From contig JACUTR010000005.1 of assembly GCA_014859735.1 (NCBI GenBank), positions 1 through 38,644 on the forward strand: a DNA stretch of 38,644 nt. The letters run 5' to 3'. Positions 1 to 38,644 of the stretch are shown here, piece by piece. The notes below the pieces were generated by a model, which was not told the origin of the DNA, made no database searches, and saw only the letters and a list, made by a program, of their open reading frames with translations. The stretch is from Candidatus Methanophagales archaeon. Lineage in GTDB: Archaea > Halobacteriota > Syntropharchaeia > Alkanophagales > Methanospirareceae. The stretch's first letter is position 1. The number at the start of each line of letters is the position of its first letter. A program made the position numbers and the translations under genes.

Positions 1-110
1 TCTCGCTCGTATGCACGAACCAATGCCGCTTTTACATCGCTCGGGAGTGTTGTCTCCGCTCTCCTCAACAGGGTTATCGTTACTTCCTTTATCAATTCTC
101 TCGTGATCAT
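1..110 (-). CDS. fumarate hydratase class I alpha subunit, N-terminal fragment (cut by window edge)
   Basis: The reverse strand from an ATG at 110 stays open to the window edge and gives 36 residues. They include LLRRAETTLPSDVKAAL, which matches the N-terminus of the alpha (N-terminal) half of iron-sulfur fumarate/tartrate hydratases, where a helix is followed by 'LPxDVxxAL'. The family interconverts fumarate and malate with a [4Fe-4S] cluster in the cytosol; the cluster cysteines would lie outside the window. It is transcribed divergently from the KaiC-like gene at 271. No strong ribosome binding site precedes the ATG. Only the first tenth of a normal alpha subunit is visible, so tartrate dehydratase or a fused hydratase cannot be excluded. 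Confidence 0.65.
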   Translation of the reverse strand, partial: MITRELIKEVTITLLRRAETTLPSDVKAALVRAYER

Positions 111-198
111 ATGCTGAAGAATAGTTTACAAAGAGAAAATAGGTTGTAGTGTTTTTGATACATATTCACGGCACGCCATTTCATCCATCAAACCAAAT

Positions 199-210
199 AT
201 TTTTATAAGC
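199..210. promoter_or_regulatory. probable TATA box, possibly bidirectional
   Basis: The run atttttataag sits 61-72 bases before the KaiC-like gene. Its complement, cttataaaaat, also reads as a TATA element toward the fumarate hydratase gene. In archaea transcription starts about 25 bases downstream, giving leaders of roughly 40 and 65 bases. Inferred from sequence only. Confidence 0.45.
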
Positions 211-270
211 ACGTGACACATATTACATAAAAGACACCGATCAGATGAAAGGGAAAGAAGAGGGATAATA

Positions 271-1656
271 ATGATAAAGGTATTACCTGAACTGGATGAG
301 GCATTATCCTCAGAAAAGGGATTTTCACTGCTGATAAAAGGTTTGCCCGGGACAGGGAAGACGATACTTGCGCTCTCTGTAATTGCAGAGTTTGGTGGCT
401 CTGATGCGCTCTATATGTCAACGAGGGTATCTCCTAACTCTCTCTACAAGCAGTTTCCCTGGCTTAATGAGCGCAGCCAGCCATTGAACGTAATAGATGC
501 AACAAAGCTTTATGTCTCAGCAGACACACACTTTGGACTTCAGACATTTCCGGAAGTCTTATATTCAAGACTTCGTGAGATAGAAAAACCAGCAACTATC
601 GTGGTTGACAGCTGGGATGCGATGACCTCGCAAGTTGACGACAGCAAGAAGATTGTATTGCTGCAGGCTGCGATAGCAGATCTCGTAAGAGAAAGCAGGA
701 TAAACCTCCTTCTCGTGACTGAAAGTATGGAAGTAACTCCTCTGGATTATTTGGTGGATGGAATAGTGGTGTTAAGGAAGTACGAAATAGATTATAGAAG
801 GGCGAGAGAGATTGAGATGAAGAAGCTGCGGGGCATTGAGATAGATCAGCATAAATACGCGTTCACGTTAAAGGGTGGTAGATTTCAATCGTGCATGCCT
901 TTCCAGGGGAGGAGATTGGAGAAGCGAAGAAAGGCAGAACTCGTGCCGAATACTGAAACGCACCTGTCTACCGGGGTCTCGGACCTGGATAAGATTATAG
1001 GCGGGGGCTTAAAAAAGGGGAGCTTAAATGTCATAGAACCTGAGGATAATCTTGCTATCCTCGGTTACCAATCCATTATCGCTCACATGATTATAAATAG
1101 CATACAGCAAGGGGTGAATTGTGTATGTATTCCCTGTTGCGGCTGGGATGAGAGGAGATTGAGAAGGGGGATATTGCCTTTTGTAAGCGAAGAGGAGTAT
1201 AATAAGTTCTTCACGGTCTTCGAGATAGGTTCAGAGGAGAGGGAGAATGAGAGAGAGAATGTGAAGATATTGAAAGGTGAGTCGGCGAAGGCGGAAATCT
1301 CAAAATTCCGTGAATTTATTTCTGATTTGAAGCCGCCGGTCATGGTAATTATTGGAATAGATACGCTGGAGTACCCATACCACTTGAAAGAGAAAGGTAA
1401 AATAGGTGAAATGATGGGGATCTTATCCCATCTGATGGCAGATATGAGAGAAGTGGGAAATGTAGCCACATTCGGATTGACGCCCGGGCTTGAATTGGGC
1501 AGGGCACTTATTCACTTAGCCTCAACCTACTTTAAGTTGACCGAGCTTCATAAGAGCGTTCTCCTTTATTGCAATCGCCCTGAGACTAAATTACACTGCT
1601 TGGATAACGTTGTTACCGATGATACACTCGAGATAAAGCTCACTACTATTGTGTAA
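271..1656 (+). CDS. KaiC/GvpD-like RecA-superfamily ATPase (two RecA domains, second degenerate)
   Basis: A 461-residue protein with an N-terminal RecA-type domain. The Walker A motif GLPGTGKT lies at residues 24-31 and a Walker B-like strand, ATIVVDSWD, near residue 110. A second KaiC-type domain begins near residue 230 with TGVSDLDKIIGGGLKKGSLN, but the expected P-loop is replaced by EPEDNLAILGYQ, so only the first half should bind ATP normally. Archaeal KaiC/GvpD-like proteins are thought to act in signalling or gene control; substrate and partner are unknown here. The ATG at 271 follows a purine-rich site (gaagaggg). The small X1 gene starts 23 bases after its stop and is probably cotranscribed. 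No gas-vesicle genes are nearby, so a GvpD role is not supported. Confidence 0.8.
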   Translation: MIKVLPELDEALSSEKGFSLLIKGLPGTGKTILALSVIAEFGGSDALYMSTRVSPNSLYKQFPWLNERSQPLNVIDATKLYVSADTHFGLQTFPEVLYSRLREIEKPATIVVDSWDAMTSQVDDSKKIVLLQAAIADLVRESRINLLLVTESMEVTPLDYLVDGIVVLRKYEIDYRRAREIEMKKLRGIEIDQHKYAFTLKGGRFQSCMPFQGRRLEKRRKAELVPNTETHLSTGVSDLDKIIGGGLKKGSLNVIEPEDNLAILGYQSIIAHMIINSIQQGVNCVCIPCCGWDERRLRRGILPFVSEEEYNKFFTVFEIGSEERENERENVKILKGESAKAEISKFREFISDLKPPVMVIIGIDTLEYPYHLKEKGKIGEMMGILSHLMADMREVGNVATFGLTPGLELGRALIHLASTYFKLTELHKSVLLYCNRPETKLHCLDNVVTDDTLEIKLTTIV

Positions 1657-1679
1657 AGAGAGTAAATATAAATATGGAG

Positions 1680-1850
1680 ATGGAGATAGATGTGCAGGTG
1701 ATGGTGGGGAGCAACATCATCATCACGTTTGGAGGGGTAGACGTGGAGCTGACGAAAGAACAGGCGGAGAAATTAAAGGTACTTCTTGTAGACGCCCTTG
1801 AGAGCTGTGAGCGTGATCTTCTCCCCAAGAGGGTCAATAAACGCAAGTAA
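1680..1850 (+). CDS. small conserved protein X, copy 1 (56 aa), overlaps broken gene Y antisense
   Basis: An open frame of 56 residues starting MEIDVQV; an in-frame ATG at 1674 would add two residues, but 1680 matches copy 3. It aligns over its full length with X3 at 31273-31443 (IITFG-VDVELT, then QAEKLKVLLV, then RVNK at the end). The predicted layout is a beta hairpin followed by one amphipathic helix; there is no membrane segment. It follows the KaiC-like ATPase closely. Its last 78 bases lie opposite the end of the broken Y1 gene. I do not recognise the family. It is too short for most gene callers, but conservation of the reading frame between copies 1 and 3 supports it being a gene. 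Confidence 0.6.
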   Translation: MEIDVQVMVGSNIIITFGGVDVELTKEQAEKLKVLLVDALESCERDLLPKRVNKRK

Positions 1851-2026
1851 AGTCCTTTCATTAAATAGGAAGAAGTCATCGCCACATTTCTCTCTTATTT
1901 CTTCTATGCCCGTACCGTCAAAATAAATCCGCTTCCCACATCCATTTCCTGCTCTTTGTTAACAGAAGTAATAGGCTCGATAATCTTCTTCTCTTTCTCC
2001 TCCTCTATCTCTCCCCCTTTCTTTAT
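1773..2026 (-). pseudogene. broken copy 1 of small protein Y (AbrB-like?), frameshifted and start lost
   Basis: The reverse strand shows clear similarity to Y2 (15612-15863) and Y3 (31099-31350). The N-part reads EKEKKIIEPITSV in one frame. The C-part reads AGNGCGKRIYF, then EEIREKCGDDFFLF, then KKYL in another. Two extra bases near 1955-1962 shift the frame; the total is 254 bases against 252 in Y3. The codon aligned with the Y3 start ATG is ATA at 2026-2024. A stop follows soon after the shift in the first frame. Two independent lesions make this a decayed gene rather than a sequencing slip. It ends tail-to-tail over 78 bases of X1. Confidence 0.7.
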
Positions 2027-2086
2027 TACTGTCCCAAATGCGGGTAGTCTCATGAAGTCTCATCGGACCTTACTGATTTTAACCGA

Positions 2087-2098
2087 AAACTTTATAAG
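2087..2098 (+). promoter_or_regulatory. TATA promoter for the 87-aa gene
   Basis: The sequence aaactttataag, with a purine-rich stretch (cgaaa) before it, fits an archaeal BRE/TATA box. A start about 25 bases on would fall at 2117-2122, exactly where the stem of the structured leader begins. That agreement supports both calls. Confidence 0.6.
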
Positions 2099-2121
2099 GC
2101 ACCTAAGCCATACATTAATTT

Positions 2122-2202
2122 GGGGACACCGGTGCCACAAAGGGCACGGGTGAAAGGGATCCCCGAAGGGGGATGAAAAGGTGGGGTTAAGACGGTGTCC
2201 TC
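2122..2202 (+). ncRNA. highly structured 5' leader (candidate riboswitch or RNA element)
   Basis: GGGGACACCG at 2122-2131 pairs with CGGTGTCCTC at 2193-2202: ten pairs, nine Watson-Crick and one G-U. Inside this closing stem are two more hairpins. GTGCC (2132-2136) pairs with GGCAC (2143-2147). ATCCCC (2159-2164) pairs with GGGGAT (2169-2174) around a GAAG loop. A purine-rich unpaired stretch at 2175-2192 completes a multi-branch junction. The leader lies between a TATA box and a strong Shine-Dalgarno site (aggaggtga, 2217-2225) of the 87-aa gene. I could not match it to a known riboswitch class. It may instead be a protein-binding autoregulatory site. Confidence 0.5.
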
Positions 2203-2231
2203 GGAAGGATAAAAATAGGAGGTGAAAGGGA

Positions 2232-2495
2232 ATGGAATACGAAATGGAGATGGTTAGAGAAGTGGAGAGGGAGCCTGAGCGGATTGCAGAGCTACCGGAT
2301 GCCGAGAAGGAAGAGATAAGCGAGGAGCTTCTCGAGGTGGTTACGGAGAGAAAGGTCGAGCTCACTCCACGAGAGGTGGGCGAATTTATAGCTTTGATAC
2401 AGGGGCATCATACGAAAGACATTTTCAGGAAGGTGATAAAGACAGCAATGCGTATCAATCCTTCGAAGACAACCGAGATATTACAGAGATACTAA
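2232..2495 (+). CDS. conserved small acidic helical protein (87 aa)
   Basis: An 87-residue soluble, highly charged, mainly helical protein with no signal peptide or membrane span. Residues 24-87, starting KEEISEELLEVVTERKVELT, align with the C-terminal half of the 169-residue protein at 3504-4013 (KEELSEAFLSLIVESEVRLS). The two genes therefore share a domain that is free-standing here and fused there. The start is well set: ATG six bases after aggaggtga. A promoter and a strongly folded leader precede it. It ends convergently with the AAA ATPase gene across a T-rich gap. Function is unknown; small size and position suggest a regulatory or adaptor role. Confidence 0.65.
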   Translation: MEYEMEMVREVEREPERIAELPDAEKEEISEELLEVVTERKVELTPREVGEFIALIQGHHTKDIFRKVIKTAMRINPSKTTEILQRY

Positions 2496-2520
2496 ATTTC
2501 TCTCTCTTTTTTCTTTTTTA
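2496..2520. terminator. T-rich tract between convergent genes
   Basis: A pyrimidine run (tttctctcttttttctttttta) lies between the convergent stops of the 87-aa gene and the AAA ATPase gene. Oligo-T tracts are typical archaeal intrinsic terminators on the strand that carries the T's, here the plus strand. No stem is needed or evident. Confidence 0.5.
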
Positions 2521-3483
2521 TACATAACCAGAGATTTTTTCTTTTATCCTTCCCTCAAGTTTCTGTGAATATTCAAAAATATCAGGGAAGAAATCCTCCA
2601 TTCTTCTCTCAGCAATTCGCAATATTGCAATCCTTTGCCAATAAGGGAGAGAGGGCTTTATGTTTTTAACCGCTTTCAGTAAATCTTCCATGCAAATGTC
2701 CCTCGGTGGTTTCCCCAGTATTGCCTCCTCTAAAGGGAAGGTTGCAGCTTCGTTACAGACCTCTCGTATGTCAGCGCCCGAATAAGTTTCAGTGAGCCTC
2801 GCAATCTCTTTCAGGTCACAGTCCTCTGCAACCGGTCGCCCTTTCAGATGGATTTTGAAAATTTCGACCCTTGCTTCGAAGTCAGGTGGTGGGACGAAGA
2901 AAAGTTTGTCAAATCTGCCAGGGCGCATTAATGCAGGGTCAATGTTCCAAGGTGAGTTCGTAGCCGCGAGAATCATTATATCTCCACGGTCCTCGAACCC
3001 GTCTAATTCTGTAAGAAAGGTATCCACAATTCTTCTTTCATGATGTTCTGCGTCCTTATGCGAGCCAATACCATCAACCTCATCAAAAAAAAGAATGGAA
3101 GGCGCATGATTTCTCGCCTCTTCAAAGACACGCTGTATGTTCCTGTCGGTTTCTCCATACCATTTGCTCAGCAGGTCAGGTATCTTTACATTGGAAAACT
3201 TCGCATCTGCTTCACCCGCAGTTGCTCTCGCGATCAATGTCTTTCCACAACCGGGAGGGCCATAAAGGAGGATGCTGCTCTTCATTCCCCTCTTATAGAG
3301 TTCATAAAGGTCAGGTCGCTTCAGAGGATAAATAATGGAGAGTTTTATTCCCTTTTTTATCTCGTTTAGATTGCCGACGTCCGCAAATGTGGTTCTTTTC
3401 ATCTTTTTAAGAATATCATTGCTATGCATCCATAAATTCTTTCTCGTAGAAAAACCAAAAGTTTTATATTTCACCTGTGACAT
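2518..3483 (-). CDS. CDC48/proteasomal-type AAA ATPase, single AAA domain
   Basis: About 321 residues with one complete AAA module: Walker A GPPGCGKT, Walker [10 protein letters not shown], sensor-1 AATN, and the Arg-finger/second-region segment [19 protein letters not shown] typical of p97/CDC48 and proteasome-activating ATPases. The pore loop region is [10 protein letters not shown] helical lid with [13 protein letters not shown] follows. The N-terminal domain is very short, so substrate choice must come from partners. Such ATPases unfold proteins or remodel complexes in the cytosol. The start is uncertain: GTG at 3510 overlaps the divergent gene, ATG at 3483 lies near a TATA-like run, and ATG at 3429 would follow the TATA at 3461-3470 with a very short leader. 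It diverges from the 169-aa gene. Confidence 0.85.
3461..3470. promoter_or_regulatory. TATA box shared by divergent genes
   Basis: The run gttttatatt reads as TATA toward the 169-aa gene (start at 3504). As aatataaaac on the reverse strand it reads as TATA toward the AAA ATPase, with a best-fitting start at 3429. The spacing gives leaders of about ten bases on either side. Confidence 0.45.
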
Positions 3484-3503
3484 ATAATTCACTGAGGGTA
3501 TAG

Positions 3504-4013
3504 ATGGCACGGAAGGCTGAGGGAGAGAAGAAAGGCGAGGGAACGCTCGTCGCCAATGTCCATGATAAGGGCGATAAAAGAGGCGTCTCCATTTATTTCG
3601 GCAGCAAGGAGATTGAACTGCTTAAAGAGATGGGGGTTGACCTCCGTGAGGTGCGAAAGTTCCTCATTGAGGTACGCGGCAACAAAATCTACTTGACGCC
3701 TCTTTCTACTCTCTACGAAGCAGAACCGACGGACATTGATATTCTCCTCGAGATAACAAGCCGGTTTGATGACCTACGGTCGCTTGACAACGAGACTAAG
3801 GAGGAGTTAAGCGAAGCTTTTCTCTCTCTTATTGTGGAGAGCGAGGTGAGGCTCAGCGAAGAAGAAAAGGCTGCTTTCATGCAACTCATAAAGGGTGTCT
3901 GGGGGAGTTATGTGCTAAAGAAGGTATTAGGTGCCTGCACACGCGCAGATGCAAAAGCAACGTTGCTCGCAATAAATCGACTTGTTATCACAAATTCTGC
4001 ACCTGAAAAGTAG
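3504..4013 (+). CDS. two-domain protein: Y-like (AbrB-like?) N-domain plus 87-aa-protein-like C-domain
   Basis: A 169-residue soluble protein. Residues 15-70 (LVANVHDKGDKRGVSIYFGS, then KFLIEVRGNKIYLTPL) align with small protein Y (LVASVQRAGNERGKRIYFDS). The final strand pair resembles the swapped-hairpin AbrB DNA-binding fold; this is inference from pattern only. Residues 95-165 align with the 87-aa protein at 2232. The ATG at 3504 has a short leader behind a TATA box. It is the first gene of the run leading into metV-metF-hdrA, 38 bases upstream of metV, so it could be an operon-specific regulator or an assembly factor. I do not recognise a named family. Confidence 0.7.
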   Translation: MARKAEGEKKGEGTLVANVHDKGDKRGVSIYFGSKEIELLKEMGVDLREVRKFLIEVRGNKIYLTPLSTLYEAEPTDIDILLEITSRFDDLRSLDNETKEELSEAFLSLIVESEVRLSEEEKAAFMQLIKGVWGSYVLKKVLGACTRADAKATLLAINRLVITNSAPEK

Positions 4014-4051
4014 ATAGAGATGAGGTTGAAGATGAAAGAGAGGTGGTTTAG

Positions 4052-4747
4052 GTGATAGTGGTAGAACAAAAACCCTTGGAAGATATACTCGATATGGTTA
4101 AGGACTGTGATAGGATGCTTGTCTTGGGCTGTGATGGATGCTCAGGTATTTACCAGGTCGGTGGAGAGAAGCAGGCTGAGATGCTTTCATCCATGCTCCG
4201 GATGGGAAAAAAGACGAAAGGAGAGAATAAGGAGGGCGATTTAAAGATAGAAGCGTCTACTGTTCTCCGACAGTGCGATAAAGAGATTGTCAGGGAAGCG
4301 CTTGAGGGAAGTATTGGAGGTTACGATGCGGTGTTAAGCATGGCATGTGGTGCCGGCGTTCAAACCGTTGCGGAAGTTTTTCCTGAGAAGCTCGTTCACC
4401 CAGCGGTGAACACGAAGTTCATAGGTATGCAGGACCGTGAGATGGGGGACCTTCACGAGCGGTGCCGTGCGTGTGGCGATTGCATTCTTGCCGAGACGGG
4501 TGGTGTATGTCCGATAGCGAGATGCGCAAAGAGTCTTTTGAATGGCCCCTGTGGCGGGCAGGTGGAAGGTAAGTGTGAGGTAGGAGGCTACGAGCACGAT
4601 TGTGCGTGGATTTTGATTTACAATAAGCTGAAAGAATTTGAAAGGTTAGACCAATTCTTGAAGCTCAGGCTTATGCGGGACAACCGGATTTCAGAGTCAC
4701 CGAGGGACTTGAAAGGCAGCATTAAGTATTCAGGAGGAGGTGATTGA
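4052..4747 (+). CDS. metV: MetV-like zinc/iron-sulfur partner of methylene-tetrahydropterin reductase
   Basis: A 231-residue protein of the methylenetetrahydrofolate reductase C-terminal (MetV) family. It has an N-terminal CDGCSG motif and the hallmark cysteine-rich C-part RCRACGDCIL, VCPIARC, LLNGPCGG. In acetogens MetV pairs with MetF and binds metal or iron-sulfur centres that connect MetF to an electron carrier. Here it directly precedes metF, and the coding ends overlap or abut. Translation starts at GTG 4052 after an agaggtgg site. ANME-1 archaea are known to carry MetF in place of Mer, so the substrate is probably the C1-tetrahydromethanopterin pool; that is inference. Confidence 0.85.
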   Translation: MIVVEQKPLEDILDMVKDCDRMLVLGCDGCSGIYQVGGEKQAEMLSSMLRMGKKTKGENKEGDLKIEASTVLRQCDKEIVREALEGSIGGYDAVLSMACGAGVQTVAEVFPEKLVHPAVNTKFIGMQDREMGDLHERCRACGDCILAETGGVCPIARCAKSLLNGPCGGQVEGKCEVGGYEHDCAWILIYNKLKEFERLDQFLKLRLMRDNRISESPRDLKGSIKYSGGGD

Positions 4748-4748
4748 G

Positions 4749-5678
4749 ATGGAAGCGTATAGCAACCTGATGCAGGAAATTTTGAATGGCAAATTTGTTT
4801 TCACGGGTGAGCTGGAGCCTGAGAAGACAACAGACTTGAATGAACTTGTGGAAGGTGCAAAGCCCCTGGTTGGATACGCAGTCGCGTGCAATGTGACGGA
4901 TAACCCCCAGTCAATGGCTTACATGAGCAGTCTTGTTGCGTCCTACCTGGTGCAGAGGGATGCGGGAATGGAAACCATCTATCAACTCCGGTGTTCAGAC
5001 CGTAACAGACTTGCTTTGACTGCCGATGTTCTCGGCGCCGCCGCTCTCGGGTTGAAGAATATTCTTGCACTCACGGGCGATCACGTATCTCTTGGTGATA
5101 ATCCAGGTGCGAAGGCAGTTTACGACCTTGATGCTGTGTTACTCACGTATATGATAAGGAAAATGGTGGATGAAGGTGTTGACCTTGCGGGAAAGCCGAT
5201 ACACGAACCGCCGAAATTACACGTCGGCGTTGCGGTGAATCCAAATGCAGACCCCCTTGAGGCGGAGATAATAAAGCTGAAGAGGAAGGAGGTTGCAGGT
5301 GCCGAATTTGTGCAGACGCAGGTTGTCTATGAGATGGAGAAAGTTGACAGTCTGTTCGAGATTTACAACCAATACGGTATAAAGGTTCCTGTGCTTATCG
5401 GGATATTCCCAATGAAGAACTATGGTGTTGCAGATTATTTCGATAAAAATATCCCGGGGGTTTCAGTGCCCAAGGAATTGCTTGAGATACTGAAGATGGC
5501 ATCTGAAATCACAGACAAGAAGGAAAGAAAGGAGAAATACCTGGAAATAAATTTGGAGTATTTCGAGAACTTTGTCCGGGACATAATGAAATCCGAGGCA
5601 AAGGGCGTGCATGTCATGGCTGTCGGCTACGAGCAAATGGTAAGAGAGCTAATCGCAAGGGTTAGAGGGGAAGGATAA
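4749..5678 (+). CDS. metF: methylene-tetrahydrofolate/-methanopterin reductase (MetF family)
   Basis: About 309 residues with the MetF TIM-barrel signature: an early GELEP motif, YQLRCSDRNRLALTADVLGA, LALTGDH, and GAEFVQTQVVYE with the flavin-site glutamine. It would interconvert methylene- and methyl-C1 carriers using FAD; in a methane oxidiser the direction would be methyl to methylene. The ATG at 4749 is preferred because aggaggtga lies six bases before it; a GTG at 4740 is inside that site. Length is normal for the family. It is tightly coupled to metV upstream and 43 bases from hdrA downstream, pointing to a MetVF-Hdr electron-transfer complex. Confidence 0.88.
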   Translation: MEAYSNLMQEILNGKFVFTGELEPEKTTDLNELVEGAKPLVGYAVACNVTDNPQSMAYMSSLVASYLVQRDAGMETIYQLRCSDRNRLALTADVLGAAALGLKNILALTGDHVSLGDNPGAKAVYDLDAVLLTYMIRKMVDEGVDLAGKPIHEPPKLHVGVAVNPNADPLEAEIIKLKRKEVAGAEFVQTQVVYEMEKVDSLFEIYNQYGIKVPVLIGIFPMKNYGVADYFDKNIPGVSVPKELLEILKMASEITDKKERKEKYLEINLEYFENFVRDIMKSEAKGVHVMAVGYEQMVRELIARVRGEG

Positions 5679-5721
5679 AAACGAATTGGTGTATCGTAGC
5701 GTTTAGGTACGGAAGGAGGAA

Positions 5722-7680
5722 ATGAGAGGCGAAGAAGCGAAGATAGGTGTTTACATTTGCCACTGCGGTGTGAACATAGCTGCGACAGTGGACTCCGCAG
5801 GAGTCGCGAAGTTCGCATCCTCATTGCCCGGTGTCGTAATTGCCAGAGACTACTTATACACCTGCTCAGACCCGGGGCAGGAGATGATACGAAATGACAT
5901 AAAGGAATACGAGCTGAACAGGGTAATAGTGGCATCATGCTCGCCTCGTATGCACGAACCGACGTTCAGAAAGGTTGTAGAGGAGGCGGGCTTGAACGCT
6001 TACCTCTTCGAGATGGTAAACATCAGAGAGCACTGCTCCTGGGTTCATACCGATAAGGGCAAAGCCACGGAGAAGGCGAAGGATCTGGTTCGTGGCGCAG
6101 TTGCAAGGGCTTCGCTGCTCGAGCCTCTGGAGCGCATGAAAGTTGGAGTAATTCCAGCGTGTGTGGTGGTTGGGGGTGGTGTCTCCGGCATGTTTGCGGC
6201 TCTCAATGTTGCTGACAAGGGATTCAAGGTCTATTTAGTGGAGAATGAGCCTTCCATCGGCGGGCACATGGCGCAACTCGACAAGACGTTCCCCACGCTT
6301 GACTGCTCGGCATGCATCCTCACGCCGAAGATGGTGGATGTAGCAAGGCATAAGAACATAGAATTGATAACTTATGCGGAGGTGGAGGGCGTAGAAGGCT
6401 ACATAGGTAATTTCAAGGTGAGAGTAAAGAAAAAAGCACGATATGTGGATGAAGAAAAATGCACGAGATGTGGTGAATGCACAAAGGTATGCCCCGTGAC
6501 CATCACCAACGAGTTCGAGCTCGGGCTAGCGGGAAGAAAGGCGGCTTATGTGCCATTTCCGCAGGCTGTCCCTCTGGTCTATACTTTAGAGCGGGACAGA
6601 TGTATGGGGTGTGGTCTGTGCGAGGTGGTATGTGAAGCGGAGGCGATAAATTATGAGCAAAGAGATGAGGAGTTAGAGTTAGAAGCCGGTGTTATAATCG
6701 TTGCCACGGGATATGATACATTTGACCCGATGAAGAAGCCCCAACTGGGCTATAAAGAGTTTCCCAACGTGATTACAGGTTTGGAATTTGAGCGATTGAC
6801 AAACTCCTCAGGTCCCACGGGGGGAGAGATTGTAATAAACGGGAAGGAGCCGAAGGACGTGGTCTTCATTCAGTGCGTTGGCTCGAGGGACGAGGAGATA
6901 GGCAATGAATACTGCTCTCGATTCTGTTGCATGTATACCGCGAAACACGCATTGCTCACCAAGGAGCACATACCAGATGCGAATATTACCATTCTTTATA
7001 CCGATGTGAGGGCTTTTGGAAAGGGGTTTGAGGAGTTCTATAACCGTGCCAAGGAAGAAGGCATTAACTATGTCTGGAAGGAGATAGATGCGAAGATATG
7101 GACTGAACGGGGCGATAGTGATAGGGTAATTGTAAATGTGGAAGATTCAAATGGAGGAAGAAAATTTGAAGCCGATTTGGTGGTGCTTGCAACTGGTGCA
7201 ACACCGAGGAGCGATGCGAAAGAGCTTGCAAGAATGCTCAGAATCTCACAGCGTGCAGATGGTTTCTTTATGGAGACGCATCAGAAACTTCAGCCGGTGG
7301 ACACGCCCACTGGTGGAATCTTCCTGGCTGGTTGCTGTCAGTCTCCAAAAGACATTCCGGACAGTGTTGCTCAGGCTTGTGCGGCTGCGGCTCGCGCTTC
7401 CATTCCTTTGATGCAGGGCGAAGTAGAGATAGAGCCGCTAACTGCGAACGTGGATGAGGCGTTTTGCGTAGGCTGTCGTACTTGTGAACTGATATGTGCT
7501 TATGAAGCACTGAGTTTTAACGAGAAGAAGCATGTAATGGTGGTGAATGAAGCGCTTTGCAAGGGTTGTGGCTCCTGTTCAAGTACTTGTCCGTCAGGAG
7601 CAATGAGCGTGGGGCATTACAGGGACAGGCAATTATTTGCACAGATAGATGGCTTGTTAAGCCGGGGAGGCTTTGTGTAA
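5722..7680 (+). CDS. hdrA: HdrA-type flavin/iron-sulfur electron-bifurcating subunit, long form 1
   Basis: A 652-residue HdrA. The N-terminal domain has CHCG and ASCSPRMHEPTF, then REHCSWVH. The FAD Rossmann motif GGGVSGM is near residue 151. The thioredoxin-reductase-like cysteines DCSAC at 194-198 precede ILTPKM. An inserted two-cluster ferredoxin domain (CTRCGECTKVCP about 246, CMGCGLCEVVC about 293) and a C-terminal ferredoxin domain (CVGCRTC about 582, CKGCGSC about 612) give four [4Fe-4S] motifs besides the N-terminal one. HdrA carries the bifurcating flavin in heterodisulfide reductase complexes. Length and order are canonical. The start ATG follows aaggagg. Its neighbours are MetF upstream and FrhB eight bases downstream; no HdrB or HdrC is present. 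Confidence 0.93.
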   Translation: MRGEEAKIGVYICHCGVNIAATVDSAGVAKFASSLPGVVIARDYLYTCSDPGQEMIRNDIKEYELNRVIVASCSPRMHEPTFRKVVEEAGLNAYLFEMVNIREHCSWVHTDKGKATEKAKDLVRGAVARASLLEPLERMKVGVIPACVVVGGGVSGMFAALNVADKGFKVYLVENEPSIGGHMAQLDKTFPTLDCSACILTPKMVDVARHKNIELITYAEVEGVEGYIGNFKVRVKKKARYVDEEKCTRCGECTKVCPVTITNEFELGLAGRKAAYVPFPQAVPLVYTLERDRCMGCGLCEVVCEAEAINYEQRDEELELEAGVIIVATGYDTFDPMKKPQLGYKEFPNVITGLEFERLTNSSGPTGGEIVINGKEPKDVVFIQCVGSRDEEIGNEYCSRFCCMYTAKHALLTKEHIPDANITILYTDVRAFGKGFEEFYNRAKEEGINYVWKEIDAKIWTERGDSDRVIVNVEDSNGGRKFEADLVVLATGATPRSDAKELARMLRISQRADGFFMETHQKLQPVDTPTGGIFLAGCCQSPKDIPDSVAQACAAAARASIPLMQGEVEIEPLTANVDEAFCVGCRTCELICAYEALSFNEKKHVMVVNEALCKGCGSCSSTCPSGAMSVGHYRDRQLFAQIDGLLSRGGFV

Positions 7681-7687
7681 GGTTTAA

Positions 7688-8749
7688 ATGGTATCAAAAA
7701 AGAGCAAAGGATTTGAAGCACTAAAACAGGAGATAATTGACAGGAACCTCTGCACTTACTGTGGAGCCTGCGCTTCTTTTTGTGAGCATATCGAGCTGGA
7801 ACCCGATCCGACGAGACAAGTACCAGTCTTAAAAGATGAGTGCTCGCTGGATAAAGAAGGTGTGCTGAAGTGTAGCGAGAATGGAACCTGCTATGATGTG
7901 TGCCCGATGACAGAAACCGATGTAGAAGGGTTAGAGATGAAATTCCTGGATTCGGAAGGCATAAAAGAGAGAGATGAGTACTTAGGCATTTATAAGGAGT
8001 TAATTGCAGGTAAAACCTCGATAGATGGGCAAGATGGTGGCATCGTTACTTCTATGCTAACTGCAGGAATGGGAAACGAACTGTTTGATTGCGTTATCGT
8101 GGCAGAGAGAGGAGAAGACTTCAACGCAGGTGCAAAAATAGCAGAGTATATAGATGAAATAGAAAAAGCGAAGGGCACGAAATATGTGCAATGCCCGATG
8201 GTATCGAAGATAGGGGAGGCGGTGAAAGGTGGTAAAAGGAAAATAGCAGTCGTTGGGACGCCATGTGAGATAAGAGCAGCGAGGAAGATACAGTCTGTTT
8301 TGTTGAAAGATGTGCCTCAGATAGAAATCACTACCATTGGACTATTCTGTTTTGAGAACTTTTACCATGATAAACTTGCGAAGAAGACAAAGGAGCTATT
8401 AGGCATTGACCTCGCATCCGCATCTAAAATACAGATAACCAAAGGTAAATACCTGGTCACAGCGAATGGCAAGACGTATAAGACAAAAGTAGCAGAACTG
8501 GATGAGGCGGTGAGAGAGAATTGTCGCTATTGCGATGATTTCGTAGCTCGGCTTGCAGACATCTCCGTTGGCTCTGTGGGTAGCGAGGATGGATATTCAA
8601 CCATAATCGTGAGGTCTGAGCGTGGCGAGAAACTTTTAGATTTGATTGATTTCTCGAGAGGCGATGTTGATAAGGAGGAAATAAGCAAAACAGCGAAGTT
8701 GAAGCACGAAAAGTTTGAAACAGCAGTTGGCGCTGGGATCGGAGGTTAA
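7688..8749 (+). CDS. FrhB/FpoF-like F420-binding iron-sulfur flavoprotein
   Basis: A 353-residue coenzyme F420 hydrogenase/dehydrogenase beta-subunit family protein. An N-terminal ferredoxin part (NLCTYCGACASFC, then GTCYDVCPMTE) is followed by the FrhB core (DGGIVTSML, VVGTPCEIRA, CRYCDDFVARLADISVGSVG). Family members hold FAD and [4Fe-4S] clusters and exchange hydride with F420. The N-terminal clusters and length resemble FpoF/FdhB more than bare FrhB. It lies between two hdrA genes with gaps of seven and three bases, so it is probably the F420 input/output module of the HdrA complex. The start ATG follows a weak aaggtt site overlapping the previous stop. Confidence 0.88.
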   Translation: MVSKKSKGFEALKQEIIDRNLCTYCGACASFCEHIELEPDPTRQVPVLKDECSLDKEGVLKCSENGTCYDVCPMTETDVEGLEMKFLDSEGIKERDEYLGIYKELIAGKTSIDGQDGGIVTSMLTAGMGNELFDCVIVAERGEDFNAGAKIAEYIDEIEKAKGTKYVQCPMVSKIGEAVKGGKRKIAVVGTPCEIRAARKIQSVLLKDVPQIEITTIGLFCFENFYHDKLAKKTKELLGIDLASASKIQITKGKYLVTANGKTYKTKVAELDEAVRENCRYCDDFVARLADISVGSVGSEDGYSTIIVRSERGEKLLDLIDFSRGDVDKEEISKTAKLKHEKFETAVGAGIGG

Positions 8750-8752
8750 AAA

Positions 8753-10483
8753 ATGGAAGGAGACAAGCTTGCTATCTTAATATGTCATTGTAATGGTGAA
8801 ATAGACAATGGCTTAAAAGTATCCGAGTTATTTGAGTTTGCGAATTCGCTCTCCGGCGTGGTGAAGGAGCACGAATACCTTTGCGGCAGAGCGGGTTTAG
8901 AATTTGCGAGGGACTTCTTGAAGGAGTCGGAAGCGAACAAGCTCGTGTTAGTGGGTTGCAGTCCGAGGACATATCGGGGTATATTCTTAAGGGCTCTATC
9001 TGACTTCAAAGGCTTAATCATCGAGCATGCAAACATAAGGGAGCAATGCGCATGGGCGCATGAAGACCGAAGGAGGGCTACGGAGAAGGCAAAGGTTTTG
9101 GTCAGGATGGCTGTTCACAGGGTTCTCGAACTCGAAACCCTGGAAAAGATAAAACTGGATATCACTCCCTCGGCTCTTGTCATAGGAGGCGGTGTAGCGG
9201 GAATGCAAGCCACTTTTGACATCGCATCCAGAGGCTTCAGAGTTTTTCTCGTGGAAAGGAGCTGTGAGCTGGGTGGAAGAGTTGCACGGTTAAGCTCGAC
9301 GTTTCCAACAATCGGTTGTGGCATCTGTTGCATGCATAATTGCCCAAACTGCGAACTCACGCCGAAGATAGAGGAGATCTATGCGGCTGAAAATATAGAA
9401 GTGCTGACCCATGCAGAAGTCGCAGGGGCTAAAGGACATCTCGGTAACTACAAAGTGAAAGTCAAAGTGGGAGAGGGAGGCATGGAGGAAGAGAGGGAGT
9501 TGAATGTGGGCACAGTGATAATAGCCACGGGCTCCAAGACCTTTGACCCCAAAAGGATACCGGAATATGGATACGAGTTCGAAGATGTGATAACTGCGGA
9601 AGAACTTGAAGAGATATATCTGAATGAGCGGCTTAAAGGTGGCGATAAACTTGTAAGACCATCAGATGGGCAAATTCCGAAGCGTGTGAACTTTATACAG
9701 TGCGTGGGTTCACGTGGTCTGAAGCCAGAGAGTAACCCTTACTGCTCTATAACGTGCTGTCTGTATGCAATGGGACATGCTCGTAAGATAAAAGAACGGT
9801 ATCCTGACGCTGAAGTTTACATCCATTATGTAGATTTGAGGTCGCCTTACCGTGGTTTTGAAGAATATTACAATGTGGCTCTGGATTCGGGTGTGAAGTT
9901 TGTGCGTGGGCTGGTGGATAGAGTGGAGAAGCGAGGTGAGAAATTAGTCGTGGTATATGAGAATGCGGAACTCCGTAAGATGGCGGAGATGGAAACAGAA
10001 CTTGTTGTGCTCTCTGTTGGGCAGGAACCGAGTGAAAATACTGCGAAACTGTCTGAGATGTTCCATGTGGGGCGTGATATTGACGGCTTCTTTATGGAAC
10101 TGAATCCGAGGTTTCTCGTAGAGGAGGTAACGGGCGTTTATGTCGCGGGAGGCGCATTAGGTCCGAGGAACATAAGATACGCAGTTGCTGACGGCAGAGC
10201 GGCAGCGGAGAACGCAATCAGGCTCATGGAACATGGTTTCTTAGAAAAGGAAGGCGTGGTTCCCGAGATGGACGAGGACAAGTGTATAAAATGTGCAACC
10301 TGTTTTGAGATATGCCCATTCGGAGCCATAGAACTGACAAAAGAGAGGGAAATGAGAGTTGTGGCGGAAGCGTGCTGGAGTTGTGGTATATGTGCTGCTG
10401 AGTGCCCCGCGAGGGCTCTCAATCTGAAACACTACAAGGATGAGCAGATCTTTACGGAGTTGAATGCATGTTTAAGTTTTTAG
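8753..10483 (+). CDS. HdrA paralog, short form lacking the inserted ferredoxin domain (1)
   Basis: A 576-residue HdrA-like protein with N-terminal CHCNGE, CSPRTYRG and REQCAWAH, and FAD motif GGGVAGM near residue 145. A modified cysteine cluster, CGICCMHNCPNC, at residues 189-200 stands where long HdrA has DCSAC. The inserted ferredoxin domain of long HdrA is absent. The C-terminal ferredoxin is intact (CIKCATCFEICP about 509, CWSCGICAAECP about 540). It is a close paralog of the next gene and more distant from the long forms. It probably relays electrons between long HdrA and FrhB or MvhD; whether its flavin bifurcates is unknown. The ATG follows ggaggtt overlapping the frhB stop. Confidence 0.88.
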   Translation: MEGDKLAILICHCNGEIDNGLKVSELFEFANSLSGVVKEHEYLCGRAGLEFARDFLKESEANKLVLVGCSPRTYRGIFLRALSDFKGLIIEHANIREQCAWAHEDRRRATEKAKVLVRMAVHRVLELETLEKIKLDITPSALVIGGGVAGMQATFDIASRGFRVFLVERSCELGGRVARLSSTFPTIGCGICCMHNCPNCELTPKIEEIYAAENIEVLTHAEVAGAKGHLGNYKVKVKVGEGGMEEERELNVGTVIIATGSKTFDPKRIPEYGYEFEDVITAEELEEIYLNERLKGGDKLVRPSDGQIPKRVNFIQCVGSRGLKPESNPYCSITCCLYAMGHARKIKERYPDAEVYIHYVDLRSPYRGFEEYYNVALDSGVKFVRGLVDRVEKRGEKLVVVYENAELRKMAEMETELVVLSVGQEPSENTAKLSEMFHVGRDIDGFFMELNPRFLVEEVTGVYVAGGALGPRNIRYAVADGRAAAENAIRLMEHGFLEKEGVVPEMDEDKCIKCATCFEICPFGAIELTKEREMRVVAEACWSCGICAAECPARALNLKHYKDEQIFTELNACLSF

Positions 10484-10527
10484 TAAGCCCTTACAGGGCT
10501 TGCGGGGTCGTGGGGCAGAGCCCCACA
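10484..10527 (+). repeat. GC-rich palindromic repeat unit inside the hdr operon
   Basis: Two adjacent hairpins, AGCCCT-TAC-AGGGCT (10486-10500) and GTGGGGC-AGA-GCCCCAC (10510-10526). Both recur at 31541, 36995 (inverted), 38459 and in part at 23883. The element sits just before the Shine-Dalgarno site of the next hdrA-like gene and could form a processing or attenuation hairpin. Confidence 0.75.
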
Positions 10528-10550
10528 GATGAGGAGGTGCGAATGGCAGG

Positions 10551-12335
10551 ATGGAAGAGGAAAGAGAAGGAGTTGCTGTCTTCTTTTGCCACTGTGATGG
10601 TGAAGTAAGCGGAATGGTGAATGTTCCAGCGGTGGCGAAATATGCCGCGACACTACCAAAAGTTGTTATTGCGGAGGAGCACGAGCATCTATGCAGTAAG
10701 GAGGGCATTGCACGATTAAAAGAGGTTCTTGGCACTGGAAAAGTGGATAGGGTTGTTATGGCTGCATGCAGTCCGAGGACGCATGGTGGCATCTTCCTTA
10801 GCGCATTAGAAAGCGCTGGCATCAACGAATATCTTGTAGAATTTGCAAATCTCAGAGAGCAGTGTGCGTGGGTGCATGAAGACCGGGTGGAAGCGACGGA
10901 GAAGGCGAAGGATTTGGTAAGGATGGCTGTGTTCAGGGTTATGGAGCTTGAACCGCTGGAGAAGATAAAGTTGAGTATCATTCCCTCTGCTCTCGTCATA
11001 GGAGGTGGCGTCGCAGGGATGGAAGCGGCACTTAACATCGCATCTAAAGGCTTCAAAGTGGTTATCGTAGAACGTGCTGAGGAGATAGGAGGTAGAGTAA
11101 GGAAACTCAGCACTACGTTCCCTACGATTAGCTGCGGCATACCTTGCAGACACGATTGCCCGGACTGCGAATTCACACCGAAGATAGAGGAGATATATGC
11201 GGCTGGGAACATAGAAGTGCTGACTTCTGCGGAGGTCGTTGAAGTTAAGGGACGCATTGGAGAGTATAAAGTGAAGGTAAGAAGAGAGGGAGGAGATGAC
11301 GGGGAGGAAGAGAGGGATTTGAATGTGGGCATGGCGATAATAGCCACGGGTTCCAGGACTTTCGACCCAAGAAGAATCCCTGATTACGGATACGAGTTTG
11401 AGGATGTCATCACATCAGAAGAAATCGAACTGATGTATTTGCAGTCAAGGAAAGGTGGCAGAGGTGCAAAACTTCTTCGCCCATCAGATGGGAGGGTACC
11501 GAAGCGAGTGGACTTCATTCAGTGTGTGGGTTCTCGTGGTCTGAAGCCGGGGAGCAACCCTTACTGCTCCATAACTTGTTGCCTGTATGCAATGGGACAC
11601 GCAAGAGCGATAAAGGAGATGTATCCCGATACAGAAGTTTATATACATTACACGAATATTCAAGCGCCTTACAGGGGTTTTGAAGAATATTACAAGGAGA
11701 CAGCTTCGCTTGGCATAAAATTCGTGAGGGGTATGGTGGAGAAGGTAGAGAAGCGAGATGGAGAACTATTCATCGTTTATGAGGATGAGGATTCACAAAA
11801 GAAGGAAGATATGGCGACTGAACTCGTTGTGCTCTCCGTAGGGCAGGAACCGAGCGACGCTACGGCGAAACTAGCTGAGATGTTCCATGTGGAGCGAGAC
11901 ATTGATGACTTCTTTATGGAAGTGAACCCGAGGGTTGTTGCAGAAGAGAAGACAGGTGTCTTCATTGCCGGTTGCGCCTTGGGTCCGAGGAACATAAGAT
12001 ACGCAGTTGCTGATGGCAGAGCCGCAGCTGAGAACGCAATCAGGTTCATGGAGCAGGGATTCGTGGAAGTAGAGCCTGTAATTCCAGAGGTGGACGCGGA
12101 TAAATGCATAAGGTGTGGGGTTTGCGAGAGTTTGTGCCACTACGAAGGTATAAAGGTAGGCAAGCAAGAAGCGGCTGAAGTAATTGCCGCACTTTGCAGG
12201 GGTTGTGGACTCTGCGTGGCTTCATGTCCCTCAAAAGCACTTCAGATGAGATATTATAGCGATGACCAGCTGAGAACACTATTTAAAACTGCATTCTCAA
12301 TGCCAGTGGCTGAGGCGGAACCTGAGAGGGGGTGA
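10551..12335 (+). CDS. HdrA paralog, short form lacking the inserted ferredoxin domain (2)
   Basis: A 594-residue tandem paralog of the preceding gene: CHCDGE, CSPRTHGG, REQCAWVH, FAD motif GGGVAGM near 150, cysteine cluster CGIPCRHDCPDC at 195-206, then a C-terminal two-cluster ferredoxin (CIRCGVCESLC about 518, CRGCGLCVASCP about 548). It also lacks the central ferredoxin insertion. Long shared blocks such as GPRNIRYAVADGRAAAENAI show a duplication followed by divergence. The ATG at 10551 is 11 bases after ggaggtg; an ATG at 10543 is out of frame. Its stop overlaps the next gene's Shine-Dalgarno site, so the two are translationally linked. Confidence 0.88.
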   Translation: MEEEREGVAVFFCHCDGEVSGMVNVPAVAKYAATLPKVVIAEEHEHLCSKEGIARLKEVLGTGKVDRVVMAACSPRTHGGIFLSALESAGINEYLVEFANLREQCAWVHEDRVEATEKAKDLVRMAVFRVMELEPLEKIKLSIIPSALVIGGGVAGMEAALNIASKGFKVVIVERAEEIGGRVRKLSTTFPTISCGIPCRHDCPDCEFTPKIEEIYAAGNIEVLTSAEVVEVKGRIGEYKVKVRREGGDDGEEERDLNVGMAIIATGSRTFDPRRIPDYGYEFEDVITSEEIELMYLQSRKGGRGAKLLRPSDGRVPKRVDFIQCVGSRGLKPGSNPYCSITCCLYAMGHARAIKEMYPDTEVYIHYTNIQAPYRGFEEYYKETASLGIKFVRGMVEKVEKRDGELFIVYEDEDSQKKEDMATELVVLSVGQEPSDATAKLAEMFHVERDIDDFFMEVNPRVVAEEKTGVFIAGCALGPRNIRYAVADGRAAAENAIRFMEQGFVEVEPVIPEVDADKCIRCGVCESLCHYEGIKVGKQEAAEVIAALCRGCGLCVASCPSKALQMRYYSDDQLRTLFKTAFSMPVAEAEPERG

Positions 12336-12343
12336 AAAAAGAA

Positions 12344-13075
12344 ATGACGTTTCCAAAGATAATAACTTTTTGTTGCAACTGGTGTGCGTATCCGGGAGCG
12401 GATTTGGCAGGCATATCGCACTTTAAGTACCCCGAAAATGCGAGGATAATCAGGGTGATGTGCTCAGGGCGTGTAGACCCCGGGCTTGTGCTTGAGGCAT
12501 TTATCAGCGGTGCAGACGGTGTCATGGTGATGGGCTGCCACATTGGCGAATGTCATTATGAGCATGGCAATTTCGAAGCGGAGAGGAGGATAAAACTACT
12601 GCAATATCTCTTCAACAAATACGGGCTTGGTGCTGAGCGACTGAGGATAGAATGGATTGCCGCTTCAGAAGGCATGAAATTCGCGGAAGTAACTGCTGAT
12701 TTCGTGGAAACGGTGAGAGAAATCGGGATAATGCAAGAAGAGACAACGGAGATACTCGAAGTTATGAAGGATACGTTCTACGGTGAGCGGCTCAGGCTTG
12801 CCCTTGGAGCGGCGAATCGTGCTTTGAGCAGTGGTGCGGATGGTGAGAAATACGAGGAGGCGTTAAGGAGAATAGCAGAGGAGGAGATGAACAAGTACAG
12901 GGTGCTTCAAACGCTGAGGAAAGAAGGGGAGTTATCTGCAAGAGTAGTTGCGGAAAAGCTCGGGCTAAGTCTGCGCGAAACTTTTAACCACTTTCTCGAC
13001 CTGACACGGGAGGGGGTTATTGAAGAAGGGGAAATGGGTGAAGACCAGTATATCGTATATAGATTCGTAGGGTGA
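12344..13075 (+). CDS. mvhD: MvhD-like [2Fe-2S] subunit with C-terminal winged-helix extension
   Basis: About 243 residues. The N-terminal 135 are an MvhD domain with the cluster ligands FCCNWCAYPGADLAGIS, MCSGRVDP and GCHIGECHY. In Mvh/Hdr complexes MvhD passes electrons between an input module and HdrA. The last 70 residues read as a winged helix (LRKEGELSARVVAEKLGLSL, then REGVIEEG), doubling the usual MvhD length of about 140. The ATG at 12344 is preferred over GTG 12332, which lies inside the gagggggtga site and overlaps the upstream stop. Its stop overlaps the next hdrA start. The winged helix may be for docking rather than DNA binding; this is uncertain. Confidence 0.87.
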   Translation: MTFPKIITFCCNWCAYPGADLAGISHFKYPENARIIRVMCSGRVDPGLVLEAFISGADGVMVMGCHIGECHYEHGNFEAERRIKLLQYLFNKYGLGAERLRIEWIAASEGMKFAEVTADFVETVREIGIMQEETTEILEVMKDTFYGERLRLALGAANRALSSGADGEKYEEALRRIAEEEMNKYRVLQTLRKEGELSARVVAEKLGLSLRETFNHFLDLTREGVIEEGEMGEDQYIVYRFVG

Positions 13076-15036
13076 TGAAGATGAGAATAGGCGTTTATGT
13101 CTGTCATTGTGGTTTGAACATAGAGGCGATGGTTGATGTGTCGGGAGTAGCGAAGTTCGCATCCATACTGCCTGATGTGGTCGTTGCTCGTGATTACAAA
13201 TATATGTGCTCAGACCCGGGGCAGGAGATGATAAAGAAGGACATAACGGAGTTTGGCCTTGATAGAGTGGTAGTTGCTTCTTGCTCGCCTCGTATGCACG
13301 AACCTACTTTTCAGGTCGCCATACAGGAGGCGGGACTGAACCCTTACTGTTTTGAGATGGCAAACATAAGAGAGCACTGCTCCTGGGTTCATACCGATAA
13401 GGAGAGGGCGACTGAGAAGGCGGAAGCGCTCGTAGCTGCTGCGGTTTTTAAAGCTTCGCAGTTAGAGCCGCTGGAGACCATTGAAGTGGATGTTACGCCC
13501 ATTGCACTCGTCATAGGCGCAGGAATTGCAGGTATGCAGGCTGCCTTGGATATTGCCGAAGAGGGGTTCAAGGTCTATTTGGTGGAGAAGGAGCCGTCTA
13601 TTGGAGGGCACATGGCTCAACTTGACAAGACTTTCCCCACGCTTGACTGCTCTGCATGCATCCTCACGCCGAAGATGGTGGATGTTGCCCGCCATCCGAA
13701 TATAGAATTGATAACGTATGCAGAGGTGGAGAGTGTTGAAGGTTACATAGGGAATTTCAAAGTGAGGGTGAGGAAGAAGCCACGATACATAGATGAGGAT
13801 AAGTGCACGGGCTGTGGAATTTGCGCACAGCACTGCCCTGTGAAAGTGCTGAATGAGTTTGACCTCGGGTTGGGCTATCGAAAAGCGACTTATGTACCTT
13901 TCCCGCAGGCGATTCCAATGAAATACACAATAGACCGGGATAATTGTATCCAGTGCAGGACTTGTGAGAATGTATGTGGTATGGAAGCGGTGGATTTTGA
14001 GCAGAAGGAGGAGTTCCTGGAATTCGATGTTGGTGCGATAGTAGTAGCTACGGGCTATGATTTGCTCGACCCGCTTAAGGAGCCGGAATTCGGTTATGAG
14101 CTGGAGAATGTAATCTCAGGGCTTCAATTTGAGCGGCTCTCCAATGCATCTGGTCCGACTGGAGGGAAACTAATAATAAATGGAAAGGTGCCGAAGGATG
14201 TGGTGTTCATAAGCTGTGTTGGCTCGAGGGAGAAAGGTGGGCGAGAATACTGCTCTCGGTTCTGTTGCATGTATAATGCGAAGCAGGCGCACCTTGTCGG
14301 AGAGAAGATTCCAGATGCGAATGTAACCGTTCTTTATTCTGACATGAGGGCTTACGGAGAGGGCTTTGAGGAGTTCTACAATCGTGTTAGGGAAGAAGGG
14401 GTGAGGTATGTGAGGAGAGAGCTTGAGGACCCGATAGAGGTGAAGATGATGGATGGAGAAGAGGATAGAGTCGTGGTCGTTGCAAAGACGGAGAACGGGC
14501 TGGAGGAGTTCAAGTCGGATTTGGTCGTGCTTGCAAATGCCGCGGTTGCAAAAGGCGATGCTGATAAAGTCAGGAGGCTCACGAGTGTCTCGAGGAGCAG
14601 AGATGGGTTCTTCTTAGAGTTGCATCCGAAGTTGAGACCGATTGAAACCACAGTTGCTGGCATCTTCCTCGCTGGATGCGCACAAGCACCGAAGGACATC
14701 CCGGACAGCGTTGCTCAAGGCTCCGCTGCGGCTTCATACGTTTGCAGTCTGCTTGCACAGAAGCGAGCAAAGGGCGAGAGCTGCATCTCGGTGGTGGACG
14801 AGGATTTATGCATAGGCTGTGGCACCTGCGTCTCTGTTTGTCCTTTCGGTGCGATGGAGTTCAGTGAACGTGGTACATACGGGTCAAGCAATTTCAGAAA
14901 AGTTGCGCAGAATATAAGTGCGCTCTGTAAAGGATGCGGAATCTGCGGGTCTGAATGCCCTGGAAGGGCACTAAACGTGAAGCACTTCAAAGACGAGCAA
15001 ATACTGGCACAGGTTGAGGGTATCCTTTCCGTGTAG
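13075..15036 (+). CDS. hdrA: HdrA-type flavin/iron-sulfur electron-bifurcating subunit, long form 2
   Basis: About 653 residues with full HdrA order: CHCG, SCSPRMHEPTF, REHCSWVH; FAD motif GAGIAGM; DCSAC-ILTPKM; inserted ferredoxin CTGCGICAQHCP about 243 and CIQCRTCENVC about 291; C-terminal ferredoxin CIGCGTCVSVCP about 579 and CKGCGICGSECP about 618. It is a close paralog of the hdrA at 5722, with identical stretches around the Rossmann fold and DKTFPTLDCSACILTPKM. Possible starts are GTG 13072, ATG 13075 and ATG 13081; the first two overlap the mvhD stop. It is flanked on both sides by MvhD genes, so each long HdrA may serve a separate subcomplex. Confidence 0.92.
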   Translation: MKMRIGVYVCHCGLNIEAMVDVSGVAKFASILPDVVVARDYKYMCSDPGQEMIKKDITEFGLDRVVVASCSPRMHEPTFQVAIQEAGLNPYCFEMANIREHCSWVHTDKERATEKAEALVAAAVFKASQLEPLETIEVDVTPIALVIGAGIAGMQAALDIAEEGFKVYLVEKEPSIGGHMAQLDKTFPTLDCSACILTPKMVDVARHPNIELITYAEVESVEGYIGNFKVRVRKKPRYIDEDKCTGCGICAQHCPVKVLNEFDLGLGYRKATYVPFPQAIPMKYTIDRDNCIQCRTCENVCGMEAVDFEQKEEFLEFDVGAIVVATGYDLLDPLKEPEFGYELENVISGLQFERLSNASGPTGGKLIINGKVPKDVVFISCVGSREKGGREYCSRFCCMYNAKQAHLVGEKIPDANVTVLYSDMRAYGEGFEEFYNRVREEGVRYVRRELEDPIEVKMMDGEEDRVVVVAKTENGLEEFKSDLVVLANAAVAKGDADKVRRLTSVSRSRDGFFLELHPKLRPIETTVAGIFLAGCAQAPKDIPDSVAQGSAAASYVCSLLAQKRAKGESCISVVDEDLCIGCGTCVSVCPFGAMEFSERGTYGSSNFRKVAQNISALCKGCGICGSECPGRALNVKHFKDEQILAQVEGILSV

Positions 15037-15062
15037 TGTAATAGGAGGTGAAAAAAGAGAAG

Positions 15063-15494
15063 ATGGAAGAAAAGAAGAAAGAAGAAAATGGGTTTGAACC
15101 GAAGATAGTGGGATTTTGCTGCAACTGGTGTTCATACGCTGCGGCAGACCTTGCGGGTATTTCTCGTCTGAAGTATCCGCCGAACATTCGCATAATAAGA
15201 GTGCCATGTACCGGCAAAGTAGACCCATTGTATATACTGAAGGCGTTTGAACTCGGTGCAGATGGCGTATTCCTGGCAGGATGTATGGAAGGCGAGTGCC
15301 ATTACCTCACTGGGAATCTATATGCGAGGGACAGGATAGAACGGCTGAAGAGGGACCTCGAAAAGGTAGGGCTTGGGGGGCGTCTTGAGATGTTCTTCAT
15401 GTCCGCAGCGATGGGCAAGGAATTCGCTGAGGCGACAACGGACTTAACAGAGAAGATAAAGAAGATGGGTCCAAGCCCGTTGAGAGGTGGGTGA
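15063..15494 (+). CDS. mvhD: MvhD-like [2Fe-2S] electron-transfer subunit (compact form)
   Basis: About 143 residues, normal for MvhD. It has FCCNWCSYAAADLAGIS, PCTGKVDP, GCMEGECHY and a C-terminal helix. Relative to the copy at 12344 it has no winged-helix extension. A lysine/glutamate-rich N-terminal tail precedes the domain. ATG 15063 follows aggaggtga; GTG 15048 lies within that site. It is the last gene of the metV-to-mvhD operon, followed by 118 bases before the Y2 gene. Expected role: electron relay to or from HdrA. Confidence 0.87.
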   Translation: MEEKKKEENGFEPKIVGFCCNWCSYAAADLAGISRLKYPPNIRIIRVPCTGKVDPLYILKAFELGADGVFLAGCMEGECHYLTGNLYARDRIERLKRDLEKVGLGGRLEMFFMSAAMGKEFAEATTDLTEKIKKMGPSPLRGG

Positions 15495-15611
15495 AATCTT
15501 TTTGCCTTTGGATTTCGAGTTTAGGATTTTAGATGAACCTTTAGCTGTGTAGTATTGAAGTTTAGTTATATTACCTTTAAGAAAATAAAAAGTGGCACGG
15601 GAAGTGATAAT

Positions 15612-15863
15612 ATGGTAGATGAAGAGCAAGAGAAAGAGCCAGAGGAGAAGAAGATCATCGAACTCATAGCCTCAGTTCAAAGGTTAGGGAATGAAAGAGG
15701 AAAGCGGCTTTATTTTGACAGTAAGAGCATAGAAGAGATAAAAGAGATATGCGGTAATGACTTTTTCTTATTCACCGAAAGGACTTTACTTGCTTTTGTT
15801 GATCCTTCTGAGGAAAAGATCACGCTCACTTCTCTTAAGGGCGTCTACAAGAAGTACCTTTAA
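15612..15863 (+). CDS. small conserved protein Y, copy 2 (83 aa, AbrB-like?)
   Basis: An intact 83-residue protein with an acidic N-terminal tail (MVDEEQEKEPEEKK), then a beta-rich core RGNERGKRLYFDS-like segment, and a C-terminus KGVYKKYL. It is about 85 percent identical by eye to Y3 at 31099. The core also matches the N-domain of the 169-aa protein at 3504, and its strand-helix-strand pattern recalls AbrB-type DNA-binding domains; that is inference. The ATG at 15612 matches the Y3 start context (gtgataatatgg); an upstream TTG at 15555 is unlikely. Its last 78 bases lie over the degenerate X2 on the other strand. Confidence 0.7.
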   Translation: MVDEEQEKEPEEKKIIELIASVQRLGNERGKRLYFDSKSIEEIKEICGNDFFLFTERTLLAFVDPSEEKITLTSLKGVYKKYL

Positions 15864-15910
15864 TTTCTCGGCCATTCCTTCCTTAGCTCTACCTCATCAA
15901 CCGTGATTAT
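15786..15910 (-). pseudogene. degenerate copy 2 of small protein X
   Basis: Reverse-strand similarity to X1 and X3. MAEKLKVLLVDAL with the tail RRINKSK is open from 15875 to 15786. The upstream part (IITVDEVELRK) is in another frame because of a one-base deletion, with a short in-frame gap, and the N-terminus contains stops. A 29-residue remnant starting at ATG 15875 could still be made, but the beta-hairpin half is lost. The overlap with Y2 is again 78 bases. Confidence 0.65.
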
Positions 15911-15959
15911 TCTATTGCTGCTATCAATGGAAGAGACGGGGACTTATACTGTTCAGGGA

Positions 15960-17696
15960 CTAAGCCAGCCACCCGTGTATGAGCATGACGATCAGATATA
16001 ACGTGAAGAAGAGCAGCACGAGCAGCACCGCAGTTCCTATGCTGACGCTTACCACCGGTTCTTCTACTTCTTGACTCTCCGTTTCTTCCAACGTACCGAA
16101 CCTGACGAAATAATTCGCAAATCTCAACACCGCTCTCTCTACCACCAGCGCGAAACTCACCAATGGCTTCTCGCAGAACCATATAAAGCCTCTGCCCGCC
16201 TTTCTATAGAGATAATCGAGATCATGCGTTATCGTATCATGCGGTCTGAAGAAGCCGAGCATGAAGAACAGGAAGACGGTCATGAGCAGCAACTGGAGGA
16301 CGTCGAAGGTATGCGCAGCTTCGAACGCGTGGTAATGTAACGCTGCCTCTTGGTACGGCAGGAGTGCGTAAAGCAAATTCGGGTATACCCCGATAGCGAC
16401 ACAAAGAAAAGCGGTACCACACATCGGAACGAGCATGGGTAAAGGTGCTTCTTTCGCTTCTATCTCTTCATTCTTACTGAAAAAGGCGAAGTACGTGAGC
16501 TTTAAAAATGATATAAGCGTGCCTACCGAGCCCAGGGTCAACGCGATTGTAAGGAGAGTCAGTCCTTCCACCTGCGCGGCGTGAATCACCATCCCTTTGC
16601 TCACATAGCCATTAAACCCCACAACACCAGAGATAGAAAGAGCCGCAATCACACAGGTTATCATCGTCACCGGCATCTTCTTCGCCAGTCCTCCAAGTTC
16701 GGTGAGGTTGTTCTTGCCCGTTGCATAGATCACTGCTCCCATGCACATGAACAAGGTTGTCTTGAACAGCAGGTTATTGAAGAGATGTGCAATTGCCCCG
16801 TTTATCGCCTCCTCGTAGTATGCCGTCCCCACTGCTGCCATCCCAACACCTGCCACCATATAGCCCAATTGACTCACAATGTGATAGGAGAGGAGCTTCC
16901 TCACATCGTTCTGTAATATCGCAAAGATCACGCCATAGAGGCACATCAAGCCACCTATATAGGCTACCGCTTCTACACCCGAAAACGTCCTCGCAAGCAC
17001 GTAGATACCCGTCTTCGTCGTGAATATCGACAAGAAAATGGTGCCGGCTATCGTTGCTTTTGGATATGAATCGGGCAGCCAGGTATGAAGTGGTATGAAT
17101 GCCGCGTTGACCCCGATCCCGAGGAGCAATAAAAAGTATCCCACGCCGGGTCCCACAGGACCCACGACGATTTCATTTGTATCAACATAATGAATGATTA
17201 TCCCGGCAAGAAGCGCAGCTCCGCCAAACAAATGGAATAAAATATATCGCATCCCCGCGTCTCTCGCCCTCCTCGAACCCTCATACCAGATCAATCCCAG
17301 CGAGGAGAACGCCATTATCTCCCAGAAGATATATAACGTGAAGAAATCGCCGGCGAATACCGCACCTAAGGCGCTTCCCATATATAACAACGCACAGACG
17401 TATTGCCCGGTCTCCTTTACCGTGCTCAGGGCGTATACGATCGCACCACCACCCGCCAGTGCAAATATATAGCCCATTATCAAGCTCAGTCGGTCAGCCT
17501 GCAAAAGTACCAGCTCAACTCCGGGCAGAATAGGCAATATCCAGCCTGTTTGGGGTTTTAGTATCACAACGCTCACTATGCCAAGAACCGCCAAAGCAAC
17601 AAGAAAGATATTCCGCACTCGACCCTTTCCAAGCGCGGGGATTAATGCAGCTCCTAAAAAGAAGATGAGAAAGGGGGGTATAGTATACTCAATCAT
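15960..17696 (-). CDS. proton/sodium antiporter-like membrane subunit (Mrp D / NuoM-type), long form
   Basis: A 578-residue polytopic protein with the Proton_antipo_M core. It has the TM5 glutamate in FWEIMAFSSLGLIWY, the loop PLHTWLPDSYPKATIAG, the TM8 lysine in FTTKTGIYVLAR, and DVRKLLSYHIVSQLGYM. After the core is a long C-terminal extension (HDLDYLYRKAGRGFIWFCEK), a soluble linker, and a last helix ending MLIHGWLA. These proteins move H+ or Na+ in Mrp antiporters and complex I-like enzymes. TM7 has Asn in place of the usual Lys (GIGVNAAFIPLH), shared with the paralog at 21219. The start overlaps the small membrane gene by eight bases (ATGA-type coupling). Confidence 0.85.
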   Translation of the reverse strand: MIEYTIPPFLIFFLGAALIPALGKGRVRNIFLVALAVLGIVSVVILKPQTGWILPILPGVELVLLQADRLSLIMGYIFALAGGGAIVYALSTVKETGQYVCALLYMGSALGAVFAGDFFTLYIFWEIMAFSSLGLIWYEGSRRARDAGMRYILFHLFGGAALLAGIIIHYVDTNEIVVGPVGPGVGYFLLLLGIGVNAAFIPLHTWLPDSYPKATIAGTIFLSIFTTKTGIYVLARTFSGVEAVAYIGGLMCLYGVIFAILQNDVRKLLSYHIVSQLGYMVAGVGMAAVGTAYYEEAINGAIAHLFNNLLFKTTLFMCMGAVIYATGKNNLTELGGLAKKMPVTMITCVIAALSISGVVGFNGYVSKGMVIHAAQVEGLTLLTIALTLGSVGTLISFLKLTYFAFFSKNEEIEAKEAPLPMLVPMCGTAFLCVAIGVYPNLLYALLPYQEAALHYHAFEAAHTFDVLQLLLMTVFLFFMLGFFRPHDTITHDLDYLYRKAGRGFIWFCEKPLVSFALVVERAVLRFANYFVRFGTLEETESQEVEEPVVSVSIGTAVLLVLLFFTLYLIVMLIHGWLA

Positions 17697-17883
17697 CCTG
17701 CTTTCCTTCCTTTTGGATTAAGGTTAAGATCTTCGCAAGAAGCATGAAAAGTCCAACTCCTGCCGCTCCATAGAGGACTCCGGTAAGGCTCTCAGAATGC
17801 AGTATAAACACGGATACCGCTGACACCACCAAAACCACAGACACAATTACTATGAGCAGTCCTCTCAGCACTTTTTTGTCCAT
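17689..17883 (-). CDS. small two-span membrane protein upstream of antiporter subunit
   Basis: A 64-residue protein starting MDKKVLRGLL, with two hydrophobic helices (LLIVIVSVVLVVSAVSVFIL and GVLYGAAGVGLFMLLAKIL) and a charged tail ending KQDD. A longer reading from 17949 is unlikely because a TATA-like run (actataaaaatc, about 17921-17932) would lie inside it. A ggaagagag site precedes ATG 17883. The stop overlaps the antiporter start. Position suggests an accessory subunit similar in role to small Mrp or Mbh proteins, but I do not recognise the family. Confidence 0.6.
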   Translation of the reverse strand: MDKKVLRGLLIVIVSVVLVVSAVSVFILHSESLTGVLYGAAGVGLFMLLAKILTLIQKEGKQDD

Positions 17884-18001
17884 CTCTCTTCCTTCCCCCA
17901 CACCTTCCAATACATACAGATTTTTATAGTACATTAAAATATATTTCAATTTTTAATTCTTCAGAAGTACATCCTTTGTTCTCGGAAAAAAGTTTTGGCA
18001 A

Positions 18002-18027
18002 AAATCGAAACCGAAATATATATATGA
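18002..18027 (+). promoter_or_regulatory. candidate BRE/TATA promoter for the antiporter pair
   Basis: The run aaatcgaaaccgaaatatat, followed by atatga, resembles the 20-bp promoter box at 27121 and 37354 but is not identical. It would leave a leader of about 90-100 bases. A second TATA-like run, gatatttaaag, at about 18063-18073 is closer to the gene at 18143 and may be the one used. Confidence 0.4.
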
Positions 18028-18142
18028 ATCATTGCACATACACGAGTATGTCGAAGCACACGTGATATTTAAAGAAACCGATGAGCGTGGGAGAAGGCGG
18101 GAGGAAAAAAAAGGAAGATAAGAAGGATAAAAGGTGGTAAGA

Positions 18143-19678
18143 TTGATTTTGGCTGAACATTTTCCCGTGCTTGTCGTTGCTGTGTCGTTGATCTCCGCAT
18201 TTACTATCGTGGTCGCTGGTCGGCTAAATAAGAGATCGTGCGCCGTCATCGCCACCGCAACCATTCTCCTTCAACTCATCATGGCTTCTTTTATCTTGCA
18301 TCACGTCCTGACGAACGGCACTATACAGTACCGGCTGGGTGGATGGACGCCACCGTGGGGAATTGAATATGTTATCGATGCCTTAAATGCATACGTATTG
18401 ATCGTCGTTCTGTTTCTGGGCGTGATCTGTGTGATCTATTCAAAGAGGAGCATAGAGCACGAGCTGCCTCATAAAATCGTTCCTTTTTATGCCGTGTACC
18501 AACTCCTCATCACCGGACTCTGCGGTATAACCATGACCGGGGATATCTTCAATATGTACGTATTCGTGGAAATAACCTCTTTAGCGGCGTACGCCTTAAT
18601 CGCTTCGGCGAGCGGGAGAGCACTGAAAGCAAGCTTTGTTTATCTCGTGCTGGGTTCGATCGGTGCATGCTTCTTCCTGCTGGGCATCGGTTTCCTGTAT
18701 GCGGTAACCGGCTCGCTTAACATGACCGACCTTTCACTATTGCTGCCACCGCTGTATGGGAATAGAGCAGTGCAAGCGGCATTCGTCTTCTTTGCCGTCG
18801 GGTTAAGTATAAAGATAGCCCTTTTTCCACTCCATGTCTGGCAGCCTGACGCATATACCTATGCGCCCTCGGCAGTGACTGCGATAATTGCCGCGACGAT
18901 GTCAAAAGTCTCTGTTTATGCTCTGATTCGGGTTATTTACTCGGTCTTCACGCTCGATTTCATCACTAATTACCGGTATGTGGATGTCGCAATCTGCTGG
19001 ATCGCGGCGATTGGAATCATAGCGGGATCTGTGCTCGCGATCATGCAGCATAATTTAAAGCGGATGCTTGCCTATTCCAGCGTCTCGCAGATAGGATATA
19101 TCGTACTGGGAATAGGTCTTTCTCCAATCACCGCATGGGGACTCCTCGGCGCTATCGCCCACATCTCTAATCATGCGATAATGAAAGGATGCCTGTTTCT
19201 GGCTGCGGGTGCGTTTATTTACAAGTATGATCTGTGGGACATCCGGGATTTTGAAGGGTTGGGGAAGAAGATGCCGTATGCAAGTGCTGCTTTTACCATA
19301 GCGGCGATTTCAATGATCGGGGTGCCCCCGAGCGCGGGGTTTGCAACAAAACTGTTCTTGATCTTCGCCTCTTTGCAATCGGTAGAAGTTTTTGCGGGTT
19401 CCGCGTACGTATTCGTGGGAGTGCTCCTGCTCAGCAGTCTTCTCAACCTCGTTTATTTCTGGCGGGTAATCGAGCGCATGTACTTTGTAAAGCATGATGA
19501 AGCCCTGAACGGCGGAGAGCGAGAAACGAAGAAGTCTGAGATTCCGCTGAGTATGCTGGTTCCAACGTTAATCCTTGCAGCGCTCTGTATTGTAATCGGC
19601 ATTCTATGGCTTACGATGATGCCTTTGCCATTCATTGAGGATGCATTGTTCGAATTGGGAGTGGAGGTGGTGCCGTAA
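18143..19678 (+). CDS. antiporter-like membrane subunit, NuoN/MrpD-type
   Basis: About 511 residues and roughly 14 helices. Core motifs are FVEITSLAAYALIA (TM5 Glu), GLSIKIALFPLHVW (TM7 Lys), MSKVSVYALIR (TM8 Lys) and NLKRMLAYSSVSQIGYI. It is a clear paralog of the gene at 35376 (shared EHFPVLVVA start, LGGW-PPWGIEYV-DALNAY). That alignment places the start at TTG 18143, six bases after ggtgg; GTG 18134 is the alternative. The stop overlaps the next start (TAATG). It is expected in an ion-pumping complex at the cell membrane. Confidence 0.87.
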   Translation: MILAEHFPVLVVAVSLISAFTIVVAGRLNKRSCAVIATATILLQLIMASFILHHVLTNGTIQYRLGGWTPPWGIEYVIDALNAYVLIVVLFLGVICVIYSKRSIEHELPHKIVPFYAVYQLLITGLCGITMTGDIFNMYVFVEITSLAAYALIASASGRALKASFVYLVLGSIGACFFLLGIGFLYAVTGSLNMTDLSLLLPPLYGNRAVQAAFVFFAVGLSIKIALFPLHVWQPDAYTYAPSAVTAIIAATMSKVSVYALIRVIYSVFTLDFITNYRYVDVAICWIAAIGIIAGSVLAIMQHNLKRMLAYSSVSQIGYIVLGIGLSPITAWGLLGAIAHISNHAIMKGCLFLAAGAFIYKYDLWDIRDFEGLGKKMPYASAAFTIAAISMIGVPPSAGFATKLFLIFASLQSVEVFAGSAYVFVGVLLLSSLLNLVYFWRVIERMYFVKHDEALNGGERETKKSEIPLSMLVPTLILAALCIVIGILWLTMMPLPFIEDALFELGVEVVP

Positions 19679-21222
19679 TGGTGGACCTGATGACCCCGCT
19701 GTTTGTTATCTTATGTCCCGCACTTGCCGCTCCTATGATACTTCTGTTTGGCAAACGGCCAAATCCAAATATAAGAGAGGGATGGACGATCGCAGCAGGA
19801 ATAGTGATGTTCGCGCTTGTCCTCTCGATGGTGCCCGTGATTTTACAAGGAGAAGTTATCAGATACACCTTCTTCCAGACCTTATTCGAGGGTGTGGCAT
19901 TCGGATTCAAGGTCGATGCGTTTGGTCTGATCTTCGCACTCACCTCTTCTTCCTTGTGGATATTGGTCTCTTTCTATTCCATCGGCTATATGCGTGCTTT
20001 GAAGGAGCATGCCCAGACAAGATACTTCTTCTCCTTCGCTGTTGCCATAGTCGGTGCCTTAGGCATCGCACTATCTGAAAATCTGCTCACGATGTTCATA
20101 TTTTACGAGATACTAACCGTCTCAACATATCCGCTGGTCATTCACGACCAGACGCCAGAAGCGTTGAGCGCGGGCCGTAAATATTTCGCGTATCTGCTCA
20201 CCTCGGGCGTCTTCTTCCTCTTCGCCGTGATGATGACCTATTATCTTACCGGGACTACCGATTTCACGAATGGCGGCATACCCGCGCTTGGTTCCGCGCC
20301 TCGACTGACACTGGTAATACTGTTTTTCTGCTTCTTGCTGGGGTTCTTGAAGGCTGCCTGGATGCCGTTTCACTCGTGGTTGCCAACAGCGATGGTCGCA
20401 CCGACGCCGGTCAGTGCGCTCTTGCATGCGGTAGCAGTAGTGAAGGCGGGCGTGTTTGGCATCGTCAGGATTGTATGCTATATCTATGGCGTGGACTTGA
20501 TGGGCGCGGTATATGTAATAAACGAACATCTTACGCTCGGATTGGCACTTGCCTGTATAGCGGGCTTTACCATGATCGTCGCCAATCTCTTTGCCATCGC
20601 TCAGGATAACTTGAAGAGAAGACTTGCGTACTCCACCATTAACCAGCTCTCGTATATCATTTTGGGTGCGGCGTTGTTAACATCCGATGGAATAAGAGGT
20701 GCAATGATGCACATTCCGTTTCATGGGTTCATGAAGATAACGCTCTTTCTGTGCGCGGGTGCGATAATGGTCGTTACGGGAAAGAAGAATATAAGTGAGA
20801 TGGCGGGCGTAGGAAAGATAATGCCGAGAACGATGCTCGCATTCACGATAACCGCATTTGGAATGACGGGTATTCCACCTGCAGTGGGGTTCATAAGTAA
20901 ATGGTTCTTATGCCTGGGGTCCTACCAGGCGTACCAGACCATTTCACCGGTGATGATAACCTTCCTGTTTGTCCTTTTGATAGCTTCTCTGCTCGATGTC
21001 ATTTATTTCTTCCCGATACTACACACCGCGTTCTTCAAGGAACCCGAAGGAGATTCGGGTGAGGAGAAGATAAAAGAGGCGCCGCTCTTCATGCTCATTC
21101 CATTAGTAATCACCGCGGTCTTTTCTGTTATATTCCTGCTCGATTTTATTCTAAGGCTCAACATAATCTCAATGTATGTCTATGAGCTTGTGGAGATAGC
21201 GGTTGGAAATGTGACTACTTAG
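19678..21222 (+). CDS. antiporter-like membrane subunit, NuoL/M-type
   Basis: A 514-residue polytopic protein. It has the TM5 Glu in FIFYEILTVSTYPLV, TM7 Lys in GFLKAAWMPFHSWLP, TM8 Lys in LLHAVAVVKAGVFGIVR, and NLKRRLAYSTINQLSYI. All canonical charged residues are present, so it should be a competent ion channel half. It is translationally coupled to the previous gene through TAATG and ends convergently with the 606-aa gene, overlapping by four bases. There is no long lateral C-terminal helix, so it is closer to MrpD/NuoM than to true NuoL. Confidence 0.87.
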   Translation: MVDLMTPLFVILCPALAAPMILLFGKRPNPNIREGWTIAAGIVMFALVLSMVPVILQGEVIRYTFFQTLFEGVAFGFKVDAFGLIFALTSSSLWILVSFYSIGYMRALKEHAQTRYFFSFAVAIVGALGIALSENLLTMFIFYEILTVSTYPLVIHDQTPEALSAGRKYFAYLLTSGVFFLFAVMMTYYLTGTTDFTNGGIPALGSAPRLTLVILFFCFLLGFLKAAWMPFHSWLPTAMVAPTPVSALLHAVAVVKAGVFGIVRIVCYIYGVDLMGAVYVINEHLTLGLALACIAGFTMIVANLFAIAQDNLKRRLAYSTINQLSYIILGAALLTSDGIRGAMMHIPFHGFMKITLFLCAGAIMVVTGKKNISEMAGVGKIMPRTMLAFTITAFGMTGIPPAVGFISKWFLCLGSYQAYQTISPVMITFLFVLLIASLLDVIYFFPILHTAFFKEPEGDSGEEKIKEAPLFMLIPLVITAVFSVIFLLDFILRLNIISMYVYELVEIAVGNVTT

Positions 21223-23039
21223 ATCCATAGCACCCCGTGGGTCAGGTAAATGGTCAGATAGAGCGTGAAAAGTATGAGTACCAGCAGCACGCCAGCTCCT
21301 ATGCTTAAACTTATTGGTTCATCTACCGCTTGCCTCTTAAGCTTCTCTAAATCTCCGTAAGGGTTACTGGAATTGAACGATCTCAGTACTACCGCACCCA
21401 CCAGAGCCACCATCATTCGTGACGCGGCCGTTGGATTCTTGCTGACCCATACGAGAGAATCCGCGATCTTCATCAAGCCCTTGTCAATGAACTCCGCAAC
21501 GGTTATTAACGGCTGCTCGCAGAACCAGATGAATCCTTTACCCGCTTTTCTGTACAGATAATCGAGGTCGTACGTTATCCGCTCATGCGGTGAAAATACG
21601 AATTGCAATGCGAAGAACCCACCCGCGGTCATCAGCAATAACTCCAGTGTGCCTATCGTATGTTCAAATCCGTATGCGTGATAGTGGAATGCTGTTTCTG
21701 CATACGGGAGTATTCCGTAGAGCAATTCGGGATATACCCCGAGAGCAACACAGAGGAAAGCGGTAACGCTCATGGCGATGAGCATGGGTAACGGTGCTTC
21801 TTTTGCCTCTATTTCACCGTTCTTCCTGAAGAAGGTGAAATACGTCAGTTTTAAGAAGGAGAGGAACGTGCCGACCGAACCCAGTATCAAAGCAAGTGCA
21901 AGGATATGCATTCCCTCCAATTCCGCAGCGTGGATTACCATACCTTTGCTCACATAGCCATTAAAGCCCGGCACACCTGAAATGGAAAATGCTGCTATTA
22001 TACACGTTATCATTGTTAGTGGCATCTTCTTCGCCAACCCTCCAAGTTCCGTAAGGTTGTTCTTTCCTGTTGCATAGATCACGGCACCCATACACATGAA
22101 CAGGAGTGCTTTGTACAGGATATGGTTAAAAACGTGTGCTATTCCTCCGTTTATCCCGATATACGTGCCTATTCCGATGCCAGCTACCATGTAGCCAACC
22201 TGACTCACTATGTGATAGGAGAGGAGCTTTCTCACATCGTTCTGCAGCAGTGCAAATGCAACGCCGTAGAGGCACATCAGACCGCCCATGTAGGCGACTG
22301 CTTCTACACCCGGGAAGGTCCTTGCAAGCACGTATACCCCGGTCTTTGTCGTAAATACCGACATAAATACAGCGCCGGCGATCGTTGCCTTTGGATATGA
22401 ATCCGGTAGCCAGGTATGCAGTGGTATAAATGCGGTGTTCACTCCGATTCCGATCAGCACAAGCAGATAGCCTATACCAAGCTCGACCGGTCCTACCGCG
22501 ATGGAGCCGGTGTTCATGTAATGGATTATTATCCCACCGAGGAGCGCACATCCGCCAAACAGATGGAAGAGGATATACCGCATCCCCGCATTCGTCGCCC
22601 TCTCTGTTTTACTGTACCAGATCAATCCGAGGGAGGAGAATGCCATTATCTCCCAGAAGAGATATAACGTGAAGAAGTCACCGGCAAATACCGCACCCAG
22701 GGCGCTTCCCAGATACAGAAGTGCACAGACATGCTCACCAGTCTCTTTTGTCACATTGAGCGAATAGAGTATCGCAGCACCACCGATTAGGGCGAATATA
22801 TAGCCCATGATAAGACTCAGAGTATCAGCATGCAAAAAGGTGAGCTCAAATCCGGGGTGTACGGAGAATCCCCATGTTGTCTGTGGTTTGAGCAGCGCCA
22901 CACCGAGCAATCCAAGCGCTGCTAAGACGATAAGATAAATCTTCCTCGCCTTACCCTTTCCAACCAAGGGTAGTAATGCAGCTCCTGCAATATAGATAAG
23001 AGCAGGAGGTATATTTGGTATGCTTCCTATATCAATCAT
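21219..23039 (-). CDS. antiporter-like membrane subunit, long form with C-terminal extension (paralog of 15960 gene)
   Basis: A 606-residue paralog of the 578-residue protein. It shares FWEIMAFSSLGLIWY, GIGVNTAFIPLHTWLPDSYP, FTTKTGVYVLAR and LDYLYRKAGKGFIWFCEQP. The C-terminal extension carries KNPTAASRMMVALVGAVV, a charged linker, and a final helix ending YLTHGVLWI. That whole tail is echoed by the separate 81-aa protein at 23099. The start ATG follows aaggagg. It is the third gene of a minus-strand operon: winged-helix regulator, 81-aa protein, then this subunit. Confidence 0.86.
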   Translation of the reverse strand: MIDIGSIPNIPPALIYIAGAALLPLVGKGKARKIYLIVLAALGLLGVALLKPQTTWGFSVHPGFELTFLHADTLSLIMGYIFALIGGAAILYSLNVTKETGEHVCALLYLGSALGAVFAGDFFTLYLFWEIMAFSSLGLIWYSKTERATNAGMRYILFHLFGGCALLGGIIIHYMNTGSIAVGPVELGIGYLLVLIGIGVNTAFIPLHTWLPDSYPKATIAGAVFMSVFTTKTGVYVLARTFPGVEAVAYMGGLMCLYGVAFALLQNDVRKLLSYHIVSQVGYMVAGIGIGTYIGINGGIAHVFNHILYKALLFMCMGAVIYATGKNNLTELGGLAKKMPLTMITCIIAAFSISGVPGFNGYVSKGMVIHAAELEGMHILALALILGSVGTFLSFLKLTYFTFFRKNGEIEAKEAPLPMLIAMSVTAFLCVALGVYPELLYGILPYAETAFHYHAYGFEHTIGTLELLLMTAGGFFALQFVFSPHERITYDLDYLYRKAGKGFIWFCEQPLITVAEFIDKGLMKIADSLVWVSKNPTAASRMMVALVGAVVLRSFNSSNPYGDLEKLKRQAVDEPISLSIGAGVLLVLILFTLYLTIYLTHGVLWI

Positions 23040-23076
23040 TCAATCTTCCTCTCCTCCTTTTCCTTACGTATACTCC

Positions 23077-23096
23077 ACGCACGCACGCACGCACGC
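23077..23096. repeat. tetranucleotide tandem repeat (ACGC)5
   Basis: Five perfect ACGC units lie just downstream of the 81-aa gene's stop and about 40 bases before the 606-aa antiporter start. Such simple repeats are prone to slippage. It is intergenic, so length change would alter leader spacing rather than reading frame. Confidence 0.85.
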
Positions 23097-23098
23097 CA

Positions 23099-23344
23099 TC
23101 ATATCCACAGCAGACCGTATGTCATGTAAAGGAACGAATACGAGACGGCAAACGCGATCGAATAGAGCATCGCAGTTCCCATCGCCAAGGTTCTGGTATC
23201 CTCTAAGTAGCCTTCCTTTTCTAAATCCAACACGTGACTGACCGGATTCGAAGGCAGCACCACCATCGCTATCAGTACCCTCGTCGCAAGCATCGGGTTC
23301 TTGCCAAAACATCTCCACGACTCAAAAATTCCAGTTATTCCCAT
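23099..23344 (-). CDS. 81-aa membrane protein resembling the antiporter C-terminal tail
   Basis: Residues 12-81 (CFGKNPMLATRVLIAMVV to FLYMTYGLLWI) follow the same pattern as the C-terminal tail of the adjacent 606-aa antiporter (KNPTAASRMMVALVGAVV to YLTHGVLWI). Both have a membrane-proximal segment, a polar linker and a final helix. It looks like a free-standing copy of that tail, perhaps a regulatory or packing subunit. ATG 23344 follows ggaggtgaaagg. It sits between the regulator and the antiporter in one operon. A same-length relative (81 aa) is encoded at 30610. No named family recognised. Confidence 0.7.
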   Translation of the reverse strand: MGITGIFESWRCFGKNPMLATRVLIAMVVLPSNPVSHVLDLEKEGYLEDTRTLAMGTAMLYSIAFAVSYSFLYMTYGLLWI

Positions 23345-23367
23345 TTTTTTCCTTTCACCTCCTCTCT

Positions 23368-23757
23368 TTATACCTCCGGGGTCACCCCCTCTACCTTCAC
23401 CTTTTCATCCTCCTCCCGAGTCTTATGCATGCTCTCGATCATCGATTTACCACGCTCTGTCAGCCGGTAGTATGTCGTACCCCCTTGCTCCATCTGCTCC
23501 ACCACCCCTTGTTTGAGCAGGGAATCTGACTCCTTGAACCAGCCGCCCCTCCCTTTCAATCCTCTGAGGACATTTTTGAGTTCTATCCCCGTGTCCCTGG
23601 AAATCTCTTCAGGATGCGAAGCCTTTGGATAATTACCATACAGGTACATCAGAATCTCACTCCTCACTCTACTCCTTCTAAGAAACGGGGGTGCATCAAC
23701 CGATTTTTTTATCTCCATTCCTTCTTTATTCACCTCCTCTTTATCATCGCTCTTCAT
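23368..23757 (-). CDS. winged-helix transcriptional regulator (1)
   Basis: A 129-residue protein. The core, RRSRVRSEILMYLYGNYPKA then EEISRDTGIELKNVLRGLKG, is a helix-turn-helix, and TTYYRLTERGKSMIESM is the wing and last helix, typical of archaeal winged-helix regulators. The N-terminal 25 and C-terminal 18 residues are charged tails. It is paralogous to 24065-24370. It heads an operon with the 81-aa protein and an antiporter. A 27-base near-palindrome overlaps its TATA region, which suggests autoregulation. The start ATG 23757 gives a very short leader. Confidence 0.85.
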   Translation of the reverse strand: MKSDDKEEVNKEGMEIKKSVDAPPFLRRSRVRSEILMYLYGNYPKASHPEEISRDTGIELKNVLRGLKGRGGWFKESDSLLKQGVVEQMEQGGTTYYRLTERGKSMIESMHKTREEDEKVKVEGVTPEV

Positions 23758-23776
23758 CCGCCCCGGATGATTGCAT

Positions 23777-23803
23777 ATACACCTACATATATATGTAGTG
23801 TAT
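23777..23803. promoter_or_regulatory. palindromic operator overlapping TATA of the winged-helix gene
   Basis: CTACATATATATGTAG at 23783-23798 is a perfect 16-base palindrome. Flanking ATACAC and TGTAT extend it with one unmatched base. It is AT-rich, contains the TATA-like core, and lies 20-46 bases before the regulator start. That placement fits a repressor site bound by a dimeric winged-helix protein. Confidence 0.6.
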
Positions 23804-23882
23804 GTAATAAAATGCTTTTCGGTTTTTACTTTTATATAAAGATTCGTATTGGATTCGGTTAGCTAACCACACAATTACAGAT

Positions 23883-24030
23883 CGGGGGCTCCGCCCGTGC
23901 CCCCGCAAACCTTTTCTTAGAAAGAAAAGGTTTATCAAAAGAATATATCTTTCTTAATAAACGTTCTTTCTTTAGAAAGAAAGTTTGTAAGGGCTTACCT
24001 GAAAGGCTCAGGAAGGGCTTATGTGAAATC
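23883..24030. repeat. cluster of palindromes between the two winged-helix genes
   Basis: This holds a GC-rich unit (gggggctccgcccgtgcccc) related to repeats at 31541, 36995 and 38459. It also has a 12-pair hairpin AAACCTTTTCTT-AGA-AAGAAAAGGTTT (about 23917-23943), a second hairpin CTTTCTTT-AG-AAAGAAAG near 23970, and a gtaagggctta segment. The 307-base gap from 23758 to 24064 holds no plausible gene. Confidence 0.65.
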
Positions 24031-24064
24031 GCGTGGTTCTTTACATCGGCTATACATCCAATCG

Positions 24065-24370
24065 TTAAGCCTTCTGCAGGCTCTCTACTAACGCTTTACC
24101 ACGCTCTGAAAGCCGGTAATAGGTTGCATCACCAAGCTCGATCTTCTCCACAACCCCCTGGCTGAGAAGAGAATTTGACTCATCGAACCTGCTGCCCATC
24201 CCTCTCAGTCCTCCCAGGATATTGGTTGAATCGATCCCGGTGTTCCTCGAGATCTCCGCTGGATATGAAGCCCGTGGATATATTTTATACAGATACATGA
24301 TTATCTCAGTCCTTACCCTGCTCCTTCTGAGAGAACGTAGTATCTCCTCAAATTCTACTTCCGCCTTCAT
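24065..24370 (-). CDS. winged-helix regulator (2), coupled to response regulator
   Basis: A 101-residue winged-helix protein, paralog of the 23368 gene (RRSRVRTEIIMYLYKIYPRA, then AEISRNTGIDSTNILGGLRG, then TYYRLSERGKALVES). The start ATG 24370 overlaps the CheY-like stop in an ATGA, so it is translated together with the two-component genes. A longer reading from 24436 is an overlap artefact. It may be the DNA-binding output of the kinase/receiver pair, as the receiver has no output domain; that is inference. Confidence 0.83.
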   Translation of the reverse strand: MKAEVEFEEILRSLRRSRVRTEIIMYLYKIYPRASYPAEISRNTGIDSTNILGGLRGMGSRFDESNSLLSQGVVEKIELGDATYYRLSERGKALVESLQKA

Positions 24371-24747
24371 GTCTCGTGGTGTTCCAGCAGTTTTGTAAGT
24401 ACATCGGTCAAATTTTTCACCGTGAACGGTTTCCACAGGTATCCATCTGCTCCCGCGCGCATCGCTGCATCCCTGTACTCAGGCGTACCCAATGCGGAGA
24501 CGACGAGAATCAAGGCATTCTGGTCATACTTCTTTATCTCCCCTATCGCCTGGATCCCATCCATCACTTCCATCACCAGGTCCATGGTAACGAGGTCAGG
24601 CTTCAATTCTTTATATTTCTCCACCGCTTCCTTTCCATTAACCGCAAAGCCCACCACTTCATAGCTTCCCTTTTCCTGTTCCAGCATCTCAACCAGCATC
24701 TCGCGCATGTATGGCGCATCTTCCACAATCAGTATCCTCTTCTTCAT
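24367..24747 (-). CDS. CheY-like stand-alone response regulator
   Basis: A 126-residue receiver domain with all key residues: acidic pair E9-D10 (ILIVEDAPY), phospho-acceptor D56 (VTMDLVMEVMDG), S84 (LVVSALG) and K106 (LWKPF). There is no output domain. ATG 24747 follows aaggagtga; the GTG at 24756 lies within that site. It is downstream of the histidine kinase by 24 bases and overlaps the winged-helix gene, giving a kinase-receiver-DNA-binder operon. It would be phosphorylated in the cytosol. Confidence 0.92.
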   Translation of the reverse strand: MKKRILIVEDAPYMREMLVEMLEQEKGSYEVVGFAVNGKEAVEKYKELKPDLVTMDLVMEVMDGIQAIGEIKKYDQNALILVVSALGTPEYRDAAMRAGADGYLWKPFTVKNLTDVLTKLLEHHET

Positions 24748-24771
24748 CTCACTCACTCCTTTTACTTTTTG

Positions 24772-26973
24772 TTATTTCTCTTTTGGTAGGGTAAAGAAGA
24801 ATTTTGATCCTTTTCCAGGTTCACTGGTCGCCCAAACTCTCCCCCCATGCAACCTTACATACTCCTTGACTATGGATAAACCCAGCCCAAACCCTCCAGA
24901 CTTCCTGGTCATAGAGGTATCAGCCATGTAGAATCGCTCGAAGATCTTTGGCAGATGTTCCGCTGGAATGCCGGGCCCCGAATCGGCGACGCACCCACGG
25001 ATATCTTCTCCTCTCTCCTCAACCATGATGTCTATTCTTCCCCCTTCCGGCGTGTATCGGATTGCATTTGAGATCAGGTTGGTAAAAATAGCAAGGAGCT
25101 TCTGCTCATCCGCCTGAATTGTCAGCTCAGGGATGAGCGTGGAGAGTATCTGGTTCTTCGCCTCCGCTGCTGGTTTAAGCTTCTTCACCACTTTCTGCAC
25201 AACTTCTGGGATGGATAACTCTTCGAAGGTCAACTGTACCTTCTTCCCGTCAATGCGCGCGAGCTCCAACATCCGATTAATCATCTCCTCAAGATCCCGT
25301 GCACACTTCTCTATATTACAGATATATCTTCTCTCCTTATCAGGGAGTTTAGGCTCCAGCAGACTGGCATAGCCAATAATTGGCGCGAGCGGGGACCGCA
25401 TCTCATGATACGCCACGCTCAGGAAATCCAGCTTCATTTTGTCCAGCTCCGCAAGTCTTTTACACGTCTCCCGCAGCTCCTCCTCCATTCGCTTTCGCTC
25501 ACTGATATCCCGAAATATCGTTAATTTCGAGAGCGTGCCATTAATATTCTTCAGGGGCGTCTCAATGAGGTCATACGTCTTGTTCTTCCTCCGTGAGTGC
25601 CACTCCCACCTCACGGTCTTTCTGTTCATGACCTCTGTATTCTTGCAGAGAGGGCAGGGTTCTTCCCTACCATGAAACACCTCATAGCAAATATTGCCGA
25701 CCCGGTCTCCAAACTCATCAATCAAGACCTTGTTCATGAACTCCACGTTATAGTCCTTTGAGACAATGTACACGCCGTCAGGCATGCTCTCAAAGATTAA
25801 ATTCAGGTTATCCCGCTCCTCTTTTATCTTCCGCTCCAGTTCCACCTCTTTGGTGATATCCCTGCTCACGCGCACAGTCCCTAACGGCATGCCGTTTTTG
25901 TTCTTTAACAATGCCGCAGACACGCTGATGTGTACCGGTCTTTTATCCTTTCGTAACACGATTGTCCGATAATTTTTGAGCTCTCCCTCCTTCAGCACAC
26001 GCTCCATTATTCGCTCCGCTTCGTCAGGGTCAGGAAAAAACATTTTGTTGCTTCTTCCTATCACCTCATCCGCGGTATAACCCATGTAGGCTTCAGCCCC
26101 TTTGTTCCAGGATCGCACGATTCCCTCCATGTCCACAACAACAATCGCATCCGCAGAACTCTTGATAATATCATCCAGATAATCTCTTGTTTCCCTTAGT
26201 TGCTCCTCAGCACTCCTAACCATCTCCTCCATTCGCTTTTGCTCGGTGATGTCTCTCATGTCGCCAATTACTTGAACCACGTTACCCTTTTCATCGAACA
26301 CCGGAACATATTCCACATCCAAATACATCATTGTGCCATCAGCAAGAACAAAGGACCCCATCTTGCGTACCCCTTTACCATTCTCAAAGACAGAAGGAAC
26401 TGGACAATCACTACAAATCTTCTCTTTCCCCCAGAACCCCTTATAGCACGTTTTACCTATAACCTCTTTCCTTTCTATGAGTTGGCTTGGAGGAATTCGA
26501 CGATAACGACGGGGAATACCATCTTCCATTTCTATACCAGCCCTGAGTTGGGGCTTGCTCAACTCTAACACTTTAAAATCACGGTCAATAATGAAGATTA
26601 TTTCACTGATGGTGCTGAGTATTTTCTGGAACTTATCTCTTTCTCTTACTATCTCCGCTTCCACTTGTGCCCTCTTCTCGCTTACAAGCCCGATAATATA
26701 CGCCACGACGATAAGAATAGTACTTCGTTCAAAGACATCAACCGAAAGATGGGTCAGAGAATAATGAGTTACAAGAATATAGACGCCGCTGAGAAACAAA
26801 GCGACGTAAATAGCCTTCTTACGATACCACACGCCAGCTAAAATGATCGGGATATAGAAGAGATGGGGATAAACCCTCGTTTCACCCCTGAAGACACCAA
26901 GATAAAAAGTGAGGAGTGCACATGCTCCGGCGAAAGAGAATACGAGTAATCCTTTTACAGTAAGCTTCTCCAT
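24772..26973 (-). CDS. membrane-bound multi-PAS sensor histidine kinase
   Basis: About 733 residues. The N-terminus has four or so hydrophobic helices, with no large extracellular loop. Three PAS/PAC segments follow (about 115-245, 250-370, 375-495). The HisKA box is FLSVAYHEMRSPLAPIIGYA with phospho-His near 523. The HATPase domain has FTNLISNAIRYTP (N box), VADSGPGIP (G1) and GGFGLGLSIVKEY (G2). PAS 1 and PAS 3 carry CYKGFWGKEKICSDC and CYEVFHGREEPCPLC, a shared cysteine pattern that may bind metal or sense redox. ATG 26973 follows gagggga; GTG 26985 is the alternative. It is divergent from the membrane gene at 27211. Confidence 0.93.
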   Translation of the reverse strand: MEKLTVKGLLVFSFAGACALLTFYLGVFRGETRVYPHLFYIPIILAGVWYRKKAIYVALFLSGVYILVTHYSLTHLSVDVFERSTILIVVAYIIGLVSEKRAQVEAEIVRERDKFQKILSTISEIIFIIDRDFKVLELSKPQLRAGIEMEDGIPRRYRRIPPSQLIERKEVIGKTCYKGFWGKEKICSDCPVPSVFENGKGVRKMGSFVLADGTMMYLDVEYVPVFDEKGNVVQVIGDMRDITEQKRMEEMVRSAEEQLRETRDYLDDIIKSSADAIVVVDMEGIVRSWNKGAEAYMGYTADEVIGRSNKMFFPDPDEAERIMERVLKEGELKNYRTIVLRKDKRPVHISVSAALLKNKNGMPLGTVRVSRDITKEVELERKIKEERDNLNLIFESMPDGVYIVSKDYNVEFMNKVLIDEFGDRVGNICYEVFHGREEPCPLCKNTEVMNRKTVRWEWHSRRKNKTYDLIETPLKNINGTLSKLTIFRDISERKRMEEELRETCKRLAELDKMKLDFLSVAYHEMRSPLAPIIGYASLLEPKLPDKERRYICNIEKCARDLEEMINRMLELARIDGKKVQLTFEELSIPEVVQKVVKKLKPAAEAKNQILSTLIPELTIQADEQKLLAIFTNLISNAIRYTPEGGRIDIMVEERGEDIRGCVADSGPGIPAEHLPKIFERFYMADTSMTRKSGGFGLGLSIVKEYVRLHGGRVWATSEPGKGSKFFFTLPKEK

Positions 26974-27120
26974 TATTCCCCTCACTCTATCACTCTTTAT
27001 TTATTTTTGTTTTTGTACATTTATTTGTAAAGCCTTCCTTTTTTATAAAAGATAATTATGAACAAGAGCGATACGGGATGGTGGATAACACTTATAAAGT
27101 AAAAGTAACAATGGTAAAAA

Positions 27121-27140
27121 ATCGAAATATATTTATATAC
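27121..27140 (+). promoter_or_regulatory. 20-bp promoter box, identical to 37354-37373
   Basis: The sequence atcgaaatatatttatatac occurs here, 71 bases before the 27211 gene, and identically 55 bases before its paralog at 37428. It combines a BRE-like atcgaaa and a TATA core. A partial match lies on the minus strand at 30954-30968. Confidence 0.7.
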
Positions 27141-27210
27141 GGTTATCCTACTATGTCGTGTATAACGTAGGAGATAATAAATAGTGGAGAGGTAGGAGTT
27201 TTCAGATAAA

Positions 27211-28155
27211 ATGGGCATAAAAGAACCCTTCGAGGAGGTGATAATGGATTGGCGAACCGTGGTGGTGGTAGCACTTGCGGCGGTTTTATGGCGAACATTC
27301 ATAAGCCTCGACCACGAGATTGCTCTTTGGGAGAGTATCTGCTCAGGTATTGCGCTTATCATACTCGGCTGGTCTCTCTTCGGTTACATCTATTCTCTCT
27401 CCCGGAAAGAGACGAGCTGGTTAATCTCGAATAAGATGGCTCAGGGGATTGCGGTTAGCCTCACCGCCCTAAATGTTTACGTTCTTATTTACTATGGAAT
27501 GAGATGGTACAGAGTACTTCGTACAGAAGTATATCTGCCCTATGATTTTCTCTTGAGGGATGCGAGATATATTCTGTTAGTGATGGCTTATTGTGGAATA
27601 ATCTTTGCGATGAGGTATCTAAAGAAGATGCACGATAATTACCTGTTGGTAACCGAGAAGATGCCGGAGATGCGAAAACCGGCCGTGCCAGAAGCAATAT
27701 TCAAAATAATAACCGATGAACGAACCGCAATAGTGATCATAGCACTCGCATTTTTTTGGCGGTCATTCATAAGCCTTGACCGAGAGATACTTCTCTGGGA
27801 GAGTATGTGCTCAGGTGTTGCTCTTTTCATATTGGGCTGGATCCTCTTCGGTTACATAAGTTCACTCTCAGTGAGAACAATCAGACCAAGCGTTGCAAAG
27901 ATTTATCAGGGTATTTGCATTGCTCTATTCAGCATAAACATGTATGTTGTTGTTTACTATGCGATGAAGTGGTATGAATTAGCCTTTGCGGGTGCAGGAG
28001 ATCTGGTGCCGCTGGATTTCGTCTTCAGGGACATACAATTTTTCATGCTCGTGATATTTTACTGCTCGGTATTAGTCATGTCAAAGTGGCTGGAAAAGGC
28101 ATCTGAGGAGTGTGAATATTTGATTAAAAAAGGAGAAGAAATGTATAAGGAGTAA
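27211..28155 (+). CDS. repeat-built multi-span membrane protein, two modules
   Basis: A 314-residue protein made of two homologous modules of about 150 residues. Each has about four helices and the motif order W-R-[TS]-F-I-S-L-D, LWES-CSG, LGW-LFGYI-SLS, NxYVxxYYxMxWY, [LV]xxDF-FRD, then FYC. The repeated polar signature (FISLDHEIALWESICSG; FISLDREILLWESMCSG) next to helix ends suggests a binding or packing site. It has no signal peptide and no soluble domain. Paralogs lie at 28283 and 37428. The start ATG follows gtaggag. It is located beside the divergent histidine kinase. I do not recognise the family, so transport or sensing are only guesses. Confidence 0.8.
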   Translation: MGIKEPFEEVIMDWRTVVVVALAAVLWRTFISLDHEIALWESICSGIALIILGWSLFGYIYSLSRKETSWLISNKMAQGIAVSLTALNVYVLIYYGMRWYRVLRTEVYLPYDFLLRDARYILLVMAYCGIIFAMRYLKKMHDNYLLVTEKMPEMRKPAVPEAIFKIITDERTAIVIIALAFFWRSFISLDREILLWESMCSGVALFILGWILFGYISSLSVRTIRPSVAKIYQGICIALFSINMYVVVYYAMKWYELAFAGAGDLVPLDFVFRDIQFFMLVIFYCSVLVMSKWLEKASEECEYLIKKGEEMYKE

Positions 28156-28183
28156 TATCTTGACCCGATCGTATTTAAAATTT

Positions 28184-28272
28184 ACCGCAGAGAACGCTGA
28201 ATTAGAGGTTTAGTTTACTAGCGGTTAGCTCGTTAGCTAAACCTCTAAGCCTACAACCGTGAACTCTGCGGT
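28184..28272. repeat. nested inverted repeat between paralogous membrane genes
   Basis: Outer arms ACCGCAGAG (28184-28192) and CTCTGCGGT (28264-28272) enclose inner arms TTAGAGGTTTAG (28202-28213) and CTAAACCTCTAA (28237-28248), the latter a perfect 12-pair match with a 23-base loop. It fills the gap between the two genes and may be a leader hairpin or a small mobile element. Confidence 0.7.
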
Positions 28273-28282
28273 TAATCTGACA

Positions 28283-30613
28283 ATGGCAAGGAGAGATTTT
28301 ATATTCAGGTTAATAACCGACGAAAGGGTATTAGTAGTAATAGTGAGTATAGCGTTCTTATGGCGAGCGTTCGTAAGTTCTGATGGAGAAATAACCTTAT
28401 GGGAAAGTGTGTGTTCTGGTGTAAGTCTTTTTATAATTGGCTGGGTCCTCTTTGGATATCTATACTCCATGAGCGCGAAACCGACGGACTGGCCGGTTTC
28501 GAATAAGATCTATCATGGTATTGCCGTTAGCCTTCTCGTGCTGAACATTTATGTTATGATTTACTATGGAATGAGATGGGTTGGATTACTGCATGTAGAA
28601 GTTTCTGTGCCACGGGATTTCATTTACCGGGATTTGAGATACGTGCTCTTCGTGATCTTTTATTGCGTAGCAATTGGCTCGGCGCGATATCTAAGGGGCG
28701 TGCATGAGAATTACCGACTGTTGATTAAAGAGAGACCGAAGAAACGTGCGAAGAGCATAAAAGAAGCTATATTCAGGGTGGCGACGCATGAACGAACATT
28801 GGTGGTGGTAATAGCGGCGGCGATTTTATGGCGGATGGTCATAAGCGGTGACAACGATATCACCTTCTGGGAAAGCACGCTCTCAGGTATCTCGCTTATC
28901 GTATGGGGGTGGTCCATCTTCGGATACTTCTGCGCGTTGTCCGTAAAAGTGAAACGCAAGCCAGATTTGACAAGAGCAATCCAGGGAACAGCCCTCGGAC
29001 TTTGCGCTATAAACATTTACGCTGTTCTTTATTACGGGCTGAGGTGGTATGGACTGATAGGCAGACTCATGGGAGAAGTGGAGGAGACGTGCGTGCCGCA
29101 GCCGCTGGATATCGTCTTCAGGAATGTGAGATATCTCATGTTAGTGCTTTTTTATTGCACAATAGTGCTAGTAGCGAAGCAGTTAGTAAAGGCATACGAG
29201 GATTATACCGTACCAGCCCGAAAGATAAAGGAGAGGGAAGTTGCACGGTTTAAAGGTAATAAAAAGAATGGGAGGATAAAGATATCAGGCTCCTTTGAAA
29301 TAACAACCTTTCAGAAATGGTGCAGAATAGGGCTCATCTTCAGGTTCAGTGAAAGTATTAAGTGGTACGAATATGAGCCCTCTCTTGGTTCTCAATTCAA
29401 CAAGTACCGGTTATCAATCGCCGATCGCCTGGGAAATTGCTTGTTCTTCGAGGATAGATCATTTATGGATTTTATTTCACTTTTCAAGACAACCTGTACC
29501 GGTCGGCTATGGTTGGGAAGATACACTGCAACCCACAAGGGCAACGTGGCAATATTAGAGTTCATACCGCCGTCGCCTGGAAGATATGAACTTGATTTTG
29601 ATCTGGCTGCGGATGAGGTCTTTTCGGAACCCGGGCATAAGAGAATGACTTCTTTTCAGGAACTGACTCTGTATGTGAGGGAGGGGGTAGAACCCATGGA
29701 GGGCCCGGCATATCCGCATAAGCGAGTTGATTTGATGAAAGTTCGAGATATCATGACACGTCCAGTCATCGCTGAAGATGGAGCGGCTCTGGTCACCAAG
29801 ATAGCGGAGGATATGGCAGAACTGGGCATCGGCAGTGTAGTTATAACCTCGGAAGGGAAACCCGCGGGAATTATTACTGAGCGCGACCTGGCATTAAAAG
29901 TTCTATTAAAGAATAAAAGGGCAAGCGAGGTAAAAGCAAAAGAGATAATGTCTTTCCCTTTGATTACCACCGGGCCTGAAACGTCAGTTGAAGAAGCATG
30001 TGAGCTCGTAGCAGAGAAGGGCGTGAAAAGGCTGCCGGTGGTTGAAAACGATGTACTCATCGGTATTGTAAGTATCAGAAACATATTGACAAAGAAGCCG
30101 AGGTATGTAAAAAGATTTTATCCCGAAGTGCGTGTTTTAGCAAGTAGATGTAAACAGGCAGTCCGTTTGGTAGTCCCCTATTTTTTATTTAGAACAGAGA
30201 AAAGAAGTGAAATAGGGGAGCTGAAAGTTAGAGAGATAATGACGCGTCCAGTCATCGCTGAAGATGAAGAGACGTTGGTCACCACGATAGCGAAAGATAT
30301 GAACGAGTTGGGGATAGGGAGTATAGTTATAACAAGAAAAGGTAAGCCATCAGGAATTATTACTGAGCGCGACCTGGCATTAAAAGTTCTATTGAAGGAT
30401 AGGAAGGCAAGCGAGGTGAACGCAAAAGAGATAATGGCATTCCCTCTGGTAACCATCGAGCCAGAAGCATCAGTAGACGAGGTGTGCAAGCTCGCAGTGA
30501 AGAAGCGCATAAAGAGACTGCCAGTGGTTGAAAATGGGTCGCTCGTGGGCATTGTTAGTATTCGAGACCTGTTGAGATGGAAGCCGGAGTATGTACGGGA
30601 ATTCTATTTCTAA
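28283..30613 (+). CDS. membrane-module protein fused to a beta-rich domain and four CBS motifs
   Basis: About 776 residues. Residues 1-320 are two modules of the same membrane family (WRAFVSSDGEITLWESVCSG; WRMVISGDNDITFWESTLSG). Residues 330-475 form a soluble, strand-rich domain I do not recognise. Two CBS pairs follow (about 485-605 and 650-775), each starting VRDIMTRPVIAED or VREIMTRPVIAED. CBS pairs usually bind adenosine nucleotides and gate transporters or enzymes, so the fusion suggests energy-state control of the membrane part. ATG 28283 is preferred over GTG 28259, which falls within an inverted repeat; no clear Shine-Dalgarno site is seen. It ends tail-to-tail with the gene at 30610. 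Confidence 0.82.
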   Translation: MARRDFIFRLITDERVLVVIVSIAFLWRAFVSSDGEITLWESVCSGVSLFIIGWVLFGYLYSMSAKPTDWPVSNKIYHGIAVSLLVLNIYVMIYYGMRWVGLLHVEVSVPRDFIYRDLRYVLFVIFYCVAIGSARYLRGVHENYRLLIKERPKKRAKSIKEAIFRVATHERTLVVVIAAAILWRMVISGDNDITFWESTLSGISLIVWGWSIFGYFCALSVKVKRKPDLTRAIQGTALGLCAINIYAVLYYGLRWYGLIGRLMGEVEETCVPQPLDIVFRNVRYLMLVLFYCTIVLVAKQLVKAYEDYTVPARKIKEREVARFKGNKKNGRIKISGSFEITTFQKWCRIGLIFRFSESIKWYEYEPSLGSQFNKYRLSIADRLGNCLFFEDRSFMDFISLFKTTCTGRLWLGRYTATHKGNVAILEFIPPSPGRYELDFDLAADEVFSEPGHKRMTSFQELTLYVREGVEPMEGPAYPHKRVDLMKVRDIMTRPVIAEDGAALVTKIAEDMAELGIGSVVITSEGKPAGIITERDLALKVLLKNKRASEVKAKEIMSFPLITTGPETSVEEACELVAEKGVKRLPVVENDVLIGIVSIRNILTKKPRYVKRFYPEVRVLASRCKQAVRLVVPYFLFRTEKRSEIGELKVREIMTRPVIAEDEETLVTTIAKDMNELGIGSIVITRKGKPSGIITERDLALKVLLKDRKASEVNAKEIMAFPLVTIEPEASVDEVCKLAVKKRIKRLPVVENGSLVGIVSIRDLLRWKPEYVREFYF

Positions 30614-30855
30614 ATGTACCCCATGCTGTAAAGCAGCGACAATATATATGCCACCACGGAGCAGGCAAGGAAGAGAAGCGCCAGGAAAAGACCGACGTAA
30701 AACCCTACACGCTCCACCTCGACTCCAGGGCAATGCGCCTTTATTGATTCCACTGACCGTGGGTCATAAGGAGGATTCAAAGTCAGCATGAGTCTCATTG
30801 TCTCCGCTGGACATTTAATAAAGCATTTCAGCGCACTGATGAACTTACTTCCCAT
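30610..30855 (-). CDS. 81-aa small membrane protein (relative of the 23099 gene)
   Basis: 81 residues, the same length and layout as the protein at 23099: MG start, CFIKCP against CFGKNP, a polar proline-rich middle with several cysteines, and one or two C-terminal helices ending LYSMGYI against MTYGLLWI. The resemblance is moderate. An aaggaga site lies 12 bases before ATG 30855. A promoter-like box on the same strand is at 30954-30968. It overlaps the convergent CBS gene by four bases. Function unknown, possibly an antiporter accessory protein. Confidence 0.6.
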   Translation of the reverse strand: MGSKFISALKCFIKCPAETMRLMLTLNPPYDPRSVESIKAHCPGVEVERVGFYVGLFLALLFLACSVVAYILSLLYSMGYI

Positions 30856-30953
30856 TCCCTTGCATCTCCTTTATCCCTTTTAATTTTAATGGCACCATCT
30901 TCATCTTCTCTTCTTATTTCAAACAGTGTTGCATTATGTTACCTATGACAAGT

Positions 30954-30968
30954 TATAAATATTTCGAT
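30954..30968 (-). promoter_or_regulatory. promoter box on minus strand, partial match to the 20-bp box
   Basis: On the reverse strand it reads atcgaaatatttata, matching the first and central parts of the 27121/37354 box with a two-base gap. It is about 100 bases before the 81-aa gene start at 30855. Confidence 0.45.
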
Positions 30969-31098
30969 ATTTATTTGTCTCTTGTGTCTCACAATTTACA
31001 GGGAGGAAAAAGGCGGAAAGGTACTTGATATTTTAGTAAAGCTTTTCTCTTTAATTTAAAGTTCTCATGAACAAAAAGCGATAGGGGAAGGTGATAAT

Positions 31099-31350
31099 AT
31101 GGCTGATGAAGAGCGAGAGGAAGAGTCAAAGGAGAAGAAGATTATCGAACTTGTAGCTTCTGTTCAGCGAGCAGGGAATGAAAGGGGAAAGCGAATTTAT
31201 TTCGATAGTAAAAGCATAGAAGAGATAAGGGAAAAATGCGGCGATGACTTCTTCTTATTTACCGAAAGGACTTTACTTGCTTTTGTTGACCCTGCTGAGG
31301 AGAAGATCACTTTCACTTCGCTCAAGGGCATTCACAAGAAGTACCTTTAA
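31099..31350 (+). CDS. small conserved protein Y, copy 3 (83 aa, AbrB-like?)
   Basis: An intact 83-residue protein: acidic tail MADEEREEESKEKK, core LVASVQRAGNERGKRIYFDS, CGDDFFLFTERTLLAFVDP, EEKITFTSLKG, end KKYL. It differs from Y2 at about 13 positions. The core aligns with the N-domain of the 169-aa protein at 3504. The start ATG 31099 follows aggggaaggtga. The last 78 bases are shared, in opposite sense, with the intact X3. This is the only one of the three modules in which both genes are open. A role in gene control is possible if the AbrB-like reading is right. Confidence 0.72.
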   Translation: MADEEREEESKEKKIIELVASVQRAGNERGKRIYFDSKSIEEIREKCGDDFFLFTERTLLAFVDPAEEKITFTSLKGIHKKYL

Positions 31351-31443
31351 TTTCTCAGCCTGCTTCTGCGTTAGCTCCACGTCTACCCTGCCAAACGTGA
31401 TGATTACATTGCCGCCCACCAGTACCTGCACATCTATCTCCAT
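31273..31443 (-). CDS. small conserved protein X, copy 3 (56 aa), overlapping Y3
   Basis: An open 56-residue frame, MEIDVQVLVGG then VIITFGRVDVELT then QAEKLKVLLVNAL then RVNKSK. It matches X1 over its full length with about 14 differences. No stop or shift interrupts it. The start ATG 31443 has a weak purine-rich lead (gaggga) and a (AAGC)6 tract 14 bases upstream. The C-terminal 26 codons are coded opposite the end of Y3. Nothing suggests a membrane span. Family unrecognised; conservation against X1 is the main evidence that it is a gene. Confidence 0.62.
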   Translation of the reverse strand: MEIDVQVLVGGNVIITFGRVDVELTQKQAEKLKVLLVNALERSESDLLLSRVNKSK

Positions 31444-31456
31444 GATACTTTCCCTC

Positions 31457-31480
31457 GCTTGCTTGCTTGCTTGCTTGCTT
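31457..31480. repeat. tetranucleotide tandem repeat (GCTT)6
   Basis: Six perfect GCTT units (AAGC on the X3 strand) sit between the X3 start at 31443 and a TATA-like run (atatactaaa) at about 31491-31500. Changes in unit number would alter promoter-to-start spacing of X3. Confidence 0.85.
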
Positions 31481-31540
31481 ATTCTTATTTTTTAGTATAT
31501 ATTTAGGTTTCCCTTTTGTTTCTTTGGTCACGATTTCTTA

Positions 31541-31631
31541 TAAGCCCTTACTGAGCCTTTCAGGCTCGCGGGAACGCGGGCAGAGCCCGCGATTGCGGGG
31601 TCGTGGGGCGGAGCCCGTGATGGGGCCCACA
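31541..31631 (+). repeat. GC-rich palindromic repeat cluster
   Basis: A string of short hairpins: taagccctta, GAGCCTTTCAGGCTC, GCGGGCAGAGCCCGC and ggggcggagccc. They are the same modules as at 10484 and 38459. It lies in the 230-base gap between X3 and the 504-aa antiporter gene; nothing coding is seen there. Confidence 0.75.
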
Positions 31632-31673
31632 CAAAGAAAGGTTATGGGTGATTTCAATTGAAGAAAAAGCGTT

Positions 31674-33188
31674 TTAGAATACACTTCCTAACACAAGATG
31701 AAAAAGGTCCATTATGGGTTTAGGATACAGACCCAGGATGATTGATACAACAGCTAAAAGGAGAAGTGGAAGCCACATCAATACTGGAGGGTCTCTAATC
31801 TTATCGTTATTTGCGAATTCAGGCTTCAGGGGACCAAAGAATATCCTCTTTATTGACCAGAAGGTGTAAGCAATCGTTAATCCAACTGCGGTAATACCCA
31901 GAATTGCAATCGCCAGTGCAATAGAAGGACCATGTGTTCCAAATATGAAGATGCCGGTAAACATTATCCATTCCGCCGCGAAGGTGCTGAAAGGCGGAAG
32001 ACCTGAGAGCATCATAGCGCCCATTATCCAGAGCAGAGCGGTTATTGGCATCCGGGATACAAGTCCGCCCATCTCTCTCATATCCCTGACACCCGTTACA
32101 TAGACTAATATACCCGCGGTTGAGAAGAGAATTGCTTTACCCATGATGTGACTCAGAAAGAAGAAGAGCCCACCTTCAATACTCCAGATGGTGAGTGCTC
32201 CCAGCCCAAGGACAGAGTATGATATCTGGCTTATCGTTGAGCACGCAGCGAATCGTTTCACGTCATTTTGAGCCATAGCAAGAAGAGAGCCATAGACCAT
32301 GGTTATCAGAGCCATCGCCATGATAGGTATGCCAAAAACTTTGAAATCATTATAAAGTGGCAAGATGAGAACCCTGACCATCACATAAGCCGCGATATTC
32401 GCATAAACCGCAAGCAATCCAGCTATACATGTGGGATGCTCTGCGTGAACCCAGGGCATCCAAACGTGAAGAGGAAATATTGCCAGCTTGGTAAACAACC
32501 CAAGAAGCATACATAATATAACCCAGGTAACTGCTGGATTTCCCGAAAGAGCGCTTAACGAGGAGATTTCAAAGCTACCGGTAGTGGTATATGCTAACAG
32601 GATACCAATCAGGAAGACGGTCGCCCCGGCAATTCCCCAGAAAAGACACATCAGGGCTACTTTATAACGCTCTATAAAATCAGAATAGCCAAATTGAGCC
32701 ATGATGAAATAAAGGGGAATAATGGTCAAGAGTTCCATGAAAAAATACATCGCTATAAGGTTTGTAGAAAAGGAGATACCCATAAAACCTGTGGAAAAGA
32801 AGGGAAACAGAAAGAAGAACCTCGTGTAATACATAAGCCATGTCCGTTCATCCAGTTCTCCATGTATTATCTCTATTCTGTGTTCTACATAGTGTATAGA
32901 GTAAAATGCCAGGACTATACAACACAGATTCATTATCAATGCAACAGGTATACTCAAACCGTCGGCTAAAAGATTGAAATTTATCATCGGTCCAAATGGG
33001 TATTCCTCATAAATTCGTTCACCCTGATAAACTCTGATGCAAACCAAGCAAAGAAGAGCAGTCGTGTATAAGAGGGTAATACCTGCAATCCAGCCTGCTT
33101 TTCTACCTGTTTTGTATCTGGTTAAAAATATGAATACGGAGGCTATGACCGGCATTACGACTATTTGAAGAAGAATATGGGGTATCAT
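31674..33188 (-). CDS. antiporter-like membrane subunit, NuoM/FpoM-type
   Basis: A 504-residue polytopic protein: IAMYFFMELLTIIPLYF (TM5 Glu), LFTKLAIFPLHVWMP (TM7 Lys), HAEHPTCIAGLLAVYANIAA, DVKRFAACSTISQISYS. The TM8 position that is normally Lys is Asn (about residue 264), so one residue of the usual proton path is missing. HAE-PT in the loop is typical of NuoM. It is the last of three minus-strand genes, 109 bases after the NuoL-like gene. ATG 33188 follows gagggtgag. It resembles the Fpo/complex I M subunit but stands without the hydrophilic arm genes. Confidence 0.85.
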   Translation of the reverse strand: MIPHILLQIVVMPVIASVFIFLTRYKTGRKAGWIAGITLLYTTALLCLVCIRVYQGERIYEEYPFGPMINFNLLADGLSIPVALIMNLCCIVLAFYSIHYVEHRIEIIHGELDERTWLMYYTRFFFLFPFFSTGFMGISFSTNLIAMYFFMELLTIIPLYFIMAQFGYSDFIERYKVALMCLFWGIAGATVFLIGILLAYTTTGSFEISSLSALSGNPAVTWVILCMLLGLFTKLAIFPLHVWMPWVHAEHPTCIAGLLAVYANIAAYVMVRVLILPLYNDFKVFGIPIMAMALITMVYGSLLAMAQNDVKRFAACSTISQISYSVLGLGALTIWSIEGGLFFFLSHIMGKAILFSTAGILVYVTGVRDMREMGGLVSRMPITALLWIMGAMMLSGLPPFSTFAAEWIMFTGIFIFGTHGPSIALAIAILGITAVGLTIAYTFWSIKRIFFGPLKPEFANNDKIRDPPVLMWLPLLLLAVVSIILGLYPKPIMDLFHLVLGSVF

Positions 33189-33297
33189 TTTATCATCTCA
33201 CCCTCTTTTGTTTTGGCGCATCCGCCACATTCGGATTCCCGATCATTTTTTCGTGCTCATTTGCTGAAAGAAGAATGATATAAAGAAGTTTAAAGAC

Positions 33298-35376
33298 TTA
33301 TAGCCACACCCGTATAAACATAGCTATCAAATAGAAAGCGATAAAGAGCAGCACCAGCAGCAATGCGAATCCCAGGCTTGTTCCTACTACTGGTTCTGCT
33401 GGTGCCCCCTCTACCTCCTCTCGCCCATACCTGCTTGCCAGAATGTCTCTCCCACCGCTATAGAATCTTCCGGGAATAGAGGGAATTATCTTATGAAAGA
33501 ATTTGTCCAGTGGATTTTCAATATACCTGGGTACAGAAGTAAAAAGCCTGGTTATTCCACCTACAAAAAACATATAATAAAAACTATCTATGTACCACCT
33601 ATTCCAGAAGAACTTATGGAGCATCTTCAGAGATGCATGCTTCTCCAACATACCCGCAGGATCTAACTTGCCCGAAAAGTAAAGTAAATATGCTGGCACG
33701 ATACCAATAACCACGGAAATTACTGATAGAAGAGGAACTAATAAATGTGACATCTCGGTAGCATGTTCAACGGGCAGATGAAGTTTTTCTATCAGGGTAT
33801 AGCCGAATCCCTCGTGTAATAAATGCTCTAAGGGGAGACCCAATATGCCAAGTACGATAATCGTGATAGCTAAAACACCGCATGCAACTACCATTGTACG
33901 GTGGGCTTCACCGAGATGCGCACCTTTTTGCTTTAAATTTTCTACGTTTTTACTCTCCCTGCCATGAAAGACCATCCCCACGAAGCGAGTTGTGTAGAAT
34001 GCAGTTATGACTACGGTAATTAAAGCGAGTAAGAATAAGGGGTAATTATGGGTTGCCAGAGTTGAAGCAAGAACGGCGTCTTTACTCCAGAAGCCAGGCA
34101 GTGGCGGAACACCCATCAGAGATAGAGCCGCAATAAACATGAAAATCCAGGTAAACGGCATGTACTTCCTGATGGAGCCCATGTCGTTCATATAGATAGA
34201 ATGTACAGTGTGAATGACCGAGCCAGCGCAAAGGAAGAGACAAGCCTTGAACAGAGCATGATTTACCAGGTGAAACATTCCTGATGTAAAACCTCCCTCT
34301 AAACTGGAGATAGTTAATCCTGCTACTCCTAATGCAAGCATCATGTAGCCTATCTGACTGACGGTAGAGAATGCAAGCGCTTTTTTCAGCTCCAGAGCGG
34401 TCATACCTTGAGTAGCAGCCACGAGGGCGGTGATTGCTCCCACCCATGCGATTAAAATGAAGAAATAAGAAGCTTCACTGCACCCAGCTACCCAATAGCC
34501 GTAGAAGAAAATTGGTATGAGTCTGGCAACCATATAAACCCCGCTTTTAACCATTGTTGCTGCGTGAATCAGTGCTGAAACGGGACCGGGACCTGCCATA
34601 GCTTCCGGAAGCCACTCGTGAAGTGGAAACTGTGCAGACTTACCGATGGGCCCCGCAAGAAGCAGAATACTCATCAGTAAGATCATTCCCGATGACTTTG
34701 CCATTTCCGGTAGCCAGATTGATGACGTTTCATAGAGTTCCAGGATGTTTAATGTTCTTGCGTAGGAATACATTATTAAGATTCCGCCTAACATGAGCAC
34801 ATCCCCCGCGGACGTTACAACCATTGCTTTTAAGCCGCAATGGGAAGGAGTGGTGTATTTAGTGGGAGGAGGACCACCGATCCAGTATTTCTTCTCATCC
34901 TTATTGTAAAAACCTATCAGCCCCCAGCTACACAGACCTACCATTTTCCAGCCAACGAAGAGAAATACCAGATTATTGGAAAGAACCAGGAGGAGCATAC
35001 TCCCAATGAAAAGGTTCATCCACATCCACCACCTTGCTAAGGAAGGGTCCCCCTTCATATACCCCAGGGAGTAGACCATTATAATGAAGCTTATAACCGC
35101 AACTACATTTGCCATCACTATGCTCAAGGGATCAACCAGAACACCAACTTTCAATTCTATGGGCGAGGAAAGCCACACAAAGGCGCTCTCGAGCGGCAAC
35201 TTCTCTGGATGGAATAAATAGGGTATGAACATCACGCTGCACAGAGCTGCGAGGAAAGAGAAGAACAGCGCTCCATAATCTCTGAGCCCGGGATGGATTC
35301 TGGCTAAAACGGGAGATAAGAGCGCACCGGCAAAAGGAAAAAGGAAACATAACCAGGCAACTTCCGCCGCTATCAT
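33298..35376 (-). CDS. NuoL/FpoL-type membrane subunit
   Basis: A 692-residue protein with the NuoL order: N-terminal helices with VDPLSIVMANVVAVISFIIM, TM5 region FLFVGWKMVGLCSWGLIGF, GPIGKSAQFPLHEWLPEAM (TM7 Lys), AATMVKSGVYMVAR (TM8 Lys), LELKKALAFSTVSQIGYM, and a long C-terminal part whose last helix ends FIRVWL. Length suits NuoL with its lateral helix. The canonical TM5 Glu (as in FWEL/GWE) is Lys here (GWKMVG), which is unusual. The ATG overlaps the stop of the upstream NuoN-like gene (TAATG). Confidence 0.88.
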   Translation of the reverse strand: MIAAEVAWLCFLFPFAGALLSPVLARIHPGLRDYGALFFSFLAALCSVMFIPYLFHPEKLPLESAFVWLSSPIELKVGVLVDPLSIVMANVVAVISFIIMVYSLGYMKGDPSLARWWMWMNLFIGSMLLLVLSNNLVFLFVGWKMVGLCSWGLIGFYNKDEKKYWIGGPPPTKYTTPSHCGLKAMVVTSAGDVLMLGGILIMYSYARTLNILELYETSSIWLPEMAKSSGMILLMSILLLAGPIGKSAQFPLHEWLPEAMAGPGPVSALIHAATMVKSGVYMVARLIPIFFYGYWVAGCSEASYFFILIAWVGAITALVAATQGMTALELKKALAFSTVSQIGYMMLALGVAGLTISSLEGGFTSGMFHLVNHALFKACLFLCAGSVIHTVHSIYMNDMGSIRKYMPFTWIFMFIAALSLMGVPPLPGFWSKDAVLASTLATHNYPLFLLALITVVITAFYTTRFVGMVFHGRESKNVENLKQKGAHLGEAHRTMVVACGVLAITIIVLGILGLPLEHLLHEGFGYTLIEKLHLPVEHATEMSHLLVPLLSVISVVIGIVPAYLLYFSGKLDPAGMLEKHASLKMLHKFFWNRWYIDSFYYMFFVGGITRLFTSVPRYIENPLDKFFHKIIPSIPGRFYSGGRDILASRYGREEVEGAPAEPVVGTSLGFALLLVLLFIAFYLIAMFIRVWL

Positions 35377-36878
35377 TATGGCACCACCCCCAATCCCAAT
35401 CCAGAATTAACTGCGTCCATTAAGGGGAAGGGCATCCCAATGAGCCAGATAATCCCCATGATGAAACAGAGAAATGCGAGGAGTAACACCGGGATGAGCA
35501 TACTCATCGGTATCTCTTCTATCTTCACTTCTCTTTCTTCCTCTTCTTCTACCCTTATATACATATATTCAATCACACGCCAGAAATAAAATACGATAAG
35601 AAGCGTGCTAAAGAATATCACCGCTACGAATACAAATTGGCCTGCCTCCAGGCAGGCGAGTGCTAAATACAATTTCGTGACGAATCCCACGCTCGGCGGC
35701 ATTCCTATCATCGCGAGAGCAGCTAAAATGAAGGCAATGGTTGTATACGGCATTTTCCTTCCCAAACCACGGAAATCGGTTATATCCCACAGATCAAACT
35801 TGTAAATAAACGCACCGGCGACCAGGAACAAGCATCCCTTCATCAATGCATGGTTCAGTATATGCATCAATGCCGGAGTCAGTCCGAACGTGGTGGAAGT
35901 GGAAAGCCCCACAGCGAGCATAATATAGCCCATATTTGCCACCGAGGAATACGCAAGCATCCGCTTTAAATTTAACTGCGCTATCGCAAGGATAGAGCCA
36001 TAAAGCATGGCTATCGCCGATATCCAGCAAAGAAAATCGAATAGTGGCAATAATTTGATAAAATCTAAAGTGAATACGGAAAAGCAGACCCTTATGAATG
36101 CGTAGGTGGAAACCTCGATGATGATACCGGAAAGCAGTGCACTGATCTCCGAGGGTGCAAACGCATGTGCGTCTGGTAACCAGATATGAAGCGGGAAGAG
36201 CGCCATTTTTATGCTCAGTCCCACGACGAAGAAGACAAAAGCAGCCTGAACTACTCTATTCCCGTACAAAGGTGGCAATAAAAGCGAGAGGTCATGCATG
36301 TTCAGCGATCCCGTGACCGAATAGAGAAAACCTATCCCCAGCAAGAAGAAGCAAGCACCGATAGAACCCAATACGAGGTAAACAAAGCTTGCTTTCAGTG
36401 CTATTCCCCCCCTCGAAGCTATTAACGCATAGCCAGATAAAGCCGTTATCTCGATAAATACATACATGTTAAATAAATCGCCGGTCACGGTTATGCCGCA
36501 CAGTCCCGTGATGAGGAGTTGATAAATGGTATAAAAGGGGACAATTTTGTGAGGTAACTCGTGCTCTATGCTCCTCTTTGAATATATCACGCATAACAGG
36601 GCTAAGAAGAGGAGTATGATCAATATGTAGGCATTCAACGCATCCATGACATATTCTATGCCCCATGGTGGCTTCCACCCGCCAAGCCAGTAATGTATAG
36701 TTCCTACCGTGAGGACGTGATGCAGGATAAAAATAGCCATGACGAGTTGAACGAGAATGGTTGCACTAGCGATGAAACAGCACGATTTCTTGTTTACCCA
36801 GCCGGCAATCACAATAGTGAATGCGGAAAGAAGCGATAGTGCGACCACCAGCACGGGAAAATGTTCAACGATCAGCAT
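35376..36878 (-). CDS. NuoN/MrpD-type membrane subunit with TM8 Lys replaced by Glu
   Basis: A 500-residue paralog of the 18143 gene (EHFPVLVVALSLLSAFTIV; LGGWKPPWGIEYVMDALNAY). TM5 Glu is present in MYVFIEITALSGYALIA and TM7 Lys in GLSIKMALFPLHIWLPDAHA. The TM8 motif is GIIIEVSTYAFIR, so residue 255 is Glu where its paralog has Lys (MSKVSVYALIR). The start ATG 36878 follows aaggaggg. It heads the minus-strand set NuoN-like, NuoL-like, NuoM-like, the same order-type trio as in Fpo complexes. No hydrophilic complex I genes are nearby. Confidence 0.87.
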   Translation of the reverse strand: MLIVEHFPVLVVALSLLSAFTIVIAGWVNKKSCCFIASATILVQLVMAIFILHHVLTVGTIHYWLGGWKPPWGIEYVMDALNAYILIILLFLALLCVIYSKRSIEHELPHKIVPFYTIYQLLITGLCGITVTGDLFNMYVFIEITALSGYALIASRGGIALKASFVYLVLGSIGACFFLLGIGFLYSVTGSLNMHDLSLLLPPLYGNRVVQAAFVFFVVGLSIKMALFPLHIWLPDAHAFAPSEISALLSGIIIEVSTYAFIRVCFSVFTLDFIKLLPLFDFLCWISAIAMLYGSILAIAQLNLKRMLAYSSVANMGYIMLAVGLSTSTTFGLTPALMHILNHALMKGCLFLVAGAFIYKFDLWDITDFRGLGRKMPYTTIAFILAALAMIGMPPSVGFVTKLYLALACLEAGQFVFVAVIFFSTLLIVFYFWRVIEYMYIRVEEEEEREVKIEEIPMSMLIPVLLLAFLCFIMGIIWLIGMPFPLMDAVNSGLGLGVVP

Positions 36879-36980
36879 CCGCTTTTATTACCCTCCTTCG
36901 TAATTGATTAGCTTTGGAAAAGAAATACAACTTTTGTATTTGTTTAGCTCCATAGAAAATCCAAAATCCCAATACATACC

Positions 36981-37177
36981 AATACTACCAAACACGTGGG
37001 GCTCTGCCCCATCACGGGCTCCGCCCGTGTCCCCGAAAACCCTGAAAGGGTTTACCCGCAAGCCCTGTAAGGGCTTATCCCAAACCCCAATACTACCAAC
37101 TTTGCACCTCATTTTTGCTTATCCTCCCTCTGTGGATTTGGAAATTGTGATTTACTTGGGATTTGTTTGGTAGTATT
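36981..37177. repeat. 197-bp element with 13-bp terminal inverted repeats enclosing a GC-rich palindromic unit
   Basis: AATACTACCAAAC (36981-36993) and GTTTGGTAGTATT (37165-37177) are perfect inverted repeats. A further direct copy (ccaatactaccaa) lies at 37087-37099. Between them, 36995-37082 is the GC-rich palindromic unit in inverted orientation relative to 38459. No transposase is coded. The 540-base gap 36888-37427 otherwise holds only the promoter of the 37428 gene. Confidence 0.6.
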
Positions 37178-37353
37178 TGTCATTGTGATTTATCCTTGTG
37201 TAATCTGTGGTTCTATACAAATACCCCCTCGTTTCCATGAGACTGTGGCACATTTTTCCCACATCCAACTTGTGTCACCGATGTCTTAAAGCTTTCGATT
37301 TTTTCAGCAAAGACAACCGTGGCACGCCTGAAACTATCGTTTCTTCGAGAGAA

Positions 37354-37373
37354 ATCGAAATATATTTATATAC
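37354..37373 (+). promoter_or_regulatory. 20-bp promoter box, identical to 27121-27140
   Basis: The same 20 bases as before the 27211 gene, here 55 bases before the start at 37428. The two leaders also share the aggagttt-cagataa stretch just before the ATG. Identity outside the TATA core suggests a shared regulator or recent duplication. Confidence 0.7.
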
Positions 37374-37427
37374 CCATTACAAAGATACAAAACGGACGAT
37401 ACTAAGGGATAGGAGTTTCAGATAATA

Positions 37428-38411
37428 ATGGGTATAAAAGAATCCTTTGAGAAGGTGATATTGGATGGTCGGACATTAATAGTGATACTCCTTGTAGCGA
37501 TTTTATGGCGAACATTCATAAGTCTTGATGGAGAGATAGCCCTTTGGGAGAGTATGTGCTCAGGTATCGCTCTTATCATATTTGGGTGGGTTCTCTTCGC
37601 TTACCTGTATTCCATGCCCAGGGAAGTGAAAGGCTGGGTAATTTCAAAGTATATCTATCAGGGGATTACCGTTTGCCTGGTCACTATAAACATTTACGTT
37701 CTTATTTACTACGGGATGAGATGGTCTGGGTTACTGCGTGTAGAAGCTTATCCGCCCCTGGATCTCCTGTTCAGAGATATACGATACATCGCATTGGTGG
37801 TGTTTTATTGCGCAGTCATATGGTCGGCGAAGTATGTAAAAAAGGTGCACGAGGAGTATATATCACGGTTTAAAGAGAAGACGCTTATCAAGCTCATATC
37901 ACCCTATTTATACCCGCGGGTTAAAAAGCTGAGCGAAATGAGCGTGCGAGAATTAATAGGCACGGTGATAACCGATGAACGAACATTAATAGTGATCATA
38001 GGTCTCACCTTTTTATGGCGAACCTTCATAAGCTTTGACTTCAATATAGCGCTTTGGGAAAGTATGTGCTCAGGTATTGCTCTGTTCATCATGGGCTGGC
38101 TCTTTTTCGCTTACATATATTCTCTGTCAAAGAAACAGAAAGACTGGTTGGATCTGGGTAAGGTCTATCATGCCATTGCCCTTGGTGTACTCGCTATAAA
38201 CGTGTATGCTCTTGTTTACTACGGAATGAGGTGGTATAGCTTAGCGGTCTCAGGAGAAGAAGCTTTTGTGCCACTGGATTTCCTTTTCAGAGATGCCAGC
38301 TATTTTGCGCTGGTGATATTTTATTGTGCATCAATCGTGCTCTCGAAGTTTCTCAAAAGGGCGTATGAGGAATATACGTTGCTATCCACGGAGGTATCGA
38401 GGAAAAGGTAA
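37428..38411 (+). CDS. repeat-built multi-span membrane protein, two modules (paralog of 27211)
   Basis: A 327-residue protein with two modules of the same family: WRTFISLDGEIALWESMCSG and WRTFISFDFNIALWESMCSG, each followed by GW-LFAYLYS or FFAYIYS, INVYxLxYYGMRW, PLD-LFRD and FYC. A linker of about 30 charged residues (KKLSEMSVRELIGTVITDER) joins them. It is closest to the 27211 protein, including the MGIKE-F start. The start ATG has a taggag site about 14 bases upstream. It is located beyond the NuoN/L/M set. Function unrecognised. Confidence 0.8.
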   Translation: MGIKESFEKVILDGRTLIVILLVAILWRTFISLDGEIALWESMCSGIALIIFGWVLFAYLYSMPREVKGWVISKYIYQGITVCLVTINIYVLIYYGMRWSGLLRVEAYPPLDLLFRDIRYIALVVFYCAVIWSAKYVKKVHEEYISRFKEKTLIKLISPYLYPRVKKLSEMSVRELIGTVITDERTLIVIIGLTFLWRTFISFDFNIALWESMCSGIALFIMGWLFFAYIYSLSKKQKDWLDLGKVYHAIALGVLAINVYALVYYGMRWYSLAVSGEEAFVPLDFLFRDASYFALVIFYCASIVLSKFLKRAYEEYTLLSTEVSRKR

Positions 38412-38458
38412 CTGCTCAATATCTTGTGGGTTATAAATACTAAACTCTAAATTCGAAT

Positions 38459-38627
38459 AAGCCCTTTCAGGGCTTGCGGGTAAACCCTTACTGAGCCTTT
38501 CAGGTAAGCCCTTACAGGGCTTGCGGGTAAGCCCCTCCGGTAAACCCTTTCAGGGTTTTCGGGGACGTGGGCGGAGCCCACGATGCGGGGGCATGGGCGG
38601 AGCCCATGATGGGGCAGAGCCCCACAG
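38459..38627 (+). repeat. large GC-rich palindromic repeat array
   Basis: An array of hairpin modules: agccctttcagggct, agcccttacagggct, aaaccctttcagggttt, GTGGGC-GGA-GCCCAC, CATGGGC-GGA-GCCCATG and TGGGGC-AGA-GCCCCA. It is the fullest version of the element seen at 10484, 23883, 31541 and 36995. It follows the last gene and could act as a transcript end. Confidence 0.75.
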
Positions 38628-38644
38628 TTTAGAAATTAGAAATT

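Follow-up and report, generated by a model that had tools for sequence, protein, structure and literature searches.

Two small convergent genes, here termed X and Y, share the last 78 nt of their coding sequences on opposite strands of the window, the 38,644-nt stretch of a Candidatus Methanophagales genome (contig JACUTR010000005.1) that was analyzed. In our preferred reading, to which we assign a probability of about 0.8, X and Y are unrelated real proteins from convergent operons and candidate ATPase accessory subunits, whose overlap is old and mutually constraining and which also occur as single-gene copies.

Geometry, distribution and age of the overlap

As described in the original prediction, the window harbors three X/Y sites and the shared stretch measures 78 nt in each of them. 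At the third site Y3 (31099..31350, plus strand, 83 aa) and X3 (31273..31443, minus strand, 56 aa) are both intact, conserved proteins, the 3' end of X3 overlapping Y3 antisense and in codon register over 31273..31350, i.e. 78 nt including both stop codons. Immediately 5' of the X3 start, read on the minus strand, there is a tandem GCTT repeat (31457-31480). At the first site X1 (1674..1850, plus strand, conserved start at 1680) is intact and lies directly 3' of a KaiC-like ATPase gene, and Y1 (1773..2053, minus strand) is decayed, with a frameshift near 1958 and several lost invariant residues (E28, R29 and others); the two overlap at 1773-1850. At the second site Y2 (15612..15863, plus strand) is an intact Y-only copy flanked by an MvhD/VhuD-like gene and Fpo/Nuo-like genes, and the X2 remnant (15786..15875, minus strand) is open within the overlap (15786-15863) and has lost its N-terminal ~28 codons. 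The predicted equal overlap length and the reciprocal breakage, X open and Y broken at copy 1, Y open and X broken at copy 2, were thus both recovered. Y1 carries several lesions including invariant residues and X2 lacks 28 codons; single miscalls therefore offer no explanation, and assembly error was rejected as the source of the broken copies.

Within the overlap the genes stand codon to codon, each X codon being the exact reverse complement of a Y codon, and the stop codons of X and Y each face a leucine codon of the other gene. Since the probability of an open X frame over the 24 overlap codons, computed from Y codon usage, amounts to ~0.59, an open X frame inside the overlap alone is unsurprising. 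Chance does not account for two further features, namely that the 31 X codons beyond the overlap are conserved and that the same 78 nt recur in two orders.

The distribution of both genes was determined in 58 genomes of the class Syntropharchaeia, all of them draft assemblies and 51 of them from the family of the window genome, whose named relatives are ANME-1/Methanophagales; the order-level relatives are Alkanophagales including Ca. Alkanophaga volatiphilum. With remnants counted, Y was detected in 26/58 and X in 27/58 genomes (E<=0.001), and both were full length in 19. The exact 78-nt overlap was found in at least 15 XY loci of ANME-1 and of both Alkanophagales genomes (G051, G052), and in G040 loss of the X stop has lengthened the overlap to 96 nt. 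Across the family X measures 56-58 aa and Y 83 aa. As part of the preferred reading, the overlap would in all likelihood have arisen before ANME-1 and Alkanophagales split.

Outside the Syntropharchaeia a search for X in 394 genomes of the phylum gave nothing convincing, with one weak match. Neither protein matched a family in Pfam, NCBIfam or PADLOC, and a sequence comparison of X with Y revealed no relation between them. Viral contigs contained no relatives of either gene, and a viral origin was rejected on these grounds. No Rfam family was detected in the window, and no published account of the pair was found in the part of the literature that was covered.

Selection on both frames and single-gene copies

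Summed over every pair of intact loci, dN/dS of the non-overlapping parts amounts to 0.07 for X and 0.06 for Y. Among close relatives, Y outside the overlap differs between window copy 3 and G002, a genome of the same genus, by 7 synonymous and 0 nonsynonymous substitutions, and between G002 and G003 by 9 and 0, respectively. Inside the overlap silent change is reduced, in Y from 0.65 to 0.27 per site where it stands opposite the X core and in X from 0.59 to 0.20 per site. In a tree-based count of third-position events, which covers only fourteen codons and copies that share an overlapping past and uses a tree built from the same cassettes, intact XY pairs exhibit 0.93 events per codon at Y70-83 versus 2.64 outside (p=7.6e-5), and Y-only copies 1.71 versus 1.84 (p=0.82). 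RNA structure was rejected as the cause of the lowered silent change, as no structure signal was observed, with folding z-scores between -1.8 and +0.7 for either strand of 11 pairs.

These data confirm at the sequence level that X and Y are both real proteins under coding selection, from which we infer their translation, and the substitution patterns demonstrate that each frame limits silent change in the other as long as the DNA is shared. X and Y are accordingly opposite-strand coding genes with common 3' sequence and purifying selection on both frames, i.e. a convergent overlapping pair. The original prediction had offered two options, two real proteins locked together or one frame carried passively, had proposed to compare substitutions in and outside the 78 nt and had named consistent interruption of one frame as a refuting pattern. 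The comparison unveiled purifying selection on both frames outside and reduced silent change inside the overlap, and interruption goes either way. Real and mutually constraining proteins are hence borne out, by dN/dS values of 0.06 and 0.07 and by the third-position drop that recovers in Y-only copies. The constraint is mutual, but "locked together" is too strong, several lineages having separated X and Y; passive carriage applies to the last ~10 X codons (pN/pS 1.37) but not to the rest of X.

X-only copies were identified at five loci (G000c1, G010, G015, G045c2 and G049c2, G000 being the window genome) and Y-only copies in G000c2, G010, G014, G015, G032, G045c1, G046 and G048a; the Y of G035 appears frameshifted. 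The breaks in the single-gene copies are confined to the partner, so that exactly one protein survives, and the X frame remains open through the overlap in 8/9 Y-only copies. Three genomes (G014, G032 and G046) possess Y but no intact X and two (G056 and G057) possess X but no Y, all of them incomplete drafts. That the copies can dispense with one partner at a particular site, as predicted, was thus substantiated by X-only and Y-only loci alike.

The Y tree places G049, G020 and the first two window copies in one group, and window copy 3 beside the sister species G002 and G003. It is thus plausible, with weak branch support inside the group, that copies 1 and 2 are complementary survivors of a single duplication. 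The Y-only copy from G045 clusters with other lineages, namely G022 and G050, which suggests that it was acquired by transfer and that transfer was involved as well as duplication; a strictly tandem duplication behind all single-gene copies was rejected on account of this grouping. Copying or transfer of the cassette would have let one site keep X only and another Y only, and would thereby have ended the constraint.

Origin of the overlap and alternative readings

Where X stands apart from Y, as in G010 (C-terminus ...ARCERDSLEDE), the last ~10 X codons, for which pN/pS is 1.37, are missing, and so they are in the X relatives of G056/G057, which comprise 44-46 aa. By this comparison the final codons of X show no conservation and are carried along by Y, which indicates that the overlap is mostly tail on core, the tail of each gene running over the core of the other. 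The final residues of Y would lie over the X helix and the spare tail of X over the Y strand region. Furthermore, both genes have homologs outside the overlap: Y residues 17-81 are homologous to the N-terminal domain of a 169-aa protein (hhalign E 4e-8), and X has its homolog in a domain joined to a helical domain in G056/G057 (E 3e-10), where no Y was found. A gene overprinted de novo is younger than its partner and lacks homologs outside the overlap, and neither X nor Y is of this kind. These homologs show that neither gene originated on top of the other; rather, the ends of two pre-existing genes became joined. The codon-register overlap of 78 nt would have formed where the last genes of two facing operons met; X would subsequently have been extended into Y as far as the stop facing Leu59; that the extension followed the joining of the ends is our inference.

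With such an origin at hand, three alternative readings can be weighed. If only Y were a protein and X an antisense frame held open passively by Y, the open X frame in 8/9 Y-only copies would be readily accounted for, P(open) being ~0.59 by chance, as would the final ~10 codons, which evolve as if unconstrained. Such a passive frame would, however, hardly maintain 31 codons outside the overlap at dN/dS 0.07, stand alone at five loci and persist without Y in G056/G057, nor would silent change in Y opposite the X core be suppressed solely in loci with an intact X, and we regard this reading as extremely improbable. The original prediction had likened X and Y to a toxin-antitoxin-like or regulator/antiregulator pair. 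In such a reading the overlapping ends would keep the two genes together, and the small size of the proteins, their close packing and their strong co-occurrence (19 genomes with both full length) do agree with it. X and Y are convergent, however, and do not form the co-directional bicistronic operon of a type II toxin-antitoxin system; they reside in opposite operons behind different ATPases and match no toxin, antitoxin or defense family, and viral contigs hold no relatives of them. Orphans of both kinds exist among the incomplete drafts (Y in G014, G032 and G046; X in G056 and G057), and neither protein therefore appears to behave as a partner-dependent toxin. With both orphan kinds, the missing family matches and the opposed operons, the toxin-antitoxin part of the prediction was not supported; X and Y could in principle relate as regulator and antiregulator, and overall a pair of either type is very unlikely.

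The overlap could moreover serve as a switch, the convergent transcripts pairing over 78 nt and setting the ratio of KaiC-X to AAA-Y by antisense pairing or transcriptional collision. Conservation of the geometry and of the exact overlap length over two orders, although separation is possible, would fit such a role. Most XY loci, however, keep KaiC-X but lack an AAA gene beside Y, the overlap has been abandoned repeatedly, there is no RNA structure signal, and inheritance together with dual coding explains the constant length. We consider a switch unlikely and retain the reading of two unrelated, mutually constraining proteins from convergent operons.

Operon neighborhood and putative function

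In most ANME-1 loci and in both Alkanophagales genomes X is located directly downstream of a KaiC/GvpD-like ATPase gene (PF06745, PF07088; window 271..1656, plus strand), its upstream partner in most genomes. In both Alkanophagales genomes the opposing operon consists of an AAA ATPase gene followed by Y with gaps of 8-11 nt; the homolog in the window encodes a Cdc48/PAN-like single-AAA ATPase (2518..3510, minus strand). Taken together, the Alkanophagales and ANME-1 gene orders argue for KaiC-like, X, overlap, Y, AAA as the ancestral order, and by this comparison window copy 1 is the ancestral site with Y decayed. Beside copy 1 lie the AAA gene, the gene of the 169-aa protein (3504..4013, plus strand; a Y-like domain followed by a small helical domain, by domain homology) and MetV/MetF; an 87-aa protein (2232..2495, plus strand) corresponds by domain homology to the helical domain. 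The KaiC-like genes of G000, G010, G045 and G049 form one clade (100/100), and in all four genomes the AAA gene and MetV/MetF adjoin the KaiC-like gene. Only 8/58 genomes yielded the 169-aa protein and few have the AAA gene next to Y or X, most XY loci having no AAA gene beside Y; the AAA-Y tie is therefore not universal in ANME-1. Window copies 2 and 3 adjoin neither ATPase.

Several further genes surround the X/Y sites. A membrane-protein family with repeated segments, one member of which is fused to a CBS-like regulatory sequence, occupies 27211-30613 and 37428-38411 of the window and accompanies many X/Y loci (cluster c0, 59 members); the one member compared with Pfam gave no match. An 81-aa predicted membrane protein (30610-30855), whose gene overlaps the end of a neighboring gene by 4 nt, likewise recurs beside X/Y loci (cluster c4, 13 members). 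The region 4052-15494 comprises MetV, MetF and then several HdrA-like and MvhD/VhuD-like genes in one cluster, and in G010, G045 and G049 MetF is likewise clustered with at least one HdrA-like gene. According to PMC9012536, no ANME-1 genome studied there had MetF clustered with HdrA; here the two are clustered.

The molecular role of X and Y rests on this neighborhood and on domain fusions. A helical domain of ~70 aa is common to the 169-aa protein, to proteins of 87-122 aa, to the X-like fusion protein of G056/G057, which also follows a KaiC-like gene, and to the N-terminus of methylene-tetrahydromethanopterin reductase (Mer) (hhalign E 1e-7 to 7e-16), so that Mer and the X-like and Y-like domains have an attached domain in common. 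For the match between the domain of the X-like fusion and the N-terminal extension of Mer, E ranges from 1e-7 to 5e-14. Mer with this domain was found in G051-G053, the G051 protein scoring above the curated Mer cut-off. The corresponding genes, with an N-terminal helical extension of ~95 aa, are situated at L139:2194-3480, L140:392-1675 and L141:5730-7007 (two Alkanophagales genomes and G053). Mer has been replaced by MetF in ANME-1 and Syntrophoarchaeum, and Ca. Alkanophaga has both (PMC9012536, PMC10322722). The reductase gene beside the module is MetF in ANME-1 and Syntrophoarchaeum-like genomes and Mer in Alkanophagales, and the X/Y locus adjoins MetF where Mer is missing.

X is predicted to consist of three strands and a helix (pLDDT 88); a fold search with this model returned no match at E<=0.001, and by sequence X matched no solved structure. 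The poor model of Y (pLDDT 44) contains a helix followed by three strands that resembles a swapped hairpin of the AbrB/SpoVT type, and by sequence Y had no match in Pfam or the PDB. Taken as a proposal of its own, a role of X and Y as small accessory or adaptor subunits of two ATPases comes close to an even chance without reaching it. Each small protein would be the distal gene product of its operon, X behind the KaiC/GvpD-like ATPase and Y behind the AAA ATPase. A tie of the X/Y module to the C1 reductase, methylene-tetrahydromethanopterin reductase, is suggested only tentatively by the fusions; X and Y would then act with the two ATPases on, or with, this reductase step. It is equally speculative, if possible, that an undescribed two-ATPase module (KaiC-like with X, AAA with Y, and helical-domain proteins) services the reductase, the helical domain being a docking tag and the overlap tying the operons.

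Convergent overlaps are common enough in prokaryotes and more so in archaea; phase 123:321 accounts for 33% of those >=5 nt, and long overlaps are not rare (PMC2174442). X and Y, opposed and sharing coding ends in phase 123:321, resemble these 3'-3' overlaps but differ from them in that their overlap was traced over two orders, with both partners shown to be under selection, and in that the single-gene copies provide a within-family control for the release of constraint. As in laoB of E. coli, a gene that arose by overprinting, and in htgA/yaaW, a further embedded antisense case cited in PMC7457138, the DNA codes for protein on both strands. laoB is a young antisense gene, fully embedded and confined to one clade (PMC5810103), whereas the X/Y pair is old, overlaps only partly and has homologs of each gene outside the overlap. 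The ATPase upstream of X matches PF06745 and PF07088 as in archaeal KaiC-like systems, but it scores below the NCBIfam cut-offs for circadian KaiC, and no match to a described partner family was obtained for X, Y or the helical domain. Convergent overlaps as such are known; what is new is the natural experiment together with its surrounding module.

Long antisense overlaps between real genes have been disputed because selection is hard to show in shared bases. With its intact pairs, Y-only and X-only copies, this one family makes the effect of frame on frame directly visible and allows overlap loss via copying and reciprocal loss to be traced. Furthermore, the surroundings of X/Y point to an unstudied ATPase module beside the single step where ANME-1 differs from other methanotrophs, namely in the use of MetF for Mer.
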